The notes under the pieces are model-generated. The model ran no database searches. It was not told the origin of the DNA and saw only the letters and a list, made by a program, of their open reading frames with translations. Below are positions 1 through 64,000 of a stretch of DNA of 64,000 nt, piece after piece (positions within the stretch are counted from its first letter, which is position 1; every line of letters begins with the position of its first letter). Where the stretch lies: contig NZ_ATVA01000016.1 of the NCBI RefSeq assembly GCF_000420485.1, positions 188,501-252,500 on the forward strand, given 5' to 3'. A program made the translations under genes and the position numbers. The stretch is from Paucidesulfovibrio longus DSM 6739 (lineage in GTDB: Bacteria; Desulfobacterota; Desulfovibrionia; Desulfovibrionales; Desulfovibrionaceae).

Positions 1-353
1 GGCGCGGCAGCGTGGAGCTGGCCGATCCGGACAACCCCTACCATGTGGCTTCCCCGTCCACGGGCGACCTCTGGGTCATGCACGTGCGTCCCGGCGACGT
101 GGTCAAGAAGGGCGAGGAGATCTTCAACATCTCCATCATGAAGCAGGAAAAGGCCTTGCTCGCCCCTGTCAGCGGCGTGGTCAAACGCGTGCTGAAGACG
201 GCCAACTTCGAGGAAGACAAGAAGATGGTTCCCGTCATGGGCGGCGAGCTGCTCGTGGAGCTCGGCCCGCCGCCGCGCTCCTGCGAGAAGTGCGGCGAGG
301 CCATCTCTCTGGAAGAGTGCAAGTTCTGCCCGAACTGCGGCGCCAAGCGCTAA
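1..353 (+). CDS. pyc: Biotin-dependent carboxylase, C-terminal end (probably pyruvate carboxylase), 5' truncated
   Basis: Only the last ~116 residues are in the window, read in the frame that starts at base 3. They form a biotinyl (biotin carboxyl carrier) domain; the stretch ADPDNPYHVASPSTG resembles the start of the carrier domain of pyruvate carboxylase, which makes oxaloacetate from pyruvate in the cytoplasm. The biotin-accepting lysine is at bases 141-143, in the context IMKQEK; most carriers have AMKM or VMKM, so the residue after Lys is unusual. After the carrier fold a zinc ribbon is appended, with CEKCG and CPNCG pairs (bases 282-344). Oxaloacetate decarboxylase or another biotin enzyme cannot be excluded without the upstream part. 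The tail is described further as a finding. Confidence 0.75.
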   Translation, partial: RGSVELADPDNPYHVASPSTGDLWVMHVRPGDVVKKGEEIFNISIMKQEKALLAPVSGVVKRVLKTANFEEDKKMVPVMGGELLVELGPPPRSCEKCGEAISLEECKFCPNCGAKR

Positions 354-427
354 CCGTTCGGGATGTATCCGAGACGCGGCGGCTCCTTCCGGGGTCGCCG
401 CGTTTTTCGTTCCGCGAGGAGGTTGAC

Positions 428-1216
428 GTGAAACGCATTTGGATGCCGTTGTTGATTCTGGTGGTGCTGCTGTCCGCTTGCGCGAGCAAGACGGCGGTGC
501 GCCGGACGATCCAGGAGGATCCCTCCCTGGTCATGGATGTGCTGCGTGAGAACAGGCTGCTGTTGCTGGACATCGTGCAGCAGGCCCTTGCGGACCAGGA
601 TCGGCTCGCCCGGGAGGAGCAGTGGCGCAGCGAGCTGAAGAATCCGTTCAAGCCCGTGATCGAAGGGAATCGCCCTGTCTTGGGCAACGTCATCGCGCCG
701 ATCACGGTTGTGGAATATTCCGATTTCTTCTGCCCGTATTGCGACCGGGGCAGCCGGACGGTGAATGAGTTGCTGGGGCGCCATCCTGACGAGATCAAGA
801 TCGTGTTCAAGCATTTCCCGCTGCATGAGGGCGCGGATTATCTCGCCGCTCTGTTCGAGGCCGTGGCCATGCAGAACGAGGCCGCCGCCTGGAAATACAA
901 GGATGAGGTCTTTGCCGCCCAGAAGGCCGTGCAGGAGGAAGGTCCGGACGGCAAGACCCTTGCCGCGATCCTGAACGGACTGGGGATCGACGTGGCCAAG
1001 GCCAAAGCGGACGCGCAGTCCGCAGCGGTCAAGGCGCGCATCGAAGCCGACATGGAGGAAGCCCGCGAATTCGGATTCCGGGGCACCCCCATGTACGTCG
1101 TCGGCGGAGTCGCCGTGCGGGGAGCTGCGCCCCTGTCGGAATTCGAGCAGGTGCTCACGCTGGTGCGCAAGGCTTCGGACGGAGCTTCGGATTGCAAGGA
1201 TTGCGGCACGAAGTAA
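428..1216 (+). CDS. DsbA-like thioredoxin-fold lipoprotein (thiol:disulfide interchange)
   Basis: Protein of 262 residues from a GTG start preceded by GAGGAGG at bases 417-423; an upstream ATG at 290 would lie inside the previous gene and has no such site. The N-terminus is a lipoprotein signal ending LLSAC (Cys18). A helical linker (about 25-80) precedes a DsbA-type thioredoxin fold with the redox motif CPYC at 102-105 and a cis-proline loop FRGTPMYVVGG near the C-terminus. The protein ends DCKDCGTK, adding a second CxxC-like pair. Family members (DsbA/BdbD, PF13462 type) oxidise or isomerise disulfides in the periplasm; here it would be anchored to a membrane. A hairpin terminator follows directly, so it is probably the last gene of its unit. 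Confidence 0.85.
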   Translation: MKRIWMPLLILVVLLSACASKTAVRRTIQEDPSLVMDVLRENRLLLLDIVQQALADQDRLAREEQWRSELKNPFKPVIEGNRPVLGNVIAPITVVEYSDFFCPYCDRGSRTVNELLGRHPDEIKIVFKHFPLHEGADYLAALFEAVAMQNEAAAWKYKDEVFAAQKAVQEEGPDGKTLAAILNGLGIDVAKAKADAQSAAVKARIEADMEEAREFGFRGTPMYVVGGVAVRGAAPLSEFEQVLTLVRKASDGASDCKDCGTK

Positions 1217-1248
1217 GACTGAACAGTTTTTCCCATAGTACCAAATAG

Positions 1249-1276
1249 AGAGGGGGACGCCTGGGCGTCCCCCTCT
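1249..1276 (+). terminator. Rho-independent terminator after the DsbA-like gene
   Basis: Perfect inverted repeat AGAGGGGGACGCC / GGCGTCCCCCTCT with a very short loop, followed by TTTGT. It lies 33 bases after the stop codon and between convergent genes. Confidence 0.75.
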
Positions 1277-1343
1277 TTGTCGTCATGGGAATGGGCTTTC
1301 GGCGTATGATGCCGAAGCGCCCGCAAGAAGAAACGCTCGGCGC

Positions 1344-1964
1344 TTAGAATTCCTGGGCAAGCTCTCGTGCCCGCGCCACGGCCTTGGCCTTGTTGGCGTC
1401 CTTGTCCGGGCCGAGCATTCCCGCAGCCGCGGCGCTGACCACGTCGGTGATGCCGATGAAGCCAAGCCAGAAGTCCATGTACGGGGTCTGGAAATTGAAG
1501 GCTTCCGCAGGGGTGCCCGGCGAATAGACGCCTCCGCTGGCATAGGCCACGAACGCCTTGCGCCCCTTGAGCATCCCCTCATAGCCCTTGTCGCCCACCG
1601 AGAAGGTGTAGCCGGGCTGCGTGATCACGTCTATGAGGTGCTTGAGCTTGTAGGGCAGGGAGAAGTTCCACATGGGCACGGCGAAAACGTACTTGTCCGC
1701 GCTCTTGAACAGCTCGATGACCTTCTCCACCTCGCTCCATGCCGAGCGTTCCTCAGGCGTGTATTCGCGACCATGCATGATGTTGTACTTGCCTTGCACG
1801 GTCACTGCGTCCAGGTCGGGCAGGCTGGTCTTGAAGAGGTCCAGTTCCACGACGCGGTCGTCGGGATTCCGCTGCTTGTAGACTTCCAGAAAAGCGTCGG
1901 CCACGGCCAGGGAATGGGCCCGGCCCGTACGGGGAGACGCCTTGATGAAAAGGATGGTGCTCAT
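1344..1964 (-). CDS. azoR: FMN-dependent NADH-azoreductase / flavodoxin-fold NAD(P)H dehydrogenase
   Basis: A 206-residue protein beginning MSTILFIKASPR, preceded on the coding strand by GGAGGAGCAA at good spacing. The start MSTILFIKASPRTGRAHS matches the flavodoxin-like phosphate-binding loop of AzoR, and the length is typical of the family (about 200 residues). The central PMWNFSLPYKLKHLID segment matches the FMN/quinone site of azoreductases. The enzyme would use NAD(P)H to reduce quinones or azo compounds in the cytoplasm. It is monocistronic as far as can be seen: the next gene on the same strand ends 145 bases upstream. Substrate is inference; the fold and family are well supported. Confidence 0.88.
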   Translation of the reverse strand: MSTILFIKASPRTGRAHSLAVADAFLEVYKQRNPDDRVVELDLFKTSLPDLDAVTVQGKYNIMHGREYTPEERSAWSEVEKVIELFKSADKYVFAVPMWNFSLPYKLKHLIDVITQPGYTFSVGDKGYEGMLKGRKAFVAYASGGVYSPGTPAEAFNFQTPYMDFWLGFIGITDVVSAAAAGMLGPDKDANKAKAVARARELAQEF

Positions 1965-2108
1965 TTGCTCCTCCGATTGTTCGATGTGGGAAAGGGAAAG
2001 AGATTCAAGAGAGAGGATAACATCGCTCGGAAATCGTGGCAATGCGGTGAACGAAAAAAAAGGTTCACTCGCATGGCCCGGAAGGCCGGGAAAAGGCGGG
2101 GCAAGGGA

Positions 2109-2375
2109 TCAGTAGTGGCCGTTGACGATGGCACCGGTCCCGTCGAAATAGCTGGCCAGGATGTTCTTGTGCGGATCCCAGTTGGTTCCGGTCTGCGCGA
2201 AATCCAGCGCGTTGTTGGTGCCGCTGGTGATCTGATAGTCTGCGGATTCGGTGATGGAGTTGGAGCCGTAGGTCTGGTCGTCGAAACGGGCGACCTCGGC
2301 GGTGTCCATGTCGTACCCGCGGAATGCGTTGGCCGTTTCCATGACGGCGTTGTTGTCGATCTGGTCGATGCTCAC
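2109..2375 (-). CDS. Small hypothetical protein (88 aa)
   Basis: No family recognised. The start chosen is a GTG preceded by AAGAGG eight bases upstream; the sequence begins MSIDQIDNNAVMETANAF. The protein is rich in Asp, Thr, Asn and Gly, has no hydrophobic segment or signal peptide, and contains several Asn/Thr/Ser-rich stretches such as YQITSGTNN. The main support for it being real is a near-consensus promoter (TTGCCA, 17 bases, TATATT) placed just upstream, which would give a leader of about a dozen bases ending in the ribosome site. It is divergent from cheD. Coding status is likely but not certain, because the composition is low-complexity and no homologue is known to me. Confidence 0.55.
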   Translation of the reverse strand: MSIDQIDNNAVMETANAFRGYDMDTAEVARFDDQTYGSNSITESADYQITSGTNNALDFAQTGTNWDPHKNILASYFDGTGAIVNGHY

Positions 2376-2392
2376 GGCGAACCTCTTGATTG

Positions 2393-2421
2393 AATATAGT
2401 TCAAGCTGCCGGATATGGCAA
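2393..2421 (-). promoter_or_regulatory. Sigma70-type promoter for the 88-aa gene
   Basis: Read on the minus strand: -35 TTGCCA (2421-2416), 17-base spacer, -10 TATATT (2398-2393). Predicted start of transcription near 2386, about 11 bases before the GTG. Confidence 0.6.
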
Positions 2422-2517
2422 GTCATCCCGCGGACGGCGCGGCCTGATTCGCTTTAGGTTGCCATCCTCGTGAAATGCGGTACCATGAAGACAAATATGT
2501 ATGTACACGAGGGCAGA

Positions 2518-3003
2518 ATGGAAGAGACGCAGCAGATCGTGGTCAGCATCTCGGACATGAAATTCTCCACGCGGAAGGAAGACGTGATCGTTACTTTTTC
2601 GTTGGGATCCTGCCTCGGCATAACCGCATACGACCCGCATCGTAAGGTCGGCGCCTTGATGCATGCTCTCCTGCCCGATGAGTCGGCCTCGCCGCACAAA
2701 GCCAGGAGCAACCCGTACATGTTCGTGAACGTGGGGTTTCGGAGCATGCTCGACAAGCTTGAGCAGTTGGGAGCGTCGCGTCGCAGCCTGATTCTCAAGG
2801 CCGCAGGGGGAGCGGACATGCGGGGGGACAATCTGTTCAGAACCGGCGCGAGAAATCTGGAAGCCCTGCGGCATGTTCTTCACAAGGAGCGGCTCACGCT
2901 GGACGGATACGAAGTCGGGGGAACCATTCCAAGGACGTTGTACCTTTTTATGCAGACGGGGGATGTCGTGGTCAAAACCTTTGGCAAGACGAGAGCCATA
3001 TGA
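2518..3003 (+). CDS. cheD: Chemoreceptor glutamine deamidase CheD
   Basis: CheD deamidates glutamines in methyl-accepting chemotaxis proteins and interacts with CheC/CheY in some bacteria. With the start at base 2518 (CGAGGG just upstream) the protein has 161 residues, normal for the family; ATGs at 2470, 2485 and 2500 are in frame but lack a ribosome site. The catalytic residues are visible as Thr26, Cys32 (in SLGSCLG) and His49 (in LMHALLP), the same spacing as the Thr/Cys/His of the Thermotoga enzyme. A conserved AAGGADM segment follows. The stop overlaps the next start (ATGA at 3000-3003), so the HDOD gene is translationally coupled. No other chemotaxis gene is in the window. Confidence 0.93.
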   Translation: MEETQQIVVSISDMKFSTRKEDVIVTFSLGSCLGITAYDPHRKVGALMHALLPDESASPHKARSNPYMFVNVGFRSMLDKLEQLGASRRSLILKAAGGADMRGDNLFRTGARNLEALRHVLHKERLTLDGYEVGGTIPRTLYLFMQTGDVVVKTFGKTRAI

Positions 3004-3848
3004 GCAGACGCGAAGAGATCATCGCGCGCATCAAGGACGTGAAGCGCATGCCCTCCGCCGTGCAGAAGGCCGTTGTGCTTCTGGGCGATCCGGATGTGGA
3101 TGTCGGGGAACTCTCCCGGATCATCGAGCACGATCCGGGATTGACGAGCAACGTGCTGCGACTTGCCAACTCTGCCTATTTCGGCGGATCACGCAGCATT
3201 GCCAGCGTCCGGGATGCCATTGTCCGCCTCGGCGCAGGCAACCTCAAGAAAATGCTTGCAACGGCCGGACTCGAGCCTGTGGCCAACCAGGAAATCAAGG
3301 GGTACGGCCTTCCGCCCGGAATGCTGCTCAAGCATTCCATCACGGTGGCCGTGAGCGCCGAGGAGCTGGCGAAGCAGCTTGGCCGGCGGGCTCCGGAACA
3401 CACATTTACGGCCGGTCTGCTTTCCGACATAGGGAAGGTCGTTCTCGGAACCTTCCTGGCCGTGGACGCCGAACCGATCCTGGCACTGGCCCATGACCAG
3501 GGGCTGACTTTCGAGCGGGCCGAGGAGGAGATCCTCGGCATCAACCACGCGGAAGTGGGGGCGTTGCTGCTGGACTACTGGGAGCTTCCGGAGAATATAG
3601 TGCAAGTGGTCCGCTGGAAGTACGATCCGCTCGGTTTCGACGGCAGCGATCTGGCATTGGACCTGGTTCATGTGGCGGACGCGCTCGCCAAGATGTCCGG
3701 GATAGGCGTGGGCGTGGATGGCTTGAATTACCGCCCCTCGGATCAGGTGGTCAAGCGTCTGGAACTGACAAGCGAGATCATCGACAGGACGATGGCAGAG
3801 GTGCTTGACAAGGTGGAGCAGGTTTTCGAGGGCTTGGGAGGAGCATGA
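3000..3848 (+). CDS. HDOD-domain protein
   Basis: Protein of 282 residues that is almost entirely an HDOD domain, a degenerate relative of HD phosphohydrolases found in bacterial signalling proteins. Typical features are the N-terminal RIKDVKRMPSAVQK segment, IEHDPGLTSNVLRLANSAYFG (about 38-60) and the HTFTAGLLSDIGKV helix that stands in for the HD motif, followed by a NHAEVGALLLDYW segment. Catalytic metal ligands are mostly missing, as usual for HDOD. It overlaps cheD by four bases, suggesting coupled synthesis and a shared role in taxis or motility control; this role is inference. A strong hairpin follows the stop. Confidence 0.9.
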   Translation: MSRREEIIARIKDVKRMPSAVQKAVVLLGDPDVDVGELSRIIEHDPGLTSNVLRLANSAYFGGSRSIASVRDAIVRLGAGNLKKMLATAGLEPVANQEIKGYGLPPGMLLKHSITVAVSAEELAKQLGRRAPEHTFTAGLLSDIGKVVLGTFLAVDAEPILALAHDQGLTFERAEEEILGINHAEVGALLLDYWELPENIVQVVRWKYDPLGFDGSDLALDLVHVADALAKMSGIGVGVDGLNYRPSDQVVKRLELTSEIIDRTMAEVLDKVEQVFEGLGGA

Positions 3849-3862
3849 GTCTTCGAAAAATG

Positions 3863-3895
3863 AACAGGGCGGACATCTTTTGAATCCGCCCTGTT
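3863..3895. terminator. Bidirectional hairpin between HDOD and rubredoxin genes
   Basis: Perfect 11-base arms AACAGGGCGGA / TCCGCCCTGTT. On the minus strand the stem is followed by CATTTTTCG, so it mainly terminates the rubredoxin transcript; it also lies 14 bases past the HDOD stop. Confidence 0.75.
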
Positions 3896-3904
3896 ATAAA
3901 ATAT

Positions 3905-4060
3905 CTAGACTTTTTCGAAGTACTCTTTTTCCGCTCCGCACTTGGGACAGACCCAGTCTTCAGGCACGTCTTCCCAGGCGGTGCCGGGGGCCACGCCGTT
4001 TTCAGGATCCCCGATCTCAGGATCATAGACATATCCGCAAGGGCATTCCCATTTTTCCAT
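3905..4060 (-). CDS. rub: Rubredoxin with a CxC first ligand pair
   Basis: A 51-residue rubredoxin, a small cytoplasmic one-iron electron carrier that in Desulfovibrio relatives serves oxygen and superoxide detoxification. The second knuckle is canonical, [10 protein letters not shown]. The first is [10 protein letters not shown], that is Cys-x-Cys-Gly where rubredoxins normally have Cys-x-x-Cys-Gly; the codons TGC CCT TGC GGA are unambiguous. The rest ([20 protein letters not shown]) matches the family closely. Ribosome site is weak-looking but the promoter upstream is near consensus, and a terminator follows, so it is a single-gene unit. Confidence 0.9.
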
Positions 4061-4102
4061 CAGCGGCCTCCAGGGTGTTCCAAGGTTTACCAGTCTGACG
4101 AA

Positions 4103-4131
4103 AAAATATTCCAGGCTATGGAGAGTGTCAA
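4103..4131 (-). promoter_or_regulatory. Strong sigma70-type promoter for rubredoxin
   Basis: On the minus strand: TTGACA (4131-4126), 17 bases, TATTTT (4108-4103). Expected start of transcription near 4096, giving a leader of about 35 bases. Confidence 0.7.
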
Positions 4132-4309
4132 GAATTGTGTTCCACGGCTCTCGGCGGCTCCCGGATTCTGTTGAGGTCCGGCATGTCTCGGCGAGAAGGG
4201 AGGCCTCCCGGCGAAAAAGCGTGGACGCACAGGCATGAGAACAGCTATCGTGATCCCGACCACATGTGCGCCGTCTCCAGGCCCGGCGATGGCGACGAAG
4301 GAGGATGCC

Positions 4310-4588
4310 ATGAGTCATGAAAGCGAAAAAAGGTCCACTGATCGGGCACCTGTGCAAAAACAGGTGGAATTCTTCGTCGATGCGGACATCATTCAGGCGG
4401 AATCCGTCGATCTATCCCAAAGCGGCGTCCGCATGAATACGGACAAGCCCATCGCCATCCGCATGCGCATCTACCATCCGAACGGGGGATTCGACGAGCA
4501 TGTGGCGCAATTGGTCTGGGCGGCGCGAAAAGGGGAGCAGATGAGCTACGGGTTCGAGTTTCATCCCGATCCGGAAGCCGAGGAATAG
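4310..4588 (+). CDS. PilZ-domain protein
   Basis: A 92-residue single-domain PilZ protein, the classic receptor for cyclic di-GMP. The start at 4310 is preceded by AAGGAGG. The ligand-binding signature is present: RSTDR (RxxxR) near residue 8 and DLSQSGVRM (D/N-x-S-x-x-G) near residue 36, followed by the expected beta-strands ([26 protein letters not shown]). It would bind cyclic di-GMP in the cytoplasm and act on an unknown partner. A GGDEF protein lies about 9 kb away. It stands alone, with rubredoxin divergent on the left and an unknown membrane protein on the right. Confidence 0.88.
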
Positions 4589-4594
4589 AACGTT

Positions 4595-4616
4595 CCCCTG
4601 ACCGACGGGGTTTTTT
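4595..4616 (+). terminator. Short hairpin with T-tract after the PilZ gene
   Basis: CCCC (4595-4598), eight-base loop, GGGG (4607-4610), then TTTTTT. The stem is only four base pairs, so termination may be partial. Confidence 0.45.
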
Positions 4617-4860
4617 CCTCTCTTCGCAGCCTGGGCACGGTGGTCGGCATCCGTTGATGTCTTCTTGCTGGGCTTTGCGGATCCCTTCCTTCTGCACGGG
4701 ATACAATCTCTTGAAATGGATGCTGTTTTTTCGCCGATGACGGCATGATTTTGCTTGTCGGATGCATCCCGGCATGGCATGCGGAAAACGTAACCTAATT
4801 GTAACAAATCTTGCCGCTATGGCGGTTCCAAGGATCCAGATACGGAATGAGGTCGTTTTC

Positions 4861-7800
4861 ATGGTTGAATTGAGCACTGAATCCGCGCCTGCCGCGACGG
4901 AAAAGCATATTTCGCCCTTGTTTTTCGATAAGCGGGATTATGCGCTGCTTGCCATCGTCAATGATGTCCTGGAGCGCGACGAGCCTCATTGGGATCTCAA
5001 GAAACTGCTCGCTCCCTATCTTCATCCCCACGGCATCAAGGAAATGGCCGCGACGCGCGGATTGCGCGTGGCCTACGCCGTCATCCACCTGCTCGGCTCC
5101 CTGGAACGCGGCAAGGCGCACGAGCGCGTGGAAGCCCTGCGCGCAGCGCGCGACGAGGTGCTGACCACGGCCAAGGGGTCGCTGCGCACCAATGCGGCTC
5201 GCGTGCTTTTGCAGGTCATGAAGGAGCTTGTGCGCTCCAAGGGCGATTATCTTCGCCAGCTCGAGCTGGCCCACGACTTTCGCATCGTGACCTCCGGCAA
5301 GCCGCGCGTCGTTCTTCAGCAGCTGCACAAGTATCATCTCGTGGAGATGCCGGAGGAGTGGAACCAGATCAGCTTCGACGATCATGTCCACGACGCCAAC
5401 ACCAAGGGGCGCAAGTCTCCGACCCACCTGATCATGGATGCCTGGATCAAGGGGATTCGCAGGCTCACCGTGGTCTATTACAACTACGTCGATCCGCGCG
5501 TGGCCGAGGAATTGCTGCGGGCCGCAGAGGTCATGGAGATTTCCGTGCATGTCGGGGTGGACGTCTCCGCGCGCTATCGCGACCGCTTCGCCCGATTCGT
5601 CTGGGAACCGCGCGGCTTCGCCGATTCCCAGGAATACCTCGCCTTCCTTCGTCGCCCGGACGTCCAGGAGTTCATGTCCGCAGGCCGTGCGGCCTCCAAC
5701 TATCAGCACGCCTACGTTTTCGAGGTGCTCCGGGCCTACAATCAGCGCCATCGCCTCGACCTGGGGCGCAGCCTGGACATCGACGCGCCGCAGGTGGACG
5801 AGGTGGAATTCTGCGGATTCGTGGGCATGGGGCAGCCCTCGTTGCTGCACCTCGGCACGTTCATCCTGGAGCAGCTTGTCCCCCTGCTTCGGGAACGGCA
5901 TGCCCGGCTGCGGACGGATTTTTGCGATCACGGGGCAGAAGGGGAGGAGGCGGAACGTGCGCGTCTGCTTCTGGAACGCATCTCCCGCCTCTGTGCAGAG
6001 GAGATCGTCGAACAGTATCTCATCCCCGAACGCAACCCTGATCTTGTCGATCCCGGGGATCCGGAAGCGCCTGACCTTCCGGAATTGATGGCAATGCCTC
6101 CGTTGAAGCTGATGCAGCGCTTCGCGGGACTCCATTCCCTGAATCGCGTGACCCTGATTCCCGACGGCCTGGGAACGGAGCAGGCTCTTGAGATCCTTTT
6201 CGATTGCCGCGGCTACGTCACCCACATGGAAATATTCAATCTCAAGGGCGACGTGGACAGCCGATCCGCGCAAAGCGTCGAACTGAACCGCCTGCGGCTG
6301 GCCCTGAACGATTCCAGCCCCATCGCGCTCAAGCGCATTCTGCGCCAGCGGATCAGCAGCCTTGAGCAGGGCGGCATTGAGGGAAACGACCTGCTGGACA
6401 AGCTCAACAGGATATTGGGCAATATCAACGGGTTCCGTGCGCCGTTCCGAAATTCTCCCCTGAAGGCGAGCATGGGCAGCCGTTCCACCGGAAGGTCCGT
6501 GCTCACGCGCGGGATGGGACTTGTCGTCGCGCAGACGTTGCCGTCCCGGTCGCAGCGGCATCTTCTGGCCAAGAGCGACAAGCGTGAGTTCCTTCCCGTC
6601 ACCGTGGAAGTCTGGCGCCGGGTGACCTGCATCCCCATGGAAGCCGCCGGAGCATTGGGCGAGCGCTGGTTCGCGCTGTTGCGCTCGACGCAGTGGCTCG
6701 CGGGGCTCACCTGCCGCAAGGTCTCGGACTGGAAACCGGTGCGGTGGACGGTGTCCATGGAGTCTCGGGGCAATGTGGCCACCCTGGGAGGCCCGCGACG
6801 CGAGCCCGACAGCGGCTTGCAGCCCGGCTGCGAAGCCGAGCGCCGTCATCGCCAGCCGAGATTCAAGTATCTGAACAGCAGATGGCTGAACCTGCTCAAG
6901 GTGGCGGTGGGCTTCGTCCCTGCATTCCTCACGTTCGCCCTGACCAAGGACTGGTGGGTGTTGGCCTATCTTGGGGCCTTCATCTGGTTCGGAATCACCG
7001 GGGTTCGCAACGTGATTCAGTCCGTGCTCGGCGGCGGGGGCATACGGCGTTCCCCTCTGCTGCGCTGGAACGACTACGTCAGTTGGAGCCGTATCTGCGA
7101 CTCCCTGCTTTTCACCGGCTTTTCCGTTCCCCTGCTGGACTGGCTGACCAAGAGCCTTGTCCTCGACCGCATGTTCGGCATCAACACCAGCACGGATCCG
7201 CTCCTGCTCTATACGATCATGGCCCTGACGAACGGCGTCTACATCACCAGCCACAATCTCTTCCGGGGACTGCCGCACAGCGCGGCCTTCGGGAATTTCT
7301 TCCGCAGCGTGCTTTCCATTCCCATCGCCGTGCTCTTCAACTCTCTGGTCGGGCTTGGGCTGGTCTTTTTGGGCACGCCCGATGTCAACGGCGTCCTGCA
7401 ACGCTGGGCCGCGGTGATTTCCAAGCTGGCCTCGGATTGCGTGGCCGGATTCATCGAGGGCCTGGCCGACCGCCGCAACAACATTGATATGCGGCGCTGG
7501 GACTACAAGGCCAAGCTGGCGCAGGTATTCGAGACGTTTTCCGCCCTGGAGCTGCTCTTTCCGCGCAAGGACGTGCTCCTGATGTTGCAGCGTTCCGAGG
7601 AGTTCTTCAGCGAAATCCGTACGGCGCGCAGTTCGCTCGACAAGGTCATGATCGTCAACGCGCTGGATCTTCTCTATTTGTATATGTTCCAGCCGCGTGC
7701 GGCGAGCGCCTTGCGGGGCATGGTCGCGGCCATGTCGCGCGAGGAGAGGGCGGTTTTCTTCGCGTCGCAGCAAATCCTGGAGAACGAGCGGGAGGTCAGC

Positions 7801-7977
7801 AGGCTTTTCGTGGACGGCATTGTGGGCCGGAGCTTTTCCAAGGGCCTGTCTTTCTATTTGCTGCGTTACCGCGGTTACCTTCGCAATCTGGAGCGGCTGA
7901 TTCAGAGCGTCGACAAGGGCGCCGTGCCGGAAGGCGTGTCCATGACGTCCCGAAGGGGCAACGAATTCATGGAATGA
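4861..7977 (+). CDS. Large uncharacterised membrane protein (1038 aa)
   Basis: I do not recognise a named family. The chosen ATG (4861) has GAGG eight bases upstream; in-frame ATGs begin at 4762. Residues about 1-650 are soluble and mostly helical, with an acidic, histidine-containing section (SFDDHVHDANTKG, about 176-188) followed by alternating hydrophobic strands (RLTVVYYNYVD, MEISVHVGVDVSA) that look like part of a barrel, and a later DGLGTEQALEILFDCRGYVTHM stretch. From about residue 677 there are four to six hydrophobic segments, two back to back (677-722), one near 782 and one near 818. The last 200 residues are helical and charged. Likely an inner-membrane protein with a big cytoplasmic head. 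It is monocistronic, bounded by a terminator. Confidence 0.85.
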   Translation: MVELSTESAPAATEKHISPLFFDKRDYALLAIVNDVLERDEPHWDLKKLLAPYLHPHGIKEMAATRGLRVAYAVIHLLGSLERGKAHERVEALRAARDEVLTTAKGSLRTNAARVLLQVMKELVRSKGDYLRQLELAHDFRIVTSGKPRVVLQQLHKYHLVEMPEEWNQISFDDHVHDANTKGRKSPTHLIMDAWIKGIRRLTVVYYNYVDPRVAEELLRAAEVMEISVHVGVDVSARYRDRFARFVWEPRGFADSQEYLAFLRRPDVQEFMSAGRAASNYQHAYVFEVLRAYNQRHRLDLGRSLDIDAPQVDEVEFCGFVGMGQPSLLHLGTFILEQLVPLLRERHARLRTDFCDHGAEGEEAERARLLLERISRLCAEEIVEQYLIPERNPDLVDPGDPEAPDLPELMAMPPLKLMQRFAGLHSLNRVTLIPDGLGTEQALEILFDCRGYVTHMEIFNLKGDVDSRSAQSVELNRLRLALNDSSPIALKRILRQRISSLEQGGIEGNDLLDKLNRILGNINGFRAPFRNSPLKASMGSRSTGRSVLTRGMGLVVAQTLPSRSQRHLLAKSDKREFLPVTVEVWRRVTCIPMEAAGALGERWFALLRSTQWLAGLTCRKVSDWKPVRWTVSMESRGNVATLGGPRREPDSGLQPGCEAERRHRQPRFKYLNSRWLNLLKVAVGFVPAFLTFALTKDWWVLAYLGAFIWFGITGVRNVIQSVLGGGGIRRSPLLRWNDYVSWSRICDSLLFTGFSVPLLDWLTKSLVLDRMFGINTSTDPLLLYTIMALTNGVYITSHNLFRGLPHSAAFGNFFRSVLSIPIAVLFNSLVGLGLVFLGTPDVNGVLQRWAAVISKLASDCVAGFIEGLADRRNNIDMRRWDYKAKLAQVFETFSALELLFPRKDVLLMLQRSEEFFSEIRTARSSLDKVMIVNALDLLYLYMFQPRAASALRGMVAAMSREERAVFFASQQILENEREVSRLFVDGIVGRSFSKGLSFYLLRYRGYLRNLERLIQSVDKGAVPEGVSMTSRRGNEFME

Positions 7978-7982
7978 CGCAA

Positions 7983-8013
7983 AAAGGGCGGAGCCTTGGA
8001 GGCTCCGCCCTTT
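7983..8013. terminator. Bidirectional terminator between convergent genes
   Basis: Perfect 13-base arms AAAGGGCGGAGCC / GGCTCCGCCCTTT around TTGGA. On the minus strand the stem runs into TTTTTGCG; it ends both the 1038-residue gene and the secreted-protein gene. Confidence 0.85.
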
Positions 8014-8038
8014 CGGCGTTCTGTGGGACGGATTGGCT

Positions 8039-8725
8039 TTACGCCTTGACGCGGCGGCGCAGGCCGATCAGGCCGAGAAGACCGGATCCGAGGAGCCAAA
8101 CGGCGCCGGGGATGGGGGTCTTGGAGAGCGCGTCGGTCATGATCACGTCGTTGGCACAGCTCACGGTGTAGCCGAGAGTCAGGCTGTCGAAGTCGATGTT
8201 CAGGCCCGCGATGGTGATGGTGCCGGTGGTGCCGCCGTTGAGAGCGGGCATTCCGGACCAGGTGCCGGTGGCGATGGCGTCTCCGGAGACGATGCCCCAG
8301 GCCGGATGATTGTCGCGGTAGTCGCCGCCGGAATAGAATCCGAGTTCATAGGCGTTCGGGTCGGTGTAGGACTTCTGGAAGTCGTAGACGCTGGCGGTCA
8401 GGTCGCTGTTCAGCTTGATGACGTAGTTCCAGGAGCTGTCATCGTCCGTGTTCACGAACAGGTCGCCGGAGCGCAGATTGGGGTAGAGATTCTGGTACTT
8501 GTCGACGGTGAAGAAGAAGCTGACGCTTTGCAGGGTGTTTCCGCTGTAGGTGGCTTCGCCGCCGGTGATGTCGGGAATGCCGATCACGTCGAGCTTGTTT
8601 TCCTTGTAGGTTCCCCAGCCGTCCCAGTTGTTCACGTCGTCCCCGAAGGTCCAGACGTTGGCCTGCGCGGGCAGGGCCGACAGAACGAGGAGAATCATCG
8701 CCATCAAGGTCATCAATTTACGCAT
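8039..8725 (-). CDS. Secreted protein with VPLPA/PEP-CTERM-like sorting tail
   Basis: A 228-residue exported protein. The start used (MRKLMTLMAM) is eight bases after AAGGGGG; an ATG two codons upstream is too close to that site. It has a signal peptide ending PAQA, a beta-rich body with a Trp/Asp/Gly-rich start (WTFGDDVNNWDGWGTY), and a C-terminus reading TPIPGAVWLLGSG, GLLGLIG and then RRRVKA. That is the three-part signal (short Pro motif, transmembrane helix, Arg cluster) processed by exosortase/archaeosortase-type enzymes. The body shows no catalytic motif I can name; proteins of this type are usually surface or biofilm-matrix components. No exosortase gene is in the window. Confidence 0.85.
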   Translation of the reverse strand: MRKLMTLMAMILLVLSALPAQANVWTFGDDVNNWDGWGTYKENKLDVIGIPDITGGEATYSGNTLQSVSFFFTVDKYQNLYPNLRSGDLFVNTDDDSSWNYVIKLNSDLTASVYDFQKSYTDPNAYELGFYSGGDYRDNHPAWGIVSGDAIATGTWSGMPALNGGTTGTITIAGLNIDFDSLTLGYTVSCANDVIMTDALSKTPIPGAVWLLGSGLLGLIGLRRRVKA

Positions 8726-8954
8726 GTCCATTTCCCCCTTGGTTGCTTCACGCCTTTTTTTCTGATCGTGAGCCCAAACTACCCTCCCAGGTGTTTTGCC
8801 AACAATCGGGCGGAAGTATGATTTCGCCTACCGAATCTCTAATACTTCGGTATGGCAGGAACGAATTTCCCGTCAGGAGTGTTAAGCAACCAGGGTGCCA
8901 AGCAAAGAACCGGAATCTATTGCCGACCTGTACAGACAATTATGTCCGTATCGA

Positions 8955-8982
8955 TTGCGCTTGTCCGGCAAGCGGGTATATA
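8955..8982 (+). promoter_or_regulatory. Possible promoter for the sensor kinase
   Basis: TTGCGC (8955-8960), 16 bases, TATATA (8977-8982), 23 bases before the ATG. Match is moderate. Confidence 0.35.
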
Positions 8983-9005
8983 GGGATTTTCGAGAGAGGA
9001 ACTGC

Positions 9006-11393
9006 ATGAAGCGTGACGGATTCAAGGGCCTGATGTTGACCTGTTTTCTGCTCGCCGCCCTGGTCGGGGCGGCGGTTCCGGCGGATGCGGTGCTGGGAGC
9101 ATATGCTTCCGGCCGCCAGCTGGTTGTCGTCGGGAGCAGGGAGTATGCGCCTTTCGAGTTTGCCGGGCCCGACGGCGACCCCAGGGGGATATTCGTCGAG
9201 TATTGGCAGGCGTGGTCGCGCGAAACCGGCATTCCCATCGACTATAGGTTGACGGAATGGCCGGAAGCGCTGCGGATGCTGGAGAGTGGAGAGGCCGACA
9301 TCATTTCCGGCATGTTCCAGACCGAGGAACGCGAGCGTCGTTTCGACTTCGGGCAATCCTTCCTGAACATTGAAGCGGGCATTTTTTTTCATGAAAGCGT
9401 GCTGGGAGTCCGAACGCTCGACGACCTCAAGGGATTCAGGGTCGGAGTCGCGCAGGACGATTTCGCGCAGGAGTATCTCTTTCGGCACGCGCCGCAGCTT
9501 CAGTTGAAGATCTATCCTGGCTACGAGGCTCTTGTGCGGGCCGCTCTGAACGGCGACATCCGCGTATTCATCGGCGATGAGCCGGTGATTATGTTTCTTC
9601 TGGCCCGTCATGCCGATGGGAAGTCGTTTCGTTTGGCTCCAACACCTCTGTATTCCGAAGCAGTCAGGCCCGCGGTGCGCAAGGGTGACTCCGAAACCCT
9701 TGCGCTGCTCAACAGCAATGCCCAGGCCGTGCCGGAAGATCGCATGAGCCGCATCGTGGACGATTGGACAGGACAGGGATTCATGGAGCGCCTGCCTTGG
9801 ACCTGGTTTGCCGCCGTCGGCGGTTTGCTCTTGGCCTTGGCGCTCATGCTCGTCTTCAGCAACCGCAAGCTCCTTCGGCGCGTAGGGTGGACGTCCGATT
9901 CGCTGGCCCGCAGCGAGGAGCGCTACCAGCTGGCGACGCACGGCTCCAACGACGGCATATGGGACTGGGACCGGGATACGGACGAGGTCTACTATTCTCC
10001 TCGCTGGAAGAGCATCATCGGCTACGAGGACCATGAAATTCCAAACCGGATCGAGGAATGGAAGTCGCGCATCCATCCTGATGATTTCGACCGTGTCATG
10101 GAGGCGAACCAATCCCTCTTCGACAACAGCGCGGATTTTTTCGAGGTGGAATACCGCCTTCGCCACAAGGACGGCTCCTGGCGCTGGATTTATGGACGCG
10201 GAACCTGCCTGCGGGACGAGAAGGGGCATATCCGCCGCATGGCCGGAGCCCACTCGGACCTCACGAAGCGCCGGGAGATGGAGGACCACTTGCGCCGCAA
10301 CGAGGAAACCCTGCGGGAGATCCTCGACAACATGATGGACGGATTCTACCGCGCCGACATGGAAGGCCGGTTGATCATGGTGAATCCGAGGATGTATGAG
10401 ATGTTGGGCTATGCGCGCGGCGACGATCTGCTCGGCAAGGACGTGGCCTCGGAATTCTACTACTCCCCGGAACAACGCAAGCCGTTTCTGGAAAAGATCA
10501 TGGCCGATGGCGTCGTATCCGGATACACGGCCGCGTTGCGGCATCGCGACGGAAGCCCTGTGGAAGTGGAAACCAATTCTCATCTGATCGTGGATCAGCG
10601 GACGGGAAAGCCCGTGGGCATCGAAGGCGTGGTTCGGGACGTGGGCGAGCGGCGAAGGCACGAGCTGGAGCTTCAGCGTCTTGTCGCCAAGCTGGAAGCC
10701 AAGAACGACGAGCTGGAACGCTTTACCTACACCGTCTCGCACGACCTCAAGAGTCCGATCATCACCATCAAGGGATTTCTCGGCCTCTTGGAACGGGACA
10801 TCAGCAAAGGCGACAGGGATCGGGTTTTTGGGGACCTCGCGCGCATCAACAGCGCAACGGATAAAATGGAAATGCTGTTGCGCGAGTTGCTGGAACTCTC
10901 CCGCGTCGGGCGAATGGACAATCCCCTGGTGCAGGTTTCGCTCGAGGAGGTCGCCCGCGAGGCGTTGGAGCTGTCCCAGGGGCTTTTCGAGGAGTCGGGC
11001 GGGCGCGTGCAGGGTCTGGAAAGCCTCCCGTCGATTCTGTGCGACCGTCCGCGCATGGTGCAGGTCTTCTTGAATCTTTTCAGCAATGCCGTGAAATTCA
11101 GATCGCCGGAGAGACCATTGCTGGTACGAATCGATGTTTCCGCTCACCGCGGCAATGTCGTGGTCCGGCTTGAGGACAACGGCAACGGAATCAAGGCGGA
11201 GTATCTCGAAACCGTCTTCGGGCTGTTCCAGCAACTGGACCAGAAACAGGGTGGATCCGGGCTGGGGCTTGCCTTGGTCCGTCGCATCATTGAAAATCAC
11301 GGCGGGCGCATCTGGGCGGAATCCGAAGGCGAAGGCAAGGGGACGGCCTTCGTCTTCAGCCTGCCTCGGTCCGGCTTTCGACCAGGGCAATAA
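9006..11393 (+). CDS. Hybrid sensor: periplasmic solute-binding domain, two PAS domains, histidine kinase
   Basis: Protein of 795 residues; the ATG at 9006 follows GAGAGGA. Order: signal peptide (1-28), family-3 solute-binding domain (about 38-250; VVVGSREYAPFEF, MLESGEADIISGMF), transmembrane helix (about 263-285), PAS with PAC (300-420; YYSPRWKSIIGYEDHE), second PAS (425-545), then HisKA with phospho-acceptor His579 in TVSHDLKSPI, and the ATPase domain with N-box (LFSNAVKF), EDNGNGI and GSGLGLALV. It should sense an amino-acid-like ligand in the periplasm and phosphorylate a separate regulator; no receiver domain or response-regulator gene is adjacent, so it is an orphan. Terminator follows. 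Confidence 0.93.
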   Translation: MKRDGFKGLMLTCFLLAALVGAAVPADAVLGAYASGRQLVVVGSREYAPFEFAGPDGDPRGIFVEYWQAWSRETGIPIDYRLTEWPEALRMLESGEADIISGMFQTEERERRFDFGQSFLNIEAGIFFHESVLGVRTLDDLKGFRVGVAQDDFAQEYLFRHAPQLQLKIYPGYEALVRAALNGDIRVFIGDEPVIMFLLARHADGKSFRLAPTPLYSEAVRPAVRKGDSETLALLNSNAQAVPEDRMSRIVDDWTGQGFMERLPWTWFAAVGGLLLALALMLVFSNRKLLRRVGWTSDSLARSEERYQLATHGSNDGIWDWDRDTDEVYYSPRWKSIIGYEDHEIPNRIEEWKSRIHPDDFDRVMEANQSLFDNSADFFEVEYRLRHKDGSWRWIYGRGTCLRDEKGHIRRMAGAHSDLTKRREMEDHLRRNEETLREILDNMMDGFYRADMEGRLIMVNPRMYEMLGYARGDDLLGKDVASEFYYSPEQRKPFLEKIMADGVVSGYTAALRHRDGSPVEVETNSHLIVDQRTGKPVGIEGVVRDVGERRRHELELQRLVAKLEAKNDELERFTYTVSHDLKSPIITIKGFLGLLERDISKGDRDRVFGDLARINSATDKMEMLLRELLELSRVGRMDNPLVQVSLEEVAREALELSQGLFEESGGRVQGLESLPSILCDRPRMVQVFLNLFSNAVKFRSPERPLLVRIDVSAHRGNVVVRLEDNGNGIKAEYLETVFGLFQQLDQKQGGSGLGLALVRRIIENHGGRIWAESEGEGKGTAFVFSLPRSGFRPGQ

Positions 11394-11398
11394 AAAAA

Positions 11399-11416
11399 GG
11401 GGAGCAAAAGCTCCCC
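11399..11416. terminator. Hairpin between sensor kinase and Cys-motif gene
   Basis: GGGGAGC / GCTCCCC with AAAA loop. On the minus strand it is followed by seven T residues, so it is a good terminator for the gene on the right. Confidence 0.75.
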
Positions 11417-11438
11417 GTTGTGTCGTATAGGGCGATGC

Positions 11439-11819
11439 CTAGCCGCCGAACCAGCCGGGGCTGATGACCTGAAGGGCCTTGGTATAGTTGACGCGCAGCT
11501 TTTCCAGCTTGCTGCCGATTTCCGATTCCTTGTCGGAGAGGCTGGTGGGGCAGATTTCAAGCATCTGTCCACGCACCGCTTCGATTTCCTTGACGGTCGA
11601 CTTGATCAGCGTCAGCGTATCGGCCAGCTTTTCCTGGTCGCTCGCATTCAACGATCCCACGTCCACGAGAACGTCGTAGAGCCTCGCCTTCCAGGCGTTC
11701 AGTTCCATTTCAAGTCCCTTGCAGTAGTGCTGCACGGCTTCTTCCTTGGAGACACCCGCGCTGCAACCGTCGATTCCACCACAACTGGGGCAAGGACCAG
11801 GATAATCCATGTTAGCCAT
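11439..11819 (-). CDS. Small conserved-looking protein with N-terminal CPSCGG motif
   Basis: A 126-residue protein starting MANMDYPGPC, with GGGAGGAAG upstream. The N-terminus has CPSCGGIDGC and a later HYCKGLE, which could bind a metal. The remainder (about 35-110) is a charged alpha-helical stretch that looks like a helical hairpin or coiled coil (KLADTLTLIKSTVKEIEAVRG), and the protein ends ISPGWFGG. I do not recognise a family. It has its own promoter and terminator, so it is a single-gene unit; it is divergent from the ribB riboswitch transcript. Confidence 0.7.
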   Translation of the reverse strand: MANMDYPGPCPSCGGIDGCSAGVSKEEAVQHYCKGLEMELNAWKARLYDVLVDVGSLNASDQEKLADTLTLIKSTVKEIEAVRGQMLEICPTSLSDKESEIGSKLEKLRVNYTKALQVISPGWFGG

Positions 11820-11865
11820 ATCTTCCTCCCGATGTTTATGTAAATGAGAAGGGTTACTATTTGAG

Positions 11866-11894
11866 ATCATAGATTGCATATGCTTCTGTGTAAA
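11866..11894 (-). promoter_or_regulatory. Promoter for the CPSCGG protein
   Basis: Minus strand TTTACA (11894-11889), 17 bases, TATGAT (11871-11866). Leader of roughly 40 bases to the ATG. Confidence 0.55.
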
Positions 11895-12013
11895 GGGGGA
11901 GGCACTGTTTTTTGCGGGCAAGAACGTCACGAGGTCTTTTCTCGGTGTATAATTCTCTGAAATAATTTTATGAATTTTATAGAAGCGTTGAAAATTATAA
12001 CATGGACTCAGGA

Positions 12014-12040
12014 TTGACAAACGACGCCAAAAGGTATTGT
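12014..12040 (+). promoter_or_regulatory. Probable promoter for the FMN-riboswitch/ribB transcript
   Basis: TTGACA (12014-12019), 15-base spacer, TATTGT (12035-12040). The spacer is short but the riboswitch begins about ten bases downstream, as expected. Confidence 0.5.
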
Positions 12041-12050
12041 CTTTCCGGAC

Positions 12051-12195
12051 TTATTCTCAGGGCGGGGTGAAATTCCCCACCGGCGGTAATTCCGGCCATG
12101 CGCAGGAAAGCCCGCGAGCGCTCCCCCCGTGGGGGAGGTCAGCAGATCCGGTGAGATTCCGGAGCCGACGGTCACAGTCCGGATGGAAGAGAGTA
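12051..12195 (+). ncRNA. FMN riboswitch (RFN element)
   Basis: The hallmark conserved blocks are all present in order: TTCTCAGGGCGGGGTGAAAT, TCCCCACCGGCGGTAAT, an AGCCCGCGAGCG block, GGTCAGCAGATCCGGTGAGA, TTCCGGAGCCGACGGTCACA and GTCCGGATGGAAGAGAG. This aptamer binds flavin mononucleotide and shuts off riboflavin genes. A GC-rich hairpin (GCGCGGG / CCCGCG, about 12216-12234) and a conserved-looking GCCCTGATTCTGGTAAC block lie between it and the ribB ribosome site. No clear T-tract follows the hairpin, so control may be at translation initiation. Confidence 0.97.
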
Positions 12196-12308
12196 AGGCA
12201 GTCACCGACCTGCGCGGGCGATTCTCCCGCGTCGGCTGTTTCGCGTTCTGCGAACGGCTGTCCTTTCTTTGCCCTGATTCTGGTAACGTTTTATTGAGGA
12301 GTTTTACC

Positions 12309-12953
12309 ATGAATCAGTCTTTGCTTTCCCGTTTTGGCGATCAGGTCGAGCGCGTGCGAGCTGCGCTGGATGCCCTGCAACAGGGCAGGGGGGTTCTTGT
12401 CACCGACGACGAGGACCGCGAGAACGAGGGAGACTTGATCTTTCCGGCGGAGACGCTTGCCGCCGGGCAGATGGCCATGCTCATTCGCGAATGCAGCGGC
12501 ATCGTCTGTCTTTGCCTCACGGACGAGAAAATCCGATCCCTGAATCTGCCTCCCATGGTCGAAAACAATTCCAGCCGCTACCAGACGGCCTTCACCGTCT
12601 CCATTGAGGCGGCGGAAGGCGTGACCACCGGCGTGTCCGCGGCGGACCGCGTCCGTACCGTGCAGGCCGCCGTGGCGGACAACGCCCGCCCGGAAGACCT
12701 GCACCGTCCCGGACATGTCTTCCCGCTCCGCGCCAAGCCTCAGGGCGTGCTGGAGCGCCGGGGACATACCGAAGCCACGGTGGATTTGATGCGTCTTGCC
12801 GGGCTGCGTCCCAGCGGAGTCCTCTGCGAGCTGACCAACCCGGACGGCTCCATGGCACGCCTGCCGGAGATCGTTGCTTTTGGCGAGCGCGAGAATTTTC
12901 CCGTGCTGACGGTGGCCGATCTTGTCCACTACCGCCAGGAGTTCCGCCAATAG
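12309..12953 (+). CDS. ribB: 3,4-dihydroxy-2-butanone 4-phosphate synthase RibB
   Basis: RibB converts ribulose 5-phosphate to 3,4-dihydroxy-2-butanone 4-phosphate plus formate, one branch of riboflavin synthesis. The ATG at 12309 follows GAGGAG. At 214 residues it is the stand-alone form, close to the E. coli enzyme in size, with no GTP cyclohydrolase II (RibA) domain fused behind it. Metal and substrate motifs are present: [10 protein letters not shown] (about 33-42), and [12 protein letters not shown] near residue 150. It is under direct control of the FMN riboswitch and is followed by a terminator, so it is a single-gene riboswitch unit; the other rib genes are not in the window. Confidence 0.97.
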
Positions 12954-13002
12954 GCGAAATCGGCTGACGCCGAAACGCAATCGCGCAAATGCGCCATGAA
13001 AA

Positions 13003-13036
13003 GGCCCGCTTCGTTTTCACGGAGCGGGCCATTTTG
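13003..13036. terminator. Terminator after ribB, shared with the diguanylate cyclase
   Basis: Twelve-base arms GGCCCGCTTCGT / ACGGAGCGGGCC (one wobble pair), loop TTTC, then ATTTTG on the plus strand; TTTTC on the minus strand. Confidence 0.8.
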
Positions 13037-13053
13037 CGCAAGGGCGGAGAGAC

Positions 13054-13803
13054 TCAGAGCAGCTTGCCGAGGTCGCGGTAGAGCTGGCAGTTGTTGCGAC
13101 CGATTTCCTTGGCCCGGTACATGGCGATGTCGGCGTTCTTGAGCAGGGATACAGGTCGATCCGCCTCGTGGGGATAAAAGCTCAGACCGACGGAACCGCC
13201 GATGTGCGCGCGGCCGAACTTGAGATCGAAGGGACGCTGCAATTCGCGCAAGATGTTGGCCGCCAGGGCCAGGGCCACCTGCTCGTCGTCCAGGGCGGGA
13301 AGAATGACGGTGAATTCGTCGCCTCCGAGCCGGGCGATCTGACCATGTTTTCCAATGCAGGCGCGCAGCCGGTCCGCAACCTGCACCAATAGCTCGTCGC
13401 CGGCGTCATGCCCCATGGTGTCGTTGACCTGCTTGAATTTATCAAGGTCGATGAACATCAGGGCCAGAGAGTGGCAGGTTTGGCTGCATTCATCGCAGGC
13501 CTTTTCCAGCAGTTCGTGGAAAATGGCGCGGTTCGGCAGCCCCGTCAGCGGGTCGAGGTTCGCCTGTTCCAGTCGGGAATGGGCGTCGAGGAGATCCTCG
13601 ATGATCAATTCCAGGCGGAATTCGCGGGCTTCCTTCTGGACGACCAAGCTGCCTATTTGCTCGGCCAACTCCGCCAGCCGGGGGGAGAAATCTTCGTCGG
13701 CGGTCAAGCCCATGAGGTCGTCGACGCTTGAATCGTCGCCTTTGGCCACGGCTGCCGTCACTTTGCAGAGCCGAGTCAGGTCGGCTAATAATTTTTCACT
13801 CAT
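13054..13803 (-). CDS. GGDEF-domain diguanylate cyclase
   Basis: A 249-residue protein; the start MSEKLLADL lies six bases after AGGGG. Residues 1-80 are helical and coiled-coil-like without a recognised sensor fold. The GGDEF domain begins at the usual DPLTGLPNR (84-92) and carries an intact active-site loop RLGGDEF (160-164 for GGDEF), so it should make cyclic di-GMP from GTP. The place of the inhibitory RxxD site just before it reads GKHG, so product inhibition through that site is probably absent. No transmembrane segment. It may feed the PilZ protein at 4310, but only co-occurrence supports that. Confidence 0.93.
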   Translation of the reverse strand: MSEKLLADLTRLCKVTAAVAKGDDSSVDDLMGLTADEDFSPRLAELAEQIGSLVVQKEAREFRLELIIEDLLDAHSRLEQANLDPLTGLPNRAIFHELLEKACDECSQTCHSLALMFIDLDKFKQVNDTMGHDAGDELLVQVADRLRACIGKHGQIARLGGDEFTVILPALDDEQVALALAANILRELQRPFDLKFGRAHIGGSVGLSFYPHEADRPVSLLKNADIAMYRAKEIGRNNCQLYRDLGKLL

Positions 13804-14031
13804 TACCATCCCCTGTCTTGCAAACAAGTTCTGCCCAACTTGAGCATATTTCCGGAGAAATGTGAATTGCATACAACACGTATTGCGCTCATCCGGACCT
13901 GCCGGATTCGCCGGCGCGAAGATATCGTTCTTTTTGTTTTGTTGAAAGAATTATGGTTTGACATCCAATTTTGACAGATGCATAAGGACATAGAATCCAA
14001 GATTGCTCCATTTCGAGGACATCAATCGCGC

Positions 14032-14805
14032 ATGAAGCTTTTTCGCCGTTTTCATCTAATGATATATCTGATGGCCTTGGCGGTTGCCGGAGGGGTCGGA
14101 ACAAGCAGGTCGGCCCGTGGCGAATGCTTGGTGGCCTTCATTCCGGACACGAACTGGCCTCCTTATCTCATCGAGAACTCCGGCGGGAAGTTGGGCGGGT
14201 TGCTTCCGGACCTGCTTCATGAAGTCCTGAATCCCTTGGGATACGAGGTCAAGCTGCTTCGCCTGCCCAACAAGCGGGGCTGGGTCATGCTCGACTCGGG
14301 CGAGGTGGACCTGCATCTCAAGGCGCGAGAGTGGGTGCCGAACGCCGAGGATTATCTCTGGTCCGATCCCCTGTTCGAATCCGAGGACGTATTGCTTTAC
14401 AGCCGGGAACGGCCGATTCGCTTTGACACGCTTGAGGATCTCGTGGGCCTTCGGATCGCGGTCATCAGCAGTTTCGTCTATCCTGGCCTGGATGAGATGT
14501 TCGCCGCAGGCGAAGCGGACCGCGTCCCCTTGGATTCGCCGTTCGCCATGCTCGACCTCGTTGCGATGGGCCGGGCCGACGCCGCCGTGGTCAACCGGGC
14601 TGAAACGCTCTGGCTTTTTCGAAACAGGCCGGAACTGCATGGCGAACGGTTTGCGTTGACCGATGTCGCCACGGACATTTCTCCCTATCGTTTCGTGTTC
14701 ACCAAGCAGAAAAGCTGGGCTCCCCTTCTCGAAAAGATCAATCAGGAACTAGCCGCCATGAAAGCGGACGGGCGATTGGACGAGATCCTGCACCGCTACC
14801 GTTGA
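14032..14805 (+). CDS. Periplasmic family-3 solute-binding protein
   Basis: A 257-residue secreted protein with a signal peptide (MKLFRRFHLMIYLMALAVAG, cleavage probably after SARG). The mature part has the bacterial extracellular solute-binding family-3 layout: VAFIPDTNWPPYLIENSGGK, LLPDLLHEVL, SGEVDLHLKAREW, and a C-terminal INQELAAMKADGRLDEILHRY. The family binds polar amino acids or related ligands. It is not followed by transport permeases, so it may be an orphan receptor like the sensory domain of the kinase at 9006. The start is uncertain: GAGGA lies 12 bases before the chosen ATG, and an ATG at 13978 is in frame. Confidence 0.85.
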   Translation: MKLFRRFHLMIYLMALAVAGGVGTSRSARGECLVAFIPDTNWPPYLIENSGGKLGGLLPDLLHEVLNPLGYEVKLLRLPNKRGWVMLDSGEVDLHLKAREWVPNAEDYLWSDPLFESEDVLLYSRERPIRFDTLEDLVGLRIAVISSFVYPGLDEMFAAGEADRVPLDSPFAMLDLVAMGRADAAVVNRAETLWLFRNRPELHGERFALTDVATDISPYRFVFTKQKSWAPLLEKINQELAAMKADGRLDEILHRYR

Positions 14806-14922
14806 GCGCCCCTTCCCCCCGGCTTGCCGTAGCAGCGGCCTCCGACCGCCGGCAGCCGAAATGTATGCCCGCTGTCCGTTGTTCGCGGTTTCCGGCTTCT
14901 CCTCTGGCGGTCTGGCTGCCCA

Positions 14923-14950
14923 GGTCACGGTTATTCCAATCGGCGTGACC
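14923..14950. repeat. Inverted repeat in the leader of the molybdate-type operon
   Basis: Perfect seven-base arms GGTCACG / CGTGACC separated by 14 bases, inside the 264-base gap before modA. It could be an operator or an RNA hairpin. The rest of the gap holds another short complementary pair (CAGCGG / CCGCTG near 14833 and 14870) and no convincing gene. Confidence 0.4.
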
Positions 14951-15069
14951 TCGTTGCCCGACATATCCACTGCACGTATTCGGTTGAAATCGTACCTTGT
15001 CCCGTTCCTGTGGATGTGGTCGGCGCGCGGGGCGTTTTCTCACGCGCAAATTTTCCGGGGAGAAAGCTC

Positions 15070-15792
15070 ATGAAAAACAGTATGCTGTTCCTGATCTTGC
15101 TGCTTGCGGCAACGCCTGCGTTCGCAGATGACGGCGCTTTGGTACTGGCTTCCGGTGCGGGCTACAAGAAGATGGTCAATGCGCTGGTGGAGGAATATTC
15201 CTCGCAAACAGGGCGTCAGGTGGATCTCGTCTACGGCAACATGGCCCAGGTCACCTCTCAGGCGCGGACCAGCGGAAAGGTTGATTTGGTGCTGGGAGCC
15301 GAATTCTTCCTGGGAGATGGGAGCATCGACGCGGCGGCCACCCATACGCTCGGCCGCGGCCGCCTTGTTCTGGCCTGGCCCAAGGGAAAAGGGAATCCGT
15401 CTTCGGAAAGCCTGACCTCGGCGCAGACCAGGCGCGTCGCCCTGCCGAATACCAAGCATGCCATCTACGGAAAGGCCGCGTTGGAATACCTTCAACGCAC
15501 GGGGATCTATGAACAGATCCGGCAGAAGCTCGTGGAGGTTGCCACCGTGCCGCAGGTCTATGCCTATCTGGCTGCGGATGAAGTCGATCTTGGCTTTCTG
15601 AACCTGACCCATGCACTCAACGTCCGCGATACCCTCGGGGGATTCGTTGAGCTGGATGGACAATTCTACGATCCGATCAGGATCGTTGTTTGTGAATTGC
15701 GTTCGCCGCCGCACCCTGATGCCGCACAAGATTTCCTGCGGTTTCTGAAGAGCGAAAAAGCTGTGGAAATCGTTCGAGCCAACGGATTGTAG
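15070..15792 (+). CDS. modA: Molybdate/tungstate-type ABC transporter substrate-binding protein
   Basis: A 240-residue periplasmic protein with a clear signal peptide (cleavage after AFA-D) and GGGGAG before the ATG. The mature sequence LVLASGAGYKKMVNALVEEY and the DLVYGNMAQVTSQ, DLVLGAEFFL segments follow the ModA/WtpA/TupA-like fold that binds oxyanions. It is the first gene of a four-gene rightward run and is followed after two bases by the permease gene. Molybdate versus tungstate cannot be decided by eye. The leader has an inverted repeat and may carry regulation. Confidence 0.82.
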   Translation: MKNSMLFLILLLAATPAFADDGALVLASGAGYKKMVNALVEEYSSQTGRQVDLVYGNMAQVTSQARTSGKVDLVLGAEFFLGDGSIDAAATHTLGRGRLVLAWPKGKGNPSSESLTSAQTRRVALPNTKHAIYGKAALEYLQRTGIYEQIRQKLVEVATVPQVYAYLAADEVDLGFLNLTHALNVRDTLGGFVELDGQFYDPIRIVVCELRSPPHPDAAQDFLRFLKSEKAVEIVRANGL

Positions 15793-15794
15793 GC

Positions 15795-16466
15795 GTGTCC
15801 GGTTGGCGGGACATGTTGCTCGATCCCTCCACGCTGGGGCCGCTCTGGCTCACTCTTCGGGTGTTGCTGTATTCCGGTGCGCTGCTTCTGGGAGCGGGCG
15901 TGCTGCTCGGATACTATCTGACACGCGAGAAAAGGACCGCGCTCCGAACGGTCGTGGATTTCCTGGTGACGCTTCCGTTGGTGTTTCCGCCCATTGCCAC
16001 CGGGTTCGTGCTGTTGCTGCTTTTGGGGCGTTCCGGGCCGTTGGGGCGGCTCACGGGCGCGGAGATCGTTTTCAGTTTTCCCGGCGTGGTCGCGGCTTCA
16101 TTCGTGGCGGGGCTGCCGTTGATGGTCAAGCCCGTGGTGACCGCCTTGCAAGGAACGACACGCCTGGCCGAGGCGGCCTACGTGCTTGGAAAATCCGAAT
16201 GGCAGGCCTTCTGGCTGGTGCAGTTGCCGAACGTCAAACGCGAGCTGGCTGCCGGCTGGTTTCTCGCTTTGGGCCGCTCCCTGGGCGAGGTGGGCATCAC
16301 CCTCATGCTGGGGGGCAACATCCTCGGCAAGACCAATACGTTGTCTCTGGAGATATACAACTCCGTGTTCAGCGGGGAATTTGACCGTGCCGTGGTCCTG
16401 TCCTGCTTGATCGGGTTGTTTTCATTGTTGATCTACTTCGCCCTCAAACGGCTTTCCGCCGTATAG
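15795..16466 (+). CDS. modB: Molybdate-type ABC transporter permease
   Basis: A 223-residue inner-membrane permease with about five transmembrane helices. GTG start two bases after the modA stop. The coupling helix motif typical of importer permeases is present (AAYVLGKSEWQAFWLVQLPN, then ELAAGWFLALGRSLGEVG), and the LGEVGITLMLGGNI ending matches ModB/WtpB. It should pair with the preceding binding protein. The ABC ATPase that would power it is not encoded next: the following genes are a DUF364 protein and a P-loop kinase-like protein without an ABC signature. Confidence 0.9.
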   Translation: MSGWRDMLLDPSTLGPLWLTLRVLLYSGALLLGAGVLLGYYLTREKRTALRTVVDFLVTLPLVFPPIATGFVLLLLLGRSGPLGRLTGAEIVFSFPGVVAASFVAGLPLMVKPVVTALQGTTRLAEAAYVLGKSEWQAFWLVQLPNVKRELAAGWFLALGRSLGEVGITLMLGGNILGKTNTLSLEIYNSVFSGEFDRAVVLSCLIGLFSLLIYFALKRLSAV

Positions 16467-16475
16467 GAGAATGCA

Positions 16476-17201
16476 ATGCCGTCCGTGCTGGAATTGGTTC
16501 GAGACAAGGCGCTTGAAAGTTGGACCGCCGAGGGAATCCTTGGGGAGTCCGTGCAGGTTGTGGCCGCGCCCCTGACCACGGAACAGGCCATCGGCAGGCC
16601 GGGATACGGAGATTTTCCCATCCAGAAAGGCAAGGAACGACTGATGGAAGCCCGCTTTCGGAACGCCCGCGGCCAGGCTTTCACCGACCATTTCGACCAC
16701 TACGCCGGAACCCTGGGCGAGGTGGCTGCCTTGCCGCTGGACAGCAATTTTTCACGCGCCGTATTCGTGGCCACGCTCAACGCGGTCCTTCGCAGCGCGG
16801 GGCAGACCTCGAATACGATTCACTGCCGCGACGCCGGGCCGGGGGAATGCGCCGCGGGACTGTCCGGCTTCATCGCGAAACGGTTCGGTTCGCCTCGCGT
16901 CGGCCTGGTGGGGTTTCAGCCCGCCATGATCGGCGCGCTGTCCGTGGCGGTTGAACTGCGCGTGCTGGATCTGGACCCGGACAATGTCGGCCAGGTCAGG
17001 CGCGGCGCGCTCGTCGAGGGGCCGGACAAGGCTGCCGAAGTCCTGGCCTGGGCCGACGTGTTCCTGGTCACGGGCACCACCTTCGCCAACGGCAGCATCT
17101 CTTCCTTTCTCTTGGACAAGCCCGTGGTCTTTTACGGCACGACCATCGCCGGAGCTGCAACGCTCATGGGCTGGGAGCGCTATTGCCCCCGCAGCGAATG
17201 A
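16476..17201 (+). CDS. DUF364 (putative heavy-metal chelation domain) protein
   Basis: A 241-residue cytoplasmic protein with TAGGAGA before its ATG. It matches the DUF364 layout: an N-terminal ENOLASE-like helical part (VAAPLTTEQAIGRPGYGDFPIQ) and a C-terminal Rossmann-like half (RVGLVGFQPAMIGAL, VFLVTGTTFANGSI) ending KPVVFYGTTIAGAATLMGWERY. In the family this fold is proposed, not proven, to bind metals. Its position directly after modA-modB suggests a role in molybdenum or tungsten handling. Confident on family, weak on function. Confidence 0.85.
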   Translation: MPSVLELVRDKALESWTAEGILGESVQVVAAPLTTEQAIGRPGYGDFPIQKGKERLMEARFRNARGQAFTDHFDHYAGTLGEVAALPLDSNFSRAVFVATLNAVLRSAGQTSNTIHCRDAGPGECAAGLSGFIAKRFGSPRVGLVGFQPAMIGALSVAVELRVLDLDPDNVGQVRRGALVEGPDKAAEVLAWADVFLVTGTTFANGSISSFLLDKPVVFYGTTIAGAATLMGWERYCPRSE

Positions 17202-17256
17202 TGCGTACCTACGGTGCGAGGCCGTTTCGCGCTGCTGCGGGGCGGCAAGGCATCCG

Positions 17257-17829
17257 ATGAGACGAATGACTGCGACCAATCCCATGCTTCTCATCTTTTC
17301 CGGTCTGCCCGGAGCAGGAAAGACGACATTGGCGCGTCTGCTGGCTCGGCGTCTTCGCGCCTCCTATCTCCGCATCGACACGATTGAGCAAGGGCTGCGC
17401 GATCTTTGCGGGCTGGACGTACAAGGCGAGGGGTACCGGCTTTCGTACCGCATCGCCCAAGACAATCTTCTGCTCGGCATGAGCGTTGTCGCGGACTGCT
17501 GCAACCCCATCGCGCTGACCCGGCGGGAGTGGACCCGGGTCGCCGAGGATTCGGGAGCCGAGTGCCGAAACATTGAGATTGTCTGCTCGGATCGTGAAGA
17601 GCATCGGCGGCGTGTCGAGGGGCGCGCTTCGACCGTACCGGGTCTTGTCTTGCCGACCTGGAAGGAAGTGCGAGAGCGCGACTACGATCCTTGGGAGCGG
17701 GCCGAAGCGGTTCGTCTGGATACGGCGGGGCGAAGCGTGGATCAGAGCTTTGCGGACCTGCTGGCGTTGCTGAAGCTTGAAGGCATCGGCCCGGACAGCG
17801 ATTCCGCCGAGGGGCAGTGCTTGGCTTGA
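17257..17829 (+). CDS. P-loop NTPase, small-molecule kinase-like (AAA_33 type)
   Basis: A 190-residue protein beginning MRRMTATNPML; GGCAAGG lies six bases before the ATG at 17257. The Walker A motif is GLPGAGKTT near residue 17. Following are LRIDTIEQGL, GMSVVADCCNPIA in the place of the second strand, and an EEHRRRVEGR lid-like segment, all in the manner of adenylylsulfate-kinase/shikimate-kinase-like ATPases. There is no LSGGQ signature, so it cannot substitute for ModC. Substrate unknown. It is the last gene of the modAB-DUF364 run; 56 bases separate it from DUF364. Confidence 0.82.
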   Translation: MRRMTATNPMLLIFSGLPGAGKTTLARLLARRLRASYLRIDTIEQGLRDLCGLDVQGEGYRLSYRIAQDNLLLGMSVVADCCNPIALTRREWTRVAEDSGAECRNIEIVCSDREEHRRRVEGRASTVPGLVLPTWKEVRERDYDPWERAEAVRLDTAGRSVDQSFADLLALLKLEGIGPDSDSAEGQCLA

Positions 17830-17918
17830 ATTGATTCAAGAAGAGCGAAGTCGGAAGAGCGGCGGAATTCGCCTCCCTAACGTCTCGGAGCGAATTGGTC
17901 GGACATCTTATTCAGGAA

Positions 17919-17950
17919 AGCAAAAGCCCCGTCCGAGCGGGGCTTTTGCT
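17919..17950. terminator. Terminator of tmRNA, also after the P-loop gene
   Basis: Perfect 13-base arms AGCAAAAGCCCCG / CGGGGCTTTTGCT. It sits between the convergent P-loop gene and ssrA and can act both ways. Confidence 0.85.
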
Positions 17951-17976
17951 TGTCCAAGAGATGGAAAAATGGGGGA

Positions 17977-18369
17977 TGGTGGAGGCGGGGGGAATCGAAC
18001 CCCCGTCCGAAAACGATCCACACAAGGCGTCTACAGGTTTAGGACAGGTTTCGTGTCTCGCTGCCAGGATTGCCCCTGTCCGGGCGGCCGTGCAGCCAGC
18101 GCGCCTATGAGTTTCGCTCTCTGCGGGACGTGCAGCCGCGGATCGCTAGCCCGAGGGGTGTCGTCAGCGTCTCCGGTTTATCGGGCGTAGACCCGGAGAG
18201 CCGCCGGGGTCATGCCCCGAAACTACAGTTACCTAGTAACTAGGCAGCCATAGCGTAGTCGTAGTCATTGTTGGCACTTGTATGCCTGGTCGATTTGATG
18301 ACGGGGCCAACGACCATCCCCGACCTGCAACCTTGGTTTCTGCATCTCCGTCGAAACCAGGGCGCCCCC
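17977..18369 (-). ncRNA. ssrA: Transfer-messenger RNA
   Basis: One-piece tmRNA of 393 bases. Its 5' end GGGGGCGCCCTGG and 3' end ending TTCGATTCCCCCCGCCTCC-ACCA form the acceptor stem (GGGGGCG with CGCCUCC, one wobble) and T-arm of the tRNA-like domain. The CCA is encoded (17979-17977). The tag reading frame lies around 18239-18275 and reads ANNDYDYAMAA followed by TAG and a further TAG after TTAC. With SmpB, it rescues stalled ribosomes. A promoter and a strong terminator flank it. Confidence 0.97.
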
Positions 18370-18396
18370 ATTTCAATGAACTGAACGGATGTGCAA

Positions 18397-18424
18397 ACTA
18401 TAAGACGCTGCCGACGTTTGGCAA
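18397..18424 (-). promoter_or_regulatory. Promoter of tmRNA
   Basis: Minus strand TTGCCA (18424-18419), 16 bases, TATAGT (18402-18397), about 28 bases before the mature 5' end. Confidence 0.6.
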
Positions 18425-18541
18425 GGGGAAATCCCTTAGGATATGAAAATAGCCGCAGGTCCGTATCGTCGAGCCTTCAAGGGCCGGAATCGAAGCTCGC
18501 AGGGGAGCAATCGCACGCCGCGCAGCCCGGACAAAGCAAGA

Positions 18542-18567
18542 AAAGGCCCCGCTTGCGCAGGGCCTTT
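18542..18567 (-). terminator. Terminator of tRNA-Met
   Basis: AAAGGCCC / GGGCCTTT stem with a GC-rich loop, followed on the minus strand by TTCTTGCTTT; begins eight bases after the tRNA end. Confidence 0.7.
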
Positions 18568-18574
18568 GTATTCA

Positions 18575-18651
18575 TGGTAGCGAGGGAGGGACTTGAACCC
18601 CCGACTCTGCGGATATGAGCCGCATGCTCTGACCGACTGAGCTACCTCGCC
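18575..18651 (-). tRNA. tRNA-Met (CAT), elongator type
   Basis: 77 bases with encoded CCA. Acceptor GGCGAGG / CCTCGCT (one wobble), anticodon stem TGCGG / CCGCA enclosing CTCATAT, so the anticodon is CAT; T-arm GGGGGTTCAAGTCCCTC. First base pair and D-arm TAGCTCAGTCGGTCAGAGCA fit elongator tRNA-Met; a modified tRNA-Ile(CAT) is the alternative. Confidence 0.93.
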
Positions 18652-18737
18652 ATGTTTCGGGTCTGTGTCCCGAAGCGGAAACGCTGTATATCCTCTCTCT
18701 TTTGCGAACGCAAGGGGAAAAAGGCGTTTTTGGGAAA

Positions 18738-19532
18738 TCAGGAAAAAATCAGCAATACCAGTGCGGCGAGCCCTATGCGATAAACAGCGAAGGGACGCAG
18801 GGTCAGCTTGCCCAGAAGGTAGATGAAGCCCTTGACCGCAATCCAGGCGGAGAAGAAGCTGACCACGAAGCCTATGGCGAGCATGAACAGGTCGTCCGCG
18901 TTGAAGAGCTTGGCGCTTTTGTAGAAGTCGTAGCCCGTGGCCGCGAACATGATGGGCACGGCGGCCACGAAGGAGTATTCCGCCGCGGTCTTGCGGTCCA
19001 CGCCGAGCAGCATGCCGCCCATGATCGTGGACGCCGAGCGGGAAAAGCCGGGCCAGAGCGCCAGGCACTGAAACAGGCCGACCCCCAGGGCCGTGGCCGG
19101 GGTCAGTTCGTCCAGGCTGCGCATGTTTTCCCGCCGGGGCATGGCCTCGACCACGAAGATGGCCAGCGCGCCTGTGAAAAGCGCAGCGGCCACGGTCAGC
19201 GGGCTGAAGAGATGTTCCTTGATGTAGCCGTGGACCAGCAGGCCGAGCAGGGAGGCGGGGAGGCTGGTCAGGAAAAGCAGCCAGAGGCCGCGCAGGCTGG
19301 AAAAGGCCTTGCCTTGTTCGGGCAGGAGCAGACCGAGGAAACGCGGCCAATAGAGCAGGACCACGGCCAGAATGGCGCCGAGCTGAATGACGATCTCGAA
19401 GGTTTCGGCCTTGGGGCCGACAAATCCGAGCAGATGTCCGCAGATGATCAGGTGTCCCGTGCTGGAGACGGGCAGAAATTCCGTCAGCCCCTCGACAATG
19501 CCCATGATGACGGCAATGAGCCAAGCGTCCAT
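18738..19532 (-). CDS. uppP: Undecaprenyl-diphosphatase UppP (BacA)
   Basis: UppP dephosphorylates undecaprenyl pyrophosphate, recycling the lipid carrier for peptidoglycan and O-antigen; loss or gain affects bacitracin resistance. The protein has 264 residues from MDAWLIAVIMG, with CAGGAG upstream. Both active-site signatures are present: EGLTEFLPVSSTGHLI near residues 15-30 and WPGFSRSASTIMGGML near 155-170. About eight transmembrane helices cover the rest. An upstream in-frame ATG at 19661 has no ribosome site and would add a non-membrane extension, so it was rejected. It lies alone between tRNA-Met and the divergent small gene/lptFG. Confidence 0.96.
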   Translation of the reverse strand: MDAWLIAVIMGIVEGLTEFLPVSSTGHLIICGHLLGFVGPKAETFEIVIQLGAILAVVLLYWPRFLGLLLPEQGKAFSSLRGLWLLFLTSLPASLLGLLVHGYIKEHLFSPLTVAAALFTGALAIFVVEAMPRRENMRSLDELTPATALGVGLFQCLALWPGFSRSASTIMGGMLLGVDRKTAAEYSFVAAVPIMFAATGYDFYKSAKLFNADDLFMLAIGFVVSFFSAWIAVKGFIYLLGKLTLRPFAVYRIGLAALVLLIFS

Positions 19533-19677
19533 TTCAGTCTCCTGTGCGGCCGCGAGGCCGGATGATATTCTCGCAGGGGGTAAACCGGAAAGACGCAAGT
19601 TGCAAGGCCGGGGAAGGTGGTGTACTTCCTGGTCGAACTCCCGAAAATCGTATTCGGGCAAAGCAAGGAGCCCTCAA

Positions 19678-19857
19678 ATGAGCACCGTCATGCCCCAGAG
19701 CGAGATGTGCAGAAAGGCCGTCGCCTGGATCGACGAAAAGCGCCGCGAATCCGACACGCCCTTGGCCAAGTTGCTGGAAGAGGCGAGCATGCGGTTCAAC
19801 CTTGGTCCGGGAGACTGTGAATTTTTGCAGCGCTTCTACGCCGAAGAGAAGAAATAG
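19678..19857 (+). CDS. Small hypothetical protein (59 aa)
   Basis: Begins MSTVMPQSEM with AAGGAG seven bases before the ATG. It is charged and helical, with KAVAWIDEKRRESDTPLAKL and ends EFLQRFYAEEKK. No family recognised, no hydrophobic segment. It ends 23 bases before lptF and probably shares its transcript, which argues for a real gene, though not necessarily for a role in lipopolysaccharide transport. Confidence 0.65.
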   Translation: MSTVMPQSEMCRKAVAWIDEKRRESDTPLAKLLEEASMRFNLGPGDCEFLQRFYAEEKK

Positions 19858-19880
19858 CCGGGTCAAAAGAGTAGGGCGGC

Positions 19881-21047
19881 TTGTTCAAGCTCATCCATCG
19901 CCAGATCATCAAGGAACTTTTCCACCTCTTCTTCCTGTCCCTGGGGTGCCTTCTGGGCATCATACTGCTGGGCAGGATGCTCCAGCTCCGCGACCTTTTG
20001 CTGGCGCAGAACGTGGGCGGCGGCGAGCTGATGACGCTGTTCATCTATCTCGTGCCCTTTTTCCTGCTTCTGCTCATGCCCATCGCCAGCATGCTGGCCG
20101 TGTTCCTGACCTTCCTGCGCATGAGCACGGACCGAGAGCTGGTGGCGCTCAAGGCCAACGGCGTCAGCCTGTATCAGCTCCTGCCGGCCCCGCTGATCTT
20201 TGCGATCCTCTGCACATTGGGCAGCCTTTTCGTCTCCTACCACGGCATTTCCTGGGGCATGACCCATTTCAAGGGCACGCTCCTTGAACTGGTACGTTCC
20301 CAGACGCGGCTCGCGCTCCAGGCGGGCATCTTCAACCAGGATTTCCCCGGCCTGACCTTCTACGCGCACAAGGTGGACGAGAAGACCGGAGACATGGAAT
20401 TCGTCTTCGTGCAGGACAAGCGCCAGAAGAACATCACCGTGAACATCGTGGCGGACAAGGCTTCGGTGGTCACGGAGGTGAAACAGGGCGCCTTGCTGAT
20501 CTCCTTCAAGAACGGGCGGATCTATCGGCGCGAGGGGGCCAAGCTGGACATCCTCCAGTTCGGTTCCTACGTCATCAAGCTCTCGCTGGCCCAGCTCTTC
20601 GGAAGCGACTATTCGCCCGGAGAGCGCAAGGCGAGCGAACTTTCCGTGGCGGAGCTGCGCAAGCTCCGGGCCGACCCGAACGCCTTTGACGACGTGGACA
20701 CCAAGCCGAGCAAGGTGGAGGTGGAGCTGGCCAAGCGTTTCGCCCTGCCCGCGGGCTGCTTCGTGCTTTCGCTGTTCGCCATGCCCATCGCCTGCATCTT
20801 CCAGGGGCTGCGCCAGCAATGGGGGCTGCTCATCTCGCTCGGCCTGTTCCTGGTCTACTACACCATGTTCTCCTTCGGCGTGAGTTTCGGCGAAGCCGGC
20901 ACCCTGTCGCCGCAGATCGGGCTTTGGGTGCCCAACGTGCTTTTCCTGCTGCTCTTTTTGGTCATCCTGCAAATGGCCGCGCGCGAGCGGACCATTCGCT
21001 TCCGGCCGCGTCTGCCAAGGCTCCGGCTGCGGAGGGCCAAGTCGTGA
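19881..21047 (+). CDS. lptF: LPS export ABC permease LptF
   Basis: LptF with LptG forms the transmembrane part of the LptB2FG machine that extracts lipopolysaccharide from the inner membrane. The 388-residue protein starts at a TTG. It has the YjgP/YjgQ layout: N-terminal helices with IIKELFHLFFLSLGCLLG, the second and third helices (VPFFLLLLMPIASMLAVFL, RELVALKANGVS), a central periplasmic jellyroll (about 120-270; FYAHKVDEKTG) and three C-terminal helices (RFALPAGCFVLSLFAMPIA). Its stop overlaps the lptG start by four bases (GTGA). The lptB ATPase is not in the window. Confidence 0.94.
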   Translation: MFKLIHRQIIKELFHLFFLSLGCLLGIILLGRMLQLRDLLLAQNVGGGELMTLFIYLVPFFLLLLMPIASMLAVFLTFLRMSTDRELVALKANGVSLYQLLPAPLIFAILCTLGSLFVSYHGISWGMTHFKGTLLELVRSQTRLALQAGIFNQDFPGLTFYAHKVDEKTGDMEFVFVQDKRQKNITVNIVADKASVVTEVKQGALLISFKNGRIYRREGAKLDILQFGSYVIKLSLAQLFGSDYSPGERKASELSVAELRKLRADPNAFDDVDTKPSKVEVELAKRFALPAGCFVLSLFAMPIACIFQGLRQQWGLLISLGLFLVYYTMFSFGVSFGEAGTLSPQIGLWVPNVLFLLLFLVILQMAARERTIRFRPRLPRLRLRRAKS

Positions 21048-22195
21048 GCCTGGGGCTGAACACTCTGCGCAGTTACCTCGTGCGCCAGAATCTCTTCCTG
21101 CTCGGCGTCTGTCTGAGCATCGGCACGGGCGTCTATCTCCTGGCCGACATGTTCGACCGCCTGGACGACTTCGTGGAGGCGGGCCTGGGCGTGAAGACCA
21201 TCGCCGCCTATTACGGAGCCAAGCTGCCGCTGATCGTCTCCCAGATCCTGCCCTCGGTCTTTTTCCTGTCCCTCGTGGTCCAGCTCGGACTCATGGCCCG
21301 CAGCAGGGAGCTGTTGGCCCTGCGCGCCGGGGGCTGCTCCCTGGGGCGGCTGGTCCGCTTCTTCTTCGTCTACGCGCTGATCCTCAGCTGCGCGCAGCTC
21401 GCCTTTTCGCAGTTCATCGGCTCCTGGGGGGAAACCGAGGCCAACCGCATCTGGAAGGAGGACGTGCGCAAGAAGCAGCTCGACGAGCTGGTCATGAAGG
21501 ACGTCTGGTTTCGCAGTGGGGAGTTCGTCATCCATTCCGAGGAGATCGCTCCCGGAAAGATGTCGGCGAAGAACGTCACGGTGTACGAGTTCGACCTGGA
21601 CAGCCGAAAATTGATCCGCGTCATCAATTCGGAACGGGTCAAGGTCGAGGAGTTCGGCTGGCGCGTGTTTTATCCCCTGATCCTGAGCACCGTGGATTTC
21701 ACCTCGCAGACAACGCGAAGCATGCTTTTGCCCGTCATGCAGGACATCAACGCCATGGCGGCCATTCGGCAGAGTGCGGACCGGGCGCAACTGCCCCTGC
21801 TTCAGCTCGGCAAGGCCATCCGCGATCTTGAGAGGTCCGGCTCCAACGTGGAGCGGCTCAAGACCGCCTGGCACGCGAAGATTTCCTACGCCTTCAACCT
21901 CGCGGCCATGGCGCTCGTGGCCGTGGCGCTGATTACCTTCACGGAAAACATCTACATCGGCGTGGGGATCGGATTGTTGCTGATCTTCGCGCAGTACGGC
22001 GTGTATGTGGTGGGGGTTTCCGCCGGGCAGCAGGGAGCGGTGGCGCCCATCGTCGGAGCCTGGTTCGGGGATGCGGTGTTCGCCGCCGCCGCGCTTCTGC
22101 GGCTGATCTACGTCGGCTCGCCGCTCGTGGAGCGCGCTGTCAGCGCTCCGTTCCGGCTGCTTACTCAGCCTCGCTCGACGCGGGACTGGGATTGA
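21044..22195 (+). CDS. lptG: LPS export ABC permease LptG
   Basis: Partner of LptF, 383 residues, GTG start overlapping the lptF stop, with GGAGGG a few bases upstream. It has the same architecture: two helix bundles (LFLLGVCLSIGTGVYLL; RELLALRAGGCSLG) around a periplasmic domain (EFVIHSEEIAPGKMS), and C-terminal helices. The coding end overlaps the end of the convergent engB gene by 35 bases (22161-22195), so the last 11 codons are antisense to engB codons. Function is inferred from family and pairing. Confidence 0.94.
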   Translation: MSLGLNTLRSYLVRQNLFLLGVCLSIGTGVYLLADMFDRLDDFVEAGLGVKTIAAYYGAKLPLIVSQILPSVFFLSLVVQLGLMARSRELLALRAGGCSLGRLVRFFFVYALILSCAQLAFSQFIGSWGETEANRIWKEDVRKKQLDELVMKDVWFRSGEFVIHSEEIAPGKMSAKNVTVYEFDLDSRKLIRVINSERVKVEEFGWRVFYPLILSTVDFTSQTTRSMLLPVMQDINAMAAIRQSADRAQLPLLQLGKAIRDLERSGSNVERLKTAWHAKISYAFNLAAMALVAVALITFTENIYIGVGIGLLLIFAQYGVYVVGVSAGQQGAVAPIVGAWFGDAVFAAAALLRLIYVGSPLVERAVSAPFRLLTQPRSTRDWD

Positions 22196-22766
22196 CCGAC
22201 TCGGCCAGCAGGTTCCAGAGCTTGTCCCGCCCGCGGCCCGTCTTGCTGGAAAAGGGCAGGGGAACGCCGGCTCCGCCGAGCAGGTCGCGCCATTCGCTGA
22301 CCCGATGCGCCAGATCCTTTTGCTTGCACTTGTCCGCCTTGGTCAGCACCGCCAGGAGCGGAATTCCCATGGACCTCAGGTAGGCCACGAGTTCCAGGTC
22401 GATGCGTTGCGGGGGCAGACGGCTGTCCAGAAGGACGGCCATGGTGGTCAGCTGGCGCGTGCTCGTCACGTAGCGCTCGATGAGCTTTCCCCATTTGGCC
22501 CGTTCGGTTTTCGAGGTCTTGGCGTAGCCGTATCCGGGCAGATCCACCAAAAAGAAGTCGTCGGGCTTCACGAGATAGAAGTTCAGGCTCCGCGTCTTGC
22601 CCGGAGTGGAGCTGATGCGCGCGAGGGACTTCCGTCCGGCCAGGCAGTTGACCAGCGAGGACTTGCCCACGTTGGAGCGCCCCGCCAGCGCGACCTGCGG
22701 CGCGTCCAGGATTTCGAGCTGGTTCGGCTCGAAAACGGTTTTGACTAACTCAAGCGTTCGGTTCAT
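22161..22766 (-). CDS. engB: Ribosome biogenesis GTP-binding protein EngB (YsxC/YihA)
   Basis: EngB is an essential small GTPase needed to finish the large ribosomal subunit. The 201-residue protein has G1 GRSNVGKSS (about 30-38), G2/G3 switch regions SSTPGKTRSLNF and VDLPGYGYAK, G4 LTKADK and G5 SSKTGRG. The length is typical. The start MNRTLELVKTVFEPN is the family's usual beginning. Its 3' end overlaps lptG by 35 bases, convergent. Single-gene unit; aroQ is divergent. Confidence 0.95.
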   Translation of the reverse strand: MNRTLELVKTVFEPNQLEILDAPQVALAGRSNVGKSSLVNCLAGRKSLARISSTPGKTRSLNFYLVKPDDFFLVDLPGYGYAKTSKTERAKWGKLIERYVTSTRQLTTMAVLLDSRLPPQRIDLELVAYLRSMGIPLLAVLTKADKCKQKDLAHRVSEWRDLLGGAGVPLPFSSKTGRGRDKLWNLLAESVNPSPASSEAE

Positions 22767-22972
22767 AAGAATTCCCGCCGGAGGTTCCGCTTGGACCGGG
22801 CCGTGGGGCCGGGCCGGAGCGTTTCAGTCCGGGACGGGCAGTGTTGCCTGCTTTGCGGCGCGGCGTCAAGGTTGGCAGGTTGCGCCCCATAGTATAGGAT
22901 GCGAACCGATCACGGCATGATCGCATTGACGTCATTTGAATCGCAGAGAAATCCAAAGTGTTGGGTGGAACC

Positions 22973-23431
22973 ATGGCAAAATATCGTTTTCTGGTTCTCA
23001 ATGGTCCCAATCTCGGTCATCTTGGAGAGCGCCAGCCGGAAATTTACGGCGACAAGGGCATGGCGGACGTGCCTGTCCTGGTCAGGGATCTCCTCGGCGA
23101 ACGGGCGGACGAGGTGGAACTGGAGTTCTTCCAGTCCAATTCCGAGGGGGGATTGATCGACCGGCTCGAAAAGGCCCGCGCGGACGGCGTCCACGGCGTG
23201 GCCTTCAACGCCGGAGCCTACACCCATACCAGTCTGGCCATCGCGGACTGCCTCGCCTGGATCGGCGTTCCCTGCGTCGAGGTGCACCTCTCCAACATCT
23301 GGGCACGCACGGACGAGCCCCTGCGGCAGCAAAGCCTGATGGGCAAGCGGGTCATCGGGGTCATTGCCGGATTCGGAATTCTCGGTTATGCCTTGGCTGT
23401 TCAGACGCTGTACCAGCGCCTGAAGGATTGA
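22973..23431 (+). CDS. aroQ: 3-dehydroquinate dehydratase, type II
   Basis: Third step of the shikimate pathway: dehydration of 3-dehydroquinate. The ATG at 22973 follows GGTGGAACC; the 152-residue length suits the dodecameric type II enzyme. Visible motifs are NGPNLGHLGERQPEIYG (with the catalytic Tyr), QSNSEGGLID, NAGAYTHTSLAIADC and the HLSN strand (EVHLSN). The usual segment after it (HAREEFRxxS in many homologues) reads IWARTDEPLRQQS, which is two residues longer and lacks that His; the conserved Arg remains. Divergent from engB; efp follows 61 bases later. Confidence 0.92.
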   Translation: MAKYRFLVLNGPNLGHLGERQPEIYGDKGMADVPVLVRDLLGERADEVELEFFQSNSEGGLIDRLEKARADGVHGVAFNAGAYTHTSLAIADCLAWIGVPCVEVHLSNIWARTDEPLRQQSLMGKRVIGVIAGFGILGYALAVQTLYQRLKD

Positions 23432-23492
23432 TAGTCGGCAATGGGAATCCGCCGCATGGAGCGGCGCATAAGTATAAAGAGGGTATCAAAAC

Positions 23493-24050
23493 ATGTATTC
23501 GACCAAGGACTTTCGCGTCGGTCTGAAGATCGAGCTCGACGGCAAGCCCTTCGAGATCATCGAGTTCCAGCACTTCAAGCCCGGCAAGGGCGGCGCCATG
23601 GTGCGCACCAAGCTGCGCCAGATGATCACGGGCCAGGTTCTGGACAACACTTTCCGTTCCGGTGAGAAGGTCGGAAGGCCCGACCTCGCTTCCCAGGACA
23701 TGCAGTTCCTTTACAAGGAAGGCACGGATTTCGTCTTCATGGATCTTGAATCCTATGAACAGATGAATGTGCCCGCCGAAGCCCTTGGAGACGAGGGTGG
23801 GTATATCAAGGAAGGCGACACGGTGAAGACGCTGCTCTACCAGGGGCGGCTCATCGGCGTGGACCTGCCGGCCTCGGTCGTGCTCAACGTGGCCGAGACC
23901 GAACCGGGCGTCCAGGGCGACCGCGTCAGCGGCGCGACCAAGCCCGCCATCCTTGAAACCGGCAAGAAGATCAACGTCCCGCTGTTCATCAACACCGGCG
24001 ACACCATCAAGGTTGATACCCGCTCCGGCGCCTATATCGGCCGCGAATAA
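23493..24050 (+). CDS. efp: Elongation factor P
   Basis: EF-P helps ribosomes through polyproline stretches. The 185-residue length and three-domain layout are standard: KOW-like domain I with the tip loop [17 protein letters not shown] domain II, and domain III ending [16 protein letters not shown]. The modified residue position is Lys32 (KPGKGGA); E. coli EF-P reads PGKGQA there. The Lys allows lysylation, or another modification, but no epmA/epmB is in the window. GAGGG lies ten bases before the ATG. Confidence 0.97.
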
Positions 24051-24084
24051 CCGCCGCGCTTCGGCGTTCGTATCGTACACTATG

Positions 24085-24122
24085 CATCGAGGCCGGGGGA
24101 CGACAAGCCCTCGGCCTCGATG
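24085..24122. terminator. Hairpin between efp and ftsK, without a T-tract
   Basis: Perfect 11-base arms CATCGAGGCCG / CGGCCTCGATG with a 16-base loop. It begins 35 bases after the efp stop and ends 18 bases before the ftsK start. No T-run follows, so it may be an attenuator, RNA-processing site or mRNA-stabilising structure. Confidence 0.5.
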
Positions 24123-24140
24123 TGCTCATGGGAGAGAGAG

Positions 24141-26351
24141 TTGGCGAAGAAAACCGCGAAACCCGAGGAAATCCGGACCCTGACCCCGGAACTGGGAGGA
24201 CTGGCCTGCATTTTCGTGGCCGCCTTCCTTTTCGTCAGCGTCTTTTCCTTCCACCCCGCCGACCCCACCTTCAACCAGTCGGTGATGGCGCCCAAGGTCA
24301 ACAACCTTGCCGGAACCGTCGGCGCGTATGCGGCCGGGCTGTTCGTGGAGCTTTTCGGCATGGGCGCTGTTTTCTGGCCGCTGTTCTTCCTCTACTTCGG
24401 CCTTTCGCGGTTCATACGCCGGATCCGGATGAATTTTCGCCAGTGGTCCGGGCTCATTCTGCTCTTCGTGGTCCTGACGGCCTGGATGCAGCATCCCTGG
24501 TTCGCTCCCGGCCCGGATCACGTCTACGACATCATCAGCGGCGGCTGGCTGGGCCGCAGCCTGAACGCGCTGGTGGTGCCCTATGTACGCAGCTGGGGCA
24601 GCTTCCTTCTTTGGCTCTTTCTGACGCTGGCCGGAGCGCATCTTCTCGTCGGCTTCAGCTGGCGCGACCTGGGCAAGGCCGTATCCGCCGCCGTGGTTCG
24701 AGCCTGGTCCGCCTGGCAGGAGCAGCGCCGCCGCGCGCGGGCCATGCGCGCCTTTACCCAGGCCGAGAAGCAGAAGAAGAAAAAGAAGAATGAACCGGAC
24801 TTCCCCGAACCGCCGCGCGTTGCGGATGATTTGATTCTCAAGCCCTTTACCGAGGAGCCGGAGCCCAAGGTCGTGCGCGCCAACGTTGCCGCCGTGCCCA
24901 AGTCGCCCAAGACCCGGTCCGGGCGTCTGTCCCTGCCGTCCCCGGAGTTGCTGCGAGCGCCGGATGAAAAGCAGGATCGGGAGTCGCCGCAGGAACTCGC
25001 CGCCCAGGCCAAGCGCCTGGAAGCCTGCCTCGGCGATTTCGGCGTGCAGGGCGAGATCCAGAAGGTCGTGCCCGGTCCGGTCGTGACTATGTTCGAGTTC
25101 AAGCCCGCTCCCGGCGTCAAGATCAGCCGCATCGCCTCGCTTTCGGACGACATTGCGCTGGCGCTCAAGGCGCGCTCCGTGCGCATCGAAGCGCCCATTC
25201 CCGGCAAGGACAGCGTGGGCGTGGAGATTCCGAACACCAAGCGGCAGACCGTCTACATCCGGGAGATGTTCGAGTCCCGGGCGTTTCTCCAGTCCTCGTC
25301 GCTGCTGACCCTGGCCCTGGGCAAGGATATCCACGGCAGGCCCACGGTTGCCGATCTCGCGCGCATGCCTCATCTGCTCGTGGCCGGCGCAACGGGCAAG
25401 GGCAAGAGCGTGTTTCTCAACGGCGTGCTCCTGAGTCTGCTCTACAAGGCCGATCCGGAGCGGCTCAAGCTGCTGCTGGTGGACCCCAAGCGCATCGAGC
25501 TGGCCGTCTATGCGGATTTGCCGCACCTCGTCCATCCCGTGGTCACGGACATGGCCCTGGCCAAGAACGCCCTGGAGTGGGCCGTGCAGGAGATGGACCG
25601 CCGCTACGAGAGCATGGCCCGCATCGGCGTGCGCAACATCGAATCTTACAACAGCCGTCTCGTGGAGCTCGGCAAGGACATTCCCGACGAGCAGAGCGAC
25701 CTGGAACCGATGCCGTATCTCGTCATCGTCATCGACGAGCTGGCGGACCTGATGCTCACGGCCGCAAAGGAGGTGGAAACCTCCATCGTACGGCTGGCCC
25801 AGCTCGCCCGCGCCGCCGGCATCCATCTCATCCTGGCCACCCAGCGGCCCAGCGTGGACGTCGTCACGGGATTGATCAAGGCCAACTTCCCGACCCGCAT
25901 TTCCTTCCAGGTCTCGGCCCGGCACGACTCGCGCACCATCCTTGATACCGTGGGCGCGGAACGCCTGCTGGGATTGGGCGACATGCTCCACAAGCCCAGC
26001 GGTTCCACCTTGCAGCGCCTGCACGCCGCCTATGTGGACGACGCCGAGATCGCGGCGGTGGTGGCGCACTGGCGCGGGCAGTGCGAGCAGCGGTTCGAGC
26101 TGGACTTCTGCGAATGGCAGGCGGGCGGCGAAGGGGGAGGCAACGGCAACGGCGGGGATTCCGACGATCCCGTGTACCGGGAGGCCGTAGATTTCGTCAT
26201 GAGTCAGGGCAAGGCTTCCATTTCGCTGATCCAGCGCCGCTTCCGCATCGGATTCAACCGCGCCGCCCGCTTCATCGAGCAGATGGAGCAGGACGGCCTG
26301 CTCGGCCCCCAGGAAGGCAGCAAACCACGCAACGTCATCCGCCCCAAATGA
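24141..26351 (+). CDS. ftsK: DNA translocase FtsK/SpoIIIE
   Basis: FtsK anchors at the division septum and pumps chromosome termini apart. The start is taken as TTG at 24141 behind GGGAGAGAG (736 residues); an ATG at 24120 in the same frame lacks a ribosome site. Four N-terminal membrane helices (about 15-180) precede a linker with a lysine run (QKKKKKNEP) and the alpha/beta motor. Walker A is GATGKGKS (416-423; the usual GTTGSGKS has Ser where Lys stands here), Walker B LVIVIDELADLM. The C-terminal gamma winged-helix domain (SISLIQRRFRIGFNRAARFI) reads KOPS-like sites. The linker is short compared with E. coli. Confidence 0.94.
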   Translation: MAKKTAKPEEIRTLTPELGGLACIFVAAFLFVSVFSFHPADPTFNQSVMAPKVNNLAGTVGAYAAGLFVELFGMGAVFWPLFFLYFGLSRFIRRIRMNFRQWSGLILLFVVLTAWMQHPWFAPGPDHVYDIISGGWLGRSLNALVVPYVRSWGSFLLWLFLTLAGAHLLVGFSWRDLGKAVSAAVVRAWSAWQEQRRRARAMRAFTQAEKQKKKKKNEPDFPEPPRVADDLILKPFTEEPEPKVVRANVAAVPKSPKTRSGRLSLPSPELLRAPDEKQDRESPQELAAQAKRLEACLGDFGVQGEIQKVVPGPVVTMFEFKPAPGVKISRIASLSDDIALALKARSVRIEAPIPGKDSVGVEIPNTKRQTVYIREMFESRAFLQSSSLLTLALGKDIHGRPTVADLARMPHLLVAGATGKGKSVFLNGVLLSLLYKADPERLKLLLVDPKRIELAVYADLPHLVHPVVTDMALAKNALEWAVQEMDRRYESMARIGVRNIESYNSRLVELGKDIPDEQSDLEPMPYLVIVIDELADLMLTAAKEVETSIVRLAQLARAAGIHLILATQRPSVDVVTGLIKANFPTRISFQVSARHDSRTILDTVGAERLLGLGDMLHKPSGSTLQRLHAAYVDDAEIAAVVAHWRGQCEQRFELDFCEWQAGGEGGGNGNGGDSDDPVYREAVDFVMSQGKASISLIQRRFRIGFNRAARFIEQMEQDGLLGPQEGSKPRNVIRPK

Positions 26352-26455
26352 TCCCGCTTTACTTTCGTCGGTGCTTGCCCGTAAATTGCATCATTGAAAC
26401 GAAAATCATCCGACCCCGTCCTTGATGTCGAGGACGCGGCAACATGGAGGTCCAT

Positions 26456-27145
26456 ATGCGCCTTGTCGTTTCCATGCTTGTCCTTGCTTTGCTCACCTTG
26501 GGCGCTTCTTTTTCCTGGGCGCAGGATGCCGGCGAAATAGCCGACAAGATTCAACATCGCTATGAAACGGTGAAGTCCTTCGAGGCCGATTTCACGCAGC
26601 GGCTGACCCGTGCGGCCATCGGTGCCAGCACCGAAAGCACCGGGCGCATCTGGTTCAAGCGTCCCTCCCTGGTGCGCTGGGAAACCCTGGCTCCGGAAGA
26701 AGCCAAGGAAACCATCGTGGTGGGCAAGGACGCGGTTTGGGACTATCTGCACGAACTGAACACCGCGAACAAGATGCCCGTGCAGGATTTGCTCAACTCG
26801 CGCACGTTGATGCGCTTCCTCATCGGCAAGGCCAACCTCAAGGAAGATTTCAAGGTGGAAGGCGTCTGGGACGGCCAGGAGAAGCTCGCGGAGCATTGGG
26901 CCGATACGAACCTGATGCTTTTCCGGCTGGTGCCGCACAAGCCCGAACCCGGCATGCTCTTCGCCTACATCGGGGTCGAGCCTGAAACCTACTTGTTGCG
27001 CCGGATCATGACCGTGGATTTCCAGGGCAACGGCAACGAGATTTATCTGCGCAATCTCAAGGTGGATGTGGACGTCAAGGATTCCAAGTTCGAGTTCGTG
27101 CTCCCGGAAGGCGCGCAGGTCAACGACAACACCGTGCAGCAATAG
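26456..27145 (+). CDS. lolA: Outer-membrane lipoprotein carrier LolA
   Basis: LolA ferries lipoproteins across the periplasm from the LolCDE transporter to the outer membrane. The 229-residue precursor starts at an ATG with GGAGG seven bases upstream and has a signal peptide ending SWAQ. The mature part matches LolA: HRYETVKSFEADFTQRLT, STGRIWFKRPSLVRWE, VGKDAVWDYL and a LRRIMTVDFQGNGNEIYL strand. It follows ftsK by 104 bases and ends in a strong terminator, so it may be cotranscribed with ftsK. Confidence 0.92.
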   Translation: MRLVVSMLVLALLTLGASFSWAQDAGEIADKIQHRYETVKSFEADFTQRLTRAAIGASTESTGRIWFKRPSLVRWETLAPEEAKETIVVGKDAVWDYLHELNTANKMPVQDLLNSRTLMRFLIGKANLKEDFKVEGVWDGQEKLAEHWADTNLMLFRLVPHKPEPGMLFAYIGVEPETYLLRRIMTVDFQGNGNEIYLRNLKVDVDVKDSKFEFVLPEGAQVNDNTVQQ

Positions 27146-27180
27146 CGCCGCGCAGAGGGCGCACCGCAGTGACGCAAATC

Positions 27181-27207
27181 AAAGGGCCCCTGATCGGGGC
27201 CCTTTTT
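27181..27207 (+). terminator. Strong terminator after lolA
   Basis: AAAGGGCCCC / GGGGCCCTTT with a five-base loop and five Ts at the end. Confidence 0.9.
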
Positions 27208-27267
27208 CGTGCTTGGCGAGCTGAAAATGTTGTTGCGAAACGCGTCCAGGGGATGGCGTCCCCGGTA

Positions 27268-28044
27268 TCAGCCACGGGGAGCGGAGGAGGGAGCCAGCCC
27301 CACGGCGCGGCGGACCGCGTCCAGTTCCTGGGCGCTGAGTTGCCGCCATTTCCCGCTTTGCAGGGTGCCGAGGCTGAGAGGGCCTTGAGCCACGCGGCAA
27401 AGCTTCAGCACGGTCAGGCCCAGATCCCGGCACATGCGTCTGATCTGACGGTTCACGCCTTGGACCAGTTCCATTTGGAGCAGGGTTTCCCCCTCCGGAA
27501 GACGACGGGTCCAGACCCGCACCGGGGCCAGACGCTCGCCTTCCTTGAGGCGCATTCCCGCACGCATCGTCTGCAATGCGCTTTCCGGGACGTCCTCTCG
27601 CACCGTGACTTCGTAGCGTTTCACAAGGTGGTGGCGCGGGTGGGTCAGCCGGTTGCAGAGTTCGCCGTCCGTGGTCAGCAGCAGAAGTCCCTCGGAAAAG
27701 TAGTCGAGCCTGCCCACAGGGACGGGCCGAAGCTCGCGGACCCTTTCCGGCAATAATTCCAGTACGGTTTTGCGTTGTTGCGGATCGCTAAGCGTCGTGA
27801 CGACCTGTACGGGCTTGTGCAGCATGATCGTGAGATGTTCACGGCGCATCCGCACGGGGACGTCGTTCAGGGTCACTTCGTCCTTGTCCGGATCGATCTT
27901 GTCGCCGGGGTCGGGAGTTTTCCCGTTCACGAGCACTTTGCCCGCTGCTATAAGCTCGTCCGCGCCCCGGCGCGAGGCCGCGCCGCATTGCGAGAGAAAT
28001 TTGTTGAGTCGAATAAGATTGTTGTCTGTAGTCATTCGTTCCAT
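27268..28044 (-). CDS. RsuA/RluB-family pseudouridine synthase
   Basis: Converts a specific uridine of ribosomal RNA to pseudouridine. The 258-residue protein has an N-terminal S4 RNA-binding domain (IRLNKFLSQCGAASRRGADELI, LVNG) and the catalytic motif GRLDYFSEGLLLLTTDGEL, whose Asp is the nucleophile. The C-terminal GVNRQIRRMCRDLGL segment matches RsuA/RluB/RluE/RluF. RluB (23S rRNA) is the most likely assignment given the S4 domain and length but cannot be fixed by eye. Start at 28044 or at the next Met (28035, weak GGAA before it). Confidence 0.9.
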   Translation of the reverse strand: MERMTTDNNLIRLNKFLSQCGAASRRGADELIAAGKVLVNGKTPDPGDKIDPDKDEVTLNDVPVRMRREHLTIMLHKPVQVVTTLSDPQQRKTVLELLPERVRELRPVPVGRLDYFSEGLLLLTTDGELCNRLTHPRHHLVKRYEVTVREDVPESALQTMRAGMRLKEGERLAPVRVWTRRLPEGETLLQMELVQGVNRQIRRMCRDLGLTVLKLCRVAQGPLSLGTLQSGKWRQLSAQELDAVRRAVGLAPSSAPRG

Positions 28045-28081
28045 TGCAGACGATGGTTTTCTTCATGCGGCACATGAAGAA

Positions 28082-28117
28082 CCGGACGCGCCAGGGCCGA
28101 TGACCCGGTGCGTCCGG
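28082..28117. repeat. Inverted repeat between yedF and the pseudouridine synthase gene
   Basis: Arms CCGGACGC / GCGTCCGG with a 20-base GC-rich interior that can pair further. No T-run follows, so it may be a weak terminator for yedF or an RNA-stability hairpin. Confidence 0.4.
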
Positions 28118-28142
28118 AAGGTGTCTGGGGTGTGAAACGAGC

Positions 28143-28775
28143 TTAGACCTTGATGACTTTGCTGGCAAGCTGAAGGCTGGTGACCACGTCGAGCATGTTC
28201 GTGGTTTCGCCTATGCGCTTTTTTTCAAGAAGTCCGAAGAAATCAAGGCAGGTTCCGCAAACCAGGATTTCGACTCCGGCCTTTGCGAGCGTCTCCAGCT
28301 TTTCCAGGCAGGGATGCCCGTCGCAAGCCAGTCGAACGCCGCCGTTGACCAGGACGATGCGCCAGAGGGACGAACCCAGTTCCGGCAGCGTCGCCAAAAA
28401 GTTGAGCATCAGCTTTTCACCCAGTTCGTCGTCACCCACGCCGAGCTGGGCGGTGGTGATGAAGGCGACCGTTCGGGCGCTCAGGGATTCCAGCTCCTCG
28501 CCGGACATGACTTCGCAGACGGCGCAATTCTTGTCCGTGGTTCCGGATTCCTTTGATTCGTCCGCGAGTCCCCGGATGGTCAGGAGGCCGTTCTGCTCTT
28601 CAACGCTGACCCTGTAGCCTTTGCTGGCAAGAAAGCGGGATACGTTTTCCCTTGCCGGCTCGTTGTCCACGACAACGGCAAGAGCTTCCGGAGAGTCGTT
28701 TTCAATGCACTTCTTGCATTTGAGCACAGGCTGGGGGCAGGGCAGGCCTTGGCATTCCAGGCGGATTTCATTCAT
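28143..28775 (-). CDS. yedF: Sulfurtransferase-like selenium metabolism protein YedF
   Basis: YedF proteins accompany selenium-using organisms; their reaction is unproven. The 210-residue protein has an N-terminal TusA-like domain with the signature ECQGLPCPQPVLKCKK (Cys13 in CPQP), and a C-terminal DsrE-like domain with two Cys-rich spots (ACDGHPCLEKL, LVCGTCLDFFGL). Both domain types usually carry persulfide or perselenide on cysteine. GGAGGAAACAG precedes the ATG. Located upstream of the pseudouridine synthase gene on the same strand, which is likely coincidental. No selD or selA is in the window. Confidence 0.9.
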   Translation of the reverse strand: MNEIRLECQGLPCPQPVLKCKKCIENDSPEALAVVVDNEPARENVSRFLASKGYRVSVEEQNGLLTIRGLADESKESGTTDKNCAVCEVMSGEELESLSARTVAFITTAQLGVGDDELGEKLMLNFLATLPELGSSLWRIVLVNGGVRLACDGHPCLEKLETLAKAGVEILVCGTCLDFFGLLEKKRIGETTNMLDVVTSLQLASKVIKV

Positions 28776-28937
28776 TTCTGTTTCCTCCGGCTACAATCCA
28801 TCATAGAGGGTTGTTGCGGTCAAATCGTTATCCGGAATGGAGACGACTTGATTGGATAGATGAATCGGATGCGCGGTCAATCTTGCAAAGAGACCGTGGA
28901 CAACGTAGATATTGGCGCGCAAGGAGAACGCCTGCCG

Positions 28938-29585
28938 ATGAAAATCAATCCCGCGGTGGTCACGCCGTTTCTGACTATTTTATTCCGCTTTTGGACCTGG
29001 TTGATCCGCTATGACGACAAATCGGAATGGCAGGCCATTTCCGAGGCCCACAGCAAGGGAATACCCGTGGTTCTTGCTCTTTGGCACAACGAGCTGGTGG
29101 GGGTCACCGGGTTCGGCTACCGAACGGGCGACAAGTACGCGGTAGTGGTCAGCCAGAGCCGCGACGGCGAGTTCATTGCCCGTGTTCTCGAGAACCTGGG
29201 TCTGAAGACCAATCGCGGCTCCAGCAGCCGGGGCGGTCTTCGCGCGCTGCTCGGACTCGCCAAGGAAGTGAATCGAAACGGCCGCGTGGGCGTGTTCACC
29301 GTGGACGGTCCGCGCGGTCCGCGCCACGAGGTCAAGGACGGCGTGGTTTTCATGGCGCAGCGTGCCCAGGCCTTGCTCTTTCCGGTGCGGGCCTTTCCCG
29401 CGCGCAAATACGTCTTCAGGAAATCCTGGGACAAGTTCGAACTGCCTTGCCCGCTGGCGCGCTGCCGGGTCCGGGTGGGCGCTCCGCTGAGGATTCCCGA
29501 AGGCAAGCTGACCCCGGAAATGATGGACCGGGAGCGCGACAGGGTTCGTGAGGCGCTTCTGGCATTGCGGCCGGAGTGGGATTGA
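28938..29585 (+). CDS. DUF374 lysophospholipid-acyltransferase-like protein
   Basis: A 215-residue inner-membrane-associated protein with an N-terminal hydrophobic helix (PFLTILFRFWTWLI). The DUF374 features are present: LALWHNELVG, VSQSRDGEFIARVLENLGL, RGSSSRGG, FTVDGPRGPRHEVKDG. Members are thought to act in lipid A or Kdo-linked steps, by relation to LpxL-type acyltransferases, but the substrate is unknown. AAGGAGAA lies 10 bases before the chosen ATG; an earlier ATG at 28860 has no site. Terminator follows. Confidence 0.87.
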   Translation: MKINPAVVTPFLTILFRFWTWLIRYDDKSEWQAISEAHSKGIPVVLALWHNELVGVTGFGYRTGDKYAVVVSQSRDGEFIARVLENLGLKTNRGSSSRGGLRALLGLAKEVNRNGRVGVFTVDGPRGPRHEVKDGVVFMAQRAQALLFPVRAFPARKYVFRKSWDKFELPCPLARCRVRVGAPLRIPEGKLTPEMMDRERDRVREALLALRPEWD

Positions 29586-29626
29586 CCGCGGGCGCAATCA
29601 ACGCGCAGTAAATATTGCTTGCTATA

Positions 29627-29656
29627 AAGAAAGGCGGCCACATGGCCGCCTTTCTT
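29627..29656. terminator. Bidirectional terminator between DUF374 and gcvT
   Basis: Perfect 13-base arms AAGAAAGGCGGCC / GGCCGCCTTTCTT around ACAT. Lies between convergent genes. Confidence 0.85.
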
Positions 29657-29683
29657 GTGCTTGATGGACGTGATCAGGGTTGA

Positions 29684-30778
29684 TCAGTCGACTTTTTTGC
29701 GCGCCGTGCCTTCTTTGAAGAAAGGCAACTCAACGCGCTTTGCCGGAAGGTTGGTGCGCGCTCCTTCCACAAGGAAATCCGTCCCGGTTTCGTGGCCCGC
29801 ATCGATCCAGGCCAGGGCGATGCCGTGTCCCAGAGTGGGAGAGAACGATCCGCTGGTGACGATGCCGACGTGCCTGCCTTGCGCGTCGAGGAGCTTGTCG
29901 TTGTGCCGGGCGGAGCGGCGTCCCTCGATGCTCAGGGGAACGAGGTGCTGGCGAAGCGTGGAAAGGCTGGATTTGCCTATGAAGTCGGCTTCCTTGGTCA
30001 GCAGGAAGCCGTAGCCCGCTTCGGCGGGATTGTGGGCCTCGTCCAGATCCTGACCATACAGGAGATAACCGCATTCCAGGCGCAGGGTGTCCCGCGCGCC
30101 GAGGCCCACGGGCTGCACGCGATCGTCCGCGACCAGGGCCAGCCAGAGGGAGAGGGCCTGTTCCGAGGGCAGGTAGAGCTCGTAGCCGAGTTCTCCGGTG
30201 TAGCCCGTCCGGCTCACCCGCAGCGGGCCGCCGTTCCATTGGGCTGGTTCATGATTGAAGTATTTGAGATGTTTCCAGGAAGTGCCGAGGACTTTTTCGA
30301 GAACATCCAGGGCAAGCGGCCCTTGCAGGTCGATCTTGGCCGTGGCGCTGGAAATGTTCTGCAGGGCGGGACCAGCGGGAAGGTGCCCGGCGATCCAGGA
30401 AAAATCCTTTTCCTCGCATGCGCCGTTGACCACGAGCATGTATTCGTCCGGCGCAAGGCAGTAGATGATCAGGTCGTCCAGGATGCCGCCCTTGTCGTTG
30501 AGCAGGAATCCGTAGCGGCACTTGCCCGGCGCCAGGGTGTTCAGATCCTGGGTCACGAGCGCGTTGAGCCCGTCCCTGGCTCCTGCGCCGGAGAGCAGGA
30601 ATTCGCCCATGTGGCTGATGTCGAATACAGCGGCCTTGCTGCGGGTGTGATTGTGCTCGGCGAGAATGCCGGCGTACTGGATGGGCATGTCGAAACCGGC
30701 GAACGATGCCATTTTCGCGCCGTTCTCCCTGTGCCAAGCGGTAAGGGGAGTGGTGCGGAGGGTTTCGGGAGCGTCCAC
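29684..30778 (-). CDS. gcvT: Aminomethyltransferase GcvT (glycine cleavage T protein)
   Basis: GcvT transfers the methylene group from the lipoyl-bound aminomethyl of H protein to tetrahydrofolate, releasing ammonia. The 364-residue protein starts at a GTG four bases after AGGAGG (30778); an in-frame ATG at 30904 lies in the previous gene. Motifs: FAGFDMPIQY, DISHMGEF, GYTGELGYELYLP near residue 195, and GLGARDTLRLECGYLLYG. The gcvH and gcvP genes are not adjacent, so this copy stands alone with an unknown upstream partner. YgfZ-like folate proteins are related, but length and motifs favour GcvT. Confidence 0.93.
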   Translation of the reverse strand: MDAPETLRTTPLTAWHRENGAKMASFAGFDMPIQYAGILAEHNHTRSKAAVFDISHMGEFLLSGAGARDGLNALVTQDLNTLAPGKCRYGFLLNDKGGILDDLIIYCLAPDEYMLVVNGACEEKDFSWIAGHLPAGPALQNISSATAKIDLQGPLALDVLEKVLGTSWKHLKYFNHEPAQWNGGPLRVSRTGYTGELGYELYLPSEQALSLWLALVADDRVQPVGLGARDTLRLECGYLLYGQDLDEAHNPAEAGYGFLLTKEADFIGKSSLSTLRQHLVPLSIEGRRSARHNDKLLDAQGRHVGIVTSGSFSPTLGHGIALAWIDAGHETGTDFLVEGARTNLPAKRVELPFFKEGTARKKVD

Positions 30779-30818
30779 GTGTCCTCCTGGGGATGGTTCC
30801 AGCGGTTGTTTCGTTCGC

Positions 30819-32558
30819 TCAGGGCGCGGCCGAGAGCGTGTTCTTGTCCATGCGGGATTTGCGGATGGCCGAAATCTCGTCGACCAGGGCCACGATGCGG
30901 CCATAGAGCCGCTTGATTTCCCGCCCGTCCGAAGTCAGGTCGTCGTCTCGCTGCGTGGCGTAGGTCCGGCGCAGGTAGCCGTCGTTGAGGACGCGCTTGC
31001 CGATGGCCAGGGCAGAAACCACGGGCTTGTCGAAATATTTGACGATCTCGAATTTCAGATCGTTCAGGATTTCGGCCATATGGGCCAACATTTTCAAATA
31101 GCCGATCCGGCGACCCTTGTAGCGCCTTCGGCTCAAATCCTCAAGCATCTTGATCCGCCGCGTTTGCTGAATGTAGCTGAAACGCGCCCAGACTTCCTGG
31201 TGCAGGGCGTGCAGTTGCGAGAAGGCTTCGAAGTTGTCCGGAGTGAGCAGGTAGCTGTCCAGCACCTGGACCAGCTTGGAGTAGAATTCGTCGGAATAGC
31301 CGATGATGCGGCGCTGGTGCTTGTTCAGCCAGCTGGAAAGGAATTTCAGCCGCTTCTCATGGGTGTCCGGATCGCGGATGACTTCGTTGCGCGCATAGGT
31401 GATGGCGCCGCGATGCTCTCCGCGCACGATGTCGTTGAGCTGGAGGATCATGCTCGACGGTTCTTTGATGATGTTCAGGTTTTTCAGAATCCTGCCGGTG
31501 AGCGGATGGATGATCTCCTGCCCCTGCACCGAGAGCGCGCGGTCTTCCTGAATGTTCTTTGGGTTGAAGCGGTGCTGGCCGTAGGTCACGCGCAGGATGA
31601 CCACGCGCTGCTTCGCGTCCACGAAAAAGCCCTGGTCCTTGAGCAGTTCGATGGCCTCGGTCTTGTCTTCCGAAACCTGCACCAGCGCGATTTTCTCAAC
31701 GCGCGGGTAGGGGCGGTTTCGCCGGGGGGTCGAGAGGGTGGTGATGGTCCTGTCCGACTGGCCCAGAACCCGGACCATGAACCGTTCGCCCATGCGCTGG
31801 AGCCTGCGCGCGAAGAGGGCCGAGGAGGTGCGGCGCTCGGAGACGATGGAAAAGCCGTGCAGCTCCATGAGGAATTGATAGACGAAGGAGCGGTTGCATT
31901 CGTAGAGGTCGTTGTCCCCGGACTTGAATTTGCCGATCTTGAGGCCGAAGCGCTTCAATTCCGAATCCAGATCCGAGGGAAAGGAAGCGTAGATCCCGGC
32001 GAGGCTGAAATGATCGCGGTCGTCCAGGGCGAGCACGTGACCGCGCTCCAGCTTGAGCAGGAACGGCAGAAGGCGCGGATATTGTGCGAGTTCGCAGATG
32101 TCCGTACCCTCGAAGTCCTTGTTGAAGCTTTCATGGAAGCGGCGGGGAAGCCTGGATTGCAGGAGTTCCATGTTCGAGGCGCGATGCGGGGAAAGGGAGT
32201 CGCACTCCGCGTTCGACTTCGGGCCCGGAAGATTGCGCCCGGCCAGGCCGGTCTTGAGCACGTCGTACTGGAATATCTCCTCGAAGGCACTGAGAGGGCG
32301 TTCGAAAACGACCATGCTGAAGCCGGGAAGTTCTTTGTATTCGAAGAGATCCACCTCGAAGGAGGGCAGCAGTTCACGGGCCTCCACAAGAGGGTAGTCC
32401 TTCTGCTCGAAGAAGGGGCGCAGGAGGCAGAGTTGAATGTGGGCGTGGTCCAGCGGCTCCCGCAGCGCGTCGAGCGTGCCGATATGAAGCCTTCGGGCGC
32501 GCTTGCCGCGTGCTTTCCAGGCATATCCGGGCGCTTCGCTGAATGCCTTTCGCCACAT
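30819..32558 (-). CDS. Uncharacterised 579-aa protein upstream of gcvT
   Basis: No family recognised. It begins MWRKAFSEAPG, with GAGGGGGA about ten bases upstream. It has no signal peptide or membrane helix. The first 130 residues are mixed and proline-rich (LPSFEVDLFEYKELPGF), the centre has beta-rich stretches (KIALVQVSEDKTEAIELL, QRVVILRVTYGQHRF), and the last 200 residues are helical with many aromatic and basic residues (FSYIQQTRRIKMLEDLSRRR). No enzymatic motif was found. Its position 40 bases before gcvT on the same strand suggests cotranscription. Coding status is strong from length and typical composition. Confidence 0.82.
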   Translation of the reverse strand: MWRKAFSEAPGYAWKARGKRARRLHIGTLDALREPLDHAHIQLCLLRPFFEQKDYPLVEARELLPSFEVDLFEYKELPGFSMVVFERPLSAFEEIFQYDVLKTGLAGRNLPGPKSNAECDSLSPHRASNMELLQSRLPRRFHESFNKDFEGTDICELAQYPRLLPFLLKLERGHVLALDDRDHFSLAGIYASFPSDLDSELKRFGLKIGKFKSGDNDLYECNRSFVYQFLMELHGFSIVSERRTSSALFARRLQRMGERFMVRVLGQSDRTITTLSTPRRNRPYPRVEKIALVQVSEDKTEAIELLKDQGFFVDAKQRVVILRVTYGQHRFNPKNIQEDRALSVQGQEIIHPLTGRILKNLNIIKEPSSMILQLNDIVRGEHRGAITYARNEVIRDPDTHEKRLKFLSSWLNKHQRRIIGYSDEFYSKLVQVLDSYLLTPDNFEAFSQLHALHQEVWARFSYIQQTRRIKMLEDLSRRRYKGRRIGYLKMLAHMAEILNDLKFEIVKYFDKPVVSALAIGKRVLNDGYLRRTYATQRDDDLTSDGREIKRLYGRIVALVDEISAIRKSRMDKNTLSAAP

Positions 32559-32805
32559 GTTTTGTCATTCCCCCTCGGAAAGAATCATCGTCAGCTATGA
32601 ATCTGCTGCTATCATCTCTTCCACTTAATCTTTTTCGCCCGAAAAAACAACGCTGCGCCTTGTTTCCCGACCTGGTGATGATCGTGATCTCGGTATGCTG
32701 AAATCCGTTGGAAAGCCGCTGGATCGCGTTGACACGGAGGAGGGATTGCCTATATGCCAATCCGGGAGCGAGAGAGAACATTTCGGAAGCGAGGGCCTTT
32801 TAACT

Positions 32806-33015
32806 ATGCGAAAACAGGACCAATGTCCCCGGGTCAAAATCAACAGATCCTATTGCACCTGCACTTTCACCTGCGACAAGCATGCGTTGTGTTGCGAGTG
32901 TCTCCATTACCACAGGCAACGCGGTGAACTTCCCGCTTGCTACTTCACTGTCGAAGAGGAAAAAACCTACAATCGCAGTATCGAATTCTTCATCCAACGC
33001 CGTAACAAAAGATAA
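32806..33015 (+). CDS. Cys-rich DUF6485 family protein
   Basis: A 69-residue small protein with six or more cysteines: [22 protein letters not shown], then ELPACYF. The pattern CTC.(~6)C.(6)CCEC..YHR and ELPACYF/F matches DUF6485, a widespread family of anaerobes with unknown function, possibly metal-binding. GAGGG lies about ten bases before the ATG. It is followed 38 bases later by the mreB paralogue on the same strand. Confidence 0.82.
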
Positions 33016-33053
33016 TCGTTTCAGATGAACGTCAGCAAGGCGGGCAAGGCGCG

Positions 33054-34082
33054 TTGATACGGAAACTATCGGCTCTATTCGGTGGCCAGAGTCTGGCCAT
33101 GGATCTGGGCACGGCCAATATCCTGCTGGCCGCGCCGGGAAAGGGAATCGTCGCCAACGAACCCTCCGTGATCGCCATAGACACCTATACCGACAAGATC
33201 ATTTGCGTCGGTCGAGAGGCAAAGGCGTACATAGGCAGGACTCCCGAACGCATCCAGGTGCTGCGGCCCATCCGCAACGGGGTCATCGCCCACTACGACG
33301 CTGCGCGGCAGATGATCGCCCATTTCGTGCGCGACACCAGCCGCAAGATGAACATCTTCAAGCCGCGTTTGGTCATTTGCGTGCCCATGGGCGTGACCCC
33401 CGTGGAAAAGCGCGCGGTCATCGAAGCCGGGATGGAAGGGGGCGCGCGCCAGGTGGACCTGATCATCGAACCCCTGGCCGCCGCCATAGGCGCGGGCCTG
33501 CCCATTCGCGAGCCTCTCGGAAACATGGTGCTGGACATCGGCGGCGGTACTTCCGAGGTCGCGGTCATCAGCCTGTCGTCCATAGCTTTCGCCGAGTCCG
33601 TGCGCGTCGCGGGAGACGCCATGAACGTGGCGATCCAACGCTACTTCCAGGACAAGAAACAGCTCCTCATCGGCGAGACCATAGCGGACAAGGTCAAGAT
33701 AGAGGTCGGCGCGGCCATTGCCCTGAGCGAGCCCCGGACCATGCAGGTCTACGGCAAGAATCTCGTGGACGGAGCCCCTTCCTCGGTGGTGGCCACGGAC
33801 AGCGACGTGCGCAAGGCCATCCGGGAACCTCTGGGAGCCATCGTGGAAGCCGTGCGCAACGCACTGGAAAGGACTTCGCCTTCTCTTTCCGCGGACATCT
33901 ACGACAACGGCCTGCTGCTCGCCGGAGGCGGGTCCATGCTCGCGGGCCTGGACGACCTCATCAGCCGCGATTGCGGCATCAAGGTCCGGAGAGACGCCGA
34001 TCCGTTGACCACCGTGGTTCGGGGGACGGCGAAGGTGCTGGAAAAGAACGCGGATCTCGATCACGTCCTGCTCGACAGGTGA
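33054..34082 (+). CDS. mreB: MreB-family rod-shape actin homologue
   Basis: Bacterial actin homologue that guides cell-wall synthesis. 342 residues from a TTG start with AAGG five bases upstream. The actin-ATPase motifs are present: phosphate 1 DLGTANILLA, phosphate 2 VLDIGGGTSEVAVI, and adenosine loop LLLAGGGSMLAGLD. The N-terminal IRKLSALFGGQSLAMDLG has an amphipathic lead as in MreB/Mbl. No mreC/mreD follows; the next gene is an inositol-phosphatase homologue, so this may be a second, solitary MreB. Confidence 0.93.
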   Translation: MIRKLSALFGGQSLAMDLGTANILLAAPGKGIVANEPSVIAIDTYTDKIICVGREAKAYIGRTPERIQVLRPIRNGVIAHYDAARQMIAHFVRDTSRKMNIFKPRLVICVPMGVTPVEKRAVIEAGMEGGARQVDLIIEPLAAAIGAGLPIREPLGNMVLDIGGGTSEVAVISLSSIAFAESVRVAGDAMNVAIQRYFQDKKQLLIGETIADKVKIEVGAAIALSEPRTMQVYGKNLVDGAPSSVVATDSDVRKAIREPLGAIVEAVRNALERTSPSLSADIYDNGLLLAGGGSMLAGLDDLISRDCGIKVRRDADPLTTVVRGTAKVLEKNADLDHVLLDR

Positions 34083-34123
34083 GCTGCGGCTGGACGTTGT
34101 CCGCAAACCGCAGGGAGCGCGAC

Positions 34124-34912
34124 GTGACGGATTTCGATTCCGCACTGCTGCTGGAAGACGCGCGTCAGGCCGTGTCGGAGGCAGGCAGTCTCATTGCCCG
34201 CAACTTCAGGCTGCCCAAGGATATCCGAAAAAAAGGCAACAATGATCTCGTCACGGAAACGGACGTGGCCGTTGAGGAATTGCTCAAGGAGCGCCTCGCG
34301 GGCCTGCTTCCGGGCTCGCGCATTTTGGCCGAGGAATCCGCCTCCCAAGCAGGACTGGGCGACCTGACCTGGATCATCGACCCCTTGGACGGCACCACGA
34401 ACTTTGCGCACGGGCTTCCTTTCGTGGCCTGTTCCGTGGCGCTCTGGCACGAAGGCGCTCCGCTCCTTGGTCTGATCAATCTTCCGCTGCTGGGCGAACT
34501 TTTCACCGCGCAACGCGGGGCAGGGGCGTTCTGCAATGGAAAGCCCATCCGCGTTTCCGAAACCGATCATCTTTCCCAGGGGCTTGTGGCCACGGGATTT
34601 CCGTATGATATCAATACATACTTGCCTGAAATATTGGACCATCTCGGCAAGATGCTTCCCCGCACGCGCGGCGTGCGACGTCCTGGCGCGGCCGCGCTGG
34701 ATTTGGCCTATGTTGCCTGCGGGCGCTATGACGGCTTTTATGAAAGGGCGCTCAAACCCTGGGACACGGCTGCCGGAATTCTGCTTGTGGAGGAGGCTGG
34801 AGGGCAGGTGTCATGCTATGATCAGAACGTGCCCTATTCGCCGGGAGACTCGTCCATACTCGCCAGCAACGGTCTGATTCACGGACAGATGAGCGATCTG
34901 CTCAGCTCCTGA
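34124..34912 (+). CDS. Inositol monophosphatase family protein
   Basis: Mg2+-dependent phosphatase of the IMPase/SuhB/CysQ superfamily, 262 residues, GTG start with AGGGAG six bases upstream. Metal-binding motifs: ILAEESAS, the signature WIIDPLDGTTNFAHG near residue 82, and KPWDTAAGILLVEEAGG near residue 205. Substrate could be inositol phosphates, fructose bisphosphate or PAP; SuhB-like is most likely by overall pattern. It follows mreB by 41 bases and is probably in the same transcript. Confidence 0.92.
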   Translation: MTDFDSALLLEDARQAVSEAGSLIARNFRLPKDIRKKGNNDLVTETDVAVEELLKERLAGLLPGSRILAEESASQAGLGDLTWIIDPLDGTTNFAHGLPFVACSVALWHEGAPLLGLINLPLLGELFTAQRGAGAFCNGKPIRVSETDHLSQGLVATGFPYDINTYLPEILDHLGKMLPRTRGVRRPGAAALDLAYVACGRYDGFYERALKPWDTAAGILLVEEAGGQVSCYDQNVPYSPGDSSILASNGLIHGQMSDLLSS

Positions 34913-34933
34913 TCGCGCCGAAAGAATCGTCCA

Positions 34934-35485
34934 CTATAGAACGTCCCAGGAAGGGAAGGGCAGACCGACTTCCCAGAGATGCACAAGCCCTGGGGTGAGC
35001 AGCTCGCGGAATTCGCGCACGAGATAATGAATCTCCTCGGCGCTGTAGAAATAGCCTTCTTCCACCTCGTCGGGGTTTGGCTCCATTTCCTGAGCGTATC
35101 GATCCAGGGCGAAAACCGTGGTGAATTCAAAGCCCGTGCCCGGGGAAGAAGGCAGCTTCTGCACGAAGCGCAATCTTTCCGCCTCGATGCCCAGCTCGAA
35201 GCGCAATTCGCGCAAGGCCGCGTCGCGTGTGGCTTCACCGGCCAGAACATGTCCGCTGGAAGACACATCCCATCGGCCTGGGAAGATGGATTTTTTATGG
35301 CTGCGTTTTTGCAGGAAAAGCTTGTTTTCCTGATCGTAGATCAGCACCGTCACGGAGCGATGCGGCAGGAGCTGCCTGTGTACGTCGGGCAGGGGCATGA
35401 CCAGGAGCGGGCGGTTGCGGGTGTCCATGACCTCGACGCTTTTGGGGGCCGCCTGGGGCGCTTGTGCTGGTGCTATGGTCTTCAT
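34934..35485 (-). CDS. Nudix hydrolase
   Basis: A 183-residue protein starting MKTIAPAQAP, with GGAGAG six bases upstream. The Nudix box runs GHVLAGEATRDAALRELRFE then LGI; relative to the GX5EX7REUXEEXGU consensus the first Glu of the EE pair is Phe. The surrounding RSVTVLIYDQENKLFLQKRS and FPGRWDVSSSGHVL are typical of the YfcD/isopentenyl-isomerase-like Nudix branch. Substrate unknown. Convergent with the IMPase gene and divergent from rimI. Confidence 0.88.
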   Translation of the reverse strand: MKTIAPAQAPQAAPKSVEVMDTRNRPLLVMPLPDVHRQLLPHRSVTVLIYDQENKLFLQKRSHKKSIFPGRWDVSSSGHVLAGEATRDAALRELRFELGIEAERLRFVQKLPSSPGTGFEFTTVFALDRYAQEMEPNPDEVEEGYFYSAEEIHYLVREFRELLTPGLVHLWEVGLPFPSWDVL

Positions 35486-35573
35486 GCTTTTCTCTCCGTG
35501 ACGCGGCTGGAATTCTACGGTAAATTTCGTTGCAGGCAAGCCATTTTTCCGGAGCACCGAGGGAGGGCGGACA

Positions 35574-36083
35574 GTGCGCAACTGTGGATGCGGTCCACGC
35601 GTCGTGGAATTGGGAGTACAGGATCTTCCGGGGCTCATGCGGCTGGAGCGGCGCTGTTTCGAGTATCATTGGAGCGAGGAACAGTATCGTCTCGGCCTTG
35701 AAAAGGGCGCTTTTCGGATTCTCGGAATCATCGAGCATGGCCGCCCAACGGCGTACCTGGCTTTTTCCCTCGTGGCCGGGGAGATGGAAATCCTCAACCT
35801 CGCAGTGCACCCCGCCTTTCGCCGCAAGGGACTGGCCTCGGCCTTGATGCGCGCCTTGTTCGCCGTCTGCCGCGAGGCCGGGGCCGAAGACGGCTTTCTG
35901 GACGTGAAGCGTTCCAACGAGGCGGCCATCGCGCTCTACCTGCGGTTCGGGTTCGAGCTTTATGGAGAGCGGAAGAGGTATTATCCCGACACCAAGGAGG
36001 ACGCGCTCCTTTTCAGATGTTCTTTTTTGGGGCATAATGCGCCCGCTTCGAAAGCAGAACAGTCCAAGGAGAGTGAGGGATGA
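35574..36083 (+). CDS. rimI: Ribosomal-protein-alanine N-acetyltransferase RimI-like
   Basis: GNAT acetyltransferase of 169 residues, GTG start after GAGGGAGG. The acetyl-CoA loop is RRKGLASALM, preceded by EILNLAVHPAF and followed by LDVKRSNEAAIALYLRFGFELYGERKRYYP, the RimI fingerprint. RimI acetylates the N-terminus of ribosomal protein S18, though family members can have other targets. Stop overlaps the pgk start (ATGA at 36080-36083), an unexpected coupling to glycolysis genes. The C-terminal KAEQSKESEG tail is a by-product of that overlap and contains the pgk ribosome site. Confidence 0.9.
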   Translation: MRNCGCGPRVVELGVQDLPGLMRLERRCFEYHWSEEQYRLGLEKGAFRILGIIEHGRPTAYLAFSLVAGEMEILNLAVHPAFRRKGLASALMRALFAVCREAGAEDGFLDVKRSNEAAIALYLRFGFELYGERKRYYPDTKEDALLFRCSFLGHNAPASKAEQSKESEG

Positions 36084-37279
36084 AATTCATAGATGAAGTG
36101 AGCCTGAACGGCAAAACCGTGCTGATCCGCGTGGACTTCAACGTCCCGCTGGACAAGGGCGTCATCGCCGACGACAACCGAATCCGTGCGGCCCTGCCGA
36201 CTCTGCGTTATATCCTCGACCAGGGCGCGGCCCTGGTTATCTGCGCGCACCTGGGCAAGCCCAAGGGCGTGCCCGTGCCGGAACTGAGCCTCGCGCCCGT
36301 GGCGCGCCACCTGGGCGAACTGCTCGGCATGGACGTGCCCCTGGCCCCGGATTGCGTGGGGCAGGAGGTCGAGCGCCTGGTCGGAGCGCTCCGGCCGGGG
36401 CAGGTGCTCATGCTGGAAAACCTGCGGTTCCATGCCGAGGAGCTGGGCAAGACTCCTGAAGCCCGCGGCGATTTCGGCAAGCGTCTGGCTTCCCTCTGCA
36501 ACGTCTTCGTCAACGACGCCTTCGGCGTCGCGCACCGCCCCAATGCCTCGGTGGTGGACCTTCCGGCGCACGCCCCGATCTGTTGCGCCGGCTTTTTGAT
36601 GAAGAAGGAATGGGAATACCTTCAAATGGCCATCGCTTCTCCGGAGCGGCCCTATGTGGCCATTTCCGGCGGTGCCAAGGTTTCCTCCAAGCTGGCCATT
36701 CTCAAGAATCTGCTCGGCAAGGTGGACCACCTGATCATCGGCGGGGCCATGGCCAATACGTTTCTGCTGGCGCTCGGTCACGCAGTGGGCAATTCTCTCG
36801 CCGAGCGCGACATGCTCGACGAGGCCCGCGTGATCCTGGACGAGGCCAAGGCCGGGGGGGTGGTCGTGCATCTGCCCACGGACGTGGTCTATGCCCACAG
36901 CGTCGAGGACGAGCGCCCGGCAGGAACCTGCCCAGTCGATTCCGTGCCCGAAGACGCGGTGATCCTTGACGTGGGGCCGCAAACGGTCAAGGAATACTGT
37001 AGCTCCCTGCGCAGCGCCCGTACCGTGGTCTGGAACGGCCCCATGGGACTCTTCGAACGCGAAGCCTTTGCCGAGGGCTCTCTGAGTCTTTGCCGCTGCA
37101 TCGCGGAACTGGAAGACGCCCGGACCATCGTCGGCGGGGGAGACACCGACGCCGTGGTCCATCTCGCGGGGCTTGCCGACCGCTTCAGCTTCATCTCCAC
37201 GGGCGGCGGGGCGTTTCTGGAATTCATGGAAGGCAAGGAGCTTCCCGGCTTCAAGGCTCTCAAGGAGTATTCGAAATGA
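36080..37279 (+). CDS. pgk: Phosphoglycerate kinase
   Basis: Interconverts 1,3-bisphosphoglycerate/ADP and 3-phosphoglycerate/ATP. The 399-residue length is normal. Motifs: VLIRVDFNVPLD at the N-terminus, MLENLRFHAEE, FVNDAFGVAHR, VSSKLAILKNLL and the C-terminal nucleotide site GGGDTDAVV with STGGGAFLEFMEGKELPG. It is coupled to rimI in front and to tpiA behind by ATGA overlaps, so the three are translated as a unit. Confidence 0.98.
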   Translation: MKFIDEVSLNGKTVLIRVDFNVPLDKGVIADDNRIRAALPTLRYILDQGAALVICAHLGKPKGVPVPELSLAPVARHLGELLGMDVPLAPDCVGQEVERLVGALRPGQVLMLENLRFHAEELGKTPEARGDFGKRLASLCNVFVNDAFGVAHRPNASVVDLPAHAPICCAGFLMKKEWEYLQMAIASPERPYVAISGGAKVSSKLAILKNLLGKVDHLIIGGAMANTFLLALGHAVGNSLAERDMLDEARVILDEAKAGGVVVHLPTDVVYAHSVEDERPAGTCPVDSVPEDAVILDVGPQTVKEYCSSLRSARTVVWNGPMGLFEREAFAEGSLSLCRCIAELEDARTIVGGGDTDAVVHLAGLADRFSFISTGGGAFLEFMEGKELPGFKALKEYSK

Positions 37280-38031
37280 AAGAACTCATGGCCGCCAACT
37301 GGAAGATGTACAAGACCTGGGACCAGGCTTCGGCAACAGCGTCCGAACTGGCCGGACTTCTGCACGGGAAATTGCCCGCGGGGCGAGAAGTGCTGATCAT
37401 TCCGCCCTTCACCTCGCTCAAGGCCGTCTCGGACGTCTTGACGCCGATCGAGGGGCTCCACGTGGGCGGCCAGGATTTCTATCCGGCGCAGGAAGGCGCT
37501 TTTACCGGGGAAATATCCCCGGCCATGCTCGCCGACCTGGGAGCGGACTATGCCCTGACCGGGCATTCCGAGCGGAGGCACGTCCTCGGCGAGGATGACG
37601 CCCTGGTGGGCCGGAAAACGGCCTTCGGCCTGGAACACGGTTTGAAGGTGATTCTCTGCATCGGAGAGAAGGTCGAGGAGCGCAAAGCCGGGCGTGTCGA
37701 GGAGGTGCTTGCGCGCCAACTCGAAGCCGGGCTCGCCGATATCCCCAAGAAGACCCTTGCGGAAAACCTCGTGGTCGCCTACGAACCTGTTTGGGCCATC
37801 GGCACCGGAGAAGTGGCCGGACCGGATGAGATCCAAACCGCGCATGGCCACGTAAGAAAAAAATTGCAGCAGCTTCTTCCGGCTATTGCAAATGAAATCA
37901 GAATTTTATATGGTGGTTCGGTCAAGCCGGACAACGCGGGCGCAATAATGGCGCTTGACAATGTGGACGGCGTATTGGTAGGAGGCGCGAGCTTGATTGC
38001 TGAGAGCTTCAGCAAAATTGTTCTCGCCTGA
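37276..38031 (+). CDS. tpiA: Triosephosphate isomerase
   Basis: Interconverts dihydroxyacetone phosphate and glyceraldehyde 3-phosphate. 251 residues, ATG overlapping the pgk stop, with AAGGAG upstream. Active-site residues are visible: Lys in AANWKMYK, His in LTGHSERR, Glu in AYEPVWAIGTG, and the ILYGGSVKPDN phosphate loop. Adjacent secG follows after 38 bases, as in many bacteria where tpiA and secG are neighbours. Confidence 0.98.
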   Translation: MKELMAANWKMYKTWDQASATASELAGLLHGKLPAGREVLIIPPFTSLKAVSDVLTPIEGLHVGGQDFYPAQEGAFTGEISPAMLADLGADYALTGHSERRHVLGEDDALVGRKTAFGLEHGLKVILCIGEKVEERKAGRVEEVLARQLEAGLADIPKKTLAENLVVAYEPVWAIGTGEVAGPDEIQTAHGHVRKKLQQLLPAIANEIRILYGGSVKPDNAGAIMALDNVDGVLVGGASLIAESFSKIVLA

Positions 38032-38069
38032 CTTGCGTCCAGAGAACAGCAAAGGATCGAGGGAGTTAC

Positions 38070-38399
38070 GTGGAAACTTTGGTATTGACCATTCACATTT
38101 TGGCCTGTATTTTCCTGGTCGTCGTTGTCCTGCTCCAGTCCGGGCAGGAAGGCATGGGCGCCATCTTTGGTGGCGGCAGCCAGACGATGTTCGGCGCCAG
38201 CGGCGCCGGGGGCCTGCTTGGAAAGGTCACCGCCGGTTTGGCGGCAGTGTTCCTGCTGACCTCCCTGACCTACAACATCCTGACCAAGGAACCCACCGGG
38301 TCGATCATGGAAGGACATGCCGTGGAGCAGACCGCTCCGGCGCCTGTCCAGCCCGCAGCCCCGGTTCCGGCTCCTGCCCAGGACGGAAAGAGCGAATAA
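38070..38399 (+). CDS. secG: Preprotein translocase subunit SecG
   Basis: Small inner-membrane subunit of SecYEG. 109 residues from a GTG with GAGGGAG upstream. Two membrane helices: VLTIHILACIFLVVVVLLQSG at the N-terminus and LGKVTAGLAAVFLLTSLTYNIL, joined by the conserved QEGMGAIFGGGSQTMFGASGAG loop (given here in two parts: QEGMGAIFGGGS, QTMFGASGAG). An Ala/Pro-rich tail follows. The tRNA-Leu gene begins 27 bases after the stop. Confidence 0.93.
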   Translation: METLVLTIHILACIFLVVVVLLQSGQEGMGAIFGGGSQTMFGASGAGGLLGKVTAGLAAVFLLTSLTYNILTKEPTGSIMEGHAVEQTAPAPVQPAAPVPAPAQDGKSE

Positions 38400-38426
38400 G
38401 AGTTTTTACCCTCATTAGTTGACTGT

Positions 38427-38513
38427 GCCGAGGTGGTGGAACTGGTAGACACGCTATCTTGAGGGGGTAGTGACCGAAAGGTCGTGGGGGTTCGAGTCCC
38501 CCCCTCGGCACCA
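38427..38513 (+). tRNA. tRNA-Leu (GAG)
   Basis: 87 bases with encoded CCA, acceptor GCCGAGG / CCTCGGC, long variable arm as expected for a class II tRNA, anticodon stem CTATC / GGTAG enclosing TTGAGGG, so anticodon GAG. Closely follows secG. Its last 17 bases (38497-38513) plus the terminator are copied at 40263. Confidence 0.95.
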
Positions 38514-38562
38514 TAGAAGACCAAAGGGTCGCAGCTGAAAGGCTGCGACCCTTTTTTCTTTG
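38497..38562. repeat. attL-like direct repeat, copy 1 (tRNA-Leu 3' end and terminator)
   Basis: 66 bases from the tRNA T-arm through the terminator T-run. Identical to 40263-40328 except one position (A at 38524, C at 40290). Typical of integration at a tRNA 3' end. Confidence 0.88.
38523..38560 (+). terminator. Terminator of tRNA-Leu
   Basis: 13-base perfect arms AAAGGGTCGCAGC / GCTGCGACCCTTT, loop TGAAAG, then further Ts (TTTCTT). Duplicated at 40289-40326. Confidence 0.93.
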
Positions 38563-38593
38563 GCGTTTGGCTCCGCCCGCTGATTGCATTTCA

Positions 38594-38870
38594 AGCGTTG
38601 TGTCGCTCGCGGGTGCCGTGGCCCAGTTCGAGCGGGCCATCATCAAGGAGCGTCAACGGGAGGGCATCACCAAGGCTCAGGCCAAGGGCAAGCACTGTGG
38701 CAGGACGTCCATGCTCAATCCGGAACAGGTTAAGGAGATCAAGGCGAGGGTGGATGCTGGGGAGGAGAAGAAGGCCCTGGCCCTGGAGTACGGGGTACGG
38801 GGTCAGTCGGCAGACGCTCTATCGGGGCCACCGGGTAGGGCGGTCTGATTTGTTTGTCTTTCTCTTTTGA
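38594..38870 (+). pseudogene. Serine recombinase/resolvase C-terminal fragment, frameshifted
   Basis: Begins within the catalytic-domain end with LAGAVAQFERAIIKERQREG, continues GKHCGRTSMLNPEQVKEI, the start of the helix-turn-helix DNA-binding domain, and then breaks: after ALEYGV the frame reads RGQSADALSG while the neighbouring frame continues SRQTLYRGHRVG. A seven-base tandem duplication TACGGGG TACGGGG (38789-38802) accounts exactly for the shift. The N-terminal catalytic serine region is missing. A dead remnant of a Tn3-resolvase/invertase-type recombinase. Confidence 0.85.
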
Positions 38871-38875
38871 GGGGA

Positions 38876-39460
38876 TCAGTCTTTTTGTTTGCGAGGTTTT
38901 TTGGGGCGAACCTTACAAGAGCGTCGTTGGATGTCTTTAATTCGCTGAAGAAGCTCACCTACGTAGCCCAGTGTTTCGTTCATGCCTGGGCTGTAGCTGC
39001 TCGGATGTGCGCATTCATTGCGTTTGGCTAGCAAGCCTTGAAGTATTTTTTCTTCACTTTTGCCAATCAGGCTTAACCGGTGAGCAGCGCCTATGAGCTG
39101 ATGCTCAACTACATTTTCTCGTAAATCTTCTACAGCCGCCCAGTCAGTCCAGTTGGGGAAGGCATTGTGAAGATGCCTGAAGTTGTCTTCTGTAAGCTTG
39201 TCCTCAAGAAAGTCCATGAAAGCTGCCCAAGCCATGACGTGCGCCGCTTTATAGATGCGATGCTCAACACATCTCACAGCCTGCCGGAACAATTGGGCTT
39301 GTCGGAGTGAAAGTCCAACGATAGCTTGCCGTGTTGTTGTTAGAGTGATCACCCTATCGGGGGATGTTTCGTGCGTGGAAAGGATGTTTCTTGCTTCAAT
39401 CTCGAAGCTCTTCATCTTTTCAGCAAACTGTGTTGTCAGTTGTATGCCGTTTTTAATCAT
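38876..39460 (-). CDS. HEPN-like protein with RNECAH (R-x4-H) motif
   Basis: A 194-residue, mainly helical protein. The start MIKNGIQL is chosen because its ATG overlaps the stop of the upstream gene (ATGATTAA, 39460-39453); an in-frame ATG at 39502 is possible. In LLAKRNECAHPSSYSPG the residues Arg147 and His152 form the R-x4-6-H pair characteristic of HEPN ribonucleases, followed by the helix TLGYVGELLQRIKDI; an earlier helix AHVMAWAAFMDFLEDKL is also typical. HEPN proteins include RNases of abortive-infection and toxin systems and the RiboL-PSP group. Catalytic activity is inference. G+C is low and the gene lies within a tRNA island. Confidence 0.72.
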   Translation of the reverse strand: MIKNGIQLTTQFAEKMKSFEIEARNILSTHETSPDRVITLTTTRQAIVGLSLRQAQLFRQAVRCVEHRIYKAAHVMAWAAFMDFLEDKLTEDNFRHLHNAFPNWTDWAAVEDLRENVVEHQLIGAAHRLSLIGKSEEKILQGLLAKRNECAHPSSYSPGMNETLGYVGELLQRIKDIQRRSCKVRPKKPRKQKD

Positions 39461-40091
39461 TTGGTAATAGATGCTTATGCATCGATGAGAATAACTGTTC
39501 AAGAAGCTCAGCGTTCGTTGACTCCGGAAGAGTTAGCTGGATGTTTAAGTTCACTGTAAGCCCTTGGGCTTGGTAAGTTCCTACAGGTTTGGTAATAGAA
39601 GGATCTGCAGTCGCAAGTGTTTGCCCTGGCGAGGCAAGCTCTTCAGGATTGAAGTCTGAGATCTGATTAGGCCGGTGCTCACTATTAAAATCCGCGAGTT
39701 TCGCTAACGCTTGAAAGTTGGCAACCATTCGATTGACCGTGACTTGGCCCTTGTCAGTCTCTTGGAGAAAGAAGTTACCTAGCTCCTTACGCTCTGCAAG
39801 GTGTGCATTGGGGTATAACGCAAATAAATCGCTATACTTTTCTCGAAGAATAGTAGCCAGGTGCCCGCCAAGATCTCGTCTTGCCTCTGCCCACCGTTCA
39901 GTAGGGACGTTTTTGGCGCTTATAAGATCAAGGAATTTTAAAATGGTAAGCAGGCCGTTGTCGTTGGACCCATTAAAGCCAAGTGATTTAAGCCACTTGA
40001 TGTCGACAATCTTGGGAATTTGAACCTCTCTAAGCTTTTCTCCAAGCAACTTATTTAATTTGTTGGAAACTTGCGTACTGGGGTAGTTCAT
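39453..40091 (-). CDS. DUF5343 protein
   Basis: A 212-residue protein from the ATG with GTGGAGACC just upstream (40091). Residues about 29-138 match DUF5343: VDIKWLKSLGFNGSNDNGL, ILKFLDLIS, REKYSDLFALYPNA and a later RMVANFQALAKLADF. The C-terminus has a beta-strand-like NLNIQLTLPESTN and LLEQLFSSMHKHLL, typical of the family's end. Function is unknown to me. It overlaps the HEPN gene by eight bases, so the two are translated as a pair. The longer reading to 40337 runs into the repeat and was rejected. Confidence 0.75.
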   Translation of the reverse strand: MNYPSTQVSNKLNKLLGEKLREVQIPKIVDIKWLKSLGFNGSNDNGLLTILKFLDLISAKNVPTERWAEARRDLGGHLATILREKYSDLFALYPNAHLAERKELGNFFLQETDKGQVTVNRMVANFQALAKLADFNSEHRPNQISDFNPEELASPGQTLATADPSITKPVGTYQAQGLTVNLNIQLTLPESTNAELLEQLFSSMHKHLLPND

Positions 40092-40262
40092 CGTGGTCTC
40101 CACTATTGTTTGTGCGAGCATATTAAATCGTCTGCATTCGTTCAACGTTTTTATGTGACATGATCGCCCTTGCCAACTGCTACCCCAAACTGGTACACCA
40201 AGGCTCACAACCGAAGGCAAAAAGCCAAATGATTTCAAAGCATGAGGCGGGAGATGCGGGAA

Positions 40263-40328
40263 TCCCCCCCTCGGCACCATAGAAGACCACAGGGTCGCAG
40301 CTGAAAGGCTGCGACCCTTTTTTCTTTG
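40263..40328. repeat. attR-like direct repeat, copy 2
   Basis: Second copy of the 66-base sequence (tRNA-Leu last 17 bases and terminator); one mismatch. No tRNA body precedes it. Beyond it the sequence resumes with the ferritin-like gene. Confidence 0.88.
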
Positions 40329-40378
40329 TGTTTGCAACGCGGATTCGGATGAGATAGCCTTGATAGCAAGGAGTCAAT

Positions 40379-40942
40379 ATGCATGAGGAAAAGTTGCTGG
40401 AGATCATAGAGTTGGCACGCGAAACCGATCTTGTCGCGGCCAAGACGTATTTCAATCTTGCCGAGCAGTTCAGAAAAACTGATCTTGGCGATTTCTGGCG
40501 CGGCATGGCCGAGGAGGAGCAGAAGCATGCAAGGCTTTGGCTGCATCTGCACCAACTCGCCAGGGACGGGATGATGCCGCCTTTGTTCGACTCGCCGGAT
40601 GACGTTCTGAAGGACATGCGGCGCAATTTTGAGAGCGCCAAGAATCTCCGCCAGGTCTGCTGTCTCGGCGTGAACATGTCCCAGGCATTTTTTCACGCCT
40701 ATACCGTGGAGTATCACATGCTCCACTTCGCATTTGAATTTCTCTTCTGCTTTGCCGACTCTCTGGAAGATCTGCCTGACGGTCTTTCCGTGCATAAGGA
40801 TTACGAGCGGCATATCAAGGATTTCATTGAGGCGACGGAAAGGTACGGGGTCATGAGTCCCGAGCTGCGGCTGCTGGGAGACGCCTTGCTTCGTTTGCTG
40901 GAGACGAATCGAAGACTTTGGCGGAGCGCGAATTCCTGTTGA
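40379..40942 (+). CDS. Ferritin-like/rubrerythrin-fold diiron protein
   Basis: A 187-residue, all-helical protein. AGCAAGGAGTCAAT precedes the ATG. Iron-ligand-like motifs are in the right order: an early Glu in AAKTYFNLAEQFR, the first E..H pair in MAEEEQKHARLW (about 41-52) and a second in TVEYHMLHFAFEF (about 110-122). No rubredoxin-type Cys pair is present, so it is not a full rubrerythrin. Ferritin-like proteins detoxify peroxide or oxidise iron; the reaction here is inference. Hairpin terminator follows. Confidence 0.8.
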   Translation: MHEEKLLEIIELARETDLVAAKTYFNLAEQFRKTDLGDFWRGMAEEEQKHARLWLHLHQLARDGMMPPLFDSPDDVLKDMRRNFESAKNLRQVCCLGVNMSQAFFHAYTVEYHMLHFAFEFLFCFADSLEDLPDGLSVHKDYERHIKDFIEATERYGVMSPELRLLGDALLRLLETNRRLWRSANSC

Positions 40943-41009
40943 CGCTCCATCCGGTTTTCTTCCGCACCTGATGATCCCTGTTGTTCCGGCACTCGGAATG
41001 TGGACGCGC

Positions 41010-41053
41010 AAAACAGAGAGCCGCCCGGCCAAGGCCGGGCGGCTCTCTGTTTT
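41010..41053. terminator. Long hairpin between ferritin-like gene and dctM
   Basis: 21-base perfect arms (AAAACAGAGAGCCGCCCGGC plus C and its complement) around AA, ending GTTTTG on both strands. Serves both convergent transcripts. Confidence 0.9.
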
Positions 41054-41074
41054 GTCGTTGGCGGGCCGGGCGAT

Positions 41075-42388
41075 CTAGTACATGAGGGCTGGCAGCCAGA
41101 GGATGAGCTTGGGGAAGACGAAGAGCAGGGCGATGCCCACGATGATGGCCGCGAGGAAAGGCGCAATTCCTTTGAATATCGATTCCAGGCGGATGCCTGA
41201 GCGCAATTGCTGGGTGATGCCGTAGACCACGTAGACGTTGATGCCTACGGGCGGGGTGATCACGCCCATTTCGGTGACCAGCACGATGATGATGCCGAAC
41301 CAGATCGGGTCGTAGCCGAGGCTTTGCACCACCGGGTAGAAAACCGGGATGGTCAGCATGATCAGGGCCAGGGAATCCATGAAGCAGCCGCCGATGAAGT
41401 AGATGAGCACGATGACGGCCATGATGGCGAAGGCGGGCAGGTCAAAGGAGGCCACCCAGGAGGCGATGTCGAACGGAATGCGCGTGACGGCCAGGAACTT
41501 CCCGAAGACCACGGCGCCAGCAATGAGGAAAAGCACCATGCAGGAGGTGCGCAGCGTTTCGTGCAGGGACTTGACGAGCGCCTTCCAGGTCAGCTGCCGG
41601 CGGAGAAGCGCAAGAAAAGCCATGCCCAGTACGCCGATGGAAGCCGCTTCCGTGGGCGTGAACCAGCCCACGAACATGCCTCCGACCACGAGCAGGAAGA
41701 CCGCCAGGGTATCCACAAGCCCGGTAAGGGAACGCAGGCGCTGCCTCAGGGTGAACCGCTCGCCCGGAGGGCCTTGGGTCGGGTCCAGGCGGCAGACCAG
41801 CCAGATGGCTGCGATGAAGAGCAGCGTAAGCAGCAGCGCGGGGATGATGCCCGCGACGAACAGTTCGCCGATGGATTGTTCGGTGAGCACTCCGTAGACG
41901 ATGAGCACCACGCTGGGGGGCATGATCATGCCCAGGCCGCCGCCGGAAGCCACGGATCCCGTGGCCAGTTCGTCGGAATACCCGAAGCGCTTCATTTCAG
42001 GAATGCCGACCGTGGCCATGGTCGCGGCCGTGGCCGGGCTGGACCCGCAGATGGAGCCGAATCCTGTGCAGGCCGTGACCGTGGCCATGGCCAGTCCCCC
42101 GTTGACGTGGCCGAAGAAGCGATAGGCCGTGTCGTAGAGCTTGCGGCTGATGCCGCAGTTGAAGGCGATCTGGCCCATGAGGATGAACAGGGGGATCGTG
42201 CTCAGGTCGTAGGATGCGAAAGCGGAGTAAATGTTGCGCGAGAGCAGATTCATGCCGCCCTTGGGCGAGACGACGATGCTGAAGCCCACGAATCCCACGA
42301 GGGCCATGACGTAGGCCACGGGCATGCGGGTCATGAACAGGGCGATCATGACCACGATGCCGATGATGCCGATGAGGGTCGGGTCCAT
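41075..42388 (-). CDS. dctM: TRAP transporter large permease DctM
   Basis: 437-residue, about 12-helix permease of a tripartite ATP-independent periplasmic transporter, which imports organic acids using a Na+ or H+ gradient. It starts MDPTLIGIIGIVVMI. Motifs: GFGSICGSSPATAATMATVGIPEMKRFGY, GLGMIMPPSVVLIVYG, and IPVFYPVVQSLGYDPIWFGI with EMGVITPPVGINVYV near the C-terminus (segments shown separately). It follows dctQ by three bases. Confidence 0.95.
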   Translation of the reverse strand: MDPTLIGIIGIVVMIALFMTRMPVAYVMALVGFVGFSIVVSPKGGMNLLSRNIYSAFASYDLSTIPLFILMGQIAFNCGISRKLYDTAYRFFGHVNGGLAMATVTACTGFGSICGSSPATAATMATVGIPEMKRFGYSDELATGSVASGGGLGMIMPPSVVLIVYGVLTEQSIGELFVAGIIPALLLTLLFIAAIWLVCRLDPTQGPPGERFTLRQRLRSLTGLVDTLAVFLLVVGGMFVGWFTPTEAASIGVLGMAFLALLRRQLTWKALVKSLHETLRTSCMVLFLIAGAVVFGKFLAVTRIPFDIASWVASFDLPAFAIMAVIVLIYFIGGCFMDSLALIMLTIPVFYPVVQSLGYDPIWFGIIIVLVTEMGVITPPVGINVYVVYGITQQLRSGIRLESIFKGIAPFLAAIIVGIALLFVFPKLILWLPALMY

Positions 42389-42391
42389 TGC

Positions 42392-42889
42392 TTATTCCGT
42401 GCCTTTGGCGGGATTCGGGTTGAACAGCTCCAGCACGTCCCGCAGCAGATGAAGCGTGAAGATGAGGAATCCGAATGCGAGCACGAAAACAACCAGATAT
42501 TCCGGGAGTTGCAGATTCATTGAACGCACGCCGGACTCGCGCATGGTCAATCCGTAATCCGCCATGCGCCAGGTCACGATGGCGAAGAGCACGAGGGCCG
42601 TTGCGTTGGTGACAAGTCGCAGGGCGCGACGAAGGGCGCGGGGCATATAGCGCACGAATATTTCGACGCCGATGTGGCTGCGCTGGGCATGGGCATCGGG
42701 AAGGCTCAACCCGACAACGAACACGGCGAGCATGGTCACGATTTCCTCGGAGCCGAAAACGGGGCTGCCCATGAGTCTGCCGACTACGTCGGTGCCCGTG
42801 ACCAATGCCATGCAGCAGAGGCAAAAGGCCGCAATCGCGCGCATGGAGACGCGGGCCTTGTCCAGAAGGGCGAAAAGCGTTTGCATCAT
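42392..42889 (-). CDS. dctQ: TRAP transporter small permease DctQ
   Basis: About 165 residues, four transmembrane helices (AFCLCCMALVTGTDVVGR, FAIVTWRMADYG, FVLAFGFLIFTLHLL). The start is uncertain: ATG at 42889 follows GGTGG, while an in-frame ATG at 42925 follows directly on the T-run of a hairpin and is less likely. It links DctM with the binding protein in the inner membrane. Positioned between dctP and dctM, with an attenuator-like hairpin before it. Confidence 0.88.
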   Translation of the reverse strand: MMQTLFALLDKARVSMRAIAAFCLCCMALVTGTDVVGRLMGSPVFGSEEIVTMLAVFVVGLSLPDAHAQRSHIGVEIFVRYMPRALRRALRLVTNATALVLFAIVTWRMADYGLTMRESGVRSMNLQLPEYLVVFVLAFGFLIFTLHLLRDVLELFNPNPAKGTE

Positions 42890-42925
42890 ATCCACCATTG
42901 ACTTGCGGTGCCGATTCTCGACCAT

Positions 42926-42957
42926 GGAAAAGGCAGGCCTGGGCCTGCCTGGTTTCC
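42926..42957 (-). terminator. Intercistronic attenuator between dctP and dctQ
   Basis: Minus strand: GGAAACC, AGGCAGGCC / GGCCTGCCT stem, then TTTTCC. It lies 16 bases past the dctP stop and right before dctQ. Partial termination here would favour the binding protein over the membrane parts. Confidence 0.65.
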
Positions 42958-42972
42958 TTGAAAACGGCGTTC

Positions 42973-43989
42973 CTATTTCTGTAGTTCGTTCAGCTTGTTG
43001 ACGGTGAATTCCAATACCGCTTTGCCGTCCACGCCCTTGGCCGCAACCTGCTTCACGTAATCATCGAGAATGGGAGTGGCGGCGGCTTTCCAGCGCATGG
43101 ATTCCTCTTCGGAAAGGGGGATGATCTGGTTGTCCTTCTCGGCGAGGAAGGCCGCCCGGCCGGCCACGTCGCTGTCGTCCCAGGCCTTGCCGTGCTTGGC
43201 GATCCATTCGGCGTTGACCTCGGTGATGGCGGCCTGCACGTCCGCAGGCAGCTCTGCCCAGCGGTCCTTGTTCATGACCACGAAAAAGGTCGTGGTATAG
43301 GCCGTGGAATAGTTTTCGGTCATGTAGTCGACGACCTCGGCCATTTTCCAGCCCTTGTTGGTCTCAACGGGGTACATGCCGCCGTCAACCACGCCTTTCT
43401 GAATGCTCTGGTAGGCATCCGGCATGGACTGGGCCACGGGGGTGGCGCCCAGAGCCTGGACGAGCAGGGCGCTGTTTCCGGTGGCGCGCAGCTTGAGTCC
43501 GGCGATGTCCTCCAGCGTCCGCACGGGCTTGCCTTTGGTGTGCAGCAGTCCAGGACCGTGCGCGTTGAAATACATGACCTTCACGTCGTCGAGTTCGCCA
43601 GGCTTGAACTGCGCGTAAACCGCGTTGGCCAGTTCCGTGGCGGCCATGCCGGAAGTGTATCCCAGCGGAAGGTCCACTGCGGCCATGACCGGAAAACGTC
43701 CGCGGGAATAGGCCAGGGCGGAAAAGCCGATGTCGGAGATGCCTTCGACCACGCCGTCGTAGCACTGGTTGGCCTTGGTCAGGGTTCCGCCGGGGTAGTA
43801 GTCGATCTGAACTTTGCCGTCCGTCCGTTTTTCCACTTCGCGGCACCAGGCTTCAGCAAGCTGGGACTGCACGTGGGTGGGGGGGAAAAAGCAACTGTAG
43901 CTCAACTTGATCGGTCCTGCCTGGGAAGGAAGGGCCGGCGCGAGCAGCACCAGGGTCAGAACCAGCAGAAAAAGCCTTTGCCAGCGCAT
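42973..43989 (-). CDS. dctP: TRAP transporter substrate-binding protein DctP
   Basis: 338-residue periplasmic binding protein with a signal peptide ending SQA-G and AAGGAG seven bases before the ATG. The DctP family pattern is clear: LSYSCFFPPTHVQSQLAEAW, GISDIGFSALAYSRGRFP, the GLKLRATGNSALLVQALGATPV region with the substrate-carboxylate Arg (LRATG), and KGVVDGGMYPVETNKGWKM. The ligand is a carboxylate; which one is not visible. Two bases separate it from the upstream tetR. Confidence 0.94.
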   Translation of the reverse strand: MRWQRLFLLVLTLVLLAPALPSQAGPIKLSYSCFFPPTHVQSQLAEAWCREVEKRTDGKVQIDYYPGGTLTKANQCYDGVVEGISDIGFSALAYSRGRFPVMAAVDLPLGYTSGMAATELANAVYAQFKPGELDDVKVMYFNAHGPGLLHTKGKPVRTLEDIAGLKLRATGNSALLVQALGATPVAQSMPDAYQSIQKGVVDGGMYPVETNKGWKMAEVVDYMTENYSTAYTTTFFVVMNKDRWAELPADVQAAITEVNAEWIAKHGKAWDDSDVAGRAAFLAEKDNQIIPLSEEESMRWKAAATPILDDYVKQVAAKGVDGKAVLEFTVNKLNELQK

Positions 43990-43991
43990 GG

Positions 43992-44642
43992 TTACTCCTT
44001 GCTCTCGGGGTTCTCGTGTTCAGTTCCGCCCGGTGTGCATGTGCAATGTTGCGATTCGCCGAGGCAGAGGGCCTTGGCTAAGGCAAGTGCGGCACGGCGC
44101 ACGTCCTGACGGCTGAGCACGTCGGTTTGCAACACGTTCTGGATTAGAAATCCTTCGAAAAGGGCCGTGTTCAAAGATCCGATTTTTTCCAAAGCGCAGT
44201 CCGTAAGGACATAACCTCCGATCAGATCCTTGAAAATTTCGTTTGAGAGTCGGTATTTGCTGCGATTCAGCTCCGCCTTGAGACGTTCGTCGCGGGAAGC
44301 GTGAATGGTGAATTCCAAAAAGACCTTGGACCAGTTCATGTCGTCCATGATGGATTCGAGGAAGTCCCAAATGACGTCGAAGAATTCTTCGAAAGTAACG
44401 GCTTCCCGAATGCGTTCGGCGCGGGCCTTTCGATATTCTCCCATTTTTCTTTCCAGAATTTCCAGAAAGATGTCATCCTTTCCGACCCAATGGCTGTAGA
44501 AGCTTCCTTTTGAGTAACCTGCCTCGCGGGTGATTTCGGAGATGGTCGTGGCGGCAAATCCCTTGCGCCCGAAGAGCGACATGGCCGAGGCCAGGAGTTC
44601 TTCCTTGGTCTGCCGGGATTTTTCTTGCTGTCGTCTCGCCAT
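43992..44642 (-). CDS. TetR-family regulator of the TRAP operon
   Basis: 216-residue regulator: N-terminal helix-turn-helix (LLASAMSLFGRKGFAATTISEI, TREAGYSKGSFYSHWVGKDDIF shown in parts) and a C-terminal ligand-binding bundle. It starts right after GGAGGCGGAC and is the first gene of tetR-dctP-dctQ-dctM, two bases ahead of dctP, so it most likely represses its own operon through the paired palindromes just upstream. The C-terminus has CLGESQHCTCTPGGTEHENPES, with three Cys, of unknown meaning. The ligand is probably the transported carboxylate (inference). Confidence 0.9.
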   Translation of the reverse strand: MARRQQEKSRQTKEELLASAMSLFGRKGFAATTISEITREAGYSKGSFYSHWVGKDDIFLEILERKMGEYRKARAERIREAVTFEEFFDVIWDFLESIMDDMNWSKVFLEFTIHASRDERLKAELNRSKYRLSNEIFKDLIGGYVLTDCALEKIGSLNTALFEGFLIQNVLQTDVLSRQDVRRAALALAKALCLGESQHCTCTPGGTEHENPESKE

Positions 44643-44652
44643 GTCCGCCTCC

Positions 44653-44681
44653 GACCATTGGTCAAAAAGTGACCGCTGGTC
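44653..44681. promoter_or_regulatory. Paired TetR operators
   Basis: Two 11-base palindromes, GACCATTGGTC (44653-44663) and GACCGCTGGTC (44671-44681), centres 18 bases apart, immediately before the tetR start. Their spacing of nearly two helical turns suits cooperative binding of two dimers. TTGACC of the right-hand copy on the minus strand could double as a -35. Confidence 0.7.
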
Positions 44682-44912
44682 AATTTTAGCTACAAGTATT
44701 TGAAGCGGCAGGTCATGTCAAGCTGAAGACGCAATCCGGGAGCAGCCGCTCAGATGGTTTGTGGACAGGATGTACTTGAAGCTTTTAGAAGAAATGGCGG
44801 CAGCAAAAGGCAGATATCCGTCAATGTCGAATATTGTAGTTGTGAAGATGTTGATAAGAAAGAATAAATTAGTTCTTGAAGGTCGATCCGAATGTGATTA
44901 CATACGGCGTTC

Positions 44913-45332
44913 ATGTCCAAGCAAGATACACTCTGCATTCTCGGCAACGGCAGCCACTGGAGCGGGCTTCTCGAATTCGAGGGTTCTGCCCGCATTGATT
45001 CGGATTTTCACGGCGACATTCGCACCAAGGGGCAATTGATCATTGGCCCGAACGCGGAAGTGCGGGGAACCCTGGACGTCGGCGAGCTTGACGTGTTCGG
45101 GCGTTTCCGTGGGGACGTCGTGGCCGAGCGAAAGCTCACTCTGCGCGCGGGGGCCAGCGTGGAAGGAAATCTGGACGTGGGCCGGATCGAAGCCGAGGAA
45201 GGCTCCCTATTGAACGGCCGGATTCGAATGGCCTCCTTAGCGAATGAAGACAGGCCGCGGCGATCCCTGTTTGCGCGCCACGCCGAACCTCTCGGCTCGA
45301 CCCTGCCCAGGGCTTGGTTGAAAAACGCTTAA
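44913..45332 (+). CDS. Bactofilin
   Basis: 139-residue protein of the bactofilin family (DUF583), which forms nucleotide-free beta-helix filaments important for cell shape and polarity. The central GTLDVGELDVFGRFRGDVVA, ERKLTLRAGASVEGNLDVG region shows the repeating Gly-x-hydrophobic steps of the beta-helix. N-terminus: MSKQDTLCILGNGSHWSGLL. The end (RRSLFARHAEPLG) is a basic tail. The ATG has no clear Shine-Dalgarno site. The stop codon overlaps the convergent cobI stop (TTAA). Confidence 0.88.
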   Translation: MSKQDTLCILGNGSHWSGLLEFEGSARIDSDFHGDIRTKGQLIIGPNAEVRGTLDVGELDVFGRFRGDVVAERKLTLRAGASVEGNLDVGRIEAEEGSLLNGRIRMASLANEDRPRRSLFARHAEPLGSTLPRAWLKNA

Positions 45333-46045
45333 TTCTTGTTTTTCTTTACCAGCAGCAAAGACAAATAGTGCGGGTTTTTCGGCGCCTGATCCAGGTTCCG
45401 GCAAATCAACTCGCCTTCCAGGCCGAGGCGGCTGACAAAGAGGCTCCTGCGCTTGAGGTCGAGCGCGTCGAGCGTGTCGCAAATCGTGCCGAAGTTTCTA
45501 TACGCCTTGAGAATCACGCTGTTGTCCGCTTGATCCAGATGCTTGCGCAGCGCATCTGCGGGCATGGTCCCGGGAAGGATGTGCAGGGTTTCTCCGGCCT
45601 CGGCGAGAATGGTTCCGGTTGCGGCGGCAGCCTGCTGGAACGAGGTGATGCCGGGGATGATTTCGACCCGCTGTTCCGGGCGAAGCTGTCTCACCTTTTG
45701 CAGCACATAGCCGAAGGTGCTGAAGAGCAGGGGGTCGCCCAGCGTGACCAGGGCCACGTCTTCGCCTGCGGCCAGGTGCTTGAGAATCGTTTCGGCATTT
45801 GCCGTCCAGGCCAGTTCCAGCGTCTCGGCGTTGCTCGTCATGGGAAATTGCAAACGCATTACCGCCGTATCCGGCTGAAGGTGCGGCCGGACGATGGATT
45901 CCGCCAGCGAAAAGCCGTTCTTGGTCGAAGAACTGGCAAAAATGCTCTCGACGCGGCCCAGGGTCTGCACGGCCTTGAGCGTCAGCAGGTCCGGGTCTCC
46001 GGGGCCGACGCCCACTCCATACAAAATTCCGTATTCTTCAGTCAT
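45329..46045 (-). CDS. cobI: Precorrin-2 C20-methyltransferase (CobI/CbiL)
   Basis: 238-residue SAM-dependent methyltransferase of corrin-ring synthesis. Start MTEEYGILYGVGVGPGD at 46045; its ATG overlaps the end of btuF by eight bases. The tetrapyrrole-methylase motifs are present: GVGVGPGDPDLLTLKAV, VALVTLGDPLLFSTFGYV, EIIPGITSFQQAAA and a KAYRNFG segment. In the anaerobic route the substrate is cobalt-factor II, fitting the cobaltochelatase at the other end of this operon. Last gene of the cobalamin-riboswitch operon. Confidence 0.92.
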   Translation of the reverse strand: MTEEYGILYGVGVGPGDPDLLTLKAVQTLGRVESIFASSSTKNGFSLAESIVRPHLQPDTAVMRLQFPMTSNAETLELAWTANAETILKHLAAGEDVALVTLGDPLLFSTFGYVLQKVRQLRPEQRVEIIPGITSFQQAAAATGTILAEAGETLHILPGTMPADALRKHLDQADNSVILKAYRNFGTICDTLDALDLKRRSLFVSRLGLEGELICRNLDQAPKNPHYLSLLLVKKNKN

Positions 46046-47021
46046 CGGTTTGCTCCATTTGGGCCGCGCGCGCGGCGAATTCCGGGAAAATATCTGGATG
46101 AAGGAATCCGGCCAGCAGTTCCACGGCGTCCACATTTCGCGGGCCGGGCCGGGAAAACATCTGTTCGTCCACAATGAGCACTCGACCTGAACGTACCGCC
46201 GGCAACTGGGCGAATCTTTCGGACTGGCGGATATCGGTCGGGTCCGGGTTCATGGGGCCGCGCTGCGATACATAGGCTTCGGGCCGCAGGCGCAGGAGTT
46301 CTTCCTCGCTGAGGCGCGCCAGTTTATCGTCAAGGCGAACGCAGTTTTCTCCTCCTGCGAGGCGGATGATGTCGCTGACCAGCGACCCTTGCCCCGCAGC
46401 CAGGAGATTGCCGGAACGAACTTCGAAGAACACGCTCGGTCTATGCGTCGCTGCATGCAGACGATCCTGCACGGCGTTCAGGCGAGCGCGTATGGAATCT
46501 GCCAGGGCGGCGGCCTTGTCCGGGGCTCCAGTGAGCGCGCCGACCCGTTCGATGGTCGAAAACAGCTCGCTGAAGCTCGTTACCCGGAACAGGGCCGTGG
46601 TCACACCGAATCGTTCCAGATCCTCGACGCTGCGGGCCGATTCCTTTCGGCCGCCCATCTGCAACACCAGATCCGGCCCCAGGCCCACGATGCGCTCCAC
46701 GTTGGGGCGCATGTGGGTGCCGATGCTCGGCAGGGACGCGACTTCCGGTGGTGTGCGGTCGGCGTCCGTGCGAGCCAGCAAACGATCTCCCAGCCCCATG
46801 GCATAGAGGATTTCATTGAATGCGCCGTAGAGGGCGATGATGCGTCGCGCCGGTTCGCGCAGTTCAATGGTTCTTTGGAGGTCGTCCTGCACCCGGAGCG
46901 GAGCGGCCGCCGCTGCGAGGGCCAGGAGCAGCAGCGCCGGAACAGGCAGCAGCGCCGGGAACAGGAAACGCCTGCGGGTCGCCCGTGACCGGGTGCGTTC
47001 CGATCTTGATTTCGGTTTCAT
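46038..47021 (-). CDS. btuF: ABC transporter substrate-binding protein, cobalamin/metal-chelate type (BtuF-like)
   Basis: 327-residue protein with an Arg-rich N-terminus (KPKSRSERTRSRATRRRF) followed by a hydrophobic signal segment (LLPVPALLLLALAAAAAP). The body is a type III binding fold: RRIIALYGAFNEILYAMGLGD, VERIVGLGPDLVLQMGGRK, PRNVDAVELLAGFLHP. The ATG lies 158 bases inside the preceding btuD gene and is the only Met start before the signal; no alternative downstream start preserves export. The Arg run could suggest Tat export but no SRRxFLK-type motif is complete. Ligand: corrinoid or a precursor. Confidence 0.85.
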   Translation of the reverse strand: MKPKSRSERTRSRATRRRFLFPALLPVPALLLLALAAAAAPLRVQDDLQRTIELREPARRIIALYGAFNEILYAMGLGDRLLARTDADRTPPEVASLPSIGTHMRPNVERIVGLGPDLVLQMGGRKESARSVEDLERFGVTTALFRVTSFSELFSTIERVGALTGAPDKAAALADSIRARLNAVQDRLHAATHRPSVFFEVRSGNLLAAGQGSLVSDIIRLAGGENCVRLDDKLARLSEEELLRLRPEAYVSQRGPMNPDPTDIRQSERFAQLPAVRSGRVLIVDEQMFSRPGPRNVDAVELLAGFLHPDIFPEFAARAAQMEQTDD

Positions 47022-47739
47022 ATAACTCGCTCAAGGCTGTTTCCGTGAACAGCTGCTTTGGCGGGCCGTCAAAGGCGACGCCGCCATTTCTGAGAAAAAC
47101 GATGCGCGTGCAGTAAAGCGCAGCGAGATTGACGTCGTGCAGGGCCACCAGCGCGGCGGCCTGTGCGGTTGTCCGTTTCAGGAGATCGAAGCAGCGGATT
47201 CTCCAGGCCGCATCCATGGCGGAAAACGGCTCGTCCAGGAGGAGCAGCGGAGTCTCCTGTGCCAGGGCTCTCGCCAGCAGGACGCGCTGCAGCTCCCCGC
47301 CCGAGAGTTGATCCGCAGGGCGGCGTTGATACTCGGAAGTTCCCGTGGCGTCCAGTGCGGCGTCCACGGCCCGTTCGTCGTCGCAGCCGGGATTTCCGAG
47401 AAAGGGCAGCCGCGCGTATCGGCCCATGCCGACCAGGGTTCGCACCCGCAATCCGAAGGCGGGCTCGATCCGCTGCGGAACCACTGCGCAGCGCCTGGCC
47501 ACGATGCGGGGCGAGAGCGTGCTCACGCAGTCTCCCTGGAGACGGACTTCTCCTTGAAGCGGCGAGGAAAGGCCGCAGAGCCCTGCGATCAAAGTGCTTT
47601 TGCCCGCTCCATTCGGTCCGAGCAGGGCAACCAGCTCCCCCCGTCGCAGCGAAAGATTGATGCCGGAGAGCACCTGTTTCTTCCTGCCGTAGCCCAGCGC
47701 CAAATTCCGACATTGCAGCAGCGCTTGTTCGTGGCTCAT
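46864..47739 (-). CDS. btuD: ABC transporter ATPase, cobalamin/siderophore type (BtuD-like)
   Basis: 291 residues. Walker A GPNGAGKST (41-49), signature LSGGE (145-149), Walker B LLLLDEP (165-171) and the switch His in ALHDVNL. Start ATG overlaps the btuC stop by four bases. The catalytic domain is complete by about residue 255; a further ~35-residue Gly/Ala/Pro/Arg-rich tail (PGAAACSGAAAPGPRSG, then GRSAPGAGRPPKNH) is read across the start of btuF and looks like out-of-frame sequence rather than a folded domain. Confidence 0.93.
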   Translation of the reverse strand: MSHEQALLQCRNLALGYGRKKQVLSGINLSLRRGELVALLGPNGAGKSTLIAGLCGLSSPLQGEVRLQGDCVSTLSPRIVARRCAVVPQRIEPAFGLRVRTLVGMGRYARLPFLGNPGCDDERAVDAALDATGTSEYQRRPADQLSGGELQRVLLARALAQETPLLLLDEPFSAMDAAWRIRCFDLLKRTTAQAAALVALHDVNLAALYCTRIVFLRNGGVAFDGPPKQLFTETALSELYETEIKIGTHPVTGDPQAFPVPGAAACSGAAAPGPRSGGRSAPGAGRPPKNH

Positions 47740-48788
47740 GTCTCTTGACCTCGCTTGACCCGCAGCAGGAAGCAAAAGAACGGGCCGCCGAGCAGGGCGG
47801 TGATGACTCCCACCGGGAGTTCCGCCCCGCCAGGAAGGATTGCCCGCGCAGCAACGTCGGACCAGACCAGCAGGAGTCCTCCGAGCAAGGCGGAGTTGAG
47901 CAGCAGGGGGCGGTGTTCGGCTCCCAGGGCCAGTCGGACCATGTGGGGAACCACGAGTCCGACGAAACCGATGACCCCGGCCACGGCCACTCCAGCCGCA
48001 GTGACGAGTCCCGCACCCGTAAGCAGGGCGATGCGGGTGCGCGTGGTCCGTACGCCTAGCTGCCTGGCCTGGGTTTCGCCCAGGGAAAGCAGGTCCAGCT
48101 CGCGTGCATGCATAGTCATGAGCGCGAAACCGGCAAGAAAATAGGGGAGCATCAAATACACATGCTCCCAGCCGCGCCCCTGGAGGCTGCCCATGATCCA
48201 GAAGACGATGGCGGACACGGATTCCTCGTTGAGCGCCTTGAACAGGGAAATGCAGGCGGAGAGGAAGGTGGAGACGACGATACCCGCGAGAACCAGTGTT
48301 TCGCGGCGAAGCTTGCCGCCGATGCGGCCCAGGGCGATGACCGCGCACAAGGCTCCAAGGGCTCCGAGAAGAGCGGCGAAAGGGAGCGCGCCCAGGCCGA
48401 ATAATCCGCTGGAACCCGCCAAACCCAGAGTGATCGCCAGGGAGGCTCCGAAGGCTCCTCCGCTGGAAACCCCAAGAGTAAAGGGGTCGGCAAGGGGATT
48501 GCGCAGCAGTCCCTGAAAGACCACCCCGGCACCGGCCAGTCCGGCGCCCACCAGCCACGAAAGGCAGATCCGGCTCAGCCGGATATCCAGAACCACGGTT
48601 CTCCAGGCGGGATTGTCGCCCGCGCCGCCGAACAGAACGTCCAGCACCCCGGAAGTGGGAATGGGATAGGCTCCGGGCAGGACGGCCAGTCCCAGAGAAA
48701 CCACCGTCGCAACCAGCAGCGCGAGCGTCGTGAGCATGGCAGCGCGATGCATGTTTGACGATGGATTGTTCCGGGACCGGCTGACCAT
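47736..48788 (-). CDS. btuC: ABC transporter permease, cobalamin/siderophore type (BtuC-like)
   Basis: 350-residue inner-membrane permease of the FecCD/BtuC family with about ten helices. Characteristic stretches: PRL-like LDIRLSRICLSWLVGAGLAGAG, VVFQGLLRNPLADPFTLGVSSGGAFGAS, FWIMGSLQGRGW and GFVGLVVPHMVRLALGAEHR (shown separately). It starts 12 bases after the cbiK stop and is coupled to btuD by ATGA. Confidence 0.94.
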   Translation of the reverse strand: MVSRSRNNPSSNMHRAAMLTTLALLVATVVSLGLAVLPGAYPIPTSGVLDVLFGGAGDNPAWRTVVLDIRLSRICLSWLVGAGLAGAGVVFQGLLRNPLADPFTLGVSSGGAFGASLAITLGLAGSSGLFGLGALPFAALLGALGALCAVIALGRIGGKLRRETLVLAGIVVSTFLSACISLFKALNEESVSAIVFWIMGSLQGRGWEHVYLMLPYFLAGFALMTMHARELDLLSLGETQARQLGVRTTRTRIALLTGAGLVTAAGVAVAGVIGFVGLVVPHMVRLALGAEHRPLLLNSALLGGLLLVWSDVAARAILPGGAELPVGVITALLGGPFFCFLLRVKRGQET

Positions 48789-48800
48789 GAACCCAAACCT

Positions 48801-49724
48801 TTACTTCGGCTGCGTCGGAAGCCGTTTGAAGGCTTGATCGAGATGATCAAGCCAGATTGTGACCACATTGTCGTACTCGGCAGTGCCTTTGAGCACGGAA
48901 ATGCAGGAAATGCCGTCTTTCTTGAGGATACTCGCCCAAGAATCATCTTCCGGACCGGACATGTCGTTGCGGGCGTGGTCCCCGGCCACGGACATGAAGG
49001 GCATCAACCAGACTTTTTTAATCTTGTCGCGCTTGAGTCGGGTTCGGACCTGATCCAAATCCGGCGTGCCCTCGACCGTTGCGAGGTAGACCTTGGCGTC
49101 GCGGGAGTGCAGCATCTCCTGCATGGCTATATAGTAGACGTTTCCAGGATGCGGCGTTCCGTGCCCCATGAAGATGACGGCTTCGTCCTTGCGGCGTTCG
49201 GTCGGAATGTCGGCAAGCAGGGCATCCGTCGTTTTCTCCAGGTCGCTCGTGGTCAGAAGCAGTGGCGCTCCCAGTTCGATGTGGGCGATGCCGTCGGGAA
49301 AAGAGCGAAAGGCTTGTACGGTTTTTTCAAGATTGCTGAACTCTTCGCCGGGGATCGTGTGCAGGGATTGGACGGCGACCCGCGTGTATCCCTGTGCGGC
49401 CATGAGCGCCAGAGCCTGGGCCGGGGAAAGCAGCTCCTTGCCTTCCTTGGAGAGTTTTGCGCGGATGGTGTGCGACGTGTAGGCCCAATATATGGGGATG
49501 TCCGGATAGGCCGCGCGCACCTTTGCGTCGATGTTGCTGAAGGACGACTGGGCCTGGCTGACGCTCGACCCGAAGGCTACCAGAAGGATGCCGGTTTTGT
49601 CGGTCTTGCTGGAATGGGCCGAGGCAATGGAGCTAGAGAACAGCAGAAGCAGCGCGATCGACAGGCAAACAGCACGTCGCGAACGCGAAACGCGATTACA
49701 TGGAACAAGTGAAGAACGCATCAT
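48801..49724 (-). CDS. cbiK: Periplasmic sirohydrochlorin cobaltochelatase CbiK-type
   Basis: 307-residue precursor, start MMRSSLVPCN with GGAGGG upstream. Signal peptide (CLSIALLLLFSSSIASA), so the enzyme acts in the periplasm, as described for Desulfovibrio vulgaris CbiK-P. The class II chelatase fold has GILLVAFGSSVSQAQ, the metal-site MGHGTPHPGNVYYIAM (His188), VEGTPDL (Glu218) and the MSVAGDHARNDMSG loop (His250). First gene of the riboswitch operon, next to btuCDF; suggests that cobalt (or iron) insertion into sirohydrochlorin takes place outside and the product is imported. The import step is inference. Confidence 0.93.
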   Translation of the reverse strand: MMRSSLVPCNRVSRSRRAVCLSIALLLLFSSSIASAHSSKTDKTGILLVAFGSSVSQAQSSFSNIDAKVRAAYPDIPIYWAYTSHTIRAKLSKEGKELLSPAQALALMAAQGYTRVAVQSLHTIPGEEFSNLEKTVQAFRSFPDGIAHIELGAPLLLTTSDLEKTTDALLADIPTERRKDEAVIFMGHGTPHPGNVYYIAMQEMLHSRDAKVYLATVEGTPDLDQVRTRLKRDKIKKVWLMPFMSVAGDHARNDMSGPEDDSWASILKKDGISCISVLKGTAEYDNVVTIWLDHLDQAFKRLPTQPK

Positions 49725-49771
49725 CGAATTACCCTCCGCAGAGGGGGCGGTGAGGGGGAGCAACAAGGAAA

Positions 49772-49800
49772 AACCCTTGCGGCATGTTGCCGCAAGGGTT
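49772..49800 (-). terminator. Riboswitch-associated terminator
   Basis: Minus strand AACCCTTGCGGC / GCCGCAAGGGTT, loop AACAT, continuing TTTTTCCTT. It lies 67 bases after the aptamer and about 45 before cbiK, the right place for a ligand-controlled terminator. Confidence 0.8.
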
Positions 49801-49867
49801 CCGTATTTCCCCCACGTGGTTCCATCGGCAAAAAAGCCCCCGTTGCCTTTGGAACAAACATTGTCGT

Positions 49868-50030
49868 ACGGGCAGGTCTTCCGGCTCATCCCCCGATCCT
49901 TCCGCCTTCCCAGGCGCAGCGGCCCAGTGGCGTGTAGGAAGGTCGGTCTCTGGATTTACGGCGGCGGGTCCGCTCCCGATTTGCACGGGATTCCCTTTTC
50001 ATCCGTGGCCGATTGTTCGGCATGGACACC
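49868..50030 (-). ncRNA. Cobalamin riboswitch
   Basis: Minus strand has the conserved blocks: GATGAAAAGGGAATCCCGTG, CAAATCGGGAGCGGACCCGC, CGCCGTAA, the B12-box region CACGCCACTGGG, and the end GATGAGCCGGAAGACCTGCC. Binding of adenosylcobalamin or related corrinoids would repress the cbiK-btuCDF-cobI operon. Confidence 0.95.
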
Positions 50031-50039
50031 CGAAAAGAT

Positions 50040-50068
50040 TGCTTACGACATGGCCTCTTCGCGGTCAA
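50040..50068 (-). promoter_or_regulatory. Possible promoter of the cobalamin operon
   Basis: Minus strand TTGACC (50068-50063), 17 bases, TAAGCA (50045-50040). Would start transcription just before the aptamer; lies between the stop of the TPR gene and the riboswitch. Confidence 0.45.
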
Positions 50069-50074
50069 GCCGCA

Positions 50075-52303
50075 CTAGAATGGATAGGGCAACGCGCCCG
50101 GTCCGGCATCCGAGGGTTTGCCCATCTTGCCTTTGATGCTGTCCAGCCGGGAAGTGGCCGCTTCTTTCTGCTTCGGCGTTTCCGCATTCTTGATGACCGT
50201 TTGCAGCAGCCGAACCGCAGGTTCGTATTGTTCACGCTCTTCGTAGATGTTGGCCGCACGGTACATAGCCGTCAGCGCCCACATGCTTTCCTGGGGATAT
50301 TGCCAGGCGAGCTGGAGATAGTCGTCGAGGGCTTGGTCCTGGTTGCCGAGCGCGGCTTCCCCTTCGCCGAGGTAGAAGAGTATCTCCGCCTGCATGGCCG
50401 TGCTGAAGGTGTCGCGTTTTTTCCAGAGCGTGCGCAGATTCTCCTGTCCGCCTTCCAGATTGCCCATCTGCTGCATGAGGAAAGCGATTTTCAGCCTGGT
50501 CACGTCCGAGATGGGAGCGCCGGAGGACAGCAATGCCTGATACGTGGCATAGGCTTCCGGCATGAGATCCCTGGCGATTTCCAGTTCCGCCTTGATTTCA
50601 AGACGTTTGGCCTGGAGCGTCGCATTGGCGTCTTCCGATGCGACCGCACCGAGATAGTAGGATGCCAGTCCAAGCTGCTTGTCGGCGACGGCTTTGTCGG
50701 CCAGGTACAGCGCGCATTTCATTCCGAACTGCTGGTCCGGGAAGAGAAAGGCGATGCGCCGGGCCAGTTCGGTCGTGGGATTCGCCAGCCACTGTTCGCG
50801 CCAGCCCGCAAAGACCAGTTCCTTGTCCAGGGGCCAGGCGTTGAGCATGGTCGCATTGATCTTGCCCGGCTCCACGCGAACCCAGAACGGCGCTTCGTAG
50901 GCCTGGGAAGGGGCGTTGCCCGCGGCGCTGGCCAGGGTCGCCAGCAGCCTGTTGCTCTGCGTATCCGTGTCCGCCACTCCCGTGACTGCGGACACGTCGA
51001 GATTGAAGAGAATCATGCCTGCCAGCCGCAGGGAGAGCGGCAGATATTCCGGCTGAAGAGCGTCCCAGTTTTCCCTGGCGGCCTTGGTGTTTCCGGAGAT
51101 GAACGCCACGGCGAGACGGAATTTGTTGACCCCGTCGAGCGGGGCCGCATCCGGCATGAGCTTTTCTTCTTCTCCGGCTTCGAAGATTTCCTCGGCCCGC
51201 TCAGGAGACAGCGAAAGCATGTTGCCGATGAAAATCTTCAGTCGGTCGTCTTCGACCTTGTATATCCATTGCTCTCTATCTTTCAACAAACGCTTGAAGG
51301 GCTGGGCTCCCAGGAAAGAAGCCGCCTTGACGTAACGCTTTTCTTCAAAAGCCGTGTCGTGCTCTGTGGATTCCTTTCCGGAAAGGGCCGTCAGCACGTC
51401 TGTCCAAAACAAACGGACTTCCTCGTTCTGGATTTCATCCAGGTAGGAAAGGGCGTCTCTGGATTCCAGGCTGGCGGCGGCAAGCGCTTGCGAAATGCGT
51501 TTTCGGTCGTTTTTGTTGACGAAATACGTCTCACGGTTTGCACTTTCCGTTTCCGTTGAAGCTGATTCCTTTTTTGCCTGCGTGGAGGAGAAGATGTCGG
51601 AAGTCTTGCGCCAGAACGCGTCCTGGGGCCAAACAATAAGAGCCTGGTCGATGACGAGTTGCAGGAACGACTCTTGCGCTTCGCGATTCAAGCTGTAGGT
51701 GGATACATACGTCCAGAAGAGGTTGCGGAAAACATCGCTCCAAACCACATCCAGGCCGTATTCCTTGGCGAATCTGCTTCGCATGTCCTGCGATGAAAGC
51801 AGGTTCCCGGCCTGAGTGAACCACATGACGGCCTGATTCGGCGAACCCAGCGCCCGCAAGGCACGACCGCCGTACCAGAGACGGGTGCTTTCCGTGGCAT
51901 TGTTGTCCGTGAAGGGCGGTGTTTGTTCCACGAGGTGGAACGCCTTGTCCGGCTGGCCAGCCTCGAGCAGATTCTGAATGCGTTTCAGCGTCGCCTCAGA
52001 GGACTCCTGCTTTTCGGCATACACGTTGTCCAGCTTGTCCCAGGCCCGGTATCTCTCCAGCCAATCTTCATAGGTCTGGTTGTTGACGTTGCGTTCCTGT
52101 CCGGTGCTCGTCTGGTCGGTTTCCAGGGCTTCGGAGGTCGAATTGCTGGCAGCCGCCGTCACGGAAGCTTCATCCGAAGCGGATGCTCCTTCAAAGTCCG
52201 GTGAAACGCCGGAGGCCGCTACCTGGGCGGCCAAGCTCTGCAGCGGACAGGAGACCATGATCAAGAAGAGCAGAACCATGCGGAAAAAATAGTTTATGTT
52301 CAT
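50075..52303 (-). CDS. Large periplasmic tetratricopeptide-like protein
   Basis: A 742-residue protein starting MNINYFFRMVLLFLIMV with a signal peptide ending SLAAQ. No Shine-Dalgarno site is obvious at this or at the alternative ATG (52363). The mature N-terminus is low-complexity Ser/Ala/Glu/Asp (SASDEASVTAAASNSTSEA). From about residue 110 onwards it is helical with TPR-like repeats, clearest at the C-terminus: GEGEAALGNQDQALDDYLQLA, MYRAANIYEEREQYEPAVRLLQ. Such proteins act as scaffolds in the envelope; nothing here points to a partner. Single gene, read towards the cobalamin riboswitch. Confidence 0.85.
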   Translation of the reverse strand: MNINYFFRMVLLFLIMVSCPLQSLAAQVAASGVSPDFEGASASDEASVTAAASNSTSEALETDQTSTGQERNVNNQTYEDWLERYRAWDKLDNVYAEKQESSEATLKRIQNLLEAGQPDKAFHLVEQTPPFTDNNATESTRLWYGGRALRALGSPNQAVMWFTQAGNLLSSQDMRSRFAKEYGLDVVWSDVFRNLFWTYVSTYSLNREAQESFLQLVIDQALIVWPQDAFWRKTSDIFSSTQAKKESASTETESANRETYFVNKNDRKRISQALAAASLESRDALSYLDEIQNEEVRLFWTDVLTALSGKESTEHDTAFEEKRYVKAASFLGAQPFKRLLKDREQWIYKVEDDRLKIFIGNMLSLSPERAEEIFEAGEEEKLMPDAAPLDGVNKFRLAVAFISGNTKAARENWDALQPEYLPLSLRLAGMILFNLDVSAVTGVADTDTQSNRLLATLASAAGNAPSQAYEAPFWVRVEPGKINATMLNAWPLDKELVFAGWREQWLANPTTELARRIAFLFPDQQFGMKCALYLADKAVADKQLGLASYYLGAVASEDANATLQAKRLEIKAELEIARDLMPEAYATYQALLSSGAPISDVTRLKIAFLMQQMGNLEGGQENLRTLWKKRDTFSTAMQAEILFYLGEGEAALGNQDQALDDYLQLAWQYPQESMWALTAMYRAANIYEEREQYEPAVRLLQTVIKNAETPKQKEAATSRLDSIKGKMGKPSDAGPGALPYPF

Positions 52304-52474
52304 GATCGTGCCGTAATCGTCCAGATTTGGTTCGAGTTGCGATTTAAGATCGTTTAAAGGCATCCGTGAGGAAGCAGCCTGAAAAACGCTTCTCCGTCGA
52401 AATTTGGAAGCCTGCTTTGAGCCGTTGAAGAACCCATCCCGTGAAGAGGTTCGAAAACTCGCACATATTTTTCA

Positions 52475-52503
52475 AATATAATGGTGATGCCTTCGCAACA
52501 CAA
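52475..52503 (-). promoter_or_regulatory. Possible promoter of the TPR gene
   Basis: Minus strand TTGTGT (52503-52498), 17 bases, TATATT (52480-52475), giving a leader of about 165 bases. Confidence 0.45.
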
Positions 52504-52765
52504 GCAGCGATATGCGGTGGCACGGGGCAGGCCTTGGCAAATCGGATCCTTCAAGCGGATGGTTCCGGCAGGCGGACGTGGAAATGGAGATTCAATGAGC
52601 AAGCTGTCACCAGCCATGAGGTCTGACCGTAAACGCATCGTCGCTTATCCATACAATCATGTTTTAGCTTTCATTCTAGAGCGTTAACCGCAAGAGAAGA
52701 GTCGCCTGGACTGTTCGAACACGGACAAAAGTTAACATAATATACATTATGAGACAAAGCTCGGT

Positions 52766-52795
52766 CAAAAATAGGGCAACGGAATGCCGCTGCCC
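52766..52795 (-). terminator. Terminator of fsa
   Basis: Minus strand GGGCAGCGG / CCGTTGCCC (one wobble), tetraloop CATT, then TATTTTTG. It lies about 115 bases beyond the fsa stop. Confidence 0.75.
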
Positions 52796-52911
52796 CAGCA
52801 ATACTTGAGCTGTTTCATTGTTTAGGGAATCGCGCAGACAGACCAGTTCTTCATTTTTTATGGAGCCGTCAGCTTATGTGCCGACCTGCGCTTTTGGTGC
52901 AGGCTGAAACT

Positions 52912-53553
52912 TTATGCGAGTTTGGCCGCGTCTTCCACGAAGGCTCTGAGCCCTTTTTCGGTCAAGGGGTGTTTCAGCAGATCCATGAGGACGGAAAACG
53001 GCACAGTGGCCACGTCAGCGCCTATGAGAGCGGATTCAAGGACGTGGGTCGGATTGCGAATGCTGGCGACCAGAACCTGCGTGGAAAAATCGTAGTTCTC
53101 GTAGATTGATACGATTTGTTTCACCAGATCCATTCCAAAATGCCCGACTGCGTCGAGCCGGCCGACAAAAGGACTGACATAGGCTGCTCCGGCCTTTGCG
53201 GCCAAAAGCGCCTGAAGCGGTGAAAAAACCAGCGTCATGTTCACGTTGATTCCGTTTTCCGCGAGCTTCTTGCAGGCCTTGAGGCCGTTGGCCGTGCAGG
53301 GGCATTTCACCACCACGTTGGGCCCGATGGCAACCAGTTCGCGGGCCTCCGCGAGCATCTCCTCGGCTTCTTCGCTAAAGACTTCAAGGCTGACTGGCCC
53401 TTCAACTTCCCGACAAATCGCTGCCACCAGTTGTTTCCAGTCGCCCGATTCCCTGGAAAGCAGCGTCGGGTTGGTCGTCACGCCGTCGATGAGACCGTAT
53501 TCCTTGGCCTTGCGAATCTCTTCAAGATTGGCGGTGTCGAGAAAAAACTGCAT
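52912..53553 (-). CDS. fsa: Transaldolase / fructose-6-phosphate aldolase family protein
   Basis: 213-residue member of the short (TalC/FsaA/MipB) transaldolase family, acting in sugar-phosphate exchange in the cytoplasm. Start MQFFLDTANLEEI behind GGAGGGCAGC. Schiff-base Lys83 lies in NVVVKCPCTANGLKA; other motifs are DGVTTNPTLLSRE, NVNMTLVFSPLQA and FVGRLDAVGHFG. Whether it is a transaldolase or a fructose-6-phosphate aldolase cannot be told by eye (residue differences are subtle). Has its own terminator; a hairpin separates it from the upstream YHS gene. Confidence 0.93.
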   Translation of the reverse strand: MQFFLDTANLEEIRKAKEYGLIDGVTTNPTLLSRESGDWKQLVAAICREVEGPVSLEVFSEEAEEMLAEARELVAIGPNVVVKCPCTANGLKACKKLAENGINVNMTLVFSPLQALLAAKAGAAYVSPFVGRLDAVGHFGMDLVKQIVSIYENYDFSTQVLVASIRNPTHVLESALIGADVATVPFSVLMDLLKHPLTEKGLRAFVEDAAKLA

Positions 53554-53590
53554 ATTTTGCTGCCCTCCGTGTTGGAATATGAATAAAAAA

Positions 53591-53611
53591 GGCGCGGAAA
53601 GAATCCGCGCC
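53591..53611 (-). terminator. Terminator after the YHS-domain gene
   Basis: Minus strand GGCGCGGA / TCCGCGCC, five-base loop, then six Ts. Confidence 0.85.
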
Positions 53612-53640
53612 TGGAAAGGTAGCACAATGTAACGAGAAAA

Positions 53641-53976
53641 TCATGCCTTGTCGCAATCGTCCGGTTCCGGCGCCGTGTCCGCCGTTTCTGCGGCCGATTC
53701 GGAGGACGCTTCGACTGGCTTGGCACTCTCTATTCTTTTCAGGAACTTATCACGGCATTCGTAGGAGCAGAAGTGATGGACTTCCTCGCCTTGGCGAACC
53801 CGGATATGTCCATCCTTGTCGACGAACGAACCGCAGATAGGATCTTTGACCAGATCACCCGATGCTTTAAGTCGTGCTTCATCCTTTTCGCGACGTTCGG
53901 ATTTCTTCTTTTTGTCGCCTTTGAGCAAAACATAGATGATGCCGATGGCAATGGCGATGAACAGGAAACGGGACAT
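53641..53976 (-). CDS. Membrane-anchored YHS/TRASH-domain protein
   Basis: 111 residues; GGAGGGCGGCC before the ATG. One N-terminal membrane helix (FLFIAIAIGIIYVLL), a Lys/Glu-rich linker, and a YHS-like domain: VKDPICGSFVD, then HHFCSYECRDKFLKRI, a three-Cys pattern that binds metals such as copper in relatives. The tail is acidic (SSESAAETADTAPEPDDCDKA). It is downstream of folK on the same strand and ends its transcript. Role unknown. Confidence 0.85.
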   Translation of the reverse strand: MSRFLFIAIAIGIIYVLLKGDKKKKSERREKDEARLKASGDLVKDPICGSFVDKDGHIRVRQGEEVHHFCSYECRDKFLKRIESAKPVEASSESAAETADTAPEPDDCDKA

Positions 53977-54017
53977 GGCCGCCCTCCTCTCTTCTTCAAG
54001 CGATGCTTGAAGACTGG

Positions 54018-54509
54018 TCAGATCTTTTGAGAAATTCGTCCATCCTCAAGCTTGTAGTCGAGTTTGGCCAACGCTTCTTTTACGCTGGTGCCGTCCGGCA
54101 GTATGAGATCAGGGGCGATTTCAAGCAAGGGAACGAGAACAAACGCCCTTTCGAGCATTCTCGGATGCGGAACATCCAGAAAACCCGTGGTCTGCTCCAG
54201 TTCGCCGAACAGAAGCAGGTCGAGGTCGATGATTCGTGGTCCGCCCGGCTCCCCCCTTTCCCTGGCCATCTGGTCCTCAATGGCCAGCAGCGCGGACAGA
54301 AAGCCTTCCGGGGACCAGATTTCCTTGTCCACCTTATACCAGGCCACCTGATTCAGGAACCAAGGCTGATCCGTGACCGGTCCCTGAGGCTCGGTAACAT
54401 AGGTGGACGACATGGCCTCGAGCGTGATGTCCTCGCCGTAGGCCTCCATGCGTGCAAGCGCTTGATTGAGATTGTCTTCCAGGTCGCCCAGGTTGGAACC
54501 CAGCGCCAC
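54018..54509 (-). CDS. folK: 2-amino-4-hydroxy-6-hydroxymethyldihydropteridine pyrophosphokinase FolK
   Basis: Folate synthesis: transfers pyrophosphate to hydroxymethyl-dihydropterin. Motifs: ALGSNLGDLEDNLNQAL, EPQGPVTDQPWFLNQVAWY and GPRIIDLDLLLFGE. The start is unclear: the only usual start in the expected place is GTG (54509), which trims the first strand; the frame runs further back without ATG, and a strong AAGGAGG (54550-54544) sits four bases before an ATC codon at 54539. About 163 residues from the GTG. Immediately after dapL (gap eight bases). Confidence 0.85.
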   Translation of the reverse strand: MALGSNLGDLEDNLNQALARMEAYGEDITLEAMSSTYVTEPQGPVTDQPWFLNQVAWYKVDKEIWSPEGFLSALLAIEDQMARERGEPGGPRIIDLDLLLFGELEQTTGFLDVPHPRMLERAFVLVPLLEIAPDLILPDGTSVKEALAKLDYKLEDGRISQKI

Positions 54510-54517
54510 GAAGACAT

Positions 54518-55687
54518 CTACAGTTGGGAGATTCGTGATACCGCCTCCTTGAGCCTTTCCGTATCCACGGTAAGGGAAATGCGGAAGTAGCCTTCGCCGC
54601 TGCTGCCGAAGCCGCTGCCCGGCGTGACGACCACGCCGGTGGTTTTGAGCAGGTCCGTGACGAATTCCGCAGAGGATTTTTTGCCGGGAACTTTGGCCCA
54701 AACAAAGACCGAAGCTTCGGGAACGCGATGCTCGATGCCTGCGGCGGCCAGGGCCTCGCAGGTGACGTCGCGGCGCTCCTTGTAAATGGCTCGCGCCTTT
54801 TCCACGTAGGGTTCGCCTTTTTCCATGGCGGCGATGCCCGCTTCCTGGATGGCGTTGAAAGCGCCGGAATCGACGTTTTCCTTGATCTTGCCAAGGCCCT
54901 GCACGAGCTGGGCGTTGCCCACGGCCATGGCCATGCGCCAGCCGGTCATGTTGTAGGTCTTGGACAGGGAATGGAATTCGATGGCCACGTCTTTGGCGCC
55001 GGGGACTTCCAGAATGGACGGCGGCTTTTGGGCCGCGTCGTAGTAGATCTCGGAATAAGCGAGGTCGGAAACCACGATCGTGTCCGTGGCCTTGGCCTTG
55101 GCAATGAGCTTGGAGTAGAAGTCGAGGTTGGCGGTAGCTGCTGTGGGATTGCCGGGATAGTTGACAAAAATCATCTTGGCCCGTTTCCAGGTGGCCTCGT
55201 CGATGGCGTCCAGGTCCGGCAGGAAATCGTTTTCGTCAAGCAGCGGCAGGTATTCCACGGTGCCTCCGGCGAATCGCACCGCCGTGGCGTAGACCGGGTA
55301 ACACGGGGAACAGACCAGAGCCATGTCTCCGGGGTTGATGAAGGCCCAAGGGAAATGTCCGATGCCTTCCTTGGAGCCGATCAGCGTGATGACTTCGGTC
55401 TTGGGGTCAAGGCCCTGGACGCCGAAGCGCTCAGCGTACCAGGCTGCGACGGCTTCGCGAAAACGCATCATGCCGACATAGGACGGATATTGATGGTTCG
55501 CGGGTTTCTTTGCTGCCTCGTAAAGGGCGTCAATGATGAAATCCGGAGTCGGCATGTCGGGATCGCCGATGCCGAGGGAAATGATGTCGATCCCCTGCGA
55601 CGCGACTTCGCTTTTGGCTTTGTCGATGGCGGCGAAAAGGTAGGGGGGCAGACTGGCGACTCTTTCGGCAAGTTCGAAATTGGGCAT
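54518..55687 (-). CDS. dapL: LL-diaminopimelate aminotransferase-like PLP enzyme
   Basis: 389-residue class I aminotransferase. The start MPNFELAERV has AAGGAG at the right distance; the in-frame upstream codon at 55711 was rejected. The PLP lysine is in SLSKTYNMTGWRM; other marks are SLGIGDPDMPTPDFII, PGNPTAATANL and the Arg-containing GYFRISLTVD end. This subgroup, annotated as LL-diaminopimelate aminotransferase, makes LL-DAP directly from tetrahydrodipicolinate; an aspartate or alanine aminotransferase remains possible. Own promoter; leads dapL-folK-YHS. Confidence 0.9.
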   Translation of the reverse strand: MPNFELAERVASLPPYLFAAIDKAKSEVASQGIDIISLGIGDPDMPTPDFIIDALYEAAKKPANHQYPSYVGMMRFREAVAAWYAERFGVQGLDPKTEVITLIGSKEGIGHFPWAFINPGDMALVCSPCYPVYATAVRFAGGTVEYLPLLDENDFLPDLDAIDEATWKRAKMIFVNYPGNPTAATANLDFYSKLIAKAKATDTIVVSDLAYSEIYYDAAQKPPSILEVPGAKDVAIEFHSLSKTYNMTGWRMAMAVGNAQLVQGLGKIKENVDSGAFNAIQEAGIAAMEKGEPYVEKARAIYKERRDVTCEALAAAGIEHRVPEASVFVWAKVPGKKSSAEFVTDLLKTTGVVVTPGSGFGSSGEGYFRISLTVDTERLKEAVSRISQL

Positions 55688-55716
55688 GAAGAACTCCTTA
55701 AAATTTTGCAACCTGC

Positions 55717-55745
55717 CTTTTAAAATGGCTGGCCCGCTCTGTCAA
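55717..55745 (-). promoter_or_regulatory. Promoter of dapL-folK-YHS
   Basis: Minus strand TTGACA (55745-55740), 17 bases, TAAAAG (55722-55717). Leader about 20-25 bases. Confidence 0.65.
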
Positions 55746-55811
55746 TGCCGTGCCCTCTTGCGCTCCAGCAATGGCCCAGGTATCCTTCTGTAATATGCAC
55801 ATATCAATTGA

Positions 55812-55841
55812 TTGCTATCTATGATGTTTTTCATGTAAAAT
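55812..55841 (+). promoter_or_regulatory. Promoter of xerD
   Basis: TTGCTA (55812-55817), 18 bases, TAAAAT (55836-55841). Start of transcription near 55848, so translation must begin at the ATG at 55866 rather than the TTG at 55848. Confidence 0.55.
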
Positions 55842-55865
55842 CAAGGCTTGGAGATTAATCACAGC

Positions 55866-56831
55866 ATGAGCGCCGATGCGACCAGACCTTCCTCCCAGGG
55901 CGTGTTGCCGCTGAGGGCCGAAACGCCCCCCTCCTCCCATCCCTGGATCGACAGGTATCTGGAGACCCTGCTTCTTGAAAAAGGGCTTTCCGAAAACAGC
56001 CTTGAGAATTATTCGCGCGATTTAGCCTCTTTTTTGGCCTTTTCCGAAGAAAAGCGCTGCCCGCTTGATGCCGTGAACAACGGTTCCCTGTTTCTCTATT
56101 TGACGCGGCTTCGGGCTCGCGGATTGACCAGCCGCACCCTGGCCCGCCACATTTCCACTCTTCGGGGTTTTTTCGCCTTTCTCGCCGAGGAGGGCCTAGT
56201 GGCCGAAGATCCCGCACGCCTTCTGCAGAACCCGAAACTGCCGAAGACGCTGCCGGAAGTCCTGTCGCGGGAGGAAATGGCGCGCATCCTTGCTCGACCT
56301 GACCAAACGAGCAAGCTCGGCGCAAGAGACAAGGCCATGCTGGAACTGCTCTACGCTTCGGGGCTGCGGGTGTCCGAGCTGATTGAATTGCGTCCATTGG
56401 ATTATGACGATCAGGCAGGACTGCTGCGGATTTTCGGCAAAGGCAGCAAGGAGCGGCTTGTACCCGTTCATTACGAAGGGCAGCGCATTCTGTCCGAATA
56501 TCTGCTGCGTTGGCGTCCGGAATTTTCGCCGAAGCAGGACCGGATGTTTTTGAACCGATCAGGCAAGGGGCTGACCCGGCAAGCCGTCTGGAAAAGCGTG
56601 AAGCGATATGCCCAGGAGGCGGGAATTCGGCGCGATATATCCCCGCACACCTTTCGTCACTCCTTTGCCACCCACCTGCTCGAAGGCGGTGCGGACCTTC
56701 GAAGCGTGCAGATATTGCTTGGCCATGCGGACATCAGTTCCACCGAAATATACACCCATGTGGAAACGGGCAGGTTGATGCGCATACATCATAAATATCA
56801 CCCTCGCGCCGACATGAACAAGGACGATTGA
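55866..56831 (+). CDS. xerD: Tyrosine recombinase XerD (XerC/D family)
   Basis: Site-specific recombinase that resolves chromosome dimers at dif. 321 residues from ATG 55866; N-terminal SAM-like domain (WIDRYLETLLLEKGLSENSL) and catalytic domain with Arg168 (SGLRVSEL), Lys in GKGSKERL, His261 and Arg264 (HTFRHSFATH), His287 (LLGHADISST) and Tyr296 (EIYTHVE). Single, XerD/XerC-type housekeeping copy by pattern. Stop overlaps the start of the next gene (TGATG), coupling it to a tRNA-nucleotidyltransferase fusion. ftsK, its usual partner, is 30 kb away. Confidence 0.94.
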   Translation: MSADATRPSSQGVLPLRAETPPSSHPWIDRYLETLLLEKGLSENSLENYSRDLASFLAFSEEKRCPLDAVNNGSLFLYLTRLRARGLTSRTLARHISTLRGFFAFLAEEGLVAEDPARLLQNPKLPKTLPEVLSREEMARILARPDQTSKLGARDKAMLELLYASGLRVSELIELRPLDYDDQAGLLRIFGKGSKERLVPVHYEGQRILSEYLLRWRPEFSPKQDRMFLNRSGKGLTRQAVWKSVKRYAQEAGIRRDISPHTFRHSFATHLLEGGADLRSVQILLGHADISSTEIYTHVETGRLMRIHHKYHPRADMNKDD

Positions 56832-59494
56832 TGCTCAAGAAGGACGGCAAGATTCAGGCCCATACGGTGATAACGGCCCACGCCAACGCGGACTTCGATG
56901 CGCTGGCCGCCATTGTCGCGGCGGGGAAGCTCTATCCCGACGCGGCGCTCATTTTCCCCGGCAGTCAGGAAAAGGATCTTCGCAATTTTTACATCCAGAG
57001 CGCAACATATCTTTTTAATTTCAGAAATTTCAAAGAAATAGATCCGGAGACCGTCAAGCTCCTGGTCTTGGTGGACACCCGGCAGCGCTCCCGTGTCCCG
57101 CATGTGGAATCCCTGCTCGACCGGCCTGGCGTGGTGATCCATACCTATGACCACCATCCTGATTCCGACGAGGATGTGCCCGCCGTTCTTGAAGTCTATC
57201 GGGAATGGGGCTCCACCACGACCATTCTGGTCCACGAGATCATGAAGCAGGATCTGACGGTGAACGGCGAAGAGGCGACCATGCTCGGCCTCGGCATATT
57301 CGAGGACACCGGGTCGTTCACCTTCAGCTCCACCGTTCCGGAGGATTTCACGGCTGCGGCCTGGCTGCGCGATCACGGCATGGACCTGAGCGTCATCTCC
57401 GACCTGCTCAGCCGTGAGCTTTCCGCGCAGCAGATATCCATCCTCGGTGAGCTTCTGGAAAATGCGACCAGCCACGACGTCAACGGCGTCGAAGTAGTCA
57501 TCACGCAAATGAGCACTGACCATTATGTCAGTGATTTTGCGTTGTTGGTTCATAAGCTCATCGACATGGAAAACATACGGGTGCTTTTCGCCCTTGGACG
57601 CATGGGCGACCGCATCCATCTTGTAGCCCGCTCGCGCAGTCCGGATGTGGACGTGGGGCAGATTTGCGCTTCTTTCGGTGGCGGCGGTCACGCCTTTGCA
57701 GCGTCGGCCACGATCAAGGACAAGACCCCCTCCGAAGCGCGCGATGATCTTTTCGCCCTGCTCTACTCCCTGGTCAATCCGCAACTCGCCGTGGACAGCA
57801 TCATGTCGCGGCCGGCCGTAGTCATCGAGGATTCAAGGACAATGCGCGAGGCCGTCGAGATCATGACCCGGTACGGCTTCAAGGGGCTGCCCGTTGTCAG
57901 GCGCGCCACCATGCAGTGCGTGGGACTCCTTGAGCACTCCGTGGCGGACAAGGCCATGACCCACCAGCTTGGCGAGCAGCCCGTGAGTGAATACATGGGC
58001 ACGAATTTCGCCACGGTTCCCCCGGATACGGACCTCTATAAGGTCATGGAGATCATTCTGGGCAAGCGGCAACGACTGCTGCCCGTTGTCGAAAAGGGTC
58101 GGGTCGTGGGGATCATCACCAACACCGACCTGCTCAACCTGCTCATCGAGGAGCCGGCGCGCATTCCGGAGAGCCTTGTTCCCGAGCGCAACCGCGAGCG
58201 GAACATCCTTTCGGTGATGCGCGGGAGGCTTCCCAAAAACATGCTCGCCCTGCTCCAGGACGCCGGACAACTGGCCCAGGAGATGAACTACGTGGTCTAC
58301 GCGGTGGGCGGATTCGTCCGTGATATACTGCTGAACAGGCCGAACATGGACCTTGATCTCGTTGTCGAAGGGGACGGCATCGCCTTTGCCCGTGCCTTTG
58401 CCGAGCGTCACAATGCGCGCGTCAAGGCCCACTTGAAATTCAAGACCGCCGTGGTCATCTTTCCCGACGATATGCGCATCGACGTGGCCACTGCGCGGCT
58501 CGAATATTACGAACGGCCCGCAGCCCTGCCCACGGTGCAGCTTTCCTCCATCAAGATGGACCTCTCCAGGCGCGATTTCACCATCAATGCCCTGGCGGTC
58601 AATCTTTCCTCCGGGAATTTCGGTGCATTGGTCGACTTTTTCGGTGCCCAGAAGGACATCAAGGACCGCACCATCCGCGTTTTGCACTCTTTGAGCTTTG
58701 TGGAAGATCCGACGCGCATTCTCCGGGCCGTTCGGTTCGAGCAGCGCTTCGGATTCCAGATCGGCGGCCAGACCAACAGGCTCATCAAGAATGCGCTGCA
58801 ATTGAGCCTTTTCAACCGCCTCTCCGGAACCCGCATATTCCATGAGCTTCAACTGATCATGGAAGAGGAGCATCCTTCGCAATGCCTCAAGCGGCTTCAG
58901 GAAATGAAAATATTGCAAGCGATCCACCCATTGCTTGAACTCACTCCCAAACGATCGGAACTGCTCGAAGAACTGGAACGCGTCCGCACGCTCTATACCC
59001 TGCTCTACGTTGAGCCGCCCGTCGTCAGCTGGAAGCTCTTTTTCCTGGCCCTGACCATGAACATGGAACGCAAGGAGGCCAGTCAGGTTTTGCGCCGTCT
59101 CGGCCTGACAAGCACGGAAGAGCGCGAGCATCTTTCCACGCGCGAGCTTGTGGGGGAGGCGCTGGGCAAGCTCATGAACTGGAAGGAAGACGCTTCACGC
59201 CCCAGTGATATTTATTTCGTCCTCGAAAGACTGCCGCTCGAAGGCGCGCTTTTTCTCATGGCAAAAAGCCGCAAGGACTTGATAAGAAAGTATATTTCGC
59301 AATATTTGACCATTTGGCGCTTTCATGTCCTGGACATTTCCGGCACGGATCTCAAGCGACTCGGCCTGGAGCCCGGACCTGCCTACACACGGATTTTACG
59401 CAAGATTCTGGCGGCAGCCATCGACGGAGAAGCGCCGGGCCGCGATGAACAGCTTGCGCTGGCTGCCTCGTTGGTCCGCAGCAGCCAAGGATGA
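56831..59494 (+). CDS. tRNA nucleotidyltransferase-type protein: DHH phosphoesterase, two CBS domains, PolyA_pol
   Basis: 887-residue fusion. Order: DHH/DHHA1 phosphoesterase (motifs HANADFDALAA near 17-27 and TYDHHPDSDED near 105-115, GGGGHAFAASA near 284), CBS 1 (about 320-375, VDSIMSRPAVVIED), CBS 2 (384-440, VSEYMGTNFATVPPDT), then class II nucleotidyltransferase (AVGGFVRDILLNRPNMDLDL from about 490) and its RNA-binding helical end. Enzymes of this make-up are A-adding or CCA-adding tRNA nucleotidyltransferases in several lineages; the DHH part may act as an RNA/nanoRNA nuclease. ATG overlaps the xerD stop by one base, AAGGA upstream. Confidence 0.93.
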   Translation: MLKKDGKIQAHTVITAHANADFDALAAIVAAGKLYPDAALIFPGSQEKDLRNFYIQSATYLFNFRNFKEIDPETVKLLVLVDTRQRSRVPHVESLLDRPGVVIHTYDHHPDSDEDVPAVLEVYREWGSTTTILVHEIMKQDLTVNGEEATMLGLGIFEDTGSFTFSSTVPEDFTAAAWLRDHGMDLSVISDLLSRELSAQQISILGELLENATSHDVNGVEVVITQMSTDHYVSDFALLVHKLIDMENIRVLFALGRMGDRIHLVARSRSPDVDVGQICASFGGGGHAFAASATIKDKTPSEARDDLFALLYSLVNPQLAVDSIMSRPAVVIEDSRTMREAVEIMTRYGFKGLPVVRRATMQCVGLLEHSVADKAMTHQLGEQPVSEYMGTNFATVPPDTDLYKVMEIILGKRQRLLPVVEKGRVVGIITNTDLLNLLIEEPARIPESLVPERNRERNILSVMRGRLPKNMLALLQDAGQLAQEMNYVVYAVGGFVRDILLNRPNMDLDLVVEGDGIAFARAFAERHNARVKAHLKFKTAVVIFPDDMRIDVATARLEYYERPAALPTVQLSSIKMDLSRRDFTINALAVNLSSGNFGALVDFFGAQKDIKDRTIRVLHSLSFVEDPTRILRAVRFEQRFGFQIGGQTNRLIKNALQLSLFNRLSGTRIFHELQLIMEEEHPSQCLKRLQEMKILQAIHPLLELTPKRSELLEELERVRTLYTLLYVEPPVVSWKLFFLALTMNMERKEASQVLRRLGLTSTEEREHLSTRELVGEALGKLMNWKEDASRPSDIYFVLERLPLEGALFLMAKSRKDLIRKYISQYLTIWRFHVLDISGTDLKRLGLEPGPAYTRILRKILAAAIDGEAPGRDEQLALAASLVRSSQG

Positions 59495-59701
59495 CGGAGG
59501 GAGGGTGCCCGGCGGCGCTTGCCGATGCGTGCTCTTGCCCTTGGTTTGCGAGCAGTGTATTAAACGAGTTTGATTTTCTGGAACTCTGCGGTCGCCCTTC
59601 CCGCTTCCGTAGCGACTTCGCGAAGAGCGATGTGCTGGGACGAGCTTTTGCCCTATCTCGCCGTCCGCACAATGAAAACGATCAAGAAAGGTGTTGTATT
59701 C

Positions 59702-60190
59702 ATGGCAATGGATGTTCTTTGGGCGCCTTGGCGAATGAACTATATTCTCGGCCCAAAGCCGGATGAATGTGTGTTTTGCATTCCTGCGGATTCTTCCGAA
59801 GACCACGAGCGGCTGATTTTGCATCGGGAAAAGCACTGCTTTGTGATCATGAACAAGTTTCCATATAATAACGGGCACCTTATGGTCTGCCCCTTCCGCC
59901 ATGTCTCCTGCATCACGCAATTGTCTGCGGAGGAAGCCCTGGAATCGGTTGAATTGATCCGCAAATGCGTGCATATATTTAAGGAAGCGTTTCGGCCTCA
60001 GGGAATCAACGTGGGCTTGAATCTGGGAGATGCGGCCGGCGCCGGCATCGCCGCGCACCTGCACTGGCAGCTTGTGCCCCGCTGGAATGGCGATGCCTCG
60101 TTCATGGCCGTGTTCGGTGAGACCACCGTCATTCCCCAACACCTGGAATCGACCTACGGCATGTTGAAACCCTATTTCGAAACCAAATAA
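59702..60190 (+). CDS. HIT-family hydrolase (diadenosine tetraphosphate type)
   Basis: 162 residues. Start at ATG 59702 (AAAGG ten bases upstream); a second ATG is two codons later. Family features: LWAPWRMNYI, ECVFCIPAD, YNNGHLMVCPFRHV and the HIT triad HLHWQLVPRW. These proteins cleave AMP from ApnA or similar nucleotides, protecting the cell from alarmone build-up. A leader of 207 bases separates it from the previous gene; it may be the first gene of a run with lapA-lapB. Confidence 0.9.
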   Translation: MAMDVLWAPWRMNYILGPKPDECVFCIPADSSEDHERLILHREKHCFVIMNKFPYNNGHLMVCPFRHVSCITQLSAEEALESVELIRKCVHIFKEAFRPQGINVGLNLGDAAGAGIAAHLHWQLVPRWNGDASFMAVFGETTVIPQHLESTYGMLKPYFETK

Positions 60191-60204
60191 CGAGGGAGTG
60201 TATA

Positions 60205-60579
60205 ATGCGCTATGTCAAGCTGGCCATCCTGGCGCTCTGTGTCGCTGTCGGCGTTCTCTTTTTCATGCAGAACGACGCGCAGTTCACCGCGATGCTGAAC
60301 ATCAAGCTCGACCTGTACGCGGTCAAGCTCGTCGGAGCGGGCATCCCCCTCTATGCGGTGGTCGTCGGGGCCTTTTTGCTCGGCGTGCTGCTCAGCCTGC
60401 TGTATTTCGTCATCGAGAAGATCAATTCCACCCGTCAGCTTCGCTCCTGCAACAAGAAGATGCGCAGCCTGGAGCAGGAGCTCACCTCCCTCCGCAATCT
60501 TCCTTTGAACGATACCAATTATTCCAACGGCTTCGGCACGGATTCCCTTTCGTCCCAGCCGCAGGAAGAGAACAACTAG
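60205..60579 (+). CDS. lapA: LapA-domain membrane protein
   Basis: 124 residues with two transmembrane helices (VKLAILALCVAVGVLFFMQN and AVVVGAFLLGVLLSLLYFVI) enclosing a short periplasmic loop, then a cytoplasmic coiled coil and a Ser/Asn-rich tail. The DUF1049/LapA layout is clear. In E. coli LapA is paired with LapB (YciM), which follows here after nine bases. GAGGGAG lies before the ATG. Role: lipopolysaccharide assembly and control of LpxC. Confidence 0.87.
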   Translation: MRYVKLAILALCVAVGVLFFMQNDAQFTAMLNIKLDLYAVKLVGAGIPLYAVVVGAFLLGVLLSLLYFVIEKINSTRQLRSCNKKMRSLEQELTSLRNLPLNDTNYSNGFGTDSLSSQPQEENN

Positions 60580-60588
60580 GGGGATCGC

Positions 60589-61767
60589 TTGCTGCGTAAT
60601 CTGTTCCGTTCCCGCAAGATTTCGGATTCGGATCGCCTGCCGGATCTGACCCAGCCGGAGGGGCGTTTCGACATTGCTTCCAGCCTGGACACCAAGGCGG
60701 CCATCGACGAACTCAGCAAGGTGGTTCGGAACAATTCCGAGGTGGTGGAAATCTACCTCGCTCTAGGCAGCCTCTACCGAGCGCAGGGGGAGATCGAACG
60801 CGCCATCCAGATTCGCAACAACATCATCGTCCGCCCTGGCTTGGCCTCGGAGTTCAAAGCCAGAGCATATTATGAACTGGGGCGGGATTTCCGGCGTGGC
60901 GGGTTTCTCGACAGAGCCGCCAAGGCTCTGGACGAGGCGGAACGTCTTGGCGGACGCACGGCCAGCCTGCTTCTCGAGCGCGCTCGGCTCGCCGCCCAGG
61001 GCAACGATTTTTCACAGGCCGCCAGACTCTATGGCGAACTGGAGTTTCCTCCTGCCCAGGCTCACTATCTTGTCCGCCAGTCTCAGGAAGAGCGGCATGC
61101 CGGCGACAATTCCCGTTCCGACCGCAGCCTTCGGCAGGCTCTCAAAGCCTATCCCGGTTCCGTGGAAGCCTGGCTCGAACGTCTGATCCAACTGCATGAC
61201 CGCGACGACGCAGATCTTTTCGGCAAGGCCCTTCGCGAGGCTCTGGACAACGTGCCAGAGGAATTGTGTTTCGCCGTTCTCGAAGGATTGATGGAGCATG
61301 TCCGTCAATGGCGCGCGTCCGCCTTGCCGCCGGACGAAGACGTCGGCGACGACGAGCCGTGCGAGGAGCCTGTGCGTCGAAGCGGGGGCCTCAACGACGA
61401 AGAACTCAAGCGGGAAATCATTCCCGTTCTGGACGAGCGTCAGCCGAACGCGATGTTGAGCTATTACGGTGCCATGCTTCTGCTGGCCAGCGGCTACAAC
61501 GCTGTGGCCCGTTCCTGGCTGGAGCGCGCTCTCAGCCTGGACCATGATTTCTGGCTTGCGCGGCTGGAGCTGTTCAACCTTGCCCGCCAGGATCAGACGC
61601 TGACGCCGTTTTTCGAGGAGCAACTCGAATTTTTCATTGGAAAGGCCAGGAACGTGAAGCGGTTTATCTGCAAGCGCTGCGGCTTGAAGCGGGACACGCT
61701 TTTCTTCGTGTGCCCCCGTTGCAAGAGCTGGCACTCCATCACCTTTCGCGCCAGCATAGACGATTGA
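60589..61767 (+). CDS. lapB: TPR protein LapB/YciM-like with C-terminal rubredoxin-type zinc ribbon
   Basis: 392 residues from a TTG nine bases after lapA. Helical repeats of TPR type span about 30-300 (LALGSLYRAQGEIERAIQIR, YYELGRDFRRGGFLDRAAKA, ARSWLERALSLDHDFWLARL) and the end carries two Cys pairs, FICKRCGLKRDT and FFVCPRCKSWHSI, as in LapB where the ribbon is rubredoxin-like. The E. coli protein is anchored by an N-terminal helix; here the first 20 residues (LRNLFRSRKISDSDRL) are basic and not a membrane helix, so anchoring would be through LapA. It directs LpxC degradation by FtsH in E. coli. Confidence 0.88.
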   Translation: MLRNLFRSRKISDSDRLPDLTQPEGRFDIASSLDTKAAIDELSKVVRNNSEVVEIYLALGSLYRAQGEIERAIQIRNNIIVRPGLASEFKARAYYELGRDFRRGGFLDRAAKALDEAERLGGRTASLLLERARLAAQGNDFSQAARLYGELEFPPAQAHYLVRQSQEERHAGDNSRSDRSLRQALKAYPGSVEAWLERLIQLHDRDDADLFGKALREALDNVPEELCFAVLEGLMEHVRQWRASALPPDEDVGDDEPCEEPVRRSGGLNDEELKREIIPVLDERQPNAMLSYYGAMLLLASGYNAVARSWLERALSLDHDFWLARLELFNLARQDQTLTPFFEEQLEFFIGKARNVKRFICKRCGLKRDTLFFVCPRCKSWHSITFRASIDD

Positions 61768-61777
61768 ACCTTTTCCG

Positions 61778-64000
61778 ATGAGTTCCCAGCCGATCAAAAA
61801 GCTCACCCCCATGCTGGAGCACTATCTCCAGGTCAAGGAGCAGCATCCCGATGCACTGCTCTTCTACCGCATGGGCGATTTTTTCGAAGTCTTCTTCGAG
61901 GATGCGGAAATCGCAGCCAGGGAATTGCAGATCGCTCTGACCTGCCGGAATCCAAGCTCAGAAAACAAGACCCCCATGTGCGGGGTGCCTCACCACGCGG
62001 TGCAGGGCTACCTTTCGCAGCTTCTCGCCAAAGGATACAAGGTCGCTGTCTGCGACCAGGTCGAGGATCCAAAGCAGGCAAAGGGACTCGTCAAAAGGGA
62101 AGTCACCCGTGTTCTCACTCCCGGAACCCTGTCCGAAGACGACAGTCTTCCGGCAAAGTCGCACAACTACCTTGCGGCCCTGGTCTGGGACGGCGATGCG
62201 GGCCAGGGCGGCCTGGCCTGGCTTGATTTTTCCACCGGCGAATGGACGGGCTTGACCTCGCGGCGCGAGGAAGAACTCTGGCAATGGGCGATCAAGGCCG
62301 AACCCAGCGAATTGCTTCTGCCCAAGGGAACGGATCTCCCGGCCGCCTATGCGGACCTTGGCTCGCGGGTAACGCATCTTCCGCTCCTGCCTCATTTCGA
62401 CCTGGAAACAGCACGACGCGCGCTGCTTGAAAATCAGGGCGTGGAGAGCCTGGAAACCCTGGATCTCAAGGGATCTCCGGAGCTGGTCCGGGCGTGCGGC
62501 GCGCAGCTTCTCTACCTGCGGCAGACCCAGTTGCGCGAGATGGACCACCTCGGCGAATTCAAGCAGTTGAACCTTTCCAGGCACTTGCTCCTGGACGAGG
62601 TCACTGAACGGAATCTGGAGATTTTCCGGCGCCTGGACGGGCGCACCGGGCGCGGCACGCTCTGGAACGTGCTGGACAGAACCATGACTCCCATGGGGGG
62701 ACGGCTTCTGGAAGAAAGGCTCAAGCGCCCCTGGCGGGAGCCCGGCCCCATCCGCGCCAGCCAGGAAAGCGTGGCTTTTTTTGCGGAGCGCGACGGCCTG
62801 CGCGCCGAGCTGCGCCGCCTGCTCGACGCGGTCTACGACATGGAACGGCTGACCACGCGCGTCACGCTTGGGCGGGCGACCCCAAAGGATCTTCTCGCGC
62901 TGCGCCGCAGCCTGGAGACCCTGCCGCCCGTGCGGACGCTGCTTCTGGAGGCGGAAACGCCCGCCCCTGCGATCCGCGACCTGCTCGGCAGTTGGGATTC
63001 GCTCGAAGATCTGGCGGAACTGCTGGCCACTGCCCTGTCGGACTCCCCTCCTCCGCAGATTACCGAGGGCGGGCTTTTCCGCATGGGCTACCGGCCCGAT
63101 CTGGACGAACTGATCGAGCTGACCGAACATGGCGAGGCCGCGATTCAGCGGCTGCTCGAAAAGGAACGGGACGAATGCGGCATCCCCAAGCTCAAGCTCG
63201 GATTCAACAAGGTCTTCGGATATTTCCTTGAAGTTTCCAAGGCCTACAAGGGGCAGGTGCCGGACCATTTCATCCGCCGACAGACGCTGGTCAATTCCGA
63301 ACGCTACGTGACCCCGGCACTCAAGGAAATGGAGGAGCGTCTTCTTTCCGCCTCGGATGAACGCAAGGCTCTGGAATACAATTTATTCATCGAACTCCGC
63401 GACATTCTTTCCCGCGCCAGGGAACGTTTCATGTTCATGGCCGGGGCCTTGGCCGCGTTGGATCACTGGCAGGGCCTGGCCGAGGCGGCACGCTCCCAGG
63501 CCTGGACCGCGCCTGAGCTCCACGAAGGCATGGAGATCGAAATCGAGGACGGCAGGCATCCGGTGGTGGAGGCGGCTGTGGGCGGCAACTACATCCCCAA
63601 TTCGCTTACGATTTCTCCCGAACGCAGAATCCTCCTGATTACCGGGCCGAACATGGCGGGGAAGTCCACCGTGTTGCGGCAGGCGGCCATCATCCTCATA
63701 CTGGCCCAGATCGGTTCGTTCGTTCCTGCGCGTCGCGCGCGTCTGGGGCTTGCGGATCGCATCTTCTCCCGCGTCGGAGCTTCCGACAACCTCAGCCAGG
63801 GGCAGTCCACATTCATGGTCGAGATGATGGAGACCGCGCGCATCCTGCGGCTGGCCACCAAGCGCAGCCTCGTGATTCTCGACGAGATCGGCAGGGGCAC
63901 GAGCACCTTCGACGGGCTTGCTCTCGCCTGGGCCGTGGTCGAGGAACTTTCGCGCCGGGCCAGAGGCGGCATCCGCACTCTCTTCGCCACCCATTACCAC
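61778..64000 (+). CDS. mutS: DNA mismatch repair protein MutS, 3' truncated
   Basis: MutS recognises mismatches and recruits MutL. 741 codons are in the window and the frame is open to the end. Mismatch-binding Phe-x-Glu is in RMGDFFEVFFEDA (about residues 33-40), the connector and lever domains follow, and the ATPase shows Walker A GPNMAGKST (623-631), the NLSQGQSTFMVEMMETA segment, Walker B VILDEIGRGTSTFDG and the FATHYH His switch just at the edge. The ribosome site is weak: only GATTGAACC lies before the ATG, 11 bases after the lapB stop, so translation may rely on coupling. Confidence 0.97.
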   Translation, partial: MSSQPIKKLTPMLEHYLQVKEQHPDALLFYRMGDFFEVFFEDAEIAARELQIALTCRNPSSENKTPMCGVPHHAVQGYLSQLLAKGYKVAVCDQVEDPKQAKGLVKREVTRVLTPGTLSEDDSLPAKSHNYLAALVWDGDAGQGGLAWLDFSTGEWTGLTSRREEELWQWAIKAEPSELLLPKGTDLPAAYADLGSRVTHLPLLPHFDLETARRALLENQGVESLETLDLKGSPELVRACGAQLLYLRQTQLREMDHLGEFKQLNLSRHLLLDEVTERNLEIFRRLDGRTGRGTLWNVLDRTMTPMGGRLLEERLKRPWREPGPIRASQESVAFFAERDGLRAELRRLLDAVYDMERLTTRVTLGRATPKDLLALRRSLETLPPVRTLLLEAETPAPAIRDLLGSWDSLEDLAELLATALSDSPPPQITEGGLFRMGYRPDLDELIELTEHGEAAIQRLLEKERDECGIPKLKLGFNKVFGYFLEVSKAYKGQVPDHFIRRQTLVNSERYVTPALKEMEERLLSASDERKALEYNLFIELRDILSRARERFMFMAGALAALDHWQGLAEAARSQAWTAPELHEGMEIEIEDGRHPVVEAAVGGNYIPNSLTISPERRILLITGPNMAGKSTVLRQAAIILILAQIGSFVPARRARLGLADRIFSRVGASDNLSQGQSTFMVEMMETARILRLATKRSLVILDEIGRGTSTFDGLALAWAVVEELSRRARGGIRTLFATHYH

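Follow-up and report, generated by a model that had tools for sequence, protein, structure and literature searches.

Just downstream of a tRNA-Leu(GAG) gene, in the 64-kb stretch of DNA analyzed here (the window), two 66-nt copies of the tRNA end and its terminator enclose a short piece of foreign DNA. They are best read as the attL and attR sites of a tRNA-Leu(GAG) island measuring 1,766 bp. The full explanation we favor, and consider probable, is that a mobile element integrated site-specifically at this gene, later lost its integrase and survives as a remnant akin to a CIME (cis-mobilizable element) that still keeps a pair of genes, A and B, forming a defense or toxin-like module. As an element it looks like the decayed remnant of an island and is of a known kind; its gene pair is little known and the more interesting part.

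A duplicated tRNA end

The intact tRNA-Leu(GAG), the presumed target gene, was placed by ARAGORN at 38427–38513 on the forward strand. Its last 17 nt lie inside a 66-nt core (38497–38562, forward strand) that runs on through a hairpin and U-run 3′ of the tRNA and returns in the same orientation at 40263–40328, 65 of the 66 bases being identical and one different. The left copy, with its 17 tRNA nucleotides and terminator hairpin, is the proposed att site (attL/attR) on the integrase-proximal side; the right copy, a tRNA 3′ fragment with its terminator, would be the other. Three more bases, with one further difference, extend the core to a 69-nt block (38494–38562 and 40260–40328; 97% identity, spacing 1,766) which, read against the tRNA sequence, starts in the T-loop. 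A preliminary description of this DNA had reported the duplication and its 65 identities, and our direct-repeat search and ARAGORN confirm both. It had also defined the unit as the last 17 tRNA bases plus the terminator, which agrees with the ARAGORN end at 38513 and the predicted hairpin and U-run. Its claim that the repeat gives the exact borders of the element holds in part: the unit is 1,766 bp long, but its borders are exact except for where in the shared block the crossover took place.

Folded as RNA, the left hairpin has a minimum free energy of −30.0 kcal/mol and the right −27.1, and 0 of 200 shuffles reached that stability for either hairpin. Beyond the two copies, the closest match to the 66-mer on both strands of the 64-kb window has 27 mismatches, and the 29-nt hairpin pattern, with up to three mismatches allowed, turns up at only these two sites in the 3.70-Mb genome. 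The repeat is therefore neither dispersed nor a product of chance. Terminator function of the two copies is a structure prediction only; a terminator inside the repeat would mean that the tRNA keeps one whether the element is integrated or excised.

The signature of integration into a tRNA gene, in the part of PMC4383910 that deals with it, is an element with the intact gene at one border and, at the other, a displaced 3′ piece of it in the same direction. The same-direction tRNA 3′ ends around foreign DNA accordingly support the earlier view of an attachment-site duplication bounding an integrated element. Could the block instead have arisen by segmental duplication, or by homologous recombination with insertion between the copies? 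The insert has no integrase and no empty site was seen among the genomes searched, as such an origin would allow. We nevertheless think it very unlikely, because the block begins in the tRNA T-loop with both copies in one orientation, the classical island signature of that same part of PMC4383910, and because comparable repeat-bounded tRNA islands occur in this genome, at tRNA-Ser, and in other genomes with the same cargo. That contigs were misjoined through the 66-nt repeat is scarcely credible: the genome is a draft in 19 contigs, but the unit sits within a contig of 331,641 bp and its copies differ at one base. A 1.8-kb unit is within reach of ordinary read pairs.

We part company with the preliminary description over its judgment that the repeat is unusually long for an attachment core. 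The repeats of a tRNA-Ser(gga) island in this genome measure 88 nt, with 100% identity, two Mycobacterium islands have repeats of 48 nt, and the published ranges are 12–98 bp across 88 Sinorhizobium meliloti elements integrated at tRNA genes, in the section of PMC11476347 covering them, and “generally” 8–60 bp for mobilizable elements, in the corresponding section of PMC5704250. At 66 nt the repeat is on the upper side of the known range yet inside it, and is in itself ordinary. Less usual is that the identity takes in the terminator; the tRNA-Ser island has differing sequences 3′ of its two tRNA copies.

What lies between the copies

The copies are separated by 1,700 bp with a GC content of 49%, against 60% for the window. 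This DNA is a mosaic, since the remnant at the left stands at 64% and A plus B at 46%. The remnant (38601–38850, forward strand) comes from a serine recombinase of the Pin/resolvase type. It matches positions 114–145 of the 145 in PF00239, HTH_7 weakly and a PHROG DNA invertase at 4.5e-15; it lacks the catalytic N-terminal part, and its frame changes within the helix–turn–helix part. Its closest relative in the genome (55–56%) is the 183-aa serine recombinase of the tRNA-Ser island. DNA of the insert matches 3 phage and 36 plasmid records, and among the phage matches listed and the 10 plasmid matches listed the similarity is confined to the recombinase remnant and to annotated recombinase genes. 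The proteins A and B have no match among plasmids, phages and viral contigs, and the att core pattern has none (0) in viral contigs. No tyrosine integrase lies within 38563–40262, all 12 PF00589 matches of the genome being elsewhere, and the genome has no second copy of the 1,766-bp unit. Another serine recombinase fragment, 47% identical to that of the window, was seen in a different genome (G035; L029 1215–1418) just upstream of a tRNA-Leu and on the opposite strand.

The same site in relatives

To the right of the element, and outside it, is a gene for a ferritin-like protein of 187 aa (40379–40942, forward strand; Rubrerythrin, PF02915, E 0.011, below cut-off). It was found in 3 of 59 genomes, this one included, and in neither G001 nor G002, the only same-genus genomes among those searched, which makes the right flank variable in its own right. 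The ferritin-like gene may be an older gain at the site. The preliminary description had predicted an empty site in which one copy directly precedes the ferritin-like gene. No element-free allele sharing the right flank turned up when 99 genomes were searched for the tRNA and the DNA 3′ of it and 59 for the ferritin-like protein, or in 26 stretches around tRNA-Leu; an intact parent element at tRNA-Leu(GAG) was likewise not seen in the relatives searched. Those 26 stretches, some of them short, come from 25 relatives and contain no displaced fragment of at least 14 nt, the second copies being tandem tRNAs only. Within the DNA examined, then, elements with a repeat of at least 14 nt are not common at this site.

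Both same-genus genomes have other DNA 3′ of this tRNA than the window has. About 9 kb of other genes (for TonB/ExbB/ExbD-like, CobW, GntR and PAS proteins), with no second copy of the tRNA end among them, separate tRNA-Leu(gag) from the next shared gene in G001. In G002, tRNA-Leu(gag) and, just 3′ of it, a gene for a DUF6538 integrase lie at L032 6648–8698. A second contig of G002 (L033 9600–9708) ends inside another copy of tRNA-Leu(gag), one with a terminator like that of the window, and the two contigs are perhaps the two ends of one island.

Comparable islands and the class of the element

The tRNA-Ser(gga) island of the same genome is 12 kb long (L119, G000:C13:88000-107500, at 1601–13736). 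A DUF6538 tyrosine integrase gene sits beside its tRNA, and the island also carries SngA, SngB and SngC (Shango by PADLOC) and the serine recombinase. It shares with the window element long direct repeats bounded by a tRNA, a serine recombinase of the same family and a cargo of defense genes. It differs in its size, in having an integrase, in repeats that cover the tRNA itself and in what else it carries. Because its recombinase is oriented oppositely to the window remnant, relative to the respective tRNA, we regard it as a relative in kind and not the parent. Closer in cargo are two islands at tRNA-Arg(ccg) in Mycobacterium, related to each other (L101 6143–15451, 9.3 kb; L104 8653–18393, 9.7 kb), in which the same A-B pair lies near the far att site and points toward the tRNA, as in the window element. 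They too differ from it in size, in their 48-nt repeats and in the tyrosine integrase gene beside the tRNA. A further tRNA-borne element of the present genome may be marked by a 402-aa integrase gene 3′ of tRNA-Leu(cag) (L120 5462–6945, G000:C15); no direct repeat of at least 20 nt was found in the 19 kb examined there.

These comparisons suggest how the window element came about. A mobile element, probably one that used a tyrosine recombinase, would have integrated site-specifically into tRNA-Leu(GAG) and so created the two 66-nt att copies. Its integrase would later have been lost, most simply by a single deletion from the tRNA to the middle of the serine recombinase gene, since the integrase adjoins the tRNA in the tRNA-Ser island and in G002, just where the window element breaks off in its recombinase. 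The outcome would be a CIME-like remnant of 1,766 bp that cannot move by itself and retains an intact two-gene operon, A-B. That it is a decayed remnant is argued by the lack of an integrase, the broken recombinase and the presence of the same A-B pair in complete Mycobacterium islands that do have one.

In the section of PMC5704250 that defines them, CIMEs have lost their integration and transfer genes and kept both att sites. The window element, judged from its sequence, has both att sites and has lost its integration genes, with no integrase and a broken serine recombinase. It is very small for a CIME, and the likeness is one of gene content and att sites; no ICE or IME parent was seen at the site. 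An intact tDNA with a same-direction cognate fragment around foreign DNA is also what the Islander program looks for. As the relevant part of PMC4383910 has it, however, an integrase gene must lie between the copies and the island must span 2–200 kb, candidates under 2 kb being rejected, so Islander would miss an element of 1,766 bp that has no integrase. Remnants below the size limit of tRNA-island finders, and without the integrase these demand, can evidently still hold a conserved gene pair that is intact and likely to serve in defense. A literature search on integrase-less defense islands at tRNA genes gave no match.

Must the element have decayed at all? It could be a non-autonomous, minimal defense cassette with two att sites, moved in trans by the integrases of other elements. 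Though it has no integrase, its att copies differ at 1 of 66 positions, as if they had recombined recently or repeatedly, and both A and B are intact. A DUF6538-type integrase is found at the same tRNA in G002, and its nearest relative in the window's own genome (29%) belongs to the tRNA-Ser island. We consider such a cassette unlikely. The genome has only the one copy of the unit, and the broken recombinase points to decay. Moreover, 10 of 12 A-B loci examined, several of them on short contigs, have no flanking direct repeats of at least 18 nt, and the two that do, both of them the Mycobacterium islands, also have an integrase. Decay of a once-complete island remains the reading we prefer.

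Genes A and B

Gene B (38876–39460, reverse strand) encodes 194 aa and is predicted to be a HEPN protein from a 15-row alignment, an AlphaFold2 model and VIA. Its RX4H motif is R147-N-E-C-A-H152; all 15 B sequences have RNxCAHP unchanged, in line with the Rx4-6H motif given as a HEPN feature in the pertinent part of PMC3710099. The model (pLDDT 87.5) has as its top VIA row 2hsb, at Z 11.5 over 113 residues and an rmsd of 2.6, followed by a sacsin HEPN domain (3o10; 10.7), HepT (9.6), Csm6 (8.0), AbiV (7.1) and RnlA (6.7), although a Z under about 13 can reflect a common helical-bundle arrangement. Foldseek against the PDB gave a best E of 0.18 at probability 1.00 and nothing under 0.001. The four-helix HEPN fold is thus predicted for B, subject to the same helical-bundle caveat, and since the Z values need care its assignment rests on the motif and on the family make-up of the fold matches. 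B is probably a HEPN ribonuclease. With HepT, AbiV, RnlA and Csm6, the HEPN toxins and Abi effectors, it shares predicted fold and RX4H motif but no sequence family match. No NCBIfam model matched it, and in scans run on a longer reading frame of 208 aa no PADLOC model did, nor any Pfam model above cut-off; the weak rows below cut-off were CUE (0.012) and phrog_27609 (0.0004), a family of unknown function.

Gene A (39453–40091, reverse strand) shares its last 8 nt with the start of B. Its 212 aa depend on a start codon assigned by choice, and its profile scans were run on the longer frame 39453–40337 (294 aa). They identify A as DUF5343 (PF17278, 3.6e-24) and as PDC-M34A of PADLOC (PDLC04589, 1.8e-32). 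The structure model of A (pLDDT 79) has no match in the PDB at E 0.001. A sigma-70 scan found 2 possible promoters against 1.8 expected, none of them upstream of A. As in PDC-M34, an M34A protein is here adjoined by a partner of the HEPN type, but the neighbor is not M34B: B has no PADLOC match at E 0.1, and we take it for a different HEPN partner. Nor is A an MNT nucleotidyltransferase by the libraries searched. Searches of the literature returned nothing on DUF5343 and, on PDC-M34, nothing beyond the general phrase “phage defence candidate.”

A conserved pair in bacteria and archaea

Within the phylum B is rare, found in 2 of 395 genomes, and A is found in 9 of 395 and, within the order, in 7 of 199, the present genome being counted each time. 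A search of named-genome contigs with B and its closest relative, the query being their two-row alignment, reached further and recovered 14 loci, from Mycobacterium, Methanoperedens, Acidobacteria, Thermodesulfobacteriota, Sideroxydans, Chloroflexi, Patescibacteria, Dehalococcoidia, Methanomassiliicoccales, Actinomycetota and unclassified bins. In all 14 the gene immediately upstream of B is A, once truncated by the contig end. As the loci were found through B, the pairing shows A beside B and not the reverse; the same search with the over-long A frame (39453–40337) found nothing. Two of the loci are one and the same (L105 and L072, 100% identical), and L109, where A is cut, was left out of the A alignment. 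tRNAs occur near A-B in L108, L112 and L114, which we do not count as islands because our search found no repeated tRNA end there.

What might the pair do? Judged by its predicted fold, its RX4H motif and the constancy of the pairing, B would be the ribonuclease and A its partner, which may either restrain or trigger it. Most likely, going by sequence and structure prediction, the two act as a toxin/antitoxin-like module or as an abortive-infection defense module. One locus bears on defense. In the Thermodesulfobacteriota isolate Yes70-18 (L072/L105), A-B is enclosed by PglX and BrxH, and BrxC and PglZ lie to its two sides. Core BREX genes surround A-B in this locus only, and the 1.7-kb insert of the window has none. 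HEPN RNases beside or within BREX loci have been described as backup suicide effectors, in the part of PMC12839542 that treats them. A plain toxin–antitoxin pair that stabilizes its island by addiction, with no anti-phage role, is possible, if somewhat less than an even bet. Two overlapping genes, one of them for a toxin-like HEPN protein with HepT toxins among its fold neighbors, would suit it, as would the position of most A-B loci outside recognized defense systems in the stretches read. It sits less well with the pair embedded in BREX, with the DNA methylase gene that follows another pair (L106) and with the listing of A as a defense candidate by PADLOC.

DUF5343 together with a HEPN family that has no model spans bacteria and archaea, and the pair is found in one BREX locus and in two complete tRNA islands. 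This broad spread and these contexts, with no literature found on DUF5343 or PDC-M34, make A-B a clear and testable candidate. A bolder idea, which we consider improbable, is that A-B is a travelling minimal defense cassette on the ends of tRNA islands, which stays behind or travels on with nothing but its att sites around it, moved in trans by the integrases of other islands, with a B family common to bacteria and archaea and unmodelled in the libraries searched.

In the phylum and order samples, the partners of A homologs are mostly other HEPN partners. Six were scanned, L074, L077 and L079 being left out, and five match other HEPN-type families: three Swt1-like (L073, L076 and L080, which also match PDC-M34B), one Ymh and one DUF4145, all listed as HEPN families in the part of PMC3710099 concerned with them. 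The sixth is B's own relative.
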